DNA of 64,000 nt from Irpex lacteus (taxonomy: Eukaryota > Basidiomycota > Agaricomycetes > Polyporales > Irpicaceae): the NCBI GenBank assembly GCA_001986395.2, contig MQVO02000003.1:496001-560000 (forward strand). The letters are read 5' to 3'. A program made the translations under genes and the position numbers. Below, piece by piece: positions 1-64,000 of this stretch; within the stretch, counting starts at the first letter, position 1, and each line of letters opens with the position of its first letter. Under the pieces are notes generated by a model that was given only the letters and a program-made list of their open reading frames with translations, had not been told where the DNA came from and did not search any database.

Positions 1-42
1 GTGACAGGCCTGTGATTCTCCGATGGCACGTTCATGGGCGCT

Positions 43-550
43 TCACGTCCAGAAATAGAAATTGCCGACGTACGACTGGTCCAAAGCCAGCGCGCTCTTC
101 ATTTTGTCGTGCAGACTCTTCTTGTCCAACTTGTCCTCGACAGTCACCCACGCGTGCGTGTGAGCACCATTTGACACGTTCTCGTATGTCGCCGAGCTAA
201 TTTGTAGACAATCTTTGTGCAGGACGGCAATCGGGCACTAGCACACGACGTGGCCGGCGCCAGTAATCTTCGCAGTAAAGCCTGACAGCAGCTAGTTGCA
301 GGCAAAGCAGAAACCACTCGCACGTAAACTTGTTCGACATAGTCTGTCCACCGTGCCGCGCGCTCATTCCTCCCCGTCGCCACCCGCGTCCAAGCATGCC
401 TCTGGACGTGCGGACTCAAGAAGGAGAACAGGTCGTCGGAGACTAGGTTCCACAACTCAGCCACAGAAACCGCGGGTGCAGCAGGGCTGGAGTACAAGCT
501 ACCAGGCGGGGTCTTCTGGGTGCGTGTTCTGATACCGGCTAGGTTCCACT
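43..550 (-). CDS. 3' part of an unrecognised multi-exon gene
   Basis: I do not recognise the family. Three exons join in phase on the minus strand: about 550-330, 291-245 and 196-43, separated by GT-AG introns of 38 and 48 bases. The joined product contains ELWNLVSDDLFSFLSPH, then GFTAKITGAGHVVSATYE, and ends in YVGNFYFWT before a TGA at 45-43. Phase agrees across both joins and no stop appears, which random frames rarely allow. The first exon seems to begin at an acceptor near 551 (TGACAG), so the start codon must lie further upstream, where it would overlap the SEC59 5' region on the other strand. No signal peptide or known motif is visible in the part seen. Confidence 0.45.
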
Positions 551-589
551 GTCATTGACACGTTCATACTCAGTTCAGATTCGGAAACA

Positions 590-3500
590 GTGTCGGGCGA
601 GGATGATTCTGACAACGACATACAGAGAACCCGCGGGCGAAACGAGGCTCAGCATGCGCTCGGGAATGGCACGAGGAGAGTCTTACCCCCAAATGGAAGA
701 AACAGTGAAGCAGTGCGGAACGGTGCGGAGCCATCGTCTGACTCGCACTCGCAATCTGGCGGTTCTAGGAGAAACAGCCCTACCAGAGGATCGTTACGAG
801 AGCCATTCACTCGGCCGCGATCGCCCGCCCTTCAAACACTAAGCGGTACATTTACGCTACCTCATCGAACGCAGTCCCCGGCGATCCCCCAGCGAACCAG
901 GCATACTTTTCTGCCACCCACACGCGCGATGCTCCCGGGTGCAGTGAACGTCACATTTCGAATACCGTTTACCATGTCATATTGGATGGTGGACATAGAC
1001 GTGAGACAGGCCGCGGAGAACTGTCTTCTGCTAGTCTCTCTTGGATATGGCGCGGACAAACTAAGAGCGGTCGCTGGAGATCCGTTCTCTCCTGATATGT
1101 GGTGTTCAATAGGTGAGAACCGTCTTAGCGGACCGTACATGTGGAGAAGCTGACAGGCGTACCAGAAATCACTCTACTCATCATTGCATCGATAATTTAT
1201 TATTGTATTACCCGTTTGGCGTGGCACAAGGTAATCGTTCCTCCCAACATAGACCCTAATACAACACAACCTCCGCGGCCTGGCTCGCCTCGTCCGAATG
1301 AGGGCCGGCGTGGCGCTCCGATACTCGCGACTAGTCTCAATAAGAAGGAAGAAACAGGCTTCTTATGGATGACGGTGCCCAAAAACTATCGGTAGGTCAC
1401 ATACTACGGCGCTTGGTGAACTACATTGTTTACTGAGAACTCCCATAGGGACGCAGCAGATGATGGGATCTTGACAGGCTTGTTGGGCGGGCCACTCATT
1501 GTTACGGCACTGCTCTATCTCACCATCCGGTGGTCGCAATCATCCGATAGTGCTCCGCTGCCCTCGAACTGGCTCATTGAGAACCCTAGGGTGCTGTCAA
1601 ACAACACTTATCCGCGCACCGCCCTCGAAGCCCTGCTGGTCTCCCGGAGGAGCCTCATCAGTCTGTCAACGTTCTGCTCGACCATCCTGATTGTACATGT
1701 CTGCGCATCCCGCATTACAGAAGCCCGTCACCGTCGGAAGATCAAAGTGCCCGATGGCGAATTGAGTCACGTCCCGCGAAAGGAAGGGCGGAGAGCATAC
1801 CTCTATGTTCTATTCGCAGTGTCTGTGACGTTGTGGATTCTGTGCGTGAAAATCGCACTTGCCGAGGCCCAGCTGGGGATATGGCAAGGTGGGTGACCAC
1901 GCCACATTAATTTTGGTAGAAGTCTTCTCACACGTTGCCCCAGGCCTGCGGAATAGCGAGGTCGTTGCCGCCTCGCTGTTCTACCAATTCACACTGTATA
2001 TTGCGGTTCGTCTCGCCCACCATGGGTTCACCCTAGGAGAACTTTCCTTAGTGTCGTTCGGCGCCACGGTTTTGTTTATGGAGATGATGAACCTTACTAC
2101 AGCTCGGGTAAGTCTCTCTAATTACATGTTTCCCAGCCTCAACCTGACTCTGTCATGTGGTCGGCGTAGATATGGCCTTCCTCGACCCCTTTCATCAAGA
2201 CTTACAGGCTGCCCACGCCACTTCTCATCTATCAGATTGCTCTCATCCCAGGCTCATTCCTGGTCGGCTTCCTGCTGTCTCCCATCCTTTACCTTTCGAG
2301 ACACCTCGCACGACGCCCCTCCCGCCGGCTCAAGTTCCCTGAGGAGAAGCTGCGTCAGCGTCGTCTGCTCGCTCTAGGGTTCTACGGCGGCGCCTTCCTC
2401 ATCGTCGGGGGGCTCATTGGCCTGTGGGCACGGTGGTGCCTGGGGAACAGGGATCCGTGGGTATGGGCTGTCCTCTGGCTCCTCGAAGGCAAGACAAAGT
2501 GGGCAAGGCCTGCGCTATTAGCTTATTGGGCAGCCCTCGGCAGCATAAGCGTAGCCGGGTGGAACAGGCAATTAGCGCGCTCGAGACGGTATCGCACGCG
2601 TCCTATGGCGTCGATGACTAACGAGAGTGTCGTCGCCCCTGCCCCAGGTGCCGCAGAGAACAGTCGGCCATCCACGCCCATAGGCTCAAGCTCTGCGGGC
2701 AACGCCCGTCCGCCTCCATCACCAAGTGAGGATGTTCAGCATCCCCTGGGACTCAATTTTCCCAATCTGTCCAACTTGCCTAATCTGCCCAACTTGCCAC
2801 AGTTGTCGAACGGCACCAACGTTGCCACTGAGCTGCTGGATGCCGCGGACAAGCGCGTACCTACTCTCAGCTTGAACGCCAGGCGCAAATTCTTCCACGT
2901 TTTAGCAGTCGTGATGTTCGTCCCTGGGGTCGCTGTCGATGTAAGTTTCACGATCACGTGCTTCGCCATGGCAATAAGTATGCTAACCGACACTGCCTGT
3001 TAGCCTGCGTTTGCACACTTTTCATTCGGTGCGGCATTTGCGCTATTTACGTTTGCAGAATACGTCCGGTATTTTGCGCTTTACCCATTTGGCGCCGCGG
3101 TGCACGTTTTCATGAACGAGTTTCTCGATCAGAAAGATAGTGGCACGGCGATACTAAGTCACTTCTATCTGCTGAGCGGGTGCGCTATCACTGTATGGCT
3201 CGAAGGGTTAGTCTGGCACGTTGTGACAGCGCGTCCACTGCACTTGCTGAAATTTTGCCCCAGATCGTCGCGGTTGCTGCATTTTACCGGGATTCTAGTG
3301 CTTGGAGTGGGTGATGCCCTGGTCAGTAACTCCTATCCCAGATTCGAGGTCCGACTCTGATGCACATGCACATTGACTATTCAGGCGTCGATAATTGGCA
3401 AGCGATTCGGACGACATAGATGGGCTTCGAGCATACCGAAGACGATTCAAGGAAGTGCTGCGTTTACAGTCTCTGTGGTGGTGTGCGCCTGGCTGCTACG

Positions 3501-3703
3501 TGTATGCGGGTTCACGGAGGATTTCTCGGTTCGTACCCGCTGACTGTTCCCCGGTCGCATGATAAGCTCACTCGAAAACACAGATCTTCCGTTATGGCGC
3601 CGTGGCCGCATTGTCATCGGTCCTAGAGGCATTCTCCGTGCAAAATGACAATCTGACGTTGCCCCTGTATATGTGGAGCATGCTGGCACTTGCAGATGTG
3701 TAA
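590..3703 (+). CDS. SEC59: Dolichol kinase, 5' end uncertain
   Basis: Polytopic ER enzyme that uses CTP to phosphorylate dolichol, giving the dolichyl phosphate carrier for N-glycosylation, O-mannosylation and GPI anchors. Exons read as 590-1112, 1157-1391, 1449-1888, 1944-2107, 2170-2940, 3004-3206, 3264-3321, 3385-3528 and 3584-3703; all joins keep phase. The C-terminal kinase domain carries RRKFFHVLAVVMFVPG, then LHFTGILVLGVGDALASI and GKRFGRHRW, the conserved signatures of the dolichol kinase/CTP-transferase fold. Many hydrophobic segments precede it. The N-terminus is Ser/Arg-rich and probably disordered; a second low-complexity linker has NLSNLPNLPNLPQL near 2755-2800. The reading frame opens upstream of 590 without an ATG, so a first exon is missing from this call; 590 is only the first clear coding base. 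Confidence 0.87.
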
Positions 3704-4201
3704 GGCCAAAATTTCTGTTGGTAGACGAGTCTCTGGGACATTTTCTTTGTTGTTTTAGATTTATAATGGGAAGCTGTTGTACTGTCTACTATACTTGATA
3801 ATCAACGTCATTCTGTGGTCACCTCTCGATACCCCTGACTGCGTCGTGTGCTCAGGCTGAGTCAATATTCCTGGCTGCATTTTTGTCGCGGAGCCATTTT
3901 CTGGCTGGACTATGAGGTCACTGTGCCAAGACGCCCGGAAGTGGAGGCCGAAGAGCGATAGACGCCTGTAGTAGTTGCATGCACCGAGTGTGTGGGTCCC
4001 ATATTCCACTCAATTTGCAGAGGTCGAGAACTGCCAGCTGGTCCAGCAGCACCGACGCATACACTCTGTACATGTCGCTTTCGACTCTCTCGACGACATC
4101 CATCACGACACCCGACGCCCGACGCGATTCTCGCACGTTGATCGCGCTCTAATCTCCTTCAGATCTCCCGCCTGGTCTCTCCGTCTGCCAGGAGCCTTGC
4201 G
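3704..4201. other. Intergenic: SEC59 3' end and kinase 5' leader
   Basis: About 500 bases between the SEC59 stop and the kinase ATG. Pyrimidine-rich sequence with TCTCTCCG and CATCC runs before the ATG looks like a fungal 5' leader. No convincing RNA gene or extra exon is seen. Confidence 0.4.
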
Positions 4202-7200
4202 ATGGAACAGACCCTGGTTGACGATGTCGAAGGCTTACCAACAGGGTCAATACCACTACACACACCATCGACACGACTGCACGAATCTGCGCCATCTATC
4301 AATGCACCCTCTCTATCTTCAACGTTGGGCAATGTCGCGTTCGCTCTCTCAACAACCGCGCCTCACATTGCTTTGTCGCCCGCACCACGACTACCAAATC
4401 CTTCAAACTCATTCAGAGGGAAGCCTAGGAGGCCCTCTACTGCGTCCTCGGCTGAAGAGAAGTATACTAGGTTGCCGTCTTCCAGCTCCTCCCCGGTAGA
4501 TCTCTCGAGTACTGCCATCTCCACTCCAAGCCTGGGATCCCAGGATGGTGACAACGGTTCATCGCTTGATGGGTCAGAACGTCCATCGTTGCATGAGGTT
4601 AACAGGAGGGCTATAGAAGCAGTAGCCGGCTTACGTGCAGAGGCTTCGCGTCTTGCAGGAGCAGGTGAGTATTTTATAGTAATGTGGGGCCCCGTGCTAT
4701 ATTGAAATATTATAGTGGAAATGTTGCCGTCTCCTTTCGACCCTTCTCCGACAGAAGAGCAACTATCGTTGAGTTTACGTGGACAGCCAAGCTCACAGGT
4801 AGACTACGATTGGGCCACCTTCATCGCCGCATATGCTCAAGGTAGATGGGACCCGCTCAAGACGCCGCAGCCTCCACGTTCACATATATCGCCACCCACC
4901 CATGCGCAAACTGCTCGTACGCCTCCGCGTGCTCTCGAAGCACCAGAGCTCCGTGCGTCCCCCGAACCAGTGATACGCGAAAGCTCGAATTTTTGGGGGA
5001 CCGGTCGCTCTACGCTGTCAGCACACCATGAATCCCCTCCGTCTGCTTCGAAAACTTCGTCCTTGACCAACTCTGCTCCGCCCCAGTTCCACCAGCCGAA
5101 CTCTCTCCCCTCGACATCAGGGACTCAACAACTGCCGACGTTGCCGGAAGGAGGAATTGCGTCAAGGCGCTCTATCCCTCTGCATCTAGGGATGTCACAT
5201 CGTATGCGAAATTCTTTCGCTGACATGCGCTCAGCAACTTCATCATCCTTTAATTCAGATACCTCGAGACCTGCAAGTCTAGCGAACGCCGATGTGACGA
5301 CATCGGCCGCGGCCATGCGCTTGGCTGCTGCGCGTGTGTCAATAGCACCACTGGCCTTGCCCTCTCCAGAACATGAGCTCACTGACCCGATGCGCGGTGC
5401 AACAGCTATCATTCCTGGGTCACATCCTCCCGACTATTTTCTACCAGATACTCTCCTCCCCAAATCTCCTGGTACTGTTCGAAAGACTAGGCTTAGTAGT
5501 TTCTGGCAAGGCACGCAGGATGTCGAGGATAATAAGCTTCCCACCATTGAAGCTAGTCCTCCTGACCATCCCAGTGACGTCGTGTCTGCTTCGGAGGCCG
5601 AGGTTCCTCCCTCTCGGTTCCCATTTATTGCACACCCACTACCACCGGCTACTGCTCCTGTCCGTCGTGCATCCGAAGACAAGGAGGATGACGACTACTT
5701 TGGTGGAATAGACGGACAGATGTTCGACAGCTATTCTGTCGCTGGCAGCGACGCCCCCAGTGCATCGTCCAACGTCACACGACCGGACCACGAAGTCTCT
5801 CGCCAGCTATCTGCTCCACCGTTTGATCCTGAACCTTCTACCGTGCCCGCCCTACCACGGAGAATTTGCCTCACTCGACAGACCTCCGCCCCATTACCGA
5901 CGTTGACTCTATACGAACGGCGATTACGGAGTACGCGACCGGTGTCGGAAAGCTCGGAAATGTACCTTGCAAGTAGATCGGCGAAGGAGGAACAGATGTT
6001 CTCGGAACTCGGCTACCTTGCACCTCCTAACCCTCCCAACGAACTGGAACGACGAAGAGCACTGTATAGGTGGGTTGATAGATTGCGCTTCTCGATACAC
6101 CTCGGACTAAGTTCTTTGCCGCAAGGTTCAATATATGGAACACTGGCCACGACGCAAACTTCGATCGTATCGCCCACCTGGCAAAATTGGTCTTCAACAC
6201 TCGGATCGTGGCTATCTCATTGGTGGACGGCACCGACGAGTGAGTTTAATTTCCGCAACCTTCGTCGCGAGTCGTACTAACGGTTTTTAGGTTCTTCAAG
6301 TCTGAATGTCGGTATTCAATATTAACTCGAGGGCGACGCAGGTGATTTACTGACCGACTTCTTTTCATACAGCCGGGTTCGGCTTCCAGAACATGCAGCG
6401 ATCGACTTCGTTCGACGCCCATGCGATTCTGCAGAGGTGAGCATAAATTGCATTTAGCCTCTGTTGCTTAATATGACTTGCTGATATCTCCGGTGACAGG
6501 GATGATGAGCCCACCGTCATATTGGATGCTCGAGAAGACTGGCGCTTCTCGCGGAATGTCAGCGGTTTTGTATGGCATTATGTGTCGGCGTTGTACTGAC
6601 GTGCTTCTGTAGCCTCTCGTCATCGGCGCACCCCACATACGGTTCTATGCCGGCTCTCCGCTTCGTACACAGGACGGCTACAATATTGGGACGTGAGTAT
6701 AGGTAACACGCCGTCTTACTACCTATTCAGTGTGTTTAATATTCGCAGATTGTCGATCATCGACGACAACCCTCGCCGGGAATTCAATCCACGGCAGCGA
6801 CATACGTTGAAGGAGTTCGCGGTAGGTGTGTTTGAAATTTCCTAGAACGCGCTTCTAACACACACACACAAGCAAATCGCCATGAGAGAACTGGAGTTGT
6901 GGCGTGATAAGGTTAGTCGTCGTTATATGACAGGCACCGGGAGTAGTAGTTGATGCAGGGGCAATTGTAGATCCAACTGCGGATCCGAGATCGGATACAG
7001 AACTCCGTAGGTCCCAGCTTGCCCCTCCGCCAAGCGATGTTTGACCACCCCATGTCTTTTTCTAGATGGAACAGTTCACTCGGGAGTGCCTGGAGGTCGA
7101 TAAGGACGTCAGCGGCGACAAATCGCAAGGCCGAGGGTCGTTCCCGGGGAACTCGAGCTCGATGGAGCAGATCTACGAACGTGCCGCACGTCTCGTGAAG

Positions 7201-10200
7201 CGAACTCTCGACGTCGAGGGCGCCGTCGTCATGGACGTGTCGCATGTGGACGTCGTCGAGAATATCTCAGCCGAGTGTTCGACGTCGATATCCATACATA
7301 GCCACGATCCGCTGGTTGGGACCCACAACAGGTTGTTGAACGCGGATGAGTTCACGAAGCTGTACGACTTCTTTACGAAGCACCCCGATGGGAAGATGTG
7401 TGAGGGTGTGTTGCCCGCGGGGTTGCGACCGTTCCTGCCATCGCAAATTGAGTATGCGCTAGGTCGGTGCTTTGTTTCCTCTTGTGAAGTGTGTATTGAT
7501 TTGCGTGTGAAGCCGTCCCGATCTTCAACATCGACAAACGTCCGTTTGCCATTCTCTGTGCGTATAGCACAGGCGAAAGGACGACGCCATTCGTGAGTTT
7601 ACTCTTTCGCTTCTTTACCCGTGTTCAGATAGTAATTGTGCGTAGCTCGAGGGCCACGAACTCTCGTACTTGAGGGCAATAGGTACGTACCAGGGCTCAC
7701 GTTTTGAAAATCGGGGCTTATAGCCGGACACAGGTGTCATAATCTTATCGGCTGTGCTCAAGAGGCGAATGATTCTCGCAGACAAGGCGAAGAGTCTATT
7801 CATCTCGAAGTGAGTGCCTGATTACCACTACCTGTGGGAGGCGTGCCTGACTATGCTTCCCAGCATTTCGCACGAATTACGAACACCACTGCATGGGGTG
7901 AGTGTCTCGGCGCGGCTCGTCCTTACCTACCATTCATGTATGCATCACAGATACTGGCTTCTGCCGAGTTGTTATCGGACACTAGGCTGGACCATAGCCA
8001 AGCTTCTTTCCTTCAGACTGTACAAGCATGCGGGACCTCTCTTGTTGAGACGGTCAACCACGTGCTTGACTTCACAAAGCTGAGTGGGAACGCGCGAGCT
8101 GGTGGGGTTGAGAATGTCGTACAACACAGTCGGTGAGTGTGCTATAGGTCATTGAATGGGGTTGCAATACTAACATCCCATCATAGTGTCGACTTGATGC
8201 AGCTTCTGGAAGATGCGACAGAGGGCTGTTGGATAGGGCATCGTGCTCGCATGTTCACGTCCGAGATCGGGAGTGTCTATTCACCACCGAAGGCTGACAG
8301 GAACTCTATCTCTACACCACAACCCACGAAGTACGTCGAGACCGTTCTCGATATTGGGCACGTTGATACCGTAAGCGCGTTCCTCTCAGCGAACGAGACG
8401 GCTTTTTTTTTCATTATTGGATGAAATAGGGATGGGTTGTCAAGTGTGAAAAGGGCGGAATACGACGTGTCTTTATGAACCTGTTTGGCAACAGTCTCAA
8501 ATTTACCTCGGTATGGTGATCACCCTGTTCTTGAAATGTCTTACTGAGTGTACCTCCTTAGGATGGCTATGTTCACATCATGCTACGCCAGTTCCCCCTC
8601 ACTCCAGGCAAGGTGAAGATCGAACTATCCGTGATTGACACTGGAAAGGTGAGTTGCAAATTGACTCCCCATAATCTCTTACTGCTTATTCACGCATATC
8701 GTAGGGTATAAGTCAGAACTTTTTGAAGGTGAGTGAGATTCCAACACGCGATAGATCGCATATGATTCGAGCTAAATTGACCTTCACTACAGAACGGTCT
8801 CTTCCACCCATTCTCTCAAGAAAACCCTCTGCAAACTGGTACGGGTCTCGGTTTGGCCATAGTGAACAGCATCGTCAGATCGAGCGGTGTCGATGGCAAA
8901 GTCGACGTATGGAGCGCTGAAGGCCAAGGAACAGAAATCAAGGTCACCTTCAACGCCGAAATAGTCAAGGACGAAGAATTCTCCGCCAACGATGCAGAAT
9001 TGCAGAAGGCATATAACGGGCTGAATCGACCTCTCATCTCGCTTATCGGCTTTGACGACCTTCATAGAGGCACGCAATTACTCCGGACCGTCGTGTGCAA
9101 CTATCTCGTGAATCGTTGGGGTTTTACGTTGGCTCAGGGCTCGCAGAGAGGCGATATCGTCATCCTCAACGATGATATCTCTCCCGTAACCCGAGCCGCA
9201 GAAGAGAAGGATCTTGACCGTGCTTTCATCATCTTGTCAGCTGCACGAGGCGATCCACGATTGATGAACGCCGTCACCGAATACGAGCGACTCGGTGGCT
9301 TCTGTCGTATCGTCTACAAGCCCTTCGGTCCTCAACGTCTTTACTCCACTCTCAAGTTATGCCTTCACGCGCTCAACATCCTGCGATCAAGCCGCCTCCA
9401 GCGTCCCGGTTCCTCAGATGGCCACGCTTCGCCAGTGGGACAAGCCCACTCGGCAGTGGAAGAAGTATCACAGGGGTCGATACTCCCCCGGCGTTATTCG
9501 GAAGATAAAAAGGTTCTGACTTTGAGGCCGCCACTTGGCCCTCGGGCTTTCACGGCTCATCCTTTGTCGAGTTGGTCTAACTTGGGTTCACCATCGGAAC
9601 AGGACGAAAATGAACTGGAGGAGAAGATCGCGCGAGTGGACGAGCAGCCTGTGTTTTCGCAGAGTCCGTCGAGTCCTACGATTGCGATTGGCACGGGTGG
9701 CACGCTTTTGAAGACGTCTGTGGGCACTTTGCAGCCTAAGCGTGCCATTCGGGTCCTTGTGGTTGAGGATAATGCTATCCTTCGTAATCTTCTGTAAGTT
9801 TTGGTCTTGTCATCCCTTATTTCGTTTGCTCATCGTGATATATTTGCAGTGTCAAGTGGCTCAAGAACAAAGTGGGTGGGAGCTAGGCTGCCAATATGAT
9901 CCACAATCTTACGGTTTTGCAGGGCTACGACTTCCGCGAAGCTGTTGATGGGATGGAAGGCGTTCAGACGTTTCAGTCGGAGGGATACTTCGAGTATGTT
10001 GGCCAACGACGAGCTATGTGTCTGATTGTACTCATTGATGTCCAACAGTGTCGTATTGGTGGATCTATCGATGCCTGTGCTTGATGGTAAGCGTTACATT
10101 TAGTTGCGTCGTTTCATTTACTCACGCTACTCTAGGGGTCGGTGCTACTTCGAAGATTCGGGAGTTCGAATCGAATCGAAAACAGCAGCTGTCCCCCAAA

Positions 10201-10416
10201 TCCGTTCCACCGTCGGATACACGGATTCTGGCGTTGACTGGCATGTCGTCCCTTGAAGACAAGCGCAGAGCGTTCGAAGCAGGGGTAGACGGATAGTAGG
10301 TGTACTTTTCTATCTACTGGTATCCTCCGATGTTGATCTTCACATGTAGCCTGGTAAAGCCCGTCGCATTCAAGACTCTAGACATGATGTTCCACAAACT
10401 GGGCCTATCGCCATAG
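4202..10416 (+). CDS. Hybrid histidine kinase (GAF-HisKA-HATPase-REC)
   Basis: Two-component sensor that autophosphorylates on His and passes phosphate to its own receiver domain, then normally to an HPt protein. The first 600 or so residues (4202 to about 6060) are Ser/Pro-rich without recognisable domains. A GAF-type sensor follows, with NFDRIAHLAKLVFNTRI, SFDAHAIL and HIRFYAGSPL (6120-6900). The HisKA H-box is ISHELRTPLHG (near 7863). The ATPase shows N-box FMNLFGNSLKFT, G1 DTGKGIS and G2 GTGLGLAIV (8460-8870). The receiver domain (from about 9740) has IRVLVVEDN, phosphoacceptor Asp in VVLVDLSMPVLDG, and the conserved Lys in GYLVKPV. At least a dozen short introns are present. All catalytic residues are in place, so it looks active. 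The ATG at 4202 opens the first long frame. Confidence 0.9.
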
Positions 10417-11139
10417 GGATAAACTGCACTCATTCCTCATTCTCCTTTCTACTTGGGATATATATCGGTCCTGACGACCACATGGTAATACCAGTAGCTC
10501 TTATTTTGCATACACACACACCACACACACAACTCACATACTTCGATATCGCACGTACAGACCGTTTTCTATATCGCATACTTTCGTAGCTTTCGTGACT
10601 TACCCACCTGCATTTATACGTCCTATCATTCCTATACGTTTTGTCGATGAATGTTTCCATCACTCGACCATCATTGTAGCTTGCTAGCCTCCTGTATAAC
10701 TCATATTTGGCCGATATAATTGTATATATAGAAAATGGATACCCAATTCCTTGCAATCTTGTGGTGGGAACGACTCAGTGGCAGGCCTAGAACAATGATG
10801 AGTACTTGGCAGTGACCTGTAAACAAGGTTGCGAACGTGACCGTGGCCACGTTCTACCGTGGAGCCATAGAATCTATACAAAGGGAGTCAGGAGGAGGAA
10901 CGTGAACGGGGTCATCCGAATCGGGAAAGGTTCGCGAGCCTGTTTGCTTGTTTGTCACCCAGTTCGGTCTAGGCGCCGTGCCCCATTACAGCGTTCCGCC
11001 TCCACGCTCCCGCCTGCCACTCACCTCATTCCTCCTCCTCAAGATCTCCTTCAACACCGGCGGCCTCAAGAGCCATCTACGCCCTTCATCTCTCAAGGAT
11101 CACTCTCTTCGCAGTCTGCTCGTGCATCTCTGAACAACC
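10417..11139. other. Intergenic with CA microsatellite
   Basis: 723 bases between the kinase stop and MAF1. It holds a short CA-rich repeat (about 10511-10532) and a TATATATA stretch near 10724. The last 150 bases before MAF1 are strongly C-rich, as in many fungal leaders. Open frames here have no recognisable content. Confidence 0.4.
10511..10532. repeat. CA-rich microsatellite
   Basis: A run of alternating AC interrupted by one CC, in the gap downstream of the histidine kinase. It is a simple low-complexity tract. Confidence 0.7.
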
Positions 11140-12183
11140 ATGAAGTTCCTGGAGATCCCTGAACTGGCACGCCTGGCGCAGGCACTCACACACGAAGGCC
11201 CCGAATGCTCAGTGCACACTCGAATAGAGGCATACAGCCTCAAACCGGTCACAAAGGACAAGAAACTCTTCCGTTCGCTCGAGACAAGCTACAAATCCGA
11301 GGTCTCAAACTCACCGCCCCTGCCCTCGTTCATCGCTGCCGACCGAGACGTCGACATGACGCCGTTCGGGCCCATGTCAGAGAAGAGCTCGCGAAAGACC
11401 TTTCATCTGCTCATCGCCACTCTGAACGCTGCGTTCCCCGACCACGAGTTCTCAGAGTCGAGGTACAAGGACTTCAACAGGGAGGAGAACGGCGCCAGCG
11501 TGCTCAACGCTCTCAGCACCACCCTCGTCTCGCCGAACCGTGGCGGCGTCGCTGCACCCCGGACGTACTCAGCCTACCCACCCACCTCGTCTGACTTCTT
11601 CCCATCCTCAGTGCCTACCTCTTCGTCACCTATGGACTTTGCCAAGCCCAGCCCGTACGCACCTACCAAGACCGTCGCCGGGACCCACCCCTTTGTCTAT
11701 CGCGTCCTCAACGACGCCATCGGCCTCGAAGAATGCGAGGTCTACTCTTACGTACCTGATATTGAATACGATCCGCATGCGAGCGACGACGACGTCGCTG
11801 ATGATAATGTCCTGAGCGGCGACGAGGATACGTCTTCTGACGACGAACCGACGACTTTCCAGTTTGACGACTACGACGTGGACGAGGCACCCCGGCGGCC
11901 GCTTTGGCAGAGCACGTCCAGCGACGAGTCGGACGAATACAACCCGCATATAACCATGAAGCGTGGAGGAGGTGCGCTGCTCTGGAGTTCGCACTGGTTC
12001 TTCCTGAACAAGAAGCGAAGGCGGATGTTGTTCATCACTATTTGGGCTCGGTCGAAGAGTATGTCTGCTTGGTTGGACGAAGACGAGAGTATGGCTAGTG
12101 AGGAGGTGACGGAGCGGTTCTTTGGGTGGGATGGTGCGGTCGGCGCTGGCGCGAGAGCGTTGGGGTTGAGTTCCACTGTTTGA
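11140..12183 (+). CDS. MAF1: MAF1, RNA polymerase III repressor
   Basis: Conserved negative regulator of Pol III transcription, acting in the nucleus downstream of TOR and PKA nutrient signals. The 347-residue product has no introns. It begins with the A-box MKFLEIPELARLAQAL. The B and C boxes follow: GPMSEKSSRKTFHLLIATLN with AFPDHEFSES (about 78-110), and FVYRVLNDAIGLEECEVYSY (about 187-206). A long acidic stretch (DDDVADDNVLSGDEDTSSDD) and a conserved hydrophobic end (LLWSSHWFFLNKKRRR) come next. The Ser/Pro-rich linker between A and B/C parts is typical of fungal forms and a likely phosphorylation region. Sequence just downstream of the stop has a donor and acceptor pair, so a 3' UTR intron is possible. 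Confidence 0.96.
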   Translation: MKFLEIPELARLAQALTHEGPECSVHTRIEAYSLKPVTKDKKLFRSLETSYKSEVSNSPPLPSFIAADRDVDMTPFGPMSEKSSRKTFHLLIATLNAAFPDHEFSESRYKDFNREENGASVLNALSTTLVSPNRGGVAAPRTYSAYPPTSSDFFPSSVPTSSSPMDFAKPSPYAPTKTVAGTHPFVYRVLNDAIGLEECEVYSYVPDIEYDPHASDDDVADDNVLSGDEDTSSDDEPTTFQFDDYDVDEAPRRPLWQSTSSDESDEYNPHITMKRGGGALLWSSHWFFLNKKRRRMLFITIWARSKSMSAWLDEDESMASEEVTERFFGWDGAVGAGARALGLSSTV

Positions 12184-13267
12184 GGAGCAGAGCTTATTTG
12201 ATTGATAAGCTTGTGAGTATATGCGCATGCGGGACATGTCGTACACAGCACTCACCTCTATCAGGTGTGCCCGGCTTGCTACCTGACGCGGACGGTCGAA
12301 TACTCAACCTCGGCCGCGGCAATATCATGATCCTCTCTTCCCTGGGTTCACCCCCGTTCTTGGTTTCTTTCTCTTTTCTCTCTCTCTCTCCACGGACATG
12401 GTCTTCCCTATGCCATCTTCTCGTTATGCTTCATATCATTCGTCTTCCTGTACCAATATTCTTATTCCTATTCCCTTCGTCCTGACGGCCTCTGCATCCC
12501 ACCGCGTACTCTCGATATAATCTCCACTAGTTTCACCTATAGTCTCATCATGTCTTTCACGAGTAACGGTACTCGAATGTGATATACATTCTAAGTTATT
12601 CACAGTCTAGGGTCATAGGACGTTAGTGCTTCGCGTTGGGTGAATCGACGACTGTGACATACCTCATTTACCGAGTGATTGTCAGGTAAGCAGCACAAAG
12701 TCGTCTCGAGTAAGAGGGTTCAAGAATTTCGAGTCACTTGTACTCTACTGCGGCACACTAGCGGATATAAGTAACCCTCCACCATCCAGCACACCACCAA
12801 CCTGACAAAACGCGTCAAGGAGTCAGAGATTCAGCCTGAGCGTCTTAGGCCTACAAGTCTGTATACGTTCGACGACGGACTGGGATGGTGGTGGTAAGCA
12901 GACAAGATACGTCGGAGGCTCGTCGACATGATTGGGAGAAAAAAATTCAAGTTGGAGGCAGGAGCCATCTGGTTTTGCAAACCCTGCGAGCTCTTCACAT
13001 CTCTCTTCACATCCATCAGCCCGGGCCTTTGATCATCTTGCTATATCTGGAAGGTGCGTGAGCCGAGGATGTGGATTTCACCGCTGAGCGTCTATTGAGA
13101 GGATGATGGGTTCATTGGCACGACAGGTGCAGAGGTTTATGTGGAACATACAAGTCTGAGGTAAACAAGAAGGTCAGTAAATTCTCTTCCTGAGCAAAAT
13201 TCATATAATTTGAGCTGAACGTTTACTTTACTGCCCTACAGCGTCGTAAAGACCATAGCCAACAATC
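12184..13267. other. Long intergenic region, no gene found
   Basis: About 1.1 kb. A pyrimidine-rich block near 12350-12500 resembles the MAF1 3' UTR. The remaining sequence has only short open frames without conserved words, and no tRNA B-box was found. The last 250 bases are probably the promoter of the next gene. Confidence 0.4.
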
Positions 13268-14344
13268 ATGCCGCTCCCTAAGTTCTCGAATCCGCATCTC
13301 TTGAGCGGGGCAACGCAGACAGTCTCTCGAGCGGACATCTATGCAGAGCACGACGTATCTGGAGAGGTATACATCGATGACAACGCACAAGACGACGTGT
13401 TGGCTCTCGAGGGACTGCTGAAGCGATCCCTGGGAGACTTTCAATTCGATCCCGTTACTCCCAAGACAGAAGAGCGCAAGCACAAGCGACGGAAGCTCAA
13501 GAAAAGCAAAGACATCCAGGTTGCAGACGAAGATGAAGATGAAATTGTTTGTGAGCTTGCACTTCGCTTTGAGAAGCCCGTTCACGGCCTTATGATTGTG
13601 TAGCATTCAGACTGTTCTCAAACGCTCCTCCCAAATCCGTATCTCTGAAACCGAAACCAGCTCCAGAGGTAAAGTGAGTATACAATGGCACCATACTTTA
13701 TTTTATTTCTAACGGATATCTATAGAACTGTAGAACGTTCGTATGAAGACGACGACGCAGAAGCTTCTCGTCGGGCTGAACGAGCTAAGGCGGTGGCTGT
13801 TGATTTCGACTGGATATTAGAACAATCTCGACAGCCAGCATATGTTAGTACATCAACCTGTGTGCTATTCTGGGGTGCGCTAACCCCCTCATTACAGCCA
13901 TTGCGCCTACGAAACGACAAGATTATCCATGCCACACTCGACGCTCAAACTGGACCTCTCCCTGCGCTCCTGGTCGCGGAATTGCCCAAATCTCCGCTCG
14001 GTGAACCACAACCACAACTCACCTCGCTCAAACTACCTGAAAAGGAGCGTCCGAGCCCACACAATTTCCCCGCAGACAAGATCTGCTGTCCCGTCATCTC
14101 TGTCCACGAGCAAAACAGCCCCGACTCGGATACCCAGGGAAAGAAGCGGAGGAGAAGGCGTAAAACACGCGAGGCTGTAGCGAGACAGCCTCCGTCGTTC
14201 TTCAGACCTTTGCGGGAATGGGGAGGTAAGAGTGCGGGTTATGCGATGGGCTATGAGGGGAGTCGGAGTGTGCCTGTTGGGAGCACGAGGCAGTGGAGGT
14301 ATAGACGGGATGGTATGCGCTCCGGGGTGATGTCAAAGTGGTGA
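13268..14344 (+). CDS. Unrecognised basic protein, possibly nuclear
   Basis: I do not recognise a named domain. The ATG opens an exon encoding MPLPKFSNPHLLSG, an acidic part (DADEDEDE-like) and a basic cluster KHKRRKLKKSK that could be a nuclear localisation signal. Short introns (about 13550-13603, 13675-13726, 13842-13897) join in phase to FRLFSNAPPKSVSLKPKP, a charged helix SRRAERAKAVAVDFDWI, and a C-terminal part with a second basic run KKRRRRRKT followed by SAGYAMGYEGSR near the end. Composition and two basic clusters suggest a nuclear or nucleolar role, but this is inference only. The stop is TGA at 14342-14344. Confidence 0.7.
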
Positions 14345-14635
14345 CGTGGTTCACGGCGTGTAGTGGTTACTCAACGTAATGAGTATTCCTACTATGTACG
14401 ACTACGTATATGTACTGTAGCATGCTGGCGATAGTTATACAGCTGAACATGGTCATTACACTGTTTATATACTGGTAATAGTACTCGGTATGTAGCGAAT
14501 TGTAGACGCATTACCTATATAACCTTTCAAAAAGATAGCGACTGAGCAAAGATGGTATAAATTGATAAATCCGGACTCGGACTGTGGATGAAAAGCAAAG
14601 GAATAAGTGCGAAATATCGAAAGAATGTGTATGAT

Positions 14636-16340
14636 CTAATGGATAGGATTCCTTGAATTTTGCTCGCCGACGAGCTGATCTGCAAACTTGATGTTCATAA
14701 GGGTCTCGATGGTCACCTGAGGGCCCTTTTCTTCGGTGACACCAGGGCGTGCAGCCCCGCGATTCAACCAGAGCCACTTGTAGCCAAGATGGTACTTGAT
14801 AGAGGATCCCCAGCGGAGGGCGAGACCTTCCGTACCAGCGGTTTTGTCGTCCTCTGCAGAGTCCCAGCCGGGCCACTCGTAATAGCGCGGTCCAGGCAGA
14901 CAGTTGCTATAAAGTACGCTTTAGCCACAGACTTCAGACAGCCCGATGGAGACGACTTACAAGTGAACGAGTTTCGGACGGATAACTTCGCCCTGATGAG
15001 GCGTCGCCCAAGTATGCGATTGAATCTTCAGCTCATCTTCTTCCGTCGCATCGTCCTGTCCAGGGAGCATATTCGTGATATACATATCCGCCAAACAACT
15101 AGAGATCTCCCAGTCGTAGTGCAAATGCGCAAACATCCCCTTCTCCGCTTCTTCCTCGCTATTCATATACTTGATGATCGCCCACCAGAACGTCTGGTCG
15201 CCGAGCGCGATCTCTTCGTATTTTCCACTTTGCTCGCTGGGAGGCCCAAAGAGAGCGCGGAAAGCTGGCGGCGCGTATGCGGGGAGACGGGGCGTCGCCG
15301 AGCGGTAGTACGAGGAGTCCATGAGTCGTAGTCGGCGGAGGGCTTCTAGATCCAAGAGCATGACGCAAGAGCAGATCTTGTTGGCGTCGAACCACTGCGG
15401 GGCGAACATCTCTGGGTGGGTTGGCATCGAGATGACGGTAGTTGAGGGGAGCGTGTGTTGGAAGTGGTCCCATAGGAGGTATGGGTCTGAAATGAAGTAG
15501 GCATCTGTGTCGACGAAGACTGCTTTCTTGACTGAGGGAGGGAGAATCTCGTGAATGAAAAGCTTCATCAAGCCAGCTGAACAGCGCCGAAAATAACCAA
15601 GTCACTAGAATGAGTGATCGGTGAAAGGAGACCGTTGCAGAAGAAACTCACGAGTGCCGGCGGCATGACTTGTATGGATGGTCCCTTCACGTTCAATCCT
15701 ATCCAACATATCCTGCCAGGTAGGCCTGTAGAACCTGAAAAGTATGTTGTATCGTGGTCGCTTGACCAATGCCAGTCGTTTCTCGAGATACACTTGCGCT
15801 TCTTCGTTGCAGATAATGTGAATGTCCACCGGCCCGGAGGTATACATTAGAATTGACTGATCAACGGAGTAAGTGCCTATCACGAATAGGCAGTCGAAAA
15901 GCTATGCGGTGACGTACCTTGAGCAAAATTGCACCCTCTGCTGCTGAGTCCTCTCCCCATATAATCAATGAGAATACCATGGGATCTGGTGTACCTGCAA
16001 CGATCTGTGTCGTGGGTTCTGGTGACGTTTTGTCTTGTGATGGTGGCGGATAATTTGGGTGTGCTGGGATCACAACTGGTGGCTGTGGCGGATGGTCATG
16101 GAAGACTACATCATTGTGGTGTCCAATGGCAGGCGGAGGTGGCGGCGAGTCGACACCAATTGTTTCGGAATAAGGAACGCTGCTTTCGCCATTGAAAGCA
16201 AAGTATCGCAGTGGCAGCGCAATGAGGACCAGGAGTCCAAGAAAAGTCAGCTGTTTGAGTAACAGTGGTCTTCTATTACACTCTCTGGCTTTCGTTCGCC
16301 ATGATGGAATGAACGGCGCGCGAGCGTCCACGTCCGACAT
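14636..16340 (-). CDS. Type II membrane glycosyltransferase (GT8/LARGE-like)
   Basis: Probable Golgi glycosyltransferase using a nucleotide sugar and a metal ion; donor and acceptor are unknown. The ATG at 16340 starts MSDVDARAPFIPSW, followed by basic residues and one transmembrane anchor (about residues 25-42, TFLGLLVLIALPLRYF), then a Pro-rich stem. The catalytic part has SILMYTSGPVDIHIICNEE, and FVDTDAYF supplies the DxD metal-binding motif. Later words are FDANKICSCVMLLDLE and LGDQTFWWAIIKY, as in GT8-like folds. Four exons are read on the minus strand; the last begins NCLPGPRYYEWPGW and ends at TAG 14636. This order matches family proteins with a single GT domain. All expected parts are present. 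Confidence 0.82.
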
Positions 16341-16458
16341 GTCTGTTTCGGTCTTTCTGTCAGTTGGGGAGTGAGAGAGCAGGAATAGCGACGCACCCTG
16401 AAGAAGACAAGTAGATAGGAGGTTGTGGTTATAAAGCAAGCCACGTCGTGCCTAGCAG

Positions 16459-17147
16459 TCAAAAAGTTGGTCTAAACGCGACTAACAAACGAAGATCATT
16501 GTACGCGAGCGCTACTGTCTTCGGTGATCGGATTTTTGACAGAGTACTTAGCCTTACTTTAGCGATTTGAATGCCAGGCAACCATCGGCGAAACTGTAGA
16601 AGACAGCGAGCGGTGAGTTTGTGGGGATGATCATCGACCAAAAGCCAGAGAATTGTCAAAAACTCTGTGTCATCTACGGACAAGATCTTGCCTCCAGTTA
16701 TCGCGAGCTTGACTTTGAGCTTGAAATTTCGATGTCAGTAAAGACTCCGAGATCTAATGTTCACGATGCTGAGCTAGGGACAGTTAAACTTGCCTGGACC
16801 ATCTCTGCTCTGGCCCATCGAGGTGAGAGCAAAAACAATTCGAGATTCTAGTTGGTCGCCTACCTTTAAGTAAAAGCCAAACGGATCTCGCGGATGGAAG
16901 TCGCGCAGATACGCATCAGCCGATCGCTGGTTTTCAAATGAGCCGAATTCGTGTGGCCCGAAGGCGGCATGGGAAGCTGTCGTCTCTTGCCTCCATGAGA
17001 AAGTATCTACTTACCGACCCGGGATCCAGTACAGAGATGTTGGATAAGCTCTCCCATCCTGTCGAACATACTTTCAAGCATACTTGTAGCGTGGTCTTCT
17101 GAACCGGAATTGCCCGAGTGCTGGACGACATATCTTAGTACCGTGAC
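16459..17147 (-). CDS. Orphan multi-exon gene, partial model
   Basis: I do not recognise it. On the minus strand, splice-like signals join three coding pieces in phase: one ending TSMLESMFDRMGELIQH, one with HAAFGPHEFGSFENQRS then YLRDFHPRDPFGFY, and one starting LKVKLAITGGKILSV and continuing to HKLTARCLLQFRRWLPG. The last piece stops at 16459. The start is not found; weaker coding-like sequence continues upstream to about 17480. The charged, soluble composition gives no hint of function. It may be a decayed gene, since upstream pieces do not join cleanly. Confidence 0.35.
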
Positions 17148-18557
17148 CTACATGCAGCAGTAACGCATGGTATGTAAGGTGCGTTGTTCTACCTAATATG
17201 GTCACAGACTTCTAGACTTCTTGACCCACAAGATGTAGCTGTCACGTCCGATATTAGTGTGGTATACAACTCCGATTGCTTCACGAAGACTGAAATCAAA
17301 CGCGTTAAGCATGGGCTTCCAGCGGTCGGAAACACAGCTCGGACTACACAGCATTGGAACTTGAACTGCATAGAGAAGTGGTGAAGATGCTGCCATACTG
17401 ACTGGATATTGCCGAACCTTGAGGGACCTCTACCCACGTCTTCTACTACAGCATCTCGCTTGGTTACAGGCCCCACTGTTCTAGCTAGTCAAGCGGCGGC
17501 AGTCGTCAGAACACAAAAACTATGTATGTAAGTGGAGCTTTACGTGCGTGTACACTCATGGCTTATCCACATTTCTCAGTACTGCCAGGGCACATGAGAA
17601 GATGGTTGTGCTATAATACCAAAGAAATGAAGAAAGAAAATCCAGCGCAGCAGTATGACCGCACAATGCCCTATTTGCGAATGTTCCTCGTACAGAAGAA
17701 TTGCTATGACGGAGGCGCATCATGTAGGTATCAACGGCAGAATCTCACAGGACAAATTGCTCGGCGCTGTTGAACTGATTCCTGACGCAATTGTCGGTGC
17801 ACGAGTCGTCCTTGAGGCGTTAATATCACTGCCATGCCGTATGGAAATGAATTCACGTCGTCGCGTCCGGTGGTATCAAAGTACAAAGGTAGAAGAAAAG
17901 CAACATGGCGATGAAGGCTCTGACCTCATGTCATGTCTTCGTTAATGTGAGTTGTCGCCGCTTCCGCGTCGTATCATCCTGTGGATACTGACATGAGACC
18001 TTTAGGTTCTAAAGCTAGAATATCTCTGAGACCTCAGCTCCGAATTTCTAGCTGCACGTCGAACGGAAAAACAAGGTATTCATGCATCTTTATCGAGGTC
18101 ACGCTACGTTATATTCACCGCGTCTGCTGTTTTACAGATGAAATAATCACACCACGCGCCCCGACCTATCTTCGTCGGTCCGTCTCATTTGTCAAGAAGC
18201 GAACGGACCCGCCATACTATTCTCCACTCAATATGGAGCCACATCCATCAGTTCATCGTTTTATACTCCAGCCGCCATGTTGACAATGTACGTACACACC
18301 CACGTCCAGGGTCGGGTGGAGTATCTGTCAGTGCGCATACGACCATAGAACCGTCGTGCTCCATGGTGACAACGTACGCACAGGGCGGCCTGCGGAGAAG
18401 ACGGGTGCCTAAGGGCCAGGAGAGTATATATATCGAGCTGGTCGACCTTAGCGATTCAGCAAGCCACAAGCCAACCAGCCAGTGGAAGTCTTCAGCGAAA
18501 CGCACCGCCAGCAGATTACTACCCCCCAAATCAACCACCATCTTCCCTCCTATCAAC
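17148..18557. other. Long region upstream of the hydrophobin
   Basis: About 1.4 kb with only short, unconvincing open frames on both strands. Part (17190-17480) may hold further exons of the orphan minus-strand gene. The last several hundred bases are the likely hydrophobin promoter. Confidence 0.35.
18425..18432 (+). promoter_or_regulatory. TATA box of the hydrophobin gene
   Basis: A clear TATATATA lies 126 bases before the hydrophobin ATG. This spacing fits a fungal TATA element with a leader of about 100 bases, and strong TATA promoters are usual for abundant secreted proteins such as hydrophobins. Confidence 0.6.
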
Positions 18558-19022
18558 ATGTTCGCCTCTATCGTCGGCTTCACCATGCTTGCCCTCCCGA
18601 TCCTTGCTGTCGCCACCCCCACTCCTGTTGCTCGTGGTGATGCAGGCTCTTGCAACACCGGGCCTATCCAGTGCTGCAACTCCACTGAGATGGTAAGCAT
18701 GATTCATACTTGAATATACCAGTGTGCATAGCTAACAAGATTCTCACTTGAACCAACAGGCCAACTCTGCAGCGGGTTCCGCCCTCCTTGGTTTACTTGG
18801 CGTGGCCTTGCAGGATGTGAACGTCATGCTCGGCCTCGGTTGCTCTCCCATCAGCGTCGTTGGCGTGGGCAGTGGCTCCGAATGCAACGCCAGCCCCGTC
18901 TGCTGCGAGAACAACAACGTCGTGAGTATATAGTGCTTGGCCACGCTGGCAATTGATGGCTCATTACATTCCGTGAACAGGGGGGCCTCATCTCTATCGG
19001 CTGCGTCCCGGTCTCTCTCTAA
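18558..19022 (+). CDS. Class I hydrophobin
   Basis: Small secreted amphipathic protein that assembles into films at air-water interfaces and coats aerial hyphae and fruit bodies. Three exons (18558-18692, 18760-18921, 18981-19022) join in phase 0 to 112 residues. Residues 1 to about 19 form a signal peptide (MFASIVGFTMLALPILAVA). The eight-cysteine pattern is complete: C-x6-CC-x32-C-x13-C-x5-CC-x12-C-x5. The long CC-to-C spacing and the short tail are those of class I rather than class II. The product ends GCVPVSL before TAA. Intron positions near the first CC pair and before the last cysteine are common in mushroom hydrophobins. Confidence 0.96.
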
Positions 19023-19287
19023 GAGCGCACGAGTCCACGCGCCAGATCGTACGCAGAAGTGACGCGTCGAAGGACATTGAACGTTGAATTATCGAATGTA
19101 TACGTACCGAATTGAACGTTGTTTGTTTGTACCAGTGTGCCTCACGAAACCTTGTATGCGAATGAGTCCGATATGCATGAGCGTTGATAAACCCAGAACG
19201 ATACATGAGAGCAACTGAAAGTGGAACATGACGGCAGATGAGGTACAAGATAAACGGATATGCGGCTGAAAGACTGAAGTCGAGCTA

Positions 19288-20698
19288 TTACTCCGCCGAT
19301 TTCGGCTTCTTTTTCTGCAAAGGAAAGTTAACATCAATAAGGATGTGCTGTTTTTCATTGAAAGCAGAGTCTAGACACGTACATATGCGACCGCGTCAAA
19401 GTCGTATTTGATACCGGCCTCCTCCAGCTTACGCTTTTTCTGCGCCTGACGCTTGATCAGCCGCTTTTCGGCCTTCTCCTGCTGCTCTTCCGTCCGTTCC
19501 TATAGTTTCAAAAGCGTTAGATAAGGGCGAGATAGGCTTTGGACCATGTACCAACCTTGTTATGCTTAACCCGGGCGACACGAGCGTTAGGTATTGCCCG
19601 CCACTTCCTGTTGGCACCGACCCACAACTCTGGGTGGACCTCATCCTTGGGGATCACTTTGCACGTAAGGATGTGCCCCATGAGAAGGTAGTTGTCCATC
19701 GTCTCCGCGACGATCTGGGCTACGGAGGAAGAGTCAAATTCGATAAAAGCGTAGTGCTTTGAGCGGCCGGTCTATAGGGTGGTCATTTAGAGTAAGTTCG
19801 CGAGAGAGGGATGAGTTATCGTACCTTCTTGTTACGAGATAATCGTAGACGCGTCACGTCTCCGAACTGCGAGAAATACGCTTTCATTTGTGTCTCGTAG
19901 AAACCGTGGGGTATCCGGCCTAGGTAGATAACACCTCGGTCTGCGGTCTACCAAGATGACGTTAGTGCAAGGACACGGTACAAGCAATAGCACACATACC
20001 GGCTTCTTCTTCGCTTTCTCGAGTTTCTGCTTCACAATGGCATTGTCCTTGGCTATCGTGGGGAGTTTCGTGACTTCAATGGGATCGGGGTCCGCGTTCA
20101 TTTCATCGTCAGAGGAGTCGGCATCGTCTGTCGAGAACCCGAATAAATGAGCCTCTTCTTCGTCAGACCCGTCCTCCTTCTCCTCAGCAGACTGCTTCTC
20201 CTCATCCTCATCCTCTTCAACAGGGGAAGCCGCCTTCTTGGGAGATCGAGTTTTCGGTGCAGCTGCTTTTTGTGGTTTGTCGGCAGACTTTCCTGACTTC
20301 TTCGGCTTCGAGCTCTGCGCCTCTGCCTCTGAATCCTCAGCATCACTCTCCTCTACCATAACTTCTTTCCCCTTCTTCGCCTGTGACTTGCTCGCCTTAG
20401 ACCCCTTCTTTATGTCTGCCGTTGCCTTCTCTGCCTGCGTCGCATTTTCGTCGTCCTCAACTGCGGGCTTAGAAGCCTTCTTCGACTTCTTCGCAGGAGA
20501 GGGGACCTCTTCCGTAGATACGACGGCCGCGCTTTTGCGCTTTCCTTCCGCCTTTTTACTTGGAGCTGGCGCTTCTTCCGCCGTTGTGGCTTTCACTTTT
20601 TGCACCTTTTGCAACAGCGACTTCGACGCTGGTGCCTTCGGCTTTACAGAACTGATAAGTTTAGCCTTTGTGGGTTTCTCCGTCGTTGCCTTGGCCAT
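19288..20698 (-). CDS. NOP15: Nop15/NIFK-like nucleolar RRM protein
   Basis: Ribosome biogenesis factor of the pre-60S particle, binding near ITS2. The long N-terminus (first exon, about 19990-20698) is Lys/Ala-rich with alternating basic and acidic blocks, as in disordered nucleolar proteins. The single RRM follows with [14 protein letters not shown] (RNP2 region), [29 protein letters not shown] (RNP1) and [19 protein letters not shown]. These words match the Nop15/MKI67-interacting family. The tail [17 protein letters not shown] is basic and helical, ending KKKPKSAE and TAA at 19288. Four introns. The start at 20698 is the first ATG of the long frame. The gene is divergent from CDC16 with 229 bases between start codons. 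Confidence 0.88.
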
Positions 20699-20927
20699 GG
20701 TTAGATGAGATGGTATGGTATGAAGTAAGAAATACGAGTAACACAGGACACAGGCTCGCCGCGTCCAAAATTTCTGTTAGGCGCACGGCGTTGTGGCGTC
20801 GCCCAATTTGGGCATAACTTGTTTGGCAAGAGCTTTTGATCCAAACAACGCCTGGCGTGACTGGCCACAGCGTGTTAGGACCTCCATCATTGCCTGCTCG
20901 TCGCCTGCATAGTTTTTCTCTAAAATC

Positions 20928-23633
20928 ATGGACGAAACTCCTCCCCCTCATCATAGTTTTGCTATTCCAGCGATACCAAATTTGCCGACGCCATCCAGTT
21001 CGCGGCCTCGCCACTCAATCGGCTCCTCATTCTCCTATGGCCCTCAGTCATTGGTCGACTCTCTCACTGAAGGAAACTCAAGTCACATAGCGTCGAACCC
21101 AATACCGTTTGCGCTGGACCCTAATCGATCAATACTTCCTGCTTCGCCTTTCCGTTCATCCCCTGCGATCCCGCGAAGAGCCAAAGCATCGGCCAACAGG
21201 CATCCTCTTGCGAACGACACCACCGATGTTTTCCAGGACTCAGAACTCGAAGATGAGGAAGAGCGTGCTGGGTATGAGTGGGGCATGGTTGACAGGATGA
21301 GGCTTTGGCGACACGATGCCTTGATGCAACATTTGTACGAGACCGCCGCCTTTTGGGGAGACAAAATCGTCAGTTGGACAAGTACGTGTTTTTACGCGTC
21401 TTACACTACCAGTGCTCTTATACAGGATAGACGACCCAAATGACGCATTCTGGCTTGCTCAGACGTACTTCCAGACTCATCAGTACTCTCGTGCCGAACG
21501 ACTCCTCACCCGTCCATTCCCCACGAACCCTCCACCACCACCGCGAGCTGCCGGTCTATCGAATGCAGCTTTCAGACCATTTGGGAATGCCAAGGGCAAG
21601 GGCAAGGAAACTGAAATGTCGTTTTTCGCCTCCGAGCCTCTACACGAACCTCGCTTGCCTGTCGGTGGCCCTGGGGAGCTGTTCAATATCGCCAATGAAC
21701 AAGCGGATTCAGTATCCCGTCTTGTGGATATGAGCGTAGCGTGTCGATATCTGGCAGCACAATGCCAAGTAAGACAGGGCAAATGGACTGAGGCGACAGA
21801 GATGCTGGGAGAGGCCAATCCTTTCCGTGGGTCAGGCAGGAGTGGGCCTGCCATACCGAATATGGACGGTGGAATCAAGGTGTGTTTCCTGTTTGACATT
21901 GCATTCTGAATACTAATCGTGTCAAGATTGAAGCATCTATGTGTCATTTGCGTGGATTGCTCATGCTGAAGTTGAATCGCGGCGACCAAGCCAAGCACTG
22001 TTTTATGGAGGCACTAGCACTAGACGTAAAATGCTATGAGTCATTCGAGCAGTTGATAAGTGGAGAAATGATGACACCAAACGAAGGTTTGTGAAGTGCC
22101 GTATCGTAGTATCTGTCCTAACCGAAGCCTTCAGAGTGGGAGTTTGTGCAGTCGTTAGCATACAAGGAGCAGACACCCGCGGATGCCGAGTTCGTGAGGA
22201 TGATATACACCTCACGACTACGCAAGTACAAACACGGCGAGGAACATGCCATCGCCCGCCGTAAACTTGTCGAAGATTACGGCCTCGGCGACAACCCAGA
22301 CGTGCTCTATAGCTTCGCGGATGCCCTGTACTCCCAATTCAGGTGGGCAGATTGTCACGTAATCACAAGCAGGTGAGAGCTAATATTATTCCTTCGAAGC
22401 TGGTTGATTCAGACCGTTTTAGGATCCTCGGTTTGGTGTCTGTGCATGCACCTACAATGCCGCTGCATATAGCGTGTCTATACCATTTACCGCATCTGCA
22501 TTCCAAGTTGTTCATACTCGCACACGAGTTGGTCGAACGCGAGCCGGAATCACCGATTAGTTGGTATGCTGTAGGGGTCTGGTATCTTACCACCAAGAAG
22601 TGGTCAGAAGCTAGGACATATTTCAGGTATGTCATAGTCACCGGGTATCACTTCTAGTAACTTATGAGCTACGCATAGCAAAACCTCGCTTATGGACCCG
22701 CGGTTTGCTCCTGCATGGATAGCTTTCGCGCATACATTTGCTTTGGAGGGCGAGCACGATCATGCGGTCACTGCTTACTCGACTTGCGCCCGCATGTTCA
22801 CTGGGTACGCTTCACCGTCTTGGGGAATTGAGGTCAATGCTAATCTTGAACTAGATCTCATCTTCCTTTGCTGTTCATTGGCATGGAGCATATAGTCCTC
22901 TCAAATCTGCCTCTAGCGGATGAGGCGCTATTTGCTGCGCAGACGATGTGTGACAGTGACCCATTACTCGCCAACGAGCAAGGCGTGATGGCTTTCAACC
23001 ATGGGGAGTGAGTACCATAAATGTTTCACTTCGGCTTCTGAAATAACTGAACTCACGGTTCTCAGATACGAAAGAGCTGCTGAGCTGTTCCAACTTTCTA
23101 TCAACCTTGCACAGGTAACGCAAAGCTCAGAGATTGCATGGGCCACGCTGTACGTCAACCTAGGGACATGTTTCCGTAAACTAAAGTCAGTGAAATAAGC
23201 GTTATATGCTCGACTTTCCAGCTAAATGACGGTTGTAGACGATATCCTGAGGCCAAGACAGCCTACCAGCGTGTCCTGCAGCTCACCCCCCTAAACGCGA
23301 TCGCTCTAGGTTTCCTCGGGATGGTCCATCATCTCATGGACGAGCTCGACGACGCTATTCTCAGATACCACCAGGTGCGCAGGCCAACATAAATACATCA
23401 TTCGCGGGTATACTAACCTGACATGTTATTAGACATTGAGTATCGACCCAATAAACGGGCATATCATTGAGCTGCTTAACTCTGCACTGCAGAGTAATGC
23501 GGCGGCAGGGATTATGGGGCAGAAGGGGCTCCCGATGGGCGACGAGGAGTGGTCGAAGAAGATGAGGGAACATAGGAATAAGGGTAAGGACGTGGCGAGG
23601 TTGCCTAAAAGAGACGACGCAGTTGCCGTCTGA
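20928..23633 (+). CDS. CDC16: APC/C subunit Cdc16 (Apc6/Cut9), TPR protein
   Basis: Scaffold subunit of the anaphase-promoting complex, the ubiquitin ligase that triggers anaphase and mitotic exit. The N-terminal 100 residues are Ser/Pro-rich, then RMRLWRHDALMQHLYETAAF and NDAFWLAQTYFQTHQYSRAE start an array of tetratricopeptide repeats. Typical TPR words include ISWYAVGVWYLTTKKWSEAR, FAPAWIAFAHTFALEGEHDH, LYVNLGTCFRKLKRYPEAKT and AIALGFLGMVHHLMDELDDA. The order fits Cut9/Cdc16. At least seven short introns. The ATG at 20928 is the first of the frame; TGA ends at 23633 after KRDDAVAV. Confidence 0.92.
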
Positions 23634-24161
23634 TGTTCGAACAGTTCGACCGTTGGAACTGTCCTGTGTAACCGTGCGCTCTTTTCGACCAGAGAGACGG
23701 TGAAATACAGCGTTTTATGCTGTGTGCGTACAAATGCTTAGTATTGATACAAACTAATGTGGTGATACTTGACGTCGTCATAAATATGCCCGTGGGGAGG
23801 GTATCCCTAATCTCTATGGGATGCGTACAGAGCCTTGTTGCCTTCCCTTGTCGTGAGCCATTAATATTAATTTGAGTGCCAATGGTCGTCGAAATTGAAG
23901 TTTCTGAAGTCGAGTTGCTGTTCTCTTTCCGTTTTCGTTTTCGGCTGATATGGTGGCCAAGAGCGCGGACGTCAGCGAGCGGACGTAATAGCGCCAAGAA
24001 ACGACCTTGGTATTCATCGGCGCCAATCACTCACAGTGTCGTTGAGGTTGCAACTGGGAGTGTCCGAGATAGACAAACGATCTTCATCAATCCTGTCATG
24101 GTCGACAACAGAGACCTAAATATTAATGCATGATAGGGACGCCGCCATCACGTATCGTCTG
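23634..24161. other. Convergent 3' intergenic region
   Basis: About 530 bases between the tails of CDC16 and the DUF6534-like gene. The reverse strand carries open frames, but their content is low in conserved words. Nothing definite is seen. Confidence 0.4.
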
Positions 24162-26324
24162 TCAGAACGAAAGGGCCAAGGAGGATGGAGAACATGAAGG
24201 ACTGCTCACTACCGGTAGGACGGTCGAAAATACCGGATTTGCAGATCGATCATCGGCCGCGACTTGGAATGACGGCACGGTCCCGCTCACGGTGCTCGCC
24301 GTCCGAGCACCTTTACCCGGCGAAAATATCCGTCCGTTGCCTCGCACGCGCAGAGAATATCGTGTGTTGAGCGTCGCGAGCAGAGAATTTGCGTATAATT
24401 TTCCGATCGCGAAGTCGAGGGATAGGTACCAGAGAGCATGAGGGTACACCGCGAACTGCATGTGCAGGCTCGTCAGCTGGTGATCGAGGGTTGAGAGTGA
24501 GAGTGAGTGAGGCGGTACACGTACGAGAACGATCTCCAGGATGGTGGCACCACTGGTTGAATAGAGACGGAGTAAGTGTCAGATATGGGGGGTTTATAGC
24601 GGAAGTATATGGTGTTGGACGCACGCTGTGAGTAGACAACGATTGACAGAGAAGATGATCAAATGGTTGATGACATTGTTGCCGCTGGCGGTAAAACGGT
24701 TAGATTTGAAGTGTACGTGTCAAGCTGTGTCAAGATACAGAACATGACTCACGTCATGAGGTAGGACTTTGTCCTGTGCAGTTTGATGCACAGACAAAGG
24801 GCAATGACGACGTCGGAAAGAACGGCAAATATTGCGAAAGGCACTGCAGCCAAAAACTAGGTAGGTAGGTCAGATATTAGTCGGAAAAGGGCACGATAAT
24901 GCTCCTATGCACGTACTAGTTTTCTCTGGACTCGTTCAAAATTTGTTTCAATAAGTCTAGAATATCGTAGGCAATTAGCAGGAGCTCTGCTTCGTGCATA
25001 AGCTGTAAGGAGATAGACGTACCCGTGTACAGCGGTTTCTTAGGTTGACATAACCAATCTCAGCACCCTGAAATGTCATTCGTGATGGGAAAACATACCG
25101 ACTCCGAACGCTGTGACAACGATGAGCACAGGCACAAGATAAGAGAACAACATAACATACCGAAATGTGCTAGCACAATCAGTGCCTATGTTTTGTGATA
25201 AATGAGAAGCTAGATAGAAAACGGAAAAGAGACGAGGCTCACTATTATTGGAATCAACCATCGTCGGACCCTAGGGTCTAAGACTGCACAGCCGCTTAGC
25301 CTATCTGTATAGCCACAGAAGGAGATATTGACTTACGGACGTATAACCGAATCGTGAAGAATCTGGCGATTGTGACACATTAATCGGCCGTCCCAGATAC
25401 TGTTAAGGATTGACGTACCCTTGAACTACACATGATATCACGCACTAAACGGTAGCTTGAGTACTTGCCGGATGAGAAGTAAGCGGTAATGTGCATACGT
25501 TCGTAATAACCGATGTCTGACATAGAGATGGCTGGTCAATAATGCGAGAGGCTCCAGATACAAGGTATGACATACCCATAGTGACCTTGGCGAGGAAGTT
25601 AGCGTTAGTGCCATGTATGAGATTTATTGCAAAAGACGGTTGGAAAGATGACACACACCATACTCCATCAGCGAGAGCACTTGGTTTGGCAAAGCTATTG
25701 ACCTAAAGAAGATAATCTCAGGTTCCTGTACAAACTTGCCCAGGAATTCTGGATACTGACAAGGTAGTGAAAGACGGCGTGACAGACTGGACAAGTGGTC
25801 ATTAGCATCACGAGATGTTGAGTCACTTCGAACATACCTAGGGCTATGTGCACGGAATCAAGTGCCCTGTGAACAATGGGAGTAAGCGTGGCTGATACAA
25901 GAGCGAATAACAGTTGCCCGACCATAATGTCCACACCTAGGTGAACGGTTATCAGAACTCTTTACCTCACTTTAGTAAAAACCACGTACCAGCGATTTAT
26001 TATACCGACTGTCGTCCGGGTAGAGGACAAAGTAAATGTAGGACTGTGACACAGTTCAGCATATGATCGAGAGATTACTGGCTATGGACCCTTACCTGAA
26101 CACAAGTGATCCCGTACAGCCTGTACAAAATGAGTCAGTATGAAATGACGCGTCGCAGGTCTTTCAAATCGTACACCATCATGCCCAAACAACCTATGAG
26201 GGCAGCGCCTGCGAGTAAATGAAAAGTTTGAGCCCAGACCAAGGGAGTTAATTAAACATTGCCTACCGAATGTGGGAAGAATATCAACGTCTATTGGTGC
26301 ACATGGCGGCTCGTGCGTTGCCAT
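24162..26324 (-). CDS. DUF6534-type seven-helix membrane protein
   Basis: Member of a large mushroom family of unknown function with about seven helices; no ligand or signal is established. Start at 26324: MATHEPPCAPIDVDILPTF, then GAALIGCLGMMVLYGITC, SYIYFVLYPDDSRYNKSL, VWTLWALDSVHIAL and CHAVFHYLVS, the family N-terminal half. The C-terminal half has FLAAVPFAIFAVLSDVVIAL, CLCIKLHRTKSYLM and the family box SLDFAIGKLYANSLLATLN, then a Ser-rich tail ending at 24162. The gene is cut by ten or more short introns; exons as small as 14 bases are needed to hold phase. The middle part (25000-25700) was not resolved exon by exon. No stop or frameshift is forced. Confidence 0.8.
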
Positions 26325-26940
26325 CACTTTCTACACGACGCAAGCCACAACGAACGACGAACGAGCTACAACGAGGGAAGAGAAAGAGCTTCGCACGCGC
26401 GAGGTAGGTGATGGCAGGGTATATGTACAGGACTCGAGATCAAAAACCCGGGAGGATAATCTGTGTTGTTTCATGGCTATCGCATGGCTGAGGTGTGTTC
26501 TGACTTGTTTGGCCCATCTTTTCGACGTCAAAATGTATTCCAGGGCCGACGCGGTGGTCCAGATAGAACCGGCTTGGGCCGGCGGTTGTACCTCAGCCAG
26601 GCACGGCGAGCGCTAACGAACTATTATCCAATTGCGACAGATCTGCGTGCGAATCAGAGCGCCCATGACGAGCGCCCAGTCTTCGAGAAATGATCCGGAG
26701 TGCCCGGGGCAGCGTCACACTGAGTCACACTGGTAACGGGCCATGACAGTATCACGCCCGTGACTGCGTTGCATGTGATTGAGATCGACCATCTGATGTC
26801 AACTCTGTCATGCCTCGTCGCAGTAAGTAAAGAGTTTCGTGTCGACCACACTCTCCTGTCGGTGAGCTCCAGCTTTCTTACTTGCCAAAGGGACTTTTTC
26901 AATGATTATTCTAATACTATCTCAGCGGGAATAACCCAGG
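26325..26940. other. Shared divergent promoter region
   Basis: About 615 bases between two divergent genes. Includes the short inverted motif GTCACACTGAGTCACACTGG near 26713. Open frames here look non-coding. Confidence 0.4.
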
Positions 26941-27618
26941 ATGACCTTCATTGGTGCTCTCTCCCGGCATACCCTCAAGCAGCTGAAATTTATCATCCCT
27001 GGCGGACTTGTGACATTTTGGCTCGACACGCATCAAGCTTTCTGGAGCATATTCGTTGGGGATGGAGAACTTGGTTCCTATGCCCGGTAAGTGCTAGATG
27101 TCTCTTGCTTGCATTACACTCAATACCGGTGCTTTGACGTTAGCACGAGCGCCTTCCTCACAGTACTGTTAGGCGTGTTGACCGTATCCCTGTTCCTATA
27201 CATCCTACTAGTACCACTCATTCAAGGTGTACGACCTGACGTATGTACTCAATTGCTACTCATCCCCCACGCGCTCATCAGTACACTCCAGTTCCGCCGT
27301 TGGCGCGAGTCAGGCATCCTCTCATCTGTCATACCGGTACGTCCGTTTGCCTCAACGACACGCCACATCTTTCCGATCTTTCACACTAGGTATTGACCGG
27401 TTCTATCGTAATTGGGTGGACTCTGACGGCCTTCACATTGGGTCGTTGGTCTGAGCTGGGATATCTGAGAGGAATAATAGGTGGTGAGTATCACGTGTTA
27501 ATGCCACGTTCGTCGTTGAATACTACGAAACTAATCATATCTTCCAGCTTCGGGTCTGTACGCACTGGTGTTTGGTTTAATGGGACTTATACCAGCACCC
27601 AAGACCTACCGTTCATGA
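26941..27618 (+). CDS. Small polytopic membrane protein, unknown function
   Basis: No named family recognised. Six exons join in phase to about 190 residues. It begins MTFIGALSRRTLKQLKF followed by a helix IIPGGLVTFWL, then SAFLTVLLGVLTVSLFLYIL, a loop, TGSIVIGWTLTAFTLG and GLYALVFGLMGLIPAPKTY near the C-terminus. That makes about four transmembrane segments with short loops, so it is likely an endomembrane protein. Introns of about 40-65 bases have standard donors and acceptors. The neighbour upstream is also a membrane protein, but the two do not look related. Confidence 0.7.
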
Positions 27619-27783
27619 TATCTATTACGAAACGTACATGCAATGTATCATCGATCTGGCATGCCATTTGTGGGATATACCTCTCCTCGCCGGGAAGACC
27701 TACGTTCCAATAAGTATACCCAAAACAGTGTAACTTCCACGATATAGATATATGTTAATCTAAGCTGATAATGCAAGAATCTA

Positions 27784-29467
27784 TCATAGCTCGTCCTTGG
27801 CCGGGTGGTCATGCCCGTGGAAAGCCTCTGCCAGTTCTGCGAAGCATGGTCAGACAAGAGTCGAATAGCAACATCAAACGGACCACTCACTTCTCTTCAC
27901 CGTTGGTGAGAGTGTCTGCGGGAGGACAACATTGTACTCTACGTACAGGTCGCCATAACGGGACTCTCCATAAACTGGCATACCCTCCTCTTCTATCACC
28001 TGGACGTAACCTACAGAGACGGACTTCAATATTATGAATCGAACAGACGGAAGGAAATCTTTAGACCTGGTTGTGTCACGCCGTTACGCTTTAGATGAAC
28101 AATATGACCATCCAAGTGCGTCAAGTTTCTTTCAAAGCCCAATAGTGCCTGGAGTAGTGCATTAGTATCATCAAGCCAACCATGAATACCAGACGTACCT
28201 CATCAACACCAATAGTCTCCTTCCAATACAACCCAGTCTCCTTCCTTCTCCACCCGCCAGTCTCCTTCCTACTCTTCACACGCAACACGATATCACCAGC
28301 CTCCCAATCCGGACTCTCATCCGCCTCGCCCTCATACACGACCTCCTGGCCCTCCGGCATCCCCTTCGGAATCTCCAAAGTGTACTGCTGCGTATGCGAG
28401 ATGGTCTTGTGGCCTTTACAATGCGGGCAGACTTTCTTGATCACTTTGCCGCGTCCGCCACAGTCGGGACAAGTGACCTGCGCTTGGGAGAACATGCCGG
28501 GGAAGATTTGTTGACGGACGATCTTGACGCCTTGGCCGTTGCAGCTTGGGCATGTGTGGATGTCGTTTGAGGAGGCGGCGCCTGTGCCGCGACAGTGGTC
28601 ACATAATATACGCTTTTGAACCATGAACTGGAGCGAGAGCAGTGGTCAGAATTATGAACGTGTGGAGGATTCTGTATGCCGTACCTCTATGCTTCCGCCA
28701 GTGTACCTACAGAAATTCATATTAGAGAAGGCGATCCCGCGAGTACCATAGCAACTCACATGTCTGCAAGGCTGACTTCCATCTCGCTCACGCTTGTAGG
28801 TCCTCGTCGCACTTGCTGACCAGGATGTCCTGGGGGGTAGTAAGGCACATCATCAGTATGTATATAGCAGTATGAGGCTTAGAACATACCACCGTGACCG
28901 AAGAAGTTTTGGAAGATGTCGAAGGGGTTCTGGTGCGGGTTCTGGCCTCCTTCATGAGCCTTCAGTCCATCCTATACGATAGTTAGTAAGAGCGGTAAGA
29001 ATGCAGTATACTGTATATACCTCTCCATATCTGTCATAGATTTGCCTTTTCTAGAATTGAAGCATTTGTTGAGTTGTAGGGTATGGGTATAGATACGTAG
29101 TGACGTACCGTCTCGTCCGAAAGGACCTCATACGCATGTGCAATCTCTACAAACTTCTCCTCTGCCCCCTCTTCCTTGTTCTTGTCAGGATGATATCTAC
29201 GAGCTCACGTTCAGTATTATGACACCACGCGAAACAGCATAAATGTCTCACTTCCGGCTTAGTCTCTTGTACGCAGCTCGAATGTCCTTCTCCGAGGCTG
29301 AGCGGTCGACTGGGATGAGGGAGCAATGTCAGTGAACGACTGCATAAGACAACACCGCGCGCGCCTTTATACTAACGATCAAGGGCCTTGTACAGGTCGG
29401 CTGCGTTCACCAGAACAGACAGCAGCAGTAGCGTGCCGAGCAGCAGGAGGACCGCCGCGGGAGCCAT
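27784..29467 (-). CDS. SCJ1: ER-lumenal DnaJ/Hsp40 (Scj1-like), KDEL tail
   Basis: Co-chaperone of the ER Hsp70 BiP, helping folding and degradation of secretory proteins. Start at 29467: [20 protein letters not shown] forms a signal peptide. The J domain follows with the HPD motif in [12 protein letters not shown], then a short Gly-rich part with FFGHGGHPGQ. The zinc finger has four repeats: [24 protein letters not shown] and CPHCKGHK. The C-terminal substrate domain has [20 protein letters not shown]. The protein ends HDHPAKDEL then TGA at 27784; KDEL is the ER retrieval signal, so the lumenal location is read straight from the sequence. About eight short introns. Confidence 0.93.
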
Positions 29468-29834
29468 GAGGGTGATAGGCGGTGTGTTGCCTGACCAGAC
29501 GTTGATGTGTTTGAAGGAGTGTTGCCTTGACTGGGGGAGACTTAAGAGGGCCGCGCAAGAGGAATATGCTGAACAAAGTGGGTGCTCTGGGTGGCTGAGC
29601 TTGGAGGAGAAGGAGGCGTCTGGAGTCAGTAAATTATGGCTGCCGAATCGGGTACGCCACGTAGTATGAGTCCACGTGGCAAAGTACTTATCACCATCAA
29701 TGTTGATCTACCGGAATGTCGGCGACATTCAACCTGAGTGGCAGGCCACCACGACTTGGACTTCGCTAGTGTGGCGACGACGACGACGACATACATCGAC
29801 TTGTTCTTTTGTACGCGCATGACTTACTGATAGG
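29468..29834. promoter_or_regulatory. Upstream region of tandem paralogue 1
   Basis: Divergent promoter between the DnaJ gene and paralogue 1. It holds CACGTG at 29673-29678 and CATCAA at 29695-29700, an arrangement repeated before paralogues 2 and 3. An E-box-like CACGTG is a bHLH site in fungi; its use here is inferred. Confidence 0.5.
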
Positions 29835-31391
29835 ATGCTACAGAAAGTGGCTACTCGCAGCCATGAGCTCCTTGGGCACCAGGCACACCTCAGGCTTGCG
29901 AAGCGGTTCAAGTCGTCTTCCGCCAGGTCGCCGCGGTACCATCCGAAAGTGAGAGGTTGGCGATTTACTGCTTGAGTACTTGCATAACTGTAGCTGATAT
30001 GTATGTTTACTCAGCCTTACCCTTTGCGCTCTCCCCACAAGAGGCCGTCGAAAAGATTGTACTACCCAAGCATATCAAGTATATGATCATGTACAACAAC
30101 CTCTATTACAATTATCACCTCAGACAACCTTGGACAATAGACTGGAAAACTCCCGTGACTTTTACTCACAAGGAGATTACGCCGATATATCTGCCAAGTT
30201 GGTTCGTTGACCTGGACATTGCGCTGACGCCAATCTTCGGACCTGGCAACTCTTCGTCCGAAACGATCTTGACCCAAGCGTGTGTCTATGTGTTTCTACT
30301 CGAAGCACATCAACTAACTGATACTACTACGTAGATTCTTTCCAGGTACGTTCGTAGTCGGTGTTTTTCAGGTGTAATACAAACATATCCACAGGGCATG
30401 ACAAGGATCCGCTGTACCGCATGCCACTAAGAAGTGTAGAAACGCCTGAGTTACTATCTCAGGCCGTGCCATTCTCCAGCGATATGTCCAAGCAACACGG
30501 CGTTGATATCGTCTGCATGTCATATTCCTCGTCCCCATTACTCATACGTGATGCGGCGAGGGACATGATGAGAGCACAAATCCACAGATGTGTGGTATGT
30601 GCTTTACTATGCTCTACTGTGCTTCGTTGATTGATGTATCACAGTTGGCTGCCTACCCAGTCTTAATTCCTGTGTACCTCGTAAAGTATCTGTTTAATAC
30701 GTTGGTTGGCCCTATAGAGACCTTCGCGCTAGTGGAAGCCGCCTCCCGTGAGGTGAAGTGCGGTTCCTGTGATCAAAATATCCTCACTCATTTGACCACC
30801 ACAGGGAGGGACGGTCTATTTCAAGCACATAAGCGACGACATCTATGACAAGCACGCCCAGATGAAGTTAGGCGGAGCCGTTGAACGAATCTATCGACGA
30901 AGATATCTAAATCGCTATGAGTTTGAAGTGACCCCGCGGGATGGCAACCGGTTCATAGGGCCTTCGCAAGTGCACACCGGCACACAGTTCATGCGCAAAC
31001 TCGACGCTCTACTGTCGTCTACGTCTAAGGACAACCCACTAGTCATCTACAAGCAGTATGAGAAAGTTCATCGGAAGAATTCACCAATCAATTTCGACGA
31101 TGCTCGAATACGGCCATGGATCGCGAAGGAGCTCAAAGATATGAGGTTATATCTATGGGCAAGAACAGCTGTGCTGAAACTCCCCGTGAGCTATTTGTAG
31201 TGTACGCTATGATTACCCAAGCTGAATGAGTCTTTTTTAATAAACAGATGCAAGCCGATATCGAGAAGGGACGGCTCGAGAACCCGCAGGAGGAAAGTGA
31301 TGATCCAATGGATATAGTAAAACCGGACTGGCTGTTACAGTGGGAGAAACAGGAAATTGCTCGCCGTAATAAGAATAAGTCGAAGAAATAG
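29835..31391 (+). CDS. Tandem paralogue 1, unknown basidiomycete family
   Basis: Function unknown; I know of no named domain. The start MLQKVATRSHELLGHQAHL and following KRFKSSSARSPRYHPKVR are Arg/Lys/Ser-rich without acids until the mature part, like a mitochondrial presequence. Family words follow: LPFALSPQEAVEKI, ITPIYLPSWFVDLD, an 11-base microexon coding FFP, GHDKDPLYRMPLRS, SQAVPFSSDMSKQHGVDI, LAAYPVLIPVYLVKY, ETFALVEAASREV, INFDDARIRPWIAKE and WLLQWEKQE near the end. Seven exons read cleanly; the last exon begins MQADIEKGR. The stop is TAG at 31389-31391. Paralogues 2 and 3 follow on the same strand with the same exon plan. This copy is intact. Confidence 0.82.
30335..30345 (+). other. 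11-base microexon of paralogue 1
   Basis: ATTCTTTCCAG lies between a TAG acceptor and a GTACGT donor. It joins CAAGC to GGCATGAC in phase, giving QAFFPGHD. Equivalent microexons occur at 32322-32332 and 34248-34258. Confidence 0.8.
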
Positions 31392-31810
31392 CGAAAAGCC
31401 GCTGAGTAGCCACCTTACATCTATACCACGGAGGTAGCGTACGCTTCACGTAGGATAAATCTAAGTACGATCTGTGTCGCTTGTCGAGCAACCATCTATC
31501 ATATTCGATACGACGTCAAAGTGTCCCCTCACTTCCAGCAGTACCTTATAGAACACTGAGATATCCCTATGACTCTTGAGTGGTATTTTGTGTTGCAGGC
31601 TCAATAGTAAGTAAGTACTGCAACCGTGGCCTCAGGCTCTTGACTCCGCTTGCAGCCCACGTGGTGATCGCCATCAATATTAATACTGCCGTTTAGGGCA
31701 GGACTCCCGGAACACCCGTCATCCGCGACTTAACTATCTTCTGACCAACTCGGACAACTCTAGAATGTCACGCGAATCTGACTATTAGCGACGTGTCTGC
31801 TGTGACAAGT
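31392..31810. promoter_or_regulatory. Upstream region of tandem paralogue 2
   Basis: 419 bases between paralogues 1 and 2. CACGTG at 31658-31663 is followed by GATCGCCATCAA, with CATCAA at 31672-31677, about 150 bases before the ATG. No gene is seen. Confidence 0.5.
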
Positions 31811-33388
31811 ATGTTGCGAAGAGGCGGGGTTCGACAGCGTTGGCGGGTGGCCGGCGTGACGTGTAACTCGTGCGGCTCGGAGCGGTCTGTATCAACCTCA
31901 GGCTGGACTCAGTCGCTGAGTTACCATCCTAAAGTCAAAGGTCACTTATTATATTTGCATTGGAACTGAGACAGCTCTGAATACTGTGCATCACTAGCTC
32001 TCCCCTTTGTGCTGTCACCTCAAGAGGCCATCTCAAGGATAAAACCTCCGAAATATTTCGGCCCATTGGTCAAATTCCACAACCTCAGGCAAATGTGGAA
32101 TGCGCTTGTTGGCCGACCCAGGAAGGAAAGCTGGACGAAACCAGAATATTTTGCTCCTAAGGAGGTTACAGCAATATACCTACCAAGTTGGTTCGTCGAC
32201 TGCAGGATGTCATTCTCAGATCGCCCCGAGGACTCCGGCATCCCTCCCATCACTGCAATACAAGCGTAAGCCCAAGTTTTTTCGCTCAATACGTGCCCGT
32301 GCAGCTAACGTTGCGGTACAGTTTTCTACCAGGCACGTCTCTGAGTGGCTCAGGCTGTATATCTACTGCACGCTCTAATACTTTCCGTATCAGGGCACAC
32401 GGTAGACCCGTTATGTCGTTTGTCCATGAGGAAGATATGGAGTCGTGAACTCATGTCACAGGCGAAACCATTTTCAAATGATATGACCAGGCAGCATGAT
32501 ATGGACGTTTCGTGCTTGCCATATACTTTGACCCCTTTCGCCTTCGACGGAGCAGCAAAAAATCTGGCAAAGCTGCCAGTAAAAGATTATGTCGTATGTG
32601 TTGTATCCTCCGTCAGGTTTTGCTCTCAACGATGCCCATACTACTGGTCAAGGTCGCAGCTTACCCTGTCTTGGTACCTGTATACCTCGCTAAATACTCC
32701 ACCTACCTTGGGGACGACATCATAGAGACATTCGCTGTGATAGAGGCTGCACATAAGGAGGTCAGCAGTACATACTCGTATTTTACAGAGCACTCACCCA
32801 AGTTTATCAGACTAAAGCGGTGTATGTCAGGAATATCCACGAGCGGCTTACACAACTGCTCGTACAACAATACCCGCTTGTCCATCAATACCTGCAGAAA
32901 AATCCCAAGGTCCTCGCCTTATCCGAGTTTGATGTGAAGCCGTGGGACGCTTCTGAATTTATCTTCCCCCCGAAAGCAGACGGTCCTCTACGTGCATTGT
33001 ACATCCACATAAACCGCATGCTCTCTGTGTCTCAAAAAACAGGCCCTTCGGAAATATGCGGAATACGAAAGCAAAAGTCGCTCCGGAGCAAATATCGATT
33101 TCAGCGATCAGAGGATAAGACCGTGGACCGAAAATGAAACAATACCGATGGGCGGCTACTTGCTTGCAAGGATGGCGTCCTCCGTCCTCGTAAGTGATCT
33201 GGTATATCCAAAGTTTGCCTGCAGCTGATCCGGCTTGATAGAGCAACATGTCGGACGTCGATAGTGTCGAGTTGCTAAGGCAGTCAAAGGAAAACGAGGC
33301 GAGGCGGAAGCCGCAATGGTTATTGCAATGGGAGAAACAAAACGTGCCTATTCAATTCCAGACTGTCGAACGAACGAAGAAGCCCTAG
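31811..33388 (+). pseudogene. Tandem paralogue 2, apparent frameshift
   Basis: Same unknown family and exon plan as its neighbours. It starts MLRRGGVRQRWRVAGVTC, another basic presequence-like N-terminus, and joins to SYHPKVK and ALPFVLSPQEAISRI. Conserved words include VTAIYLPSWFVDC, an 11-base microexon coding FLP, GHTVDPLCRLSMR, VAAYPVLVPVYLAKY and ETFAVIEAAHKEV. The microexon is followed by a GC donor. In the last large exon the frame runs through FDVKPWDAS to HINRMLSVS. Past an A6 run at 33034-33039 the family sequence (YAEYESKSRSGANIDFSD, IRPWTENE) continues in another frame. No intron of usual size repairs this. Either a recent pseudogene or a one-base sequencing error. The final exons keep coding potential to TAG at 33386-33388. 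Confidence 0.7.
32322..32332 (+). other. 11-base microexon of paralogue 2 (GC donor)
   Basis: TTTTCTACCAG follows a GTACAG acceptor and is followed by GCACGT, so the next intron would be GC-AG. Using the GT four bases later would break the frame of GHTVDPLC. Confidence 0.7.
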
Positions 33389-33731
33389 CTTCGCTGCACG
33401 GCTTCGGGTGCTGGATATCTAATCACATGTACTAGTACAATAACTCAGGATGTCTATGATCATTACTTGTACGGGATGTATCCTTTCAAGTTGTACGTCT
33501 GTCGAGCCTCTGCTGAGTATCGACTGAACATCAAGTTGAAGCTTGAAGCTTGAAGCTTGAAGTGAATTGACTAGGCTCAGCCGCTGGCGCCATGCGATTG
33601 GGACCCACGTGCGATCGGCATCAAAGTCGTTAGAATTACCCACTGCTCTTTTGGGTAGACCTGGATCTGGACACTCATCATCAACTGTACTGCTTACTCT
33701 CCACCTCAACGGCGTATCGGTGGTGGTAGAT
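33389..33731. promoter_or_regulatory. Upstream region of tandem paralogue 3
   Basis: Contains CACGTG at 33606-33611 and GATCGGCATCAA ending at 33624, about 125 bases before the ATG. A short tandem repeat of TTGAAGC lies at 33535-33564. Confidence 0.5.
33535..33564. repeat. Short TTGAAGC tandem repeat
   Basis: The 7-base unit TTGAAGC is present three times in a row plus a partial fourth copy. It lies in the gap between paralogues 2 and 3 and is likely a simple slippage repeat. Confidence 0.85.
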
Positions 33732-35319
33732 ATGCTGCAAATGACGATGATACGAGGTCATAGACCACTGGCTCTCAGCATGCGCCTATCTATTGGGAGG
33801 CGGGTCATGTCCTCTGCCACGCAACCGTCGCTTTACCACCCTAAAGTCAGAGGTCAAACGGCCCACTTTCCCTTTTCACACTAGCTGACATAACATATGT
33901 TTAGCACTACCCTTTGCTTTGTCGCCCCAGGAGGCTACAGCAAATATCAACCCCCCTCCAGCGTTAGGCCCACTGATCTCGTTCAACAATTTATGGGTGA
34001 ACCTCTTCGAGAATCGTCCAATGAAGATAGACTGGACCCAACCCCTAGAATTCGTTCCGAAGGAGGTGACAGCCATATACTTGCCGAGTTGGTTTGTCGA
34101 CACCAATGCGTCACTTCACAACAAAATCGCCGTCTCTCCTGACCAGACGGCTGCCCTCCAAGTCGTTATACCCCAAGCGTATGTCACAGTTCCAAATGTC
34201 TACCCTGTTCTTATAATGGACGCTCATATGGCTGATATGACTTGTAGTTTCTGTCCAGGTACAGGCTGCACGACAAGCCTATTCTTTTCACTCTAACACT
34301 ATTGTTGCCAGGTCACACCATGGACCCATTGTGCTATATGTCTATGCGAAGTATACTGGAACGCGACCTAATGCCGCAAGCTGTCCCATTCTCTCAAGAT
34401 ATGCGCAAGCAGCACAACGTCGACGTAGTATGCATGCCGTACAGCCTAACGCCGTTATCGCTCGTACAGGCCTTTATCGAGTACACGGACAACAAATTTC
34501 GTCCTTCAAATTATATGGTATGTCCCGGCTCTCCGCGTTGAACAGTTCGCATAATATGTTTATATTTGAAACATTCTAGATGGCGGCATACCCCGTCCTT
34601 GTTCCGGTTTACTTGGCTAAATATGCGATTCCCTTCCCATTCGGCACTTTGGAGACATTCGCGGTCATAGAGGCTGCGTCTAAGGAGGTGAAGTGTACTC
34701 TTATTTGACAGCAAACTATGCTCACACAGTGAAATCTCAGGGCGGAGCCGTCTTTATGAAAAACGTTGTTCACGAGTTTAACCAGCTATTCCAGATGGAG
34801 GACGTGCAGTGGGCCAAGGAGCTTGCGGATAACTATCCCGAATTCGACGTGAGGCCTCCGAGCGCGCTGAATTTCCTCGAAGTATACGAAGACCACCCGC
34901 AGAGGTTGATAGAGGGGTTAGGCACCAAATTCAGCACTCAAACTTTCGATGTTTTGAGGAGGCTTTGGACTCGTTACGCGGATTTTGAGAAGAGTCGCCG
35001 GTCAGGTAATCAACTCGACTTTGACGATCTAAGAATCCGGGAATGGACACAGGAGGAGACAAAAAAGGTTCAAGATCATATGTCTGCCAGAGCACTGCTA
35101 CAAACCATCTTGGTGAGCCTTCCTTATGTGAATCAACGCCAACCTCTATGACACGTACTCAACCACTTCGATCTGTAGAAAATGGACTTTTTGATGCCTG
35201 GAGGAGTAGAGAAAGGAGCGATCGAAAAGATACACGCTGCAGTAGAGGAAACGAAGCCTGCCTGGCTAAAGCAATGGGAGCAGCAGCAGGCATCGACGAA
35301 TCAGACTACGGGTTCATAG
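33732..35319 (+). CDS. Tandem paralogue 3, unknown basidiomycete family
   Basis: Third intact-looking member. Start MLQMTMIRGHRPLALSM with SIGRRVMSSATQPSLYHP is again Arg/Ser-rich and suggests mitochondrial import. It then shows ALPFALSPQEATANI, VTAIYLPSWFVDTN, the 11-base microexon (34248-34258, FCP), GHTMDPLCYMSMRS, PFSQDMRKQHNVDVVC, MAAYPVLVPVYLAKY, ETFAVIEAASKEV, QLDFDDLRIREWTQEE and, in the last exon, AWLKQWEQQQ. The stop is TAG at 35317-35319. The region between TRYADF and REWTQ is in one frame here, which is what exposes the frameshift in paralogue 2. An alternative start at the internal MRLSIGRR is possible. Confidence 0.82.
34248..34258 (+). other. 11-base microexon of paralogue 3
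   Basis: TTTCTGTCCAG between CTTGTAG and GTACAG, coding FCP across its joins, at the same place as in the two sister genes. Confidence 0.8.
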
Positions 35320-35507
35320 ACAAGGTGTTGCCATGTGCCGGATAATATAGATAGCACTCTGTTGCGTATTGCGGGCCTCAGCCTAATTTTCTCTGCTGTG
35401 ACCGAGTACAGAAATCCTGTTCATATATTGAGCTCGAGCCTGAGACGAGCGCGCCTGCACGTAATACGCGCTTGATCAGAACACGGTGACACTCTGCTCA
35501 CACCTCC

Positions 35508-36563
35508 ATGAACTACCTAACCTCGCGAATACGAGACTACATTTCTTCAAAGGCACAGAGCGTACTGCTAACTGTGCTAGCTGCAGGCCCAGTACCACAA
35601 CATGTCGCGTTCATCATGGACGGCAACCGACGTTACGCCCGTTCACATCACAAACAGGTGGCTCAAGGGCACGGTGACGGGTTTGAGGCATTGAAACGGG
35701 TGCGTAGTGTAGCATATTCGCTTCTATGATTATGGGGGCGCTGAACTGTGGACTAGATATTGGAGATGTGTATGAAGCTGGACGTGCGTTGTGTCTCTGC
35801 GTATGCGTTCGCTATTGAGAACTTCAAGCGGTCGGAAGAGGAGGTGAACGCTTTGATGAAGCTGGCCGAGGAGAAGCTGGTGCAAATGGCCCAACACGGG
35901 TATGTTCCTCTTCACACCTATGAAAAGCGTTTGGCCTGATAGCTCCGACTGGCCAGCGACCTCTTGGATCAGTATGGAATACGCTTAAACGTGGTCGGGA
36001 AGAAGGAACTGCTACCTCCTGCCGTGCAAGAAGCAGTCAAGAAGGCAGAGGAAATGACACGACATAATAACAAGTGCGTATGATACTCTCGTGTTCTATG
36101 GATCTAATGAGCACATCTGCAGAGCTATACTCAACTTGTGCATGTCGTATGCCAGCCAAGATGACATTACTACGGCAGTTGAGGCTACAGTCCGCGAGTC
36201 ATTACGGGATGGTAACGAAAAGTGAGTGCACATTATGTTAGTTCAACGAAAGGCTTATTGATCTTGCCACAGAGTATTGACTGAGGAAGACGTCGATGCA
36301 CATATCATGACTTCCGTGGTGGATAGCCCGCCAGTTGACATTCTCGTACGAACAAGTGGTGTCAAACGTTTGAGCGACTTTTTTACGTGGCAGGTCAGTC
36401 CATACATGCGCTATGCTTGGTTGCTCCACAAGTCTCATCGCGAATTTGATAGTGTTGCGAAAATACGCAAATCCAGTTCACTAGCTGTTACTGGCCTGAT
36501 TTCGGCCTCTGGGACCTTCTTCCTATTATCTTGGATTATCAGCGGAAGGTATGGGGCTTCTGA
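35508..36563 (+). CDS. RER2: cis-Prenyltransferase (dehydrodolichyl diphosphate synthase)
   Basis: Adds isopentenyl units in cis to farnesyl diphosphate to make the dolichol chain, at the ER or lipid droplets. Start MNYLTSRIRDYISSKAQS leads to HVAFIMDGNRRYARSH, with the catalytic Asp of region I and the Arg pair. Further conserved words are VSAYAFAIENFKRSEEEV (region III), LNLCMSYASQDDI and VDILVRTSGVKRLSDFF followed by TWQ (region V). The end reads SCYWPDFGLWDLL then VWGF and TGA at 36563. About six short introns. The residue after RTSG is Val where many homologues have Glu. RER2 or SRT1 cannot be told apart here; this is the catalytic subunit type, not the NUS1 type. Confidence 0.9.
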
Positions 36564-36788
36564 GGGGAGTGTTGTGCTAATGGTTTCACTTTGTTTTTGG
36601 ACACCCACGGAGTTACAGTAGTATTTATATGGAACGCCTAGATATGTAATTATACTCCCATCCTACGTTTATGGCGGATGTAATGCAAGAATTCTATCCC
36701 CCTTCGTGAAGATAACTATTACTTGAAGCATACTATATGAACTCTAGATCCGACAACTATTCAAGGCTTCGACAGGCACTCTCGTCGT

Positions 36789-38077
<1,289 letters not shown>

Positions 38078-38584
38078 GGTGAGATCACTGGCCAAGCTTC
38101 AAGGGCTCTGAGGGTAGGCGTGTAGTAGGTGACCACGACCACCGCGTGTGAGCCAGCGGAGAGTTCAAGTACCCCGGCGCCTGGGAGTTCGATATCTGAA
38201 TCGTGCCACCCTGCCAGGAGCTGTCTCTCGAAGAATATTGACCTGCATGCCACAGTTCGGTTCTAGGAAAGGTCGTCGGCCTTCCTTGAATTTTCTTGAG
38301 CCCGAAGAGGATAAAGATATGGCGAGTGTCCAATTTGCGACATGTCAACAATATTGTCAAGCTAAACCTTTGTGATCTAGGTTCTGGCCGCGGTGAATCT
38401 GAAATAATGATAAGATAACCGCGGTATCTGCGAGATTCAGGTTCCACATAAATACCGGGGAATTTAGCTTTCGTTCGTGGCCCTGCGTCTCCACCTTGAT
38501 CAACCCCAGGTATGTTGAATTCTTCCCTATATATAGCACCAAATGTGGGGATGCTGAAGTACCTCATTTGTAGGATTTGGTAAA
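38078..38584. other. Divergent intergenic region
   Basis: 507 bases between the CRAL-TRIO and dihydroorotate dehydrogenase starts. A reverse-strand open frame crosses it but has no conserved content. TATATATAG at about 38528-38536 may serve the plus-strand gene. Confidence 0.4.
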
Positions 38585-39690
38585 ATGGTTGCGATAAACA
38601 CGATCGACATACATCCGCCTTTGCTAAATTCATCGTGTGCGTGGGCCTCGGACTGGGACCAGCTCCGTGAGCTGTACGATAGCCCGTATACGGGGGCTAT
38701 CACGACTCGTACAGCAACTCTGAATGGCTTTGGTCAGGATGAGACTCATACAGTAAGTTCGCTCGTCCAGTGAAACAAGGTGGCGGAATTGACCTCAAAT
38801 ATTGGCTTCTACAGGTAGCATTCTCTGGCTCTTCAATAACTTCACTCAACTCTTATGGATACTCGCCACATCCTTTACGATCCTACATCAAATGGGTATA
38901 CGATCTATTAACCAATCCAACCCCATCTGGAGCCTGGCCAACGAAGCCAGTCCTAATCAGCATAACTTCATCCTCTTCCACCGTCCTTCAAGAGATGGTA
39001 GTAGAGATCGAAGAGCTCAGGAGCAGACTACACCAATTCCACCTCGGCCACACACGACCAGCCGTTGGGATCCTCAACCCCGCGACGCTCGTGGCGATCG
39101 AGCTCAACACATCCTGCCCGAACATCAAAGACTTCCCTCCACCGGCGTACAACTTTTCGTTCCTCGTCCCCTTCCTGGACGTTCTCGCCTCTGCGTACTA
39201 CTCAGATCCATCGCTGACCATCGGGCTCAAACTCCCGCCATACCTTTATTCGACGCGTTTTCAGGACGCTGTTCGTCGTTTGGCGACGTATTCCAGGCCG
39301 AAGCCAGAGTCGGATGGTACCGATACTATCAACCCGTTCGCATTTGTGACGTGCACGAATACGCTTGGGTCCTGCCTGCTTTTCGCTGATGAAACAAATA
39401 ACGAAGCCGCAGAAACGAATGAGTTCGCGCTACCGACCGCTTTGGGAGGGCTGGGAGGAGAGGCTTTGCATCCCCTCGCACTGGGTAATGTGTACTCGTT
39501 CTCCAAGATATTCGCTGAGCACGAAGACCCGGCTATACGACGAATCAAGGTTATTGGCGTTGGAGGCGTGACGACTCCGGAGGCTCGTCAGAGAATGGTC
39601 CGAGCGGGAGCTTCGGCAGTGGCGTGTGCGACGTTGTTGGGCCAACGAGGCGTCAAGGCTTTCGAGCTGTTGAGTGAAGGGCAAAAATAG
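38585..39690 (+). CDS. Dihydroorotate dehydrogenase, class-1A-like
   Basis: FMN enzyme oxidising dihydroorotate to orotate. It begins MVAINTIDIHPPLLNSSCAW, then YTGAITTRTATLNGF, one intron, and LNSYGYSPHPLRSYI. The active-site loop reads ELNTSCPNIKDFPPPAY: the Cys of NxSCPN marks class 1A, while class 2 enzymes have Ser there. FMN-site words follow: TIGLKLPPYL, LGGLGGEALHPLALGNV, IKVIGVGGVTTPEARQRM and AGASAVACATLLG. About 350 residues with no N-terminal membrane or mitochondrial extension, so a soluble cytosolic enzyme is expected. The ATG follows a short leader; TAG ends at 39690. Confidence 0.88.
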
Positions 39691-39988
39691 ATAGCTGGGC
39701 AAGTAGCACACTTGGAAAGTGTTCTGCTAGATGGAATCAAGCGTAAGAATAAAATCATACCAGACTCAAACTCCGTCTCAGCCATTGGACAACCATTTGC
39801 GGAGAAAATGAACTCGTGCATAAACAACATCATGGAACGTGAGAAAACATGAAGAGTGCGTGGCAAAAAAGCGAATGATACATCATACATCTGCCATGCA
39901 GTGAGCAAGAGTTTGATGAGTGGATTGTGGGCTGAGAGACTTACCGATGCTGGGATAGAGCTACAGATGGGTGAAAAAGTCTAGACAA

Positions 39989-40663
39989 TCAGATGTCGTC
40001 GATGTCGACCTCCTCTTCGTCTCCGAACTCGAACGTGCATTCGCCCTCCTCCTCGCCGAACGTCTCGGTCTCGTTGATCTTGGCGTTCTCCGGCAGTTCG
40101 CCATACGCTTTCACTGTAACACTGGGTATCAGATCTTGTCAACTCAAGAGTATCGCAGGCGAACGTACAGCTACGAGCCTCATCGGCTGTGTACTTGACG
40201 ATGACGTCTGCCTTGTCATCTTGGAAATCTCGTAGAGAGATAAGAATGATGTCTCCGTTGTTGATCCAGACCTGTTCGACGAGTGTAAACAGCAAGTGAG
40301 AAATATACGGCAGGTGAGAAAAGCCTGATACGCACCTTCTTCCTCATCTTTCCACGGATATGTGCCAGTCGCTTTTCTCCGTCAAAGCACTGGGCTTCTA
40401 ACCGACCGTTTCCAAGCATCTTGATGACTTGGGCGTATTCCTGTCCGTCTTCACGGAAAACGAGTTCTCGCTTGTCATCGTCGTTCTCGTTCTTTCCACG
40501 TCTCCTGTTCTTTCCTCCCTGTGTAGTGGTAAAGGCAGACGATTAGTTTCTGGATTCGCAGAAAGTGGACTGCGGGGTATTGACCTTTCCCTTGTTCTGT
40601 AAATATTCCCTCGATCAGTATTGTGTCTCGTCTGAGACGTGATTGATGCCCCACCTTTGGCAT
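39989..40663 (-). CDS. TIF11: Translation initiation factor eIF1A
   Basis: Promotes 43S complex formation and scanning at the ribosomal A site. The start is split over tiny exons: ATGCCAAAG (40655-40663), then the 12-base exon AACAAGGGAAAG (40585-40596), giving [19 protein letters not shown]. The OB fold follows with [57 protein letters not shown] and [18 protein letters not shown]. The acidic tail ends EEEVDIDDI, the conserved C-terminus, with TGA at 39989. Length (about 145 residues) is normal. Divergent from the PP2A gene. Confidence 0.96.
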
Positions 40664-40993
40664 TCTGTGTAAAACTTGCGCAAACGAGTCCTTGGAGGTC
40701 TAAGTGCTTCAAAGACGGGTGCTCGTGCCCGTAGGTGGTGGTGGTACGAGAGAAAGAGAAAGATGGAATCCGCGACTGAGCGCGGTTTTGAGCGAGTCAA
40801 GAGGGAAGCTGCGAGGTGAGGCAGAGCCGAGGATTGATGTCACAAAAGATGTTACCTGTCACAGATGACAGTGTGTGACACTTGGGCAGGGACTGTGTCA
40901 CGGCAGCTTGGAGGGTTGAGCCAACACGCACATCATTTCCAGCCCAGCCCTTAGACCGAAACCACAACAAACGACTTTGCCCATCTCAAAAGC
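40664..40993. promoter_or_regulatory. Divergent promoter with TGTCAC cluster
   Basis: 330 bases between eIF1A and PP2A starts. Copies of TGTCAC or its complement GTGACA occur at 40839-40844, 40857-40862, 40875-40880 and 40896-40901, with TGACA also at 40866. This is a dense, partly palindromic group and could bind a regulator shared by both genes. Confidence 0.4.
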
Positions 40994-42418
<1,425 letters not shown>

Positions 42419-42682
42419 TTGCCATGTCACCTCGGACTTTCCTCAGCTGCGGCGACATGTAGTACTGTACATACAGCATACGTATACGCACACCTTGTAT
42501 CATTTCGTTGACAAAGATAAAATTAAGATACCATTTATATTCCAACCTTCATTTGTGCGAGCCTGATCAAGTAAGCATACGTCACGACGCGTTACAAGGC
42601 CGTCACTTCAGTCGATTGTCACACATATCCTAGATCGCGAGCGCTTCAGTAAATTCACCTTCATTGAACACGCACTTCCACC

Positions 42683-44891
42683 ATGGCCGAACCACAAGCA
42701 ATGTACGCTCAGGACGAGGTATGTTTGAGTGTTTTATAGCTCTCAGAATAATATTTAAGTGTTACTATCTCGCAGTATGGCCGACCGTTCATCATCCTGC
42801 GTGAACAAGCTAAAAAGACGCGAAGCCATGGTCCTGAGGCAATCAAAGTGCGTTGTATCCATATCGCGTGCTGAGCGTATGTTCACTAGACAATAACATC
42901 TCTAGTCGCACATATTGGCTGCAAGAACTGTTGCAAACATTATACGCACGTCCCTTGGTCCTCGAGGTACGCGTTCTACTGAGCGCTGTGCAAAATGCAG
43001 CTTTTGACCGACGCAATCCCCTTATTCAGGCCTGGACAAGATCCTCATATCACCTGACGGAGAAATTACCGTTACAAACGATGGTGCAACGATTTTGAGC
43101 CAGATGGAAGTCGAGCACCAAATCGCGAAGCTGCTCGTACAGTTATCCAAGAGCCAGGATGATGAGATCGGTGACGGAACAACAGGTGTAGTTGGTGAGT
43201 GCTCTTGTAGCATTCAAGCGGAAACATCCTGCTTACATGTGAACTTGTCGTAAAGTCCTTGCTGGTGCTCTGTTGGAACAGAGTGAAGCTTTATTGGATC
43301 GCGGCATACACCCAATACGAATCGCCGATGGTTTCGACAGGGCGTGCGCCGTTGCTGTGGAACAGCTCGACCGGATAGCTGACACCATCGAGTACACGCC
43401 AAAAGACACGTCCAACCTGCTGAAGACTGCCATGACCAGTCTTGGAAGCAAAATGTATGTTTTTATTCGTAGCAGACGCGTCCATATCCGTATTAACGCT
43501 GACGCGCCTCCCAATCCAGTGTGTCTAAAGAACACCAGCAATTTGCCCAGATCGCTGTTGACGCAGTACTCGCCGTCGCCGACCTCGAACGGAAAGACGT
43601 GCCATTCGACTTGATCAAGGTGGAGGGCAAAGTCGGCGGTTCGCTCGCGGACACCACGCTGATCAAGGGTGTGCTCGTCGACAAAGACATGTCACATCCG
43701 CAAATGCCCCACAGCGTCAAAGACGCGAAAATCGCTATTCTCACATGTCCGTTCGAGCCTCCGAGACCGAAGACGAAGCATAAGTTGGACATCACGAGCG
43801 TCGAGGAGTACAAGAAGCTGCGGGAGTATGAGCAGGGCAAGTTTGAGGATATGATCAAGCGCGTGAAGGATACCGGTGCAAACTTAGTTATTTGCCAGTG
43901 GGGTTTCGATGACGAGGCCAATCACTTGCTGATGCAGAACGAATTGCCTGCTGTACGATGGGTCGGTGGTCCTGAGATTGAGGTACGGTCTTCCATCCTG
44001 AGCGAGGCAGATTAAGCTGATGTCGAGAGTAGCTCATCGCAATCGCTACGCAAGGCAGAATTGTTCCACGATTTGAGGACTTGTCGCCTGAGAAGCTCGG
44101 CAAGGCGGGTATTGTTCGCGAAGTAACCTTCGGTACCACGCGGGACAAGATGCTCGTCATCGAGGAGTGCGCCAACGCGCGAACTGTGACGATCTTTGTT
44201 CGCGGCAGCAATAAGATGGTATGTTCGTCTTTCTCGGTATCACAATACTATAGACTCACGCGTCGTTACGAAGATCGTGGATGAAGCCAAACGTGCCTTG
44301 CACGACTCGCTCTGCGCCGTCCGAAACTTGATCGTCGACAACCGCGTGGTCTATGGAGGTGGTGCAGCGGAGATCAGCTGTTCGTTAGCTGTGTCCAAGG
44401 CCGCCGACGAGATCCCATCCATCGAGCAGTACGCTATGCGTGCGTTTGCTTCGGCTCTGGACGCTGTGCCTCTTGCACTTGCTGAGAACAGTGGATTGTC
44501 CCCGATTGAGACCCTTGCTGAGGTCAAGAGCCGACAGGTCCAGGAGGGCAATTCGTCGCTTGGTATCGACTGCCTTGGGAAGGGCAACAATGGTACGTGT
44601 CGCCTTGCTTGGCTTTATCCATGTGGTGGTGTCTAACATTTGTCATGCAGACATGAAGGAGCAATTTGTTTACGATCCCCTCATTTCGAAACGACAACAG
44701 TATCTCCTCGCGACTCAGGTAAGCAGCTGTATTCTACTTTCGCCAGAAGTTACTAACGTAAGGGCACTATAGCTTGTCCGAGCAGTACTCAAAATTGGTG
44801 AGTTCCTTCATGCATTGTTCTTTTCTGTTCCGGATCTGACAATGGCTTTTTAGACGACGTTATCGTTTCCGGAGAGCACGATGACGAGTAG
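42683..44891 (+). CDS. CCT5: Chaperonin CCT subunit epsilon
   Basis: Subunit of the cytosolic TRiC/CCT ring that folds actin, tubulin and WD proteins with ATP. The first exon gives [12 protein letters not shown], then [14 protein letters not shown]. Group II chaperonin motifs are seen in order: [106 protein letters not shown] and [25 protein letters not shown] and the [13 protein letters not shown] segment identify epsilon. It ends SGEHDDE and TAG at 44891. About ten short introns; the product is of normal length. Confidence 0.96.
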
Positions 44892-45284
44892 GTATCACAT
44901 CTGTAGAATTAGACACTGCAATATAATGCACACGACACATGAAGATCATAACAACCCGAGGCTTATATCTGAGAAACGGCCGACTTTTCTGTGTTGACTC
45001 AGGTTCTCGTTCGTAGAGAGATTGACTTCCGATATCCAGATTAACAAAGGTAAAGTACAAGAAGCTGGTGTCACAACTATTACTACAACGCACAAGAGCC
45101 CAAGAACATACAGAATAGATTTACATGGTATGCATAAAAACGAATATATGTAGGCAAACGTTCCACCAAGAATAAGACAAGGATTACGCGCGCACAAGCC
45201 TCAGGATCGCCATCCTCACCTACAAAAAGTCATGAATAAGCTGAGACTTTTCACAAACCCAACGACTTACGTTCAATTACACGT
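44892..45284. other. Convergent 3' region
   Basis: About 390 bases between two tail-to-tail genes. AT-rich 3' UTR-like sequence with no supported feature. Confidence 0.4.
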
Positions 45285-47072
45285 CTACTGGTCGATCAAC
45301 TTGACAAAGGATTCGAGAAGGACCTTCGGCTTGAGCATAATCTGACGTAAAAGCCCTCGCTGCGTCGGGTCGCCAAGGCTGCTCGTTCTACTGATAGCCT
45401 GAGGCGTATCCAGCGACGAGCGAGAAACTTCCCCTCTCGAGTCTTGCTCAGAAGGTCTCCTCTCGTTCGTTCTACGAGTCTGCTCGTCCACGGACGTAGT
45501 CGCGAGGCCAAGCTCCAACGTACACAACACACGGTCGTATGCGTTGTCGGAATGTTTCGGCATGAGACTCTGTAGTACGTTCTCCATCGTCGCTGGATCG
45601 AACCGGGATACATCGCTCTGTACCTCGATGCGCAGACCGGATTTATCTGAACGCCTGCTCGTGGCGGCCTCTACTTGCGCTCCCGCCGCTGGTACGACGG
45701 TTACCTCGAGGAACTGGCTCATGAAAGCTTCTCGTAGAGAAGTGGCGATCTTCAACGCATCTTCGCATAGCATGCGTAATTTGGGTTTGAGCGAGTTGAT
45801 CTCGGTGAGGTGACTTGGGGGATAGCCGGCCAGAGTGAGCAGGGCATGGACACCAGCAAGGCTTCGGTCTACGTGCAGCTGTATATGACTTTCTCTAGGA
45901 TCGGTCGTAGGGTATTCAGAGGTGGGGGTGACGGGAGTGGGTAGAACACCAGCGGGGAGAGTAGGCTGGTTCTTCAGGTAAGAATGTGTCAACGCGATCC
46001 ATCGAGCAGTGGTAGCTACAGGCTCTACGGTACAGGAAACATGAGTGAGGACGGGACACTTGTACACATCTATGACTAGGTGCGCACCTTGCAAGTGCAT
46101 CTGCTTAAAGACCGCTTTCATCCCGTAGTTCACTTCGTCGGACGCCCCGAAACAGAACGTGTCCAGAATCACGTAGGAACACCACACCTCCCAGGCCTGT
46201 AACGCGTACTGCAGCAAGATGGGGTCTCCGACATGATTTCGGTTTATCAACAACTCGACCATCTTCCCTCCCACAGCCTGCTCAACGGTGTCAAGGTCCT
46301 CGGGAGCGACGACCTGATCTACTGTCTGCCTCCTCCTGGACCCAGGCCTAATGTGGAGGTCTGCATGGTACGTCTCCGCGACAGTTGCGGCGAACTGCTG
46401 AATCTCTCCATTTAGGTCCTGTACAATCTGGCGGATGGTCGCGTTGTCGAAGGTGTCCGTCTTGCTCAGGAACGAGCGTAAGGATGACAGCTCTGCAGCG
46501 TACTCGTCGATAGTCCTACTCGTGGACTCGTGTTCTTTCCGGAGCTTGTAGTACTTGTCCTTGTAATACTCCGAAGAAGAATTCGAGCTTGGGGATACTG
46601 CAGTAGTTGGGGACACTGGAGGAGATGCTACGGACGGCGAGGACACGCTGGTGGTCAACGTAAGTCGCGCACGCTCATTGGCTTGGACGGCCTCGAGCTG
46701 TTTCTGTAACTGAGCAATCTGCTCTCGCAACCTCCCGTTCTCATCGTACAGCTTCCCGTTGTCCTCCTTCGCTCTCCGGTACTTCACTTCATAGTCATCG
46801 TAACTCGCCTTCGACCTGTGGCCATGACCCTCCGACTCCGACTCCCGCCTCGATATCCTACTCGAAGACGACTTGTAGTCTCTGTCCCTGTCCGACTTGT
46901 AGTAGGCAGGTGTGTCGGTTCCCGAGGAGGGCGCGGGGCCCAGCGTGCGTTGGTGTGAATGCGCTATTCTGTTAGCCGAAGCGTGTCGCGAGGCCTCTAT
47001 ATCGTAAATGTCGTCAGATAGTCGTATAGTGGGAAGAAACCAGTCGAGGATGGTTGTCCAGAATGAGCTCAT
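45285..47072 (-). CDS. 595-residue coiled-coil protein, unknown function
   Basis: Intronless and unrecognised. It begins MSSFWTTILDWFLPTIRLS. A Ser/Arg-rich charged stretch and a heptad-like coiled coil follow (about residues 95-135, ending AQLQKQLEAVQAN). A Ser/Pro-rich linker precedes a second coiled segment (DKYYKLRKEHESTSRTI). The C-terminal 380 residues are mostly helical and look globular, with CSYVILDTFCFGASDEVNYG, ARWIALTHSYLKNQ and a conserved-looking LRMLCEDALKIATSLREAF. The last helix ends KVLLESFVKLIDQ. The lack of introns in an intron-dense window is notable but not proof of retroposition. Start chosen as the first ATG of the frame. Confidence 0.8.
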   Translation of the reverse strand: MSSFWTTILDWFLPTIRLSDDIYDIEASRHASANRIAHSHQRTLGPAPSSGTDTPAYYKSDRDRDYKSSSSRISRRESESEGHGHRSKASYDDYEVKYRRAKEDNGKLYDENGRLREQIAQLQKQLEAVQANERARLTLTTSVSSPSVASPPVSPTTAVSPSSNSSSEYYKDKYYKLRKEHESTSRTIDEYAAELSSLRSFLSKTDTFDNATIRQIVQDLNGEIQQFAATVAETYHADLHIRPGSRRRQTVDQVVAPEDLDTVEQAVGGKMVELLINRNHVGDPILLQYALQAWEVWCSYVILDTFCFGASDEVNYGMKAVFKQMHLQGAHLVIDVYKCPVLTHVSCTVEPVATTARWIALTHSYLKNQPTLPAGVLPTPVTPTSEYPTTDPRESHIQLHVDRSLAGVHALLTLAGYPPSHLTEINSLKPKLRMLCEDALKIATSLREAFMSQFLEVTVVPAAGAQVEAATSRRSDKSGLRIEVQSDVSRFDPATMENVLQSLMPKHSDNAYDRVLCTLELGLATTSVDEQTRRTNERRPSEQDSRGEVSRSSLDTPQAISRTSSLGDPTQRGLLRQIMLKPKVLLESFVKLIDQ

Positions 47073-47368
47073 CGAGCGGTGGTTGGGCGTGATTATATGG
47101 CAACGGCACCCATGCGCGAGTGCATGAGATGAAACAGGGCAATATTGTTGTCACCGGGGACTGCTATCGCGACAATCAGCGCGGTTTCCGTCGAGATAAA
47201 GCTCGAGATAGATGGGGTATAGGGCAGAGGAATGAAAGGATAGACAGCAGCTGCCTCGCGGTGAAGGCGTGTTGCTGGCAACAACTTCCCCACCCCAGCT
47301 CACCGAAATTAGTCCACTTGGCGCTCACTCGTTCTTGAGAATATATCGCTCTCATCGTGAAGTCATGT

Positions 47369-48332
47369 CTAAAGCATTCGTATTGTCCTCACAGTCCCCA
47401 TGTTAGGCATACACGACTTCTCTTGTACAAAATACTGCACAATGTCCCTGGCATCACAAGCGACGGCAGTCTTCAACATCTCCTGCGTGACAGCCACCCT
47501 ATCTTCCAACCTTCGCTTTTTGGAACCTTTACGTCGAGGAGGCACAACCTCCGGCTCTGGGCGAGAACGCTTTTTGGTACTCGCCTCTTCATCCGGCCTC
47601 GTTACCGGTCGACTTGAACTCTCCGCAAAAGGTTCGGCGACAGTTGACTTCGGGCCCGTGGTCAGTACGGCTGAGGGGTCCGGTTCAATCAAGAGTTTGA
47701 CGAGCGAGAGGTCTTTCCTCCGAATTGCGGCATGTACGGCCAGTCCGCTCTTGTTGGCAGGCGAGGCACCTTGATCAAGCAAGAACCGCACAAGAGGGAT
47801 GAACCCAGCAGCGACAGCTTTAGTCAATGCGTAGCCATCCCACCCATTAGAATCGGGTGTTGGGATGCGTGGGTGAGAGTAGAGGTATTGTAGCATCGGA
47901 AGCGGAGGGTCAGAGTCCCGCCATCTCCCTGACGGCCTTGAAGAGAGATTGCGAAACAATCGCCTGGGAAGTTCCGTGTAGCCGGCTCGAGGGATGTCGG
48001 GACATGCGGGTAGGCGAAGCATGATGTCGAGGACGGCTGGTGTGCAGATCGGGTAGCGCAAACTCTTGCTCACAAGCCGCGGTTGACTGGCCCTTGGGTG
48101 TGCGACGCTTTCCTGGTAGCGAGAGATGAGGTACTCTGCTCGTACGGATAGCGGTGCGGCCTTGAAAACGCCATAGAGCCTCTTTGAGGCTAGAGGGAGG
48201 CCGTGCCAGCAGGAATAAATCTGGATGTCATAAAGTAGCTTGTCCCTCACGTCAGTTGGAACTTATAAGCCCAAGAAACTTAGGACTCTCACCTCAACCG
48301 GGAGTTTATACAAGTTACATTCCGGCTCCATA
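47369..48332 (-). CDS. F-box-like/ankyrin repeat protein
   Basis: Two exons give about 300 residues. The first (48320-48332) codes MEPE; a 58-base intron joins in phase to FPTDVRDKLLYDIQIYS, which resembles the start of fungal F-box-like proteins. Then PLASKRLYGVFKAAPLSV. The middle has ankyrin-like units: GYALTKAVAAGFIPLVRFLL with DQGASPANKSG, and VHAAIRRKDLSLVKLLIE; a later unit reads LKTAVACDARDIVQYFVQE. Between them lies a basic patch RRKGSKKRRLED that may direct it to the nucleus. Mushrooms have many such genes, often in ubiquitin ligase or signalling roles; no specific partner can be named. The 5' exon is inferred from phase only. Confidence 0.72.
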
Positions 48333-48738
48333 TCCTACAGTCATACATACAATATATATGACAGCTATGAATGCTCTTGTTGCGTTCCACCCATCAAGGA
48401 CTTGGGAACGAGCATGATCTGTACAACGAATGGCCGTGAAGTTTACAAGGGAGATTTTCGAGCGCTTGATTGAGCATGCATACATGGGCGCTTTCTTCAC
48501 AGCCTTCTCACGCCACAAAGCGCGCTTCTTACTTCCTTTTTGGTACACCAATTCTACTTCGAAACCTTCACGAGTCGGACCACCATGACCAGTGAATATG
48601 GCATATTTTCCAGAGGCAGGTATTATTAGGAACTTATGTAGCCCGCTACGACTCTCTAGATTACGCGCTCATTACACCCGTACCTGACCCCATACTATTT
48701 CTGCAGTCTTCCGAGTCCGGCCGTGAATCGAGGCGGTA
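48333..48738. other. Intergenic, nothing clear
   Basis: About 400 bases between two minus-strand genes. Holds an ATACATACAATATATATG stretch near 48343 that may be a TATA region for the ankyrin gene. Confidence 0.35.
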
Positions 48739-49406
48739 CTACTCACTCTGCGACGGAGGCGGTGGCTCCGTGGCCTCGCTCGTCCTCGCCTTGCTTTTAG
48801 TCTTTGACTGACCAATGGCTTCACTGGAAACCGCCTGTACCTTCGGTGTAGTGCTTGTATCCTTGGTTCGTACGCGCTTCCACATTGACTTCAGGCTCTT
48901 CGCGCTAATAGGACTCTTCGAGCTTTCAGCCTTATCCGCTAGATCTGCAGTCACGATCTTTGCAGGCGACACAAAGTCTTGGAAAGTGCTTGAGGTCGAG
49001 GCATCCTGTGGGGTGCCCGACCCAGGACTCGGGATGGGCGCGTTGCCAGGCATGAGTCGAATTGGCTCGTCGTCGCCTTCAACGGCTATAAACCCAGCCT
49101 ATAAGCACATGCAGTCGGACAGGTCGAACCCAAAAATGGTACACACCGTCGTCGGCTGCGACCGTAGGGCCCGAGATTTGACGCAGCTCACCGCCGAATT
49201 CTTCGCCAGGTGAACCCTCCCAGATACCTCCGTGCTGGTCTCTGAAGGTGTAGCGACGAGTGTCAGAGTCGTAGCCGATTCTCTGCATCCCTTCAGGAAG
49301 GCGATACGAATCCTGCATTAGAGAAGAAGTATATTCGGTAAGCAAACTCTCCACTAGCAGGTTAAGGGGTAGATCATACCTTGTCATGGTCCGTCCAACG
49401 TCGCAT
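48739..49406 (-). CDS. Small conserved-looking protein, unknown function
   Basis: Three exons. The first codes MRRWTDHDK (from 49406), joining in phase to DSYRLPEGMQRIGYDSDTRR and YTFRDQHGGIWEGSPGEEFG, a compact beta-rich unit with conserved aromatics. This looks like a short fungal family that I recall without a firm domain name. The third exon adds IRLMPGNAPIPSPGSG, a Ser/Thr/Lys-rich part with SLKSMWKRVRTKD, and ends PPPPSQSE at TAG 48739. No signal peptide. The last exon carries GTGAGT right before the stop, so a further 3' exon cannot be excluded. Confidence 0.65.
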
Positions 49407-50321
49407 ATTGCTTATAGACGTCGAGTTGGTTCGATGAAGTAAGGAGCGTGGTTAAAACGATGGTGAGGAGAGCAGAGTGGCTGCTGAATACAGGAAAATA
49501 TCGCAAAAGACTGTAAAAATGAATACTCTCTCTCATGCATCCCCCGCAGCCTTTTGTACGACTGTTGTTCATTGCCTCGAATTAATCCAAGAACGTCCAC
49601 ACCGAGCGTATTCGGTCCTTCAACGTACAACGAGCTGACGATATTGTCTCTCCTCGGTCAACGTAGACCGCCCGCCCGTAGATCGCACTGTGGCCATGCG
49701 GCATACACCCGCCGCCCAATAACTTGCACAGATAATGTTCGTGGTGAATACGTTCTTGCGAGCAGGTGCGGTGTAGCTACGAGCGCGAGTCTGTAATGGT
49801 GATCTGCGTCGGTGACATTACATGTGTGCCAAGAGGATGATCGTGACCTGGGACCCTCAGTGCAGAGCAGGCTGAACAGTCAAGTAAATAGCGGTGCTAA
49901 CGCCCCCGGCGTCAGTATACTCAGGCCAGCAGTGACGTTCAAAATACTGCAAAACGCGCCATCCTTTCTTACGCTTGCAGACATGTCTAGCATCGCATGC
50001 GGAGTAGTAAGGCCACTTCAAGTTCTCGGCTGAATGTCTTTTCCATAGGAACATAACCCGATTAGGAAAGTTACCAAGAACACGTAAAGGCGCTGAAACA
50101 CGCGAGCCCATCAAAATCACAGCAATCAGTCGTTCACCAAGTCGTGCAAAGACATAAATGACTATAATGTTATTATTATGGAATACAATGACGAGGCGGT
50201 TCCAATGAGGGATATATGTTACAACAGTCGACGCTGTAAGATAAGAATACAATGATCTGGGCGGATGATGCTATACGAAACGATAAAGAACTGGTGATCA
50301 ACGAATGCCTTCCGTAGAGTA
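49407..50321. other. Gene-poor intergenic region
   Basis: About 900 bases. Open frames on both strands are short and have no conserved words. Part is the promoter of the small gene to the left and the 3' end of the gene to the right. I see no repeat or RNA gene. Confidence 0.4.
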
Positions 50322-50995
50322 TCAGTCCTTCGGAAGACGCTGAAGGAATTCAAGATTGTGAGAAACAAATGACACGCATGCATGAGGTGAAGAACCTACC
50401 TTGGTGTAGTGATGAGTTCCCGCAGCGTTCACTCTCTGAGGAGTCGGCTGCGTCATGTTGAGAGGCTTCTGCGGAACGCGCTGATCAGGGTGTATTCCCT
50501 TGCCCTGCTTAGCTGTTAGTTGATGGTCCTCCTGGTCGTCTTGAGAAGGGACTTACAGCAACGTAGGACATGACCGAAGGGATGATCCCAACGCTTCCAC
50601 GGTGATCATCGTTGCCGGGCAAAGGCACAGAGCCAGCCTTCACCGTCCGTTCCGTGAAGTTCGCGACATAGCGGGGCCCGTCCATCTGCGGTGCTCCGTC
50701 GTTTCCTGGCTGCTGTCCGTGGCGCACAATCCCTAGCATGAAGTCGCGATGAATTCCCGTTCATTGTTGAAGTGAGAGCGAGGCAGAACTCACAGGTTTG
50801 GTTGTCATTCTTGTGTGCGCGGAACTGGTAGAAGTAGAACGCTAGCAAACCAGTTGCGAAGAAGCCACTGGCGGCGAAGAGAGCCTGTCGCGTCGGTTGT
50901 GAATAGGAGTCGTTGAACGCGTCGAGAACCATGGTACTCACCCTTGCGGCTCCTCCAGCTGCCATCTGTTCAGGTCGTGCGATACCAGTACCCAT
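50322..50995 (-). CDS. Small single-pass membrane protein, unknown
   Basis: Four exons give about 165 residues. It starts MGTGIARPEQMAAGGAARV, then a single hydrophobic segment FAASGFFATGLLAFYFYQF (about residues 40-58) followed by basic RAHKNDN. The rest is hydrophilic: WIVRHGQQPGNDGAPQMDG, ANFTERTVKAGSVPLPGND, IIPSVMSYVA, PTPQRVNAAGTHHYTK and RLPKD before TGA at 50322. A short N-terminus, one helix and positive flank fit a mitochondrial or ER tail protein. I do not recognise the family. All introns are 55-60 bases with standard ends, and reading phase is kept at each join. Confidence 0.7.
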
Positions 50996-51622
50996 GATGT
51001 ATGATAGCTAAGGTGAGTTGTAAGTTATGTAGAAGGAGGTTACGTTATGAAAACGATGCTGGGGATGTGGAGGATTAAATACAGGAGTGGATGGGGCTGA
51101 CAACCGACGCGGTTGGCACCTGTTCTGAACTTGGCCGACGGACTATATCCAGATATAGAAGTGCACCGCGATCGCGCCCCCTATTCCCTCTCACCTGACG
51201 TCACGGAGCACCTCTCTTGCTAGCACGAGGCCATGGCCATCTCGCTTCCTGTTTTGATAGGGGTGTGCATGCTGCTGTAAGCGCAAACTTGCAGGAAATG
51301 TGTAAGTCGCATACAAAATACGTTAACCAGCGAAGAGAGACGAAAATACTGTATGTCGAACATCGTCGATGTCGATAAAGAACCGAAGTCATATCGGGCA
51401 TTTCCTTATTTGGCTCAAAATCCGCCAATCATTTTTGATCGCAGCCGACTCGGGCGCCTGAGTCAACGTTCATAACGTTCACGGTGGCGTCCACGGTGGC
51501 GCACCTCAAGTTCTGACTTCAACTTGGAGCAGGTAATCCTGGCGATTTTTTGAGGGAGCATACGTTGCGCTGACAACATTCAAAGCGGTGAGAATCAGAA
51601 CTCGAGCTTCGAGTTGCTTGCT
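50996..51622. other. Divergent promoter region
   Basis: About 630 bases between a minus-strand small gene and the permease. Includes a local repeat GGTGGCG...CGGTGGCG near 51483-51500. No coding segment is supported. Confidence 0.4.
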
Positions 51623-53770
51623 ATGGTAGGGTCTTGGAGGAGCATCCTTGCTCTTGTTGTATTCTTCCTGACGAGTATGATTATTACAATCCATTAAGCC
51701 GCAGACCCCGCTGATGTGTCAGATATATAGACATTGTTGGGGTTTTCCCATTCAAAATCCCAATCCCCGTCTCTACACCAGTCTTGGATGCATTCGTAAC
51801 AAAGGCGGCTGTCTTCCTTCGCGTGTGTCTTCCGACGGAATCTTGCTGCAAGGATCATCCCAGGATTCTGACAAACGGCTGCCGCGAAGGCGAAAGACGA
51901 CCCGTCGTCATATGGCGGAAAGTCACCATCGGCTTTCAAACGGCCCCTCTGGTGGCAGTTTTGCTTCTCCTGGCTACGGGTGTTCTCCATGGTAAGGAGA
52001 TACGAGAAGGAATCACGGGTACGAGTGGTATAGAGCCGCTTGATATCATGGCTTTGTTCATATCTCTGGTAAGCGTGTCTTGAACTCGCGTGTGAGCTTT
52101 GCAGTTGAGCTCCTTTGACAGGCCTATTTGGCCATCTCATTGGATACAACGGGGTTGTTCCGCTTTCTTGCATTCTGGGTCGTACGCAAGGGAGGCTCCT
52201 CCGGAAGACGACTCTACCTATACCTCTATACCTTCTTCTTTGTTGCAGGTATACTTGTCGGAAATGTAAGTTGTACTGCGTATTGCCAGTAGGGCGAGCC
52301 TCACCCGGGCCGCTCTCATCCCTCGTTAGGATCCTGTTGTATTATTTGGCACGCCATTTCTGGCTTACTTTGCAAGGGCATCCGGGTGAGTGAAAATGCT
52401 GTCGAGAGGCAAAGTACACGAATAACTTTCATATAGCATTATACCACCCACGGCATGGGTCTTTGCTCAGTTTATGGTCGCAAATACAGGTAGACCCGGC
52501 CTTCAAAGTCTCACCTCCGATTCCATCATCACTAATCATCTAATCATCTCCAGCTGCCGCAGTCCTCCCCTCTGCCAATCTAACGAACCTCGTGCTCACA
52601 GGCGCGTTCTCGTTGTCATACATCACCTACGCTGCCCACGCTATCCTACCAACTCTCGCCACCGGCGTTGCTCTCTATCCCCTCCTTGCCTTCGTGCTCT
52701 TCAGGTCCACAAAATACGTACCGCGTCGCATAGACGTGGTCCAGCTTCAGCACCCTCACATAGACGCAACGGGCACTCACGCACCAGATGCGTTGACAGA
52801 CAAGAGCGGCGCGATTTTCGGCTCGGTGTTGCTTGGCGTCACGCTTGTCGTCTTAGTGGGCACCTCTCCTCTGAAAATACCAGTGTGGATGGTGACGGTC
52901 CCGCCTGCGCTTATCATGCTAGGGAGAGATATCTGGCATGATAGGCACCTGTGGAAGAAGGGAACGAACACGCAACCTGCCAGTGAGCCAGTATCTTCGG
53001 ATATAGCCGATTCTATCCCAATGCAAGTCATGCCTACAAGCAAATCGCCCAAGGCAAACGCAGCTGTCGACACGCAACCTGTCCAAGAGCACAGCGAAGA
53101 GACGCGAAGCCAACGTACTCTAGACTCTCTATATCAAAAGATCACAAAGGACACCTTCCCGACGCTATTCACTATCGCACCCCGCCTACCCGCCTCTCTT
53201 GTGCTATTCGCCTTCTGCATGTTCATCCTTGTGCAAGCCCTGACAACACAAGGATGGGTCGAGGTTTTTGCAGGCTGGTGGGCGGCATGGATTCGAGTTT
53301 GCTCGAACGTTGGGACGGGCTTCGCCACTGTCGGTGCGATATACGGTATGCTCGTCATAAGCACGTTCCTCTGCAATGTACGTGCTTTCCACCTCTATGG
53401 TATCCCCACAGTTCGACACTCTTCACGTAACAACTAACTTCGCGACCACCAGATATGCGGCACAAACATCGGAACGACCATCCTCCTGGCCCGCGTCCTC
53501 CAATCCTGGCTATCCGAGTCCAACACCACCGTCGACAACAAAGTCCGTCTCGGCGCGATCTACGCCCTCGCGCTCGGGAGCAACTTTGGCGCATACACCT
53601 TCTCTTTCTCCGCATCACTTGCAGGTCTGCTATGGAGAGATATCCTGAGACAGAAGGGGATCGCTGTGTCGCAGCGCCAGTTTGCCTGGTTCAATTTACC
53701 TGCTATTGCTCTCGCTGTTGTGGTCTCTGGGGCTGTCCTCGTAGCGGAGGTGTATGTTGTTGCACATTGA
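51623..53770 (+). CDS. ArsB/NhaD-type permease (ion transporter superfamily)
   Basis: Polytopic transporter, probably of anions or Na+/H+ exchange; the fungal members are poorly defined. A short first exon codes MVGSWRSILALVVFFLTN and joins over a 58-base intron to IVGVFPFKIPIPVS. Family words follow: GIEPLDIMALFISLAYLAIS, a helix with DTTGLFRFLAFW, LYTFFFVAGILVGN, PVVLFGTPFLAYFA, PPTAWVFAQFMVANT and ANLTNLVLTGAFSLSYI. After a hydrophilic loop with the coil-like SEETRSQRTLDSLYQK, the second half has FPTLFTIAPRLPASLVLF, ICGTNIGTTILLARVL and GSNFGAYTFSFSASLAG. It ends VLVAEVYVVAH, TGA at 53770. About seven exons and 11-12 helices. Confidence 0.8.
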
Positions 53771-54405
53771 TGATTGCATGCTTCCGCCCATGCGATTTGA
53801 CCGTAGAATTAGAATTAGGTACTCACCATGCAGAGATAGAAGCTCTGACGATCGAAAGCCGACTATGTAATTATATTTGACGATGCAAGATCCAGATCCA
53901 TCTTTATAGACAAGTTTACGGGTGCGAATATATCAGTCTGAGGAAGAGGATGGAGAACTCCTGAGAGAGGATGATGAAAGCGGGACGCCGACTGCGTCGT
54001 TGGCCAAGCATCGTGAGAGAAAGGTTCTTTGTTCTCTCCGGCATACTCTTTCTTTATCTTGATGACTGATGCTACGCCTTACACTTCCGTTTCTGGCTGT
54101 CAAAGTTAGTTTTAAGTTGCTCGCCCCGTAGGCTCAGGCTGGGAAGAAGACGAGCAAATTGGTTTGTCTGGCACCAGTGTGAACGCACTGGTAGTAGCGA
54201 GGATAAAGAAGACAAAATTTGCTCTTGGAGCTATGCTGCATTGACATATCTCTTGTTGATACCATGCGGCCTCTCTTTCGTGGAGCCATGAAGTAAGCCG
54301 ATACTTGTATACAAGAGTCTATTTTGTACGACTACACCTATTTACGTATGAACTTGCCATCCCGGGCCGCGGTCAGCTAGCAGGCTGCCGAGAAATCGAT
54401 GTAGT
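53771..54405. other. Convergent intergenic region
   Basis: About 635 bases between the permease and the F-box gene tails. No coding or RNA feature is supported. Confidence 0.4.
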
Positions 54406-55932
54406 TTAGCTCGGGATCCGCTTGGGCTGAGGCAGCGGGGACTCGGACGTACCTCCTATGTCCTCCAAAGTATTGAAGTCAACCTCGTTCACTTGGTCAT
54501 TTCCATTGTAGAGGAGAACGATGCGACCGTCGAGATTGGCCAATGCCGCTCGTCGTGCTTCCACGAAACGGGCGAGTCCGCGACGGTTCGGGAAATGCAG
54601 CTGTAATCTCTCGAAACTTCTCTGGTCGGCACATATTTCTGCTATATTGTCCCAGGCGTAGGCTGTTATATCCTGGTCCTCGGCAGATAGTTCCTGTTCA
54701 AAAGAATAGCTTATAATGCTGACGCAGATAAGAGCGATGCAGTCGACACCCCTCGTAATGTCCATCGTAGACTTGGAGGCAAAGAGCCCGAAAAGCACGT
54801 CCGGCTTTGTATCACCATGTTCCGTGGCAGACCAAGTGCATATATGAATGAAATCTTCATAGAGCATTAGAAACTTCTACAGCACGGAGGTGAACATAGA
54901 AGGGTACTCACTGTCATATTCTTTATAGACCACTGGTCGTACGTGATGTGAGGAAATCCTGAGTTGTGTTACCCCGCTATTTTGGCACAGGCACATGCCG
55001 ATATGAAGTATGGCGCGCTGAGCTGATAAATGGAGTTGCGGAAGTATGGACGCGTGTATTATCGCAGTGCGGGAAAAGGGCAGCATGTCGCGCATACAAA
55101 TAGAGTACGTCAGCCAGGCCACTTCCACGCTGCACAGGTAGTTGCTTCGAGGCAGAGTGGACCCGTCTAATCTTCGCTGGCTCAGGATCTCGTCTTTGAT
55201 GTGCAGGGGGCTTTCGACTGAAGTAGAGATGCTGTATGGGGCGATTTCTAGTACGTCCCTGAAAAGCATATTATCCTGGAAAGATGGCTGAGCGATCCAC
55301 GTGATGTTGGAAAATAGAATGTGTGTCATGCCACTACTAGTGATGCGTTTTTCATTGGAGAACTTGCGCAGGAGTGAGATGAGATCGTGAGGAGTTCGGA
55401 AATGGGGGTTAATGATATGAACACTCTCAGGACGAATCATGGGAAGGGTTCTAGGGATACCGTAACAGAGGCGACGATGAGTTGGCTGTTGTGAGCGTAT
55501 GTGGACGTCAGGGGAGTCTAAGATTTGAAAGTGAATGAAGGTGTGGGGCTTGAACGGAAATAGGGATGGCTGTAACTGAGAAAGATAGAGCCACGGACGA
55601 TCCCCTATGCGCTGCACCAACGTCGCACTCCGAATGTATTCTGAGACGGGTAATAAATTACTCGGCACATTCGCCACAAGGGATGAGAATCGGCGGAGGT
55701 CTTCATAGTCTTTGATCCATAAGGTCTGGAAGAGATTCGCACGGCAGATTTTGGCCCAACGGACACAGGTTAGGGAGCTGGCTGCGACATCCTTGACGGC
55801 CTCTTTCCGATTCGGCAGCTCTCTGCCATATTCATCGGACCCCAGGTCAAGCAGCCGGTCAGCATACTCGCAGACGTAGTAGAGTATAATGTCGAATAAC
55901 TCGGGCGGAATGTCTGCTGCAGTAGCTGACAT
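54406..55932 (-). CDS. F-box-type protein of unknown target
   Basis: Start at 55932: MSATAADIPPELFDIILYYV and SLTCVRWAKICRANLFQTLW form an N-terminal F-box-like motif, which binds Skp1 in SCF ubiquitin ligases. The body (about 55000-55750) is a long irregular repeat-like region with RRFSSLVANVPSNLLPVSEY, VHIINPHFRTPHDLISLLRK and TQLRISSHHV. One intron near 54880-54960 joins to KFLMLYEDFIHICTW and the tail with AEICADQRSFERLQLHFP, ending PQPKRIPS. The exact donor was not settled: two donors keep phase (about 54925 or 54943). Such proteins are greatly expanded in mushrooms and diverge fast, so the substrate cannot be told. Confidence 0.75.
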
Positions 55933-56740
55933 GAACTGGACTCCAGAAGCAGTGAGGTAGTCTCAATGTGGCCTCCACCCAATGTTCCACAGCGTGTCTA
56001 CCGACAAGGACGACAGTTAGCACTTCACTTTGATATCTGATCTTCCGCCCAACTCACGTATGTCAGATCCGGAGCGTGAGGTATGAGGAGCCTATGGGCC
56101 ACAAATTTCAAGTCAAGAAGCAAGTGAGATGCCCGGTTAACGTCGTGTTAAAGTGCGCACAGTGACTGTAGTGGTGGTATACAGTGAACGGTGCATGCGC
56201 ATACATGCGCAATCACTGGCACCGGGAAAGGTGAGCGCCTAAATGATTGGAGGTCTCGCACAGCAAACAGGTGCTCTCTACATGTAACGAAATAGTTTTA
56301 TCAGGCTTACAAGTGGAACTGTGCTCTGTAATATTTTCAGAGAATATAGCGGAAAAGTCGTCGAGTTGTACTCTTAACGGGATTCTGGGTCACACTGTAA
56401 CAATGGCCTGTGCATACTTGCTGTGGATCGTTACGACCCCTGCTTACGATTTACGACTTACTTACGACTCTGCTCTCACGAGCTACTGTCTTTTTGTCTC
56501 TTTCACGACCCTTTATGAACCGCCGTGGCCCCAGCTTGTATCGTACTAACTTATCCCTATCTTCCCCGATCTTTGATTGCGTATCTCGCCAGTCAAACTA
56601 CCGAACGCAATGCCAGGCGTTGTTCTTGTGCTTCTCTGAAATAACCTTGTTCAGTATGTCCTCTTGTGTCATGCGTTACTTGCTTACGACCCTGCTCTCA
56701 CGACCACTGTCTTCTCGTCTCTGAGCTCAGCCAATAGGTA
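55933..56740. other. Intergenic with a diverged direct repeat
   Basis: About 800 bases upstream of the LINE. It contains two similar 43-base stretches, about 56470-56512 and 56682-56723, both with TTACGAC, CTGCTCTCACGA and CTGTCTT. They may be remnants of older insertions. No intact frame. Confidence 0.5.
56470..56723. repeat. Imperfect direct repeat pair
   Basis: Copies at about 56470-56512 and 56682-56723 share the pattern TTACGAC(T/C)CTGCTCTCACGA followed by C(A/T)ACTGTCTT. Identity is high but not complete. They lie just before the LINE insertion and outside its target duplication. Confidence 0.55.
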
Positions 56741-57332
56741 CACATGGCCGTTAACCCGAACAGCAGGGAGAGCGTCGAACACTTCCTCATCCACTGCCCA
56801 GCGCATCGTGCGGCACGCGCCCCCTTACTCCGACGACTCTCTCACAGAAACCTCACGACTCGCACACTGCTGAGCAACCGGAAATACACCAAGGACCTAA
56901 TGCAATTCATCCACGCTACGGGCCGTTTCAAAAGCACATTCCCCCGCCTGCTTCACACGTTTGATGATTCCGAGTAGATGTACTTTTTTTTCCATTTCTA
57001 CTATCGTGTTCTCAACGAACTTTTCTCGCTACTACCCTAATCACTTCTATCTACATACTTAACCCTCATAATCCCCTCGTCCCTCCTGCGCTTCCCATTT
57101 TCGTAGACCCTTTCAGCCTTAAAGGCAACCCCGGTTTAACCCGCTTGCCTCACTACGACCAGACACCACCCGAACGAACTCGCGCGCGACACACGTATAC
57201 CGTACCCACCTATTTGTAGAGTTTGCCGTGTTTCTCATGTACCGCCCTTTAGTATAGACGCGTCCGGCATGGGGCCGTGCCCTACAGCGGACGTTAATGG
57301 ATTCCAAAAAAAAAAAAAACACATGGCCGTTT
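56741..57332. repeat. 12-base target-site duplication flanking the LINE
   Basis: CACATGGCCGTT occurs at 56741-56752 and again at 57321-57332, directly after the poly(A). Sequence around it before insertion would read TACACATGGCCGTTTACTGG. The extra A on the left could be shared with the poly(A), giving 13 bases. Confidence 0.92.
56753..57320 (+). mobile_element. 5'-truncated non-LTR retrotransposon (LINE) with poly(A)
   Basis: The element keeps only the last 75 codons of a LINE ORF: SRESVEHFLIHCPAHRAARA, LLRRLSHRNLTTRTLL, SNRKYTKDLMQFIHATGRF and FPRLLHTFDDSE, then a stop at 56977. This is the C-terminal Cys/His segment after reverse transcriptase and RNase H in Tad-like elements. A 3' UTR of about 330 bases follows and ends in A14 (57307-57320). 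The sequence CACATGGCCGTT is repeated exactly at 56741-56752 and 57321-57332, marking a target-site duplication. The left end is a 5' truncation, as expected from incomplete target-primed reverse transcription. Confidence 0.93.
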
Positions 57333-57599
57333 ACTGGCGACCATACCAGTCTGGACAGTTCAGGACACTAACGAACTGCATGGAAAGCGCGTACTTATAC
57401 CCAAAGTACATATCTCTGAAAGGAATCTTATCAATCAATTGAAAGTCTGCACAAGAGAACGTGAGCTCAAATCTGATCAATCGACGCAGGACGAAGGTCA
57501 TGATCACACGTACGTTCTAATACTACAAAGCTATCCAATCATGTATTGATAAAAGTCCAGATAGCGAGAAACATGCATATGCCTAAGAAAACAGCGTGA

Positions 57600-59557
57600 T
57601 TACTGCGTTATCCGCTTCGCCAGCGCGAGCTGCTGCAGAACTTGAATTGCCTGGTCTCCAGTCATGTTCGCCACGGTGGCTACATCCGGGACCTTGACGG
57701 TTTCTTTCGTCGCGTGGACTACTAGTCGTGCGAGGACCTCTCCCTGAAGAGCGAATGGTTCAGCATCATATTTGTGTTTATGGTGACTGGTTGATGGACT
57801 CACAGCTTCGACTAGGCAAGCGGCCACGATAAGCCTAGATGTGTCGCAGTTATGGTTGTGCTCTAAGTACTATGCAAAGGAAATAGCGACATACCAGATG
57901 ATGATCCATGTTATACGGTCCATGGCATTTGTGTTGAGGTGATCATGGATAGCGTCGAGCTATGAGAGCGCATCAGACATGCAGTGGACACCACCAACAC
58001 AGCGGAACGTACCAAGTCCTCAGCTACTGCCAACTTCTCATTCAACACCCCCACCCGGATGCTAATCTCCATATAATCCCTAACAGCATCATACAACTTC
58101 CTCACACTCGCCTGCCCCTCCTCCCAAAACAAATCCGGAATATCCAACACATTGCTCACCAAATTGACGTCCCGCCTCAGCTTGAACAGCTTGCCGGTAA
58201 GCTTCAACGCGTCCGTGCGCGTCAGTTTCAGAGAGCCAGTGGAGGCGAGGTGGATGGGTATGGCGGTGGTGGCGGGCGCGGAGAGGATGGCGTGGGTTAG
58301 GGTTTCGTAGCGGGCTAGGAGGGTGGATTGGGCGAGTGCGTGGGAGACGGAGAGGGCGAGGAGTGTGGAGTGGGATTTGAACGCTAGTTGAAGCAGTGAG
58401 TTAGTACTAGCAAGGCAGAGGATAAGAAATTGCGACTGACTGAAGAAGTCGTTGTAGATGCGTGGATAGGCAATATAGGGCCTGTACTAAGTACGGCAGA
58501 GAAGTCAGCGGTCCATCAAGATTATAGCGACTAGGGAGATTCGTGATTAGTACCTCATAATGACACTCTTCAACTTCCCACCGATCTTCAGGGAGAGGCT
58601 TAACCATAATTCCCGCACCTTCCACATCTTCGAGTATACTATGTTCCTGCGAGACATCGAGCCCGAAGAACACCACCACGCCATACTGGAAGAATATAGC
58701 TTCACCAAACGTATCAGGATCGAGCGGCTGCGATGCACGTCTCTGTTGCGAAGCAGCAGCAGCGGAATTCGGAAGATTGGCCGCTGCGAGCTTTGGTGTC
58801 TCGACGTCCGTCGCGTAGTCTTTGACGTTCAACGGAGATGTCCCGGGTGAGAAGCCTTCCAATTGAGCTGTCGGTGCGGAGCTTGGGAAGTAGACACCCT
58901 CGTCGGCTGTCTCTTCGCCTTCGGCGGGCGCGATGTTGTCTTCGGCTGTGGGTGTAGGTATTGTAGAAGGTGCAGCGGAGGAGCGAACGTTTATTCCAGG
59001 TCCGTAACCAGGCAGAAGCGGAAGATGGTACATCTGTACATCCCGTGAGTACCAGAGAGCTACCAGAATAAGAAGATACGTACCGCATAGACTGCCTCGT
59101 CGAAGACCCTGGGCTGTACGTTGTGCTCCCGCTTGAGAAACCCAGTGAGCAACTTCATCTTGAATCCCTCCGACACACAATACGCAGTAATACGTTTATA
59201 CCCCGCCTTCTGCCTCTGCTCCTTGCTCATCCGCTCTCCCTCGCTCTTCACATCCCTCACACCCCGATCCGTCTCATACCCATGCTGAATATCCTCGTCA
59301 TCCTCCGCGAGCGGTTTAGTCTGCGGCGCGGATGGGAGTACAACAAGTTTCTGTGTGGTCTTGGACGTCCGTTGGGCTTGCTTCTGGCCTGGCACGGGTG
59401 GAATTGGGATGCCTGCGGCGCGAGTCAGTCCGCCTGTGAAGGATGGCCGACGGGTGGGCGGGCGGTTTGGACCACCTGCGGCGGAGAGCGCTCTCTTTGG
59501 TCGCCTGAGACTTGGCAGAGGTGTTGTGGGTGCACGTTGTGGATCTGGTCGAGACAT
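57600..59557 (-). CDS. RMD1: RMD1/Sif2-type DUF155 protein
   Basis: Eukaryotic DUF155 protein; yeast Rmd1 and Rmd8 relatives act in sporulation or mitochondrial and ER-linked processes, with exact function unclear. The long N-terminus (residues 1-130) is Pro/Ser/Arg-rich. The conserved part runs YKRITAYCVSEGFKMKLLTG, LKREHNVQPRVFDEAVYAMY, LPLLPGYGP and, after an acidic linker, EAIFFQYGVVVFFGLDVSQE, MVKPLPEDRWEVEECHYE. The C-terminal half has SHALAQSTLLARYE, KLFKLRRDVNLVSNVLDIPD and the C-terminal membrane segment with DHLNTNAMDRITWIIICLIV, then VAACLVE. A further tail of about 70 residues ends LALAKRITQ. Six or more introns. Confidence 0.85.
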
Positions 59558-60313
59558 GGTTTGCGGTAATTGAAACTCAAAAACCGAGAAAGAAAAGCTG
59601 TTCCGGTGGGGGGAGGTCAGGACACCGTGCACAGATGTTGAGGGTCCGGTTCTAGTCCAAGTCTGCAGAGGCTCAGATCGTTGATAGAAAGTATAACCGT
59701 TAAATCACCGGTAGCTAGCTTCCGTTTTATGTGGTCGAGCACGTCGTGTAGAACGTCCGAGACGGTGGTGGTTATGTTCGAAGCTGCACGAAGGCTGCAT
59801 AACTTCAAGCGCCAGCGTCATAGCAGACAACATGTCGGCTAAAGGCGCCTACGAATAAAGCTTTCATTATGCGCGTTCTCGACAACAAGGCTTGTGAGGA
59901 AAACATGAGCTATAATTGAAGGTTGCATTGTACATATTTCACCATCTTTGTGCCCAATTGTATCTACAAGAACATTTACGTCGGTTAAACAATTGGACAA
60001 TCGAAACGTACAGTGCCGCGAGAGGGGCGGGATTAAGATAGCTATAAACTGATTATGGGAGAGTTAGTCCGTATTGAGGGAGACGATGCGAGAATGAGCG
60101 AGGGAGGCAGTTAACGCCTGAACGAAGACGAAGAAAGTGTTGTACAGGCCGAGAGCAATGATGATACAAGGGGAAGGCTAATAAATAAGGGGTCAAGGAG
60201 AGCATGTGTTTGCGTGAAAGGAATTAAAGTCCGTTTGATATTGGTTTCGTGTAAACGTGAGTATGATGAAGGGGAAAGGCATGAAGTGGGAATGAGTCGA
60301 AAGGGAATGTGCT
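59558..60313. other. Intergenic, nothing clear
   Basis: About 750 bases, with the RMD1-like promoter at the left and the next minus-strand gene's 3' end at the right. No RNA gene or conserved frame found. Confidence 0.4.
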
Positions 60314-60956
60314 TTAAGCAAGGACGGTCATTAAACCGCTGACACCCTGTGCTTGATCGAGGGCAACAGGCTGCTGCGGGTCCGGAATGCGAGAGCGTGT
60401 CGCATATGCAACATAGCGAATCTACGTGCATACATGGGTTAATATATCTAAGCAACGTCTGAGGAGATATGAAACTCACGTCTACTTTGTAGACACCGTC
60501 GCGGCGAGGACTGTGCACACAACTTGTCCATCTGGATAAATGTCATGAGTACTCAGGAGCTCTTTGTCTTATAGCAAGCATAGAGTATACTCACTGTTCG
60601 TCAACGAGGACATGTGCACCTATACTCTGTGCCTCCTCTAACAGCGTAGCCCTCATAGTCCTAAGCAGCTTCTTCACATCGACCCCGCCCTTGCACAAAA
60701 ACCGACGCTCCTCCACCAAGGGAATCTTCCTCTCAGAAGTCTTATCGTCTCCCTCCAGAGCAGGATGCGTCTTGGGTTCCCCAGACGACGACTGTATGGG
60801 GTACGCCCGTGCGTTGACGGTGTCTTGCGCCTTCCGGCTATGGCGCCGCAGCTTGACGATCAGGTTAGCGACGTCAGGCAGGCGAAGGGGGATGTGCCTC
60901 GTTGGCGAGCGTGAAGAAAGGAGCGGCGAGGATGGCGGTGAGTTGAGCGTCATCAT
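60314..60956 (-). CDS. Small unrecognised protein
   Basis: Three exons give about 175 residues. It opens MMTLNSPPSSPLLSSRSPTR with many Ser/Pro, then LPDVANLIVKLRRHSRK, VEERRFLCKGGVDVKKLL, RTMRATLLEEAQSIGAHVLV with DEQ, WTSCVHSPRRDGVYKVD and IRYVAYATRSRIPDPQQPVA before ending SGLMTVLA at TAA 60314. The exon joins are in phase and the intron ends are standard (one 64 bases, one 59). The C-terminal part alternates strand-like and Pro-rich segments and may be a small beta-alpha domain. I cannot assign a family. The start at 60956 is the first ATG in the frame; the next codon is also Met. Confidence 0.68.
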
Positions 60957-61361
60957 TATACTGTGCTTGCGGAAAGCTGGAAATGTCAGGAGAAGGAAGC
61001 AGGAAAGAGGGAAAGTAAGTGGTGACTCGGGCGGCTCCTCACTGCTGCGTGCATGCCACGTCTTTTTAGCGGGATTAAATCTATTTATGGTAAGCCTCGA
61101 AAATTCGAGCTCAGACAATACTGTTCTGGGTGCATGGCGGGCTCGTTGGGCCTACAGGATGGTCTGGAGGATGCTTTGTGGTCGTACGAAAAACATACAA
61201 AGCAGCAGTTGTGATTAGAGACATGTGAGATACATCGGCGTAAGGGGCTACCAAGAGCATATGCATGTGGACAGGCGCCTAAGGCAATCTAAGCACGTAA
61301 ATGACTTGTACGTTTACGGGCGGGCAAGTACTGAATACAACGAAGATCACAACAGGCGTGT
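60957..61361. other. Intergenic, nothing clear
   Basis: About 400 bases between the small gene start and the MAK5 stop. Contains the MAK5 3' end region and probably the promoter of the small gene. Confidence 0.35.
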
Positions 61362-64000
61362 TCAATCTGTATTAATGCCAGTCCACTCCTGCTGCTCTGG
61401 TTTGACCTTGCGACGTTTAGCTGGTAACACATCCTCCCCTGCCTGCGACTTCTTCAGGCCTACCATCTGTTCGTGGTCTGCAAAGCGTCGTTAGATCGGG
61501 GATACAGTAAAAGAGACTGTGATGAGATATCCAGGAAAACTCACATGTGCCACTTATCACATCGTCCACGATAGGTCTGCTCCCCGACGTGATGTACCGC
61601 GTAGAGACACCCCGCGCCACGAGTGGCTGCGCCAGCAACTGCTTCAGCTCAGCTTTCAGCGCAGCCGTCTTCACGCTCGCGTTCTTCCGCTGATGCTTTG
61701 TGGGTCCACCTTTGCGCTCATCCCCAGAGCTACACATGAAAGTAAACTTAGTACACATATTAGTGTCGTAGTTTCATTGAACGCACCTCAACTCGAAATC
61801 GGAGTCCAACTCTAACTCCATCGCTTCCGCGGCTTCCTTCAGCCAATGCCTTTCGTGGTTCTCCTTCTTAACTTTGTGTTGTGCATTATCGACAGAGCGG
61901 GCAAGCTGGATTCGCTCCTTCAGCTTATCCAAAAGATAATGCTCCACCGATATCTCAGGTATCTCATCCTCACCTACAACGTATTCAGCGATCGAGGCCC
62001 AACAAGTATAGTATACGTGCCACCACTTACTGCGCTTGAGGCTGCCGAGCAGCCCCCTGACAAGCTTACGCTCGTCCGGCGCACACATAAGTAAACTGAA
62101 ACCGCTGCGCATGGCACGCGCCGTTCGGCCATTCCGGTGGACGTACACATCTGCTGAGCGGGGGATTTGGTAGTGCACGACGTGGTCGACGGAGGGGATG
62201 TCGAGACCACGGGCTGCGATGTCTGTTGCGAGTAAGACTGAGTTGGCGGTGGATTTGAACCTTGTATCGAGAGTCAGCAATACGATAGGCAGTGTCGAAA
62301 CATCGTATACATACCTATCGAGGTTCTTGAGGCGCTGACGCTGCTCAAGTTGTGAATGAAGAGGAAAAGCTTTGATCTCGAGGAGTTCCATCAAGGGCAT
62401 GAGTCGTCGTATGCCGTCAATGGACGACAAGAAGACAAGCGTCCTTCCAGGATACCTCAAAAGGAAGTAATACAAGAACGCGTCCTAGTTCAACATCAGA
62501 ATGGGAAACAGAGAAGGCGTAGTAGAGCGTACCTTCTCGTTGGCCAAGCAGTCAATTCTGCTCTCCTTCAGCGTCGACACGACTCCGCCCTCGGGACTCA
62601 GATCGATGACCTCGGGCTGAGGATCTCGGAAGTCGAGTCGCATGAGAAGGTCATCTACGGGGGATGTCAGTATCTCTTTCCTTTCGTACAGAGCCACGCC
62701 ATATACCAAGGGTAGAAGCAGGCGCATGGCGTTTCTTGCCCTTCGGCCTGGCACGTTTCTTCAGATTACGCTGTAAATCCTTGCTTAGCGTCGCAGAGAA
62801 CACGAATGTTTGCATTTCCTCTCCCGCTGCCGGTTCTGCATCAACATCTCGTGCGTCCTCTGCGGAGACACCGCCAAAATCGGGCTCAATTTGGTCTTCC
62901 CTGCACAGAATATGAGTATGGAATAAATGATACAAGGAAGAAGAGGCATACTCTGACTGCCTCAAGGTTAAACGCAGAATATTGTCGAGCTCGGCGAAAT
63001 GGCCAGCTTCTATCATCCTATCCGCTTCGTCAAGCACCAAGAACCGGAGTCTCTTGATCTGACTCGCTAGCTCATCGTCCTATTCAAACAATTAAATCAC
63101 TCAGTTTCCTACTTAAAGAGAGCGCGATTCACGCGTACAAACCTCTTGCAAAATATCCCAGAGTCGACCGGGAGTAGCCACCAAGACGTCGACACCGCGA
63201 TCCAGTATCCTACGTTGCTTGTGTGCGGACATACCTCCAACTATAGCGGCCACGCTGACTAGGGGTGGTCCCTTCGGTTTGATGGATGGTTCCGCGACTA
63301 CTTCCTTCTTCTTTCCTTTCTTATTTGATGCTCGATTTTGGTTGTTCGTTCCATTTGGGATAACGTCATCCTGCTCTTCAGTCTTGACCTCTGGAGAAGG
63401 TGCGCTCGCAGCACTGAGACAAGTATTGAGATGGGAAGACACCTGCAGAGCCAATTCTCGAGTTGGCGCGAGGACAAGAGCGCGTACGGATCGCCTAGAC
63501 TTTGCTGCTCTTTTATGTGAAGTTGCTTCGTTCAATAGCCAGTTTAATATCGGCAGACCATAAGCCAGAGTTTTTCCTGAGCCCTGTGATTAGCGTCAGG
63601 AAACACTGTTTCGTTACAAGTGAGGGAGGTCTGCACGCACTGTCTCAGCCACTCCAACAACGTCTTTCCCCCTTGCTGCTGAGGGAATCGCCTTTGACTG
63701 AATGGGAGTAGGAGTTTTGAACCCTTGTGCGTACAGGGCACGGAATAGCTGGGAGTGGAGGGAGTATGAATGCCATTCGGGTAGAAGGGTTTTTGCTGCA
63801 ATGAGGTGAGAAGGCGGTTACTTTAAGGATAAAGCGTTGCGTACAGTCGAATGGTGGTAGTTCCTCCACGGTAGGCTCTGAAGCAGGAGAGGCTTGTCTT
63901 GAGCCACTAGGTTTACTGGCTTCCTGACTTTCAGCCGGTGCTTCCTTCACCTGTGTTATTGTCAATTCGGTTGTAACCCTCAGGACAGAAGCCACACACC
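61362..64000 (-). CDS. MAK5: DEAD-box RNA helicase Mak5 (DDX24), 5' end cut off
   Basis: ATP-dependent RNA helicase of pre-60S ribosome assembly in the nucleolus. The right edge cuts the N-terminus. Visible order: [20 protein letters not shown] (Q motif region), [19 protein letters not shown] with an intron inside motif [104 protein letters not shown] and [15 protein letters not shown] long insert after motif Ia, rich in Lys and acids, and the C-terminal tail [20 protein letters not shown] are typical for Mak5. Ends [14 protein letters not shown] at 61362. Around eleven exons are seen. Confidence 0.94.

Follow-up and report, generated by a model that had tools for sequence, protein, structure and literature searches.

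The closest described counterparts of the gene family considered here are the bacterial YdjG-type proteins, annotated as 'TFIIB-type zinc ribbon-containing', 'zinc ribbon domain-containing' or hypothetical proteins. They carry two N-terminal zinc ribbons (four CxxC pairs, with eight cysteines invariant in the bacterial set), a core with the motif order PF..S..A - YxPxW..DA - LLPvW..Y.. and a C-terminal hydrophobic segment. In Bacillus subtilis, the SPFH protein YdjI and PspA are no longer recruited to the membrane once ydjG or ydjH is deleted (PMC8581546). An SPFH HMM matched in 74 of 117 canonical bacterial loci, upstream on the same strand in 70 of them with a median gap of 16 nt, and gave no match in the other 43, where the flanks were sometimes incomplete; one of the SPFH hits matched Band_7_1 with an E of 3.4e-45. 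An SPFH gene lay directly upstream in all four annotated regions viewed, out of 12 records; the Enterococcus YdjG-type gene also had a TPM gene downstream.

The window, a 64,000-nucleotide stretch of the Irpex lacteus genome, harbours three plus-strand genes in tandem, modelled by splicing on conserved GT/GC-AG junctions (Table 1). The original prediction of a tandem triplication was borne out by five shared words (LSPQEA, YLPSWFVD, PFS[SNQ]DM, YPVL[IV]PVYL[VA]KY and ETFA..EAA..E, present in all three genes), by six common intron positions and by a protein identity between copies of 36-45% over 306-392 aligned residues, which indicates that their likeness is not due to chance. A final V originally appended to the last word was an artefact, since its letters, GTG in genes 1 and 3 and GTC in gene 2, serve as an intron donor in the splice models. 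The exon lengths of gene 1 (121, 265, 11, 200, 108, 381 and 144 nt) were matched by those of gene 3 (121, 274, 11, 206, 108, 372 and 141 nt), and gene 2 agreed with the structure of gene 1 (intron phases 1,2,1,0,0,0) as far as its frame break, so that the predicted sharing of intron positions was also confirmed. The splice models further revealed features overlooked in that prediction: an 11-nt microexon in each gene, whose residues in gene 1 are also found in protein models P0002 (I. rosettiformis) and P0001 (I. lacteus); a GC-AG junction at intron 3 of gene 2; and the frame break of gene 2, located at an A-run, downstream of which the conserved frame continues in another register. Given the A-run and an assembly whose paper reports PacBio RSII data (PMC5596461), this break may be an assembly error.

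Table 1. Positions of the three tandem genes and their features, numbered from the first letter of the window.
Feature	Position	Strand	Remarks
Gene 1	29835..31391	+	409 aa, no internal stop (conserved-junction splicing)
Gene 1 exons	29835-29955, 30015-30279, 30335-30345, 30395-30594, 30645-30752, 30805-31185, 31248-31391	+	
Gene 1 upstream module	29672..29700	+	CCACGTGG and ATCACCATCAA
Gene 1 presequence-like N-terminus	29835..29936	+	34 aa, 8 basic, 1 acidic
Gene 1 exon 2, first core half	30015..30279	+	PFALSPQEA ... YLPSWFVD
Gene 1 microexon (11 nt)	30335..30345	+	
Gene 1 exon 5, second core strand pair	30645..30752	+	AAYPVLIPVYLVKY ... ETFALVEAA
Gene 2	31811..33390	+	single frame break, exon 6, near 33034-33045; coordinates given unmended
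Gene 2 exons	31811-31940, 31998-32265, 32322-32332, 32394-32593, 32653-32760, 32811-33189, 33242-33390	+	
Gene 2 upstream module	31657..31677	+	CCACGTGG and ATCGCCATCAA
Gene 2 presequence-like N-terminus	31811..31921	+	37 aa, 6 basic, 1 acidic
Gene 2 exon 2, first core half	31998..32265	+	
Gene 2 microexon (11 nt)	32322..32332	+	next intron with GC donor
Gene 2 exon 5, second core strand pair	32653..32760	+	
Gene 3	33732..35319	+	410 aa, no internal stop (conserved-junction splicing)
Gene 3 exons	33732-33852, 33905-34178, 34248-34258, 34312-34517, 34580-34687, 34741-35112, 35179-35319	+	
Gene 3 upstream module	33605..33624	+	CCACGTG and ATCGGCATCAA
Gene 3 presequence-like N-terminus	33732..33833	+	34 aa, 5 basic, 0 acidic
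Gene 3 exon 2, first core half	33905..34178	+	
Gene 3 microexon (11 nt)	34248..34258	+	
Gene 3 exon 5, second core strand pair	34580..34687	+	

Homologues were found across the Agaricomycetes (Polyporales, Agaricales and Boletales), with the family blocks PKVRAxPF, YxPxWxxD, QxGxxVxCxP, AAYPVLxPxY, DxRxR and PxW present and conserved, and the named matches listed for the family were all hypothetical, uncharacterized or unnamed. When the 44.3-Mb genome was searched with four family proteins and one exon and the best candidates were scored, matches fell only inside the three genes and no further copy emerged. The tree showed a long stem branch, and genes 1 and 3 clustered with separate I. rosettiformis proteins, on branches whose support (94/90 and 91/92) stayed short of the starred level. 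Most likely, the genes had already duplicated when I. lacteus and I. rosettiformis diverged, which would assign the expansion to the Irpex clade; the earlier notion of a local expansion in this lineage is therefore not supported as worded, the family itself being Agaricomycete-wide.

The accompanying claim that the family has no known domain name was correct for curated resources. Genes 1 and 3 had no Pfam match at E <= 10 and none in NCBIfam; the best stray Pfam match over 10 and 19 family members (E 0.022) and the best stray NCBIfam match among 19 members (E 0.018) were not credible, nor was the best hit of a PDB search (E 0.067). AlphaFold2 models of the fungal proteins were confident (pLDDT 76 and 85), and a structure search found no clear PDB counterpart to the fold. 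An NTF2-like fold has been ascribed to the YdjG domain (PMC11237479); structural comparison with the NTF2-like superfamily stayed far below the meaningful level of Z. What has to be amended in the claim is that the core probably has SPFH-linked relatives in bacteria, for whose corresponding core no Pfam model matched in the five proteins tested either.

This likeness was detected in pairwise, not database-wide, profile comparisons, where the fungal core (PF..S..EA ... YxPxW..DA ... VLxPxYLxxY) aligned colinearly with that of the YdjG-type proteins, with hhalign P values of 1e-4 to 1e-9 depending on the alignment and part used. Gene 1 exon 2, for instance, aligned via the family profile with the bacterial block PF..S..A ... 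YLPYWTFDA, and the fungal models have predicted long strands with hairpin partners at the shared core motifs. The bacterial set first used, retrieved by a pattern selected for its likeness to YLPSWFVD, gave P values of 7.2e-6 and 3.2e-6 and 174 colinear columns after realignment. A second comparison concerned a paralogue adjoining the canonical gene in Anaerolineae (L033 4116-4958; L151-L179), noticed because the fungal profile matched it; 30 such paralogues gave a P of 9.1e-7 and a probability of 91 over 195 realigned columns, 54 of them in the scored local match. The paralogue closely resembles the fungal first half (L178 RLQRLYLPMWLVDSDVQATW versus Laetiporus P0004 RIQAIYLPIWLVDAEVEAQIW) but, unlike the fungal proteins, retains a single CxxC...CxxC resembling a zinc ribbon as well as hydrophobic stretches at the C-terminus, and none of the 12 Anaerolineae pairs had an SPFH match nearby. 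Cognate halves gave P values of 3.3e-7 and 1.3e-9 (the latter with the Anaerolineae paralogues) for the first half and 8.3e-4 and 9.4e-3 for the second, compared with 0.13 and 0.18 when the fungal first half was set against the bacterial second half; a match between the fungal second half and the first half of the paralogues (P 3.4e-5) blurs the colinearity. In the controls, 50 decoy ORF clusters scored 23.0 at most, against 42.4 and 57.1 for the real comparisons, the top scores of 300 shuffles of the canonical set and 150 of the paralogue set were 38.9 and 26.7, and a reversed profile gave a P of 0.14. A bacterial HMM run on a mixture of 31 fungal, 157 window and 620 shuffled sequences placed fungal ones at 19 of the top 20 ranks. 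The Enterococcus protein, with both motifs in order, reached 25.6 bits (E 4e-8 for 128 sequences), whereas the one alphaproteobacterial protein tested scored only 2.3 bits, so that descent from the mitochondrial ancestor finds no support here. Much of the signal resides in the YxPxW motif: with YLPSWFVD masked, the match was weak (P 0.005), its score of 28.6 lying above the decoys and just above the 28.2 reached by the highest-scoring of 300 masked shuffles, and the masked Anaerolineae set (22.9) fell inside the decoy range. Realignment with more sequences weakened the unmasked match to P 1.3e-4, or 6.1e-5 minus gappy columns. Taken together, these sequence comparisons make it likely that the fungal core is homologous to that of the YdjG-type proteins.

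Outside the core the two groups differ. Two CxxC pairs occurred in none of 42 fungal sequences (a single CxxC does occur, in the gene 2 N-terminus), so the zinc ribbons are absent, and the fungal proteins have no strongly hydrophobic segment (best 19-residue hydropathy 1.14-1.81 in nine of them versus more than 2.5 in 12 of 13 bacterial proteins). They add instead a C-terminal helical part and the Arg/Ser-rich, acid-poor start that had been likened to a mitochondrial presequence. Composition agreed with that description, in genes 1, 2 and 3 (net charges of +7, +5 and +5 over 34, 37 and 34 residues) and in other fungi: after 16 of 42 sequences were dropped for want of a usable N-terminus, this region was basic, acid-poor and net positive in 26/26 members, and in 23 of them no more than 1.4% of the segments of that length in the protein itself were as basic. 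Amphipathicity was distinctive in seven of the 26, including, among the window genes, only gene 1. Judging from these features, the family proteins are likely mitochondrial.

We read the three genes as a tandem expansion, within the Irpex clade, of a family spread throughout the Agaricomycetes, whose members are, with a probability of roughly one half, imported mitochondrial adaptors acting at an inner-membrane SPFH scaffold. The family comprises nucleus-encoded proteins of about 45 kDa whose N-terminus is presumably cleaved on import; no longer membrane-spanning, they would dock via the core and the C-terminal helical part at a prohibitin or stomatin-like scaffold, or a comparable assembly. 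The SPFH partner is speculative and is proposed by analogy with YdjG. Band_7 genes are present in the Irpex genome (contigs C262, C58 and C163), with no Band_7 match on the contig of the window (C296), hence no linkage of the fungal genes to an SPFH gene, and no Band_7_1 match in the genome at E <= 0.001. On this reading, a nameless family gains a predicted fold together with a probable compartment and a testable class of candidate partners; if right, it would also tie the mitochondrial membrane scaffolds of fungi to an envelope-stress operon of bacteria and provide the poorly understood YdjG core with eukaryotic relatives. A bolder and rather doubtful version holds that mushroom mitochondria keep a soluble descendant of the YdjG core still serving an inner-membrane SPFH scaffold, one class of fungi having retained or captured a bacterial membrane-stress module that was multiplied in Irpex.

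The weakness of the motif-masked comparisons, the lack of a database-level match or PDB fold and a C-terminal helical half without bacterial counterpart in the alignments would also suit a mitochondrial protein restricted to fungi, its long beta-hairpins having come to resemble the YdjG core by convergence, that works as another mitochondrial factor, for instance in the assembly of ribosomes or respiratory complexes. We consider such convergence unlikely, as the alignment preserves the order of two separate blocks, cognate halves give better matches than fungal first with bacterial second halves, and the best matches, the Enterococcus protein and the Anaerolineales paralogue, were not retrieved by the anchor pattern itself. 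A core belonging to the Hsp70/J-protein sphere, as a client-binding or assembly domain whose relatives would be fused to J domains in other eukaryotes and aiding folding or assembly of imported proteins, is suggested by the only match at E <= 0.001 in the Foldseek viral library, the Yasminevirus 'DnaJ-like subfamily C member 3' (A0A5K0UBJ7; E 3.1e-5, probability 0.99). Its superposition was poor (TM-score 0.30, rmsd 23 over 512 columns), so that at most parts of the two folds agree, the viral protein is known by its database name alone, and Pfam detected no J domain in the fungal proteins scanned, all of which makes this origin distinctly improbable.

It seems very improbable that the three genes are duplicates decaying under relaxed constraint, with no strong role today. 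The frame break of gene 2, the fast evolution implied by the long stem branch and the 36-45% identity, and the fact that, in the search with gene 3 as query, another I. lacteus record offered a close match for gene 3 only would be expected from decay; the break, however, may be the assembly error considered above, and that match (BC629DRAFT_1536692) is 98% identical over 81% of the length of gene 3. Moreover, second codon positions are kept better between copies than third ones (0.58-0.64 versus 0.36-0.39), and genes 1 and 3 each pair with their own I. rosettiformis protein, at the sub-starred support mentioned. Finally, an upstream element composed of CCACGTG and ATCRSCATCAA has been retained in all three genes and, as one promoter element common to the copies, suggests that they may be co-regulated.

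The three gene structures, obtained by splicing at conserved junctions, lie in tandem on the plus strand, and each consists of 7 exons, including an 11-nt microexon, with exon lengths and intron positions that match among the three copies. The tandem triplication put forward in the original prediction is thus real, and the intron positions that it described as common are borne out. The shared words on which it was based were also all found, except that the final V of the fifth one was an intron donor read through. The reading frames of genes 1 and 3 are open from end to end, whereas that of gene 2 stays open until approximately 33042, where a single break at an A-run is followed by conserved residues in another register up to the end of the gene; this break is either a sequencing error or the mark of a pseudogene. 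The published account of the Irpex lacteus F17 genome describes PacBio RSII and Illumina data (PMC5596461).

Three protein searches, which find only relatives sharing exact 5-residue words and two of which scored part of the candidates, yielded 39 distinct relatives, none of them carrying a precomputed Pfam domain. The family is unrecognised by the libraries used, in line with the original prediction, which had no domain name for it. Named sources were Irpex, Phlebia, Laetiporus, Fomitopsis and Daedalea (which we take to be Polyporales), Mycena, Roridomyces, Favolaschia, Hypsizygus, Collybia and Crucibulum (presumably Agaricales), and Suillus and Rhizopogon (presumably Boletales). Gene callers may overlook the microexon, since the region surrounding it is absent from P0003, the Irpex rosettiformis model.

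Pairwise identity among the three copies was 36-45%, and gene 3 was 98% identical to an Irpex lacteus protein across 81% of its length. Searching the genome (317 contigs, 44,346,346 bases; only the best candidates scored) with gene 3, P0003, the Laetiporus protein P0004, the metagenome protein P0014 and one exon of gene 1 revealed no further copies outside genes 1-3. A tree built from 24 of the 42 family sequences placed the Irpex proteins in a single clade (support 100/100), within which gene 1 paired with I. rosettiformis 955176 (94/90) and gene 3 with 955180 (91/92), both below the starred level. Since genes 1 and 3 each pair with a separate I. rosettiformis protein, the duplications most likely predate the split of the two species. 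Between copies, third codon positions were saturated (0.36-0.39) and second positions better kept (0.58-0.64), as would be expected under purifying selection.

The N-termini had been proposed to resemble mitochondrial presequences. Among the 26 of 42 sequences retained (16 were dropped, their N-termini being unusable), all 26 were net positive with 0-2 acidic residues, and in 23 at most 1.4% of the same-length segments within the same protein were equally basic, the exceptions being P0003, another family member (P0028) and gene 2. The basic, acid-poor character stood. A distinctive hydrophobic moment, equalled by ≤5% of control segments, was seen in no more than 7 of the 26, gene 1 being the sole window gene among them. 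These features favour mitochondrial import, short of proof, and a mitochondrial address of the fungal family is probable.

We took the order of the fungal motifs to resemble that of bacterial zinc-ribbon proteins. The pattern YLPYWT[FY]DA, run on genome contigs, matched at least 118 stretches, which gave 117 family frames among the matches listed; in an alignment of 33 of these, two zinc ribbons lie at the N-terminus, followed by the core and, towards the C-terminus, a hydrophobic stretch. Comparison of fungal and bacterial alignments with hhalign gave P values of 7.2e-6 and 3.2e-6, with 174 colinear columns once realigned; a realignment that used 31 fungal sequences and 94 of the 117 from bacteria gave P 1.3e-4, or 6.1e-5 with gappy columns removed, against 0.14 for a reversed-profile control. 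Because the fetch pattern itself favours the anchor (fungal YLPSWFVD, bacterial YLPYWTFDA), the anchor was masked, which left P at 0.005 and shifted the top match to the second motif at its correct position. None of 300 column shuffles equalled the real scores (best 38.9 versus 42.4 unmasked, 28.2 versus 28.6 masked), and the best of 50 decoy ORF clusters, built from real genes and antisense frames, reached 23.0, below both. Family members, which make up 117 of the 2877 frames searched by HMM, occupied 19 of the first 20 places, and 22 of the first 50 once the anchor was masked; in the opposite direction, fungal proteins took 19 of the top 20. The fungal core is probably a distant relative of this bacterial domain, linked to SPFH (Band 7) genes.

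Beyond the pattern set, the best frame, with the words PVFWPMWLVDAEVAG, adjoins a canonical gene on an Anaerolineales contig and is its true paralogue (27% identity, E 4e-25); when 298 genomes of that class were searched, 46 had matches at E ≤ 1e-8. The best 30 paralogues, 27 of which adjoin a second family frame, matched the fungal family with P 9.1e-7 over 195 columns once realigned; 150 shuffles reached at most 26.7 versus the real 57.1, and with the anchor masked the score of this set (22.9) was not above the best decoy. When the cores were split, first halves gave P 3.3e-7 and 1.3e-9 and second halves 8.3e-4 and 9.4e-3. Three crossed pairs were weak (0.026-0.18) and one reached 3.4e-5, which could hint at an internal repeat; direct half-versus-half tests inside each set were weak (0.039-0.26). 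The highest score among 128 bacterial sequences, 25.6 bits, went to an Enterococcus plasmid protein that had been found with a bacterial query and that carries the two motifs in the expected order; the scores of the remaining three plasmid proteins were 11.6, 8.6 and 2.3 bits, the last being that of Paracoccus. In Anaerolineae loci (L033, L151-L179, L180-L191; class inferred) the canonical protein often adjoins a divergent one-zinc-ribbon paralogue (11 of 12 contexts). Two such paralogues scanned had no Pfam match, and no SPFH HMM match was found in the 12 contexts. In the Foldseek viral library, a Yasminevirus 'DnaJ-like' protein (BFVD A0A5K0UBJ7) alone matched the fungal model significantly, and in other eukaryotes the core may occur as a fusion with J domains.

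An SPFH HMM match was present in 74 of 117 bacterial loci, upstream on the same strand in 70 (median gap 16 nt), and one of these SPFH members matched Pfam Band_7_1. The SPFH gene was also directly upstream in all four annotated plasmid regions viewed, of 12 found, the Enterococcus one having a TPM gene downstream. By architecture and gene order the bacterial set appears to correspond to B. subtilis YdjG, which is required together with YdjH for membrane recruitment of the SPFH protein YdjI and PspA, two-hybrid tests suggesting YdjH as the direct anchor (PMC8581546). The fungal family as YdjG proper was rejected: unlike the YdjG type, the fungal proteins have neither zinc ribbons nor a membrane segment, and their genes have no linked SPFH gene, so the family is classed only as probably bearing a related core. 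Fungal SPFH proteins include inner-membrane prohibitins and stomatin-like Slp2 (PMC8624314), and Band_7 genes are present in the genome of the window. The mechanism we favour is that the fungal protein would be an imported adaptor of a mitochondrial SPFH scaffold, the SPFH partner being proposed by analogy.

Genes, frames and other features of the window
Feature	Position	Strand	Remark
Stop-to-stop frame	4706-6280		524 residues; no Pfam match at E ≤ 0.01
ORF	8781-9797		Pfam HATPase_c match
ORF	11134-12183		Pfam Maf1 match
Stop-to-stop frame	19832-20776		314 residues; no Pfam match at E ≤ 0.01
Exons of gene starting near 29470	28121-29470	minus	Runs away from gene 1; presumably a J-domain chaperone with CxxCxGxG zinc domain
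Gene 1	29835-31391	plus	409 aa
Gene 2	31811-33390	plus	
Gene 2 intron 3	32333-32393	plus	GC donor (GT in genes 1 and 3)
Gene 2 frame break	33034-33045	plus	A-run
Gene 3	33732-35319	plus	410 aa
Exons downstream of gene 3	35490-36410	plus	AFIMDGNRR word; presumably a cis-prenyltransferase
ORF	38743-39690		Pfam dihydroorotate dehydrogenase match
Stop-to-stop frame	45285-47150		621 residues; no Pfam match at E ≤ 0.01
Stop-to-stop frame	54877-55962		361 residues; no Pfam match at E ≤ 0.01

The Pfam scan of window frames covered 7 of the 13 with at least 240 residues. CCACGTG had 7 matches at five sites in the window versus 9.3 expected, so there is no overall enrichment; each of genes 1, 2 and 3, however, has one of the five 127-163 bases upstream of its start codon, with ATCRSCATCAA after it. 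The latter occurred 3 times in the window (0.19 expected; 0 of 100 shuffles reached three), a figure that serves as a guide only since the pattern was composed once the sites were known. The module of gene 1 sits between the starts of gene 1 and of the minus-strand gene.
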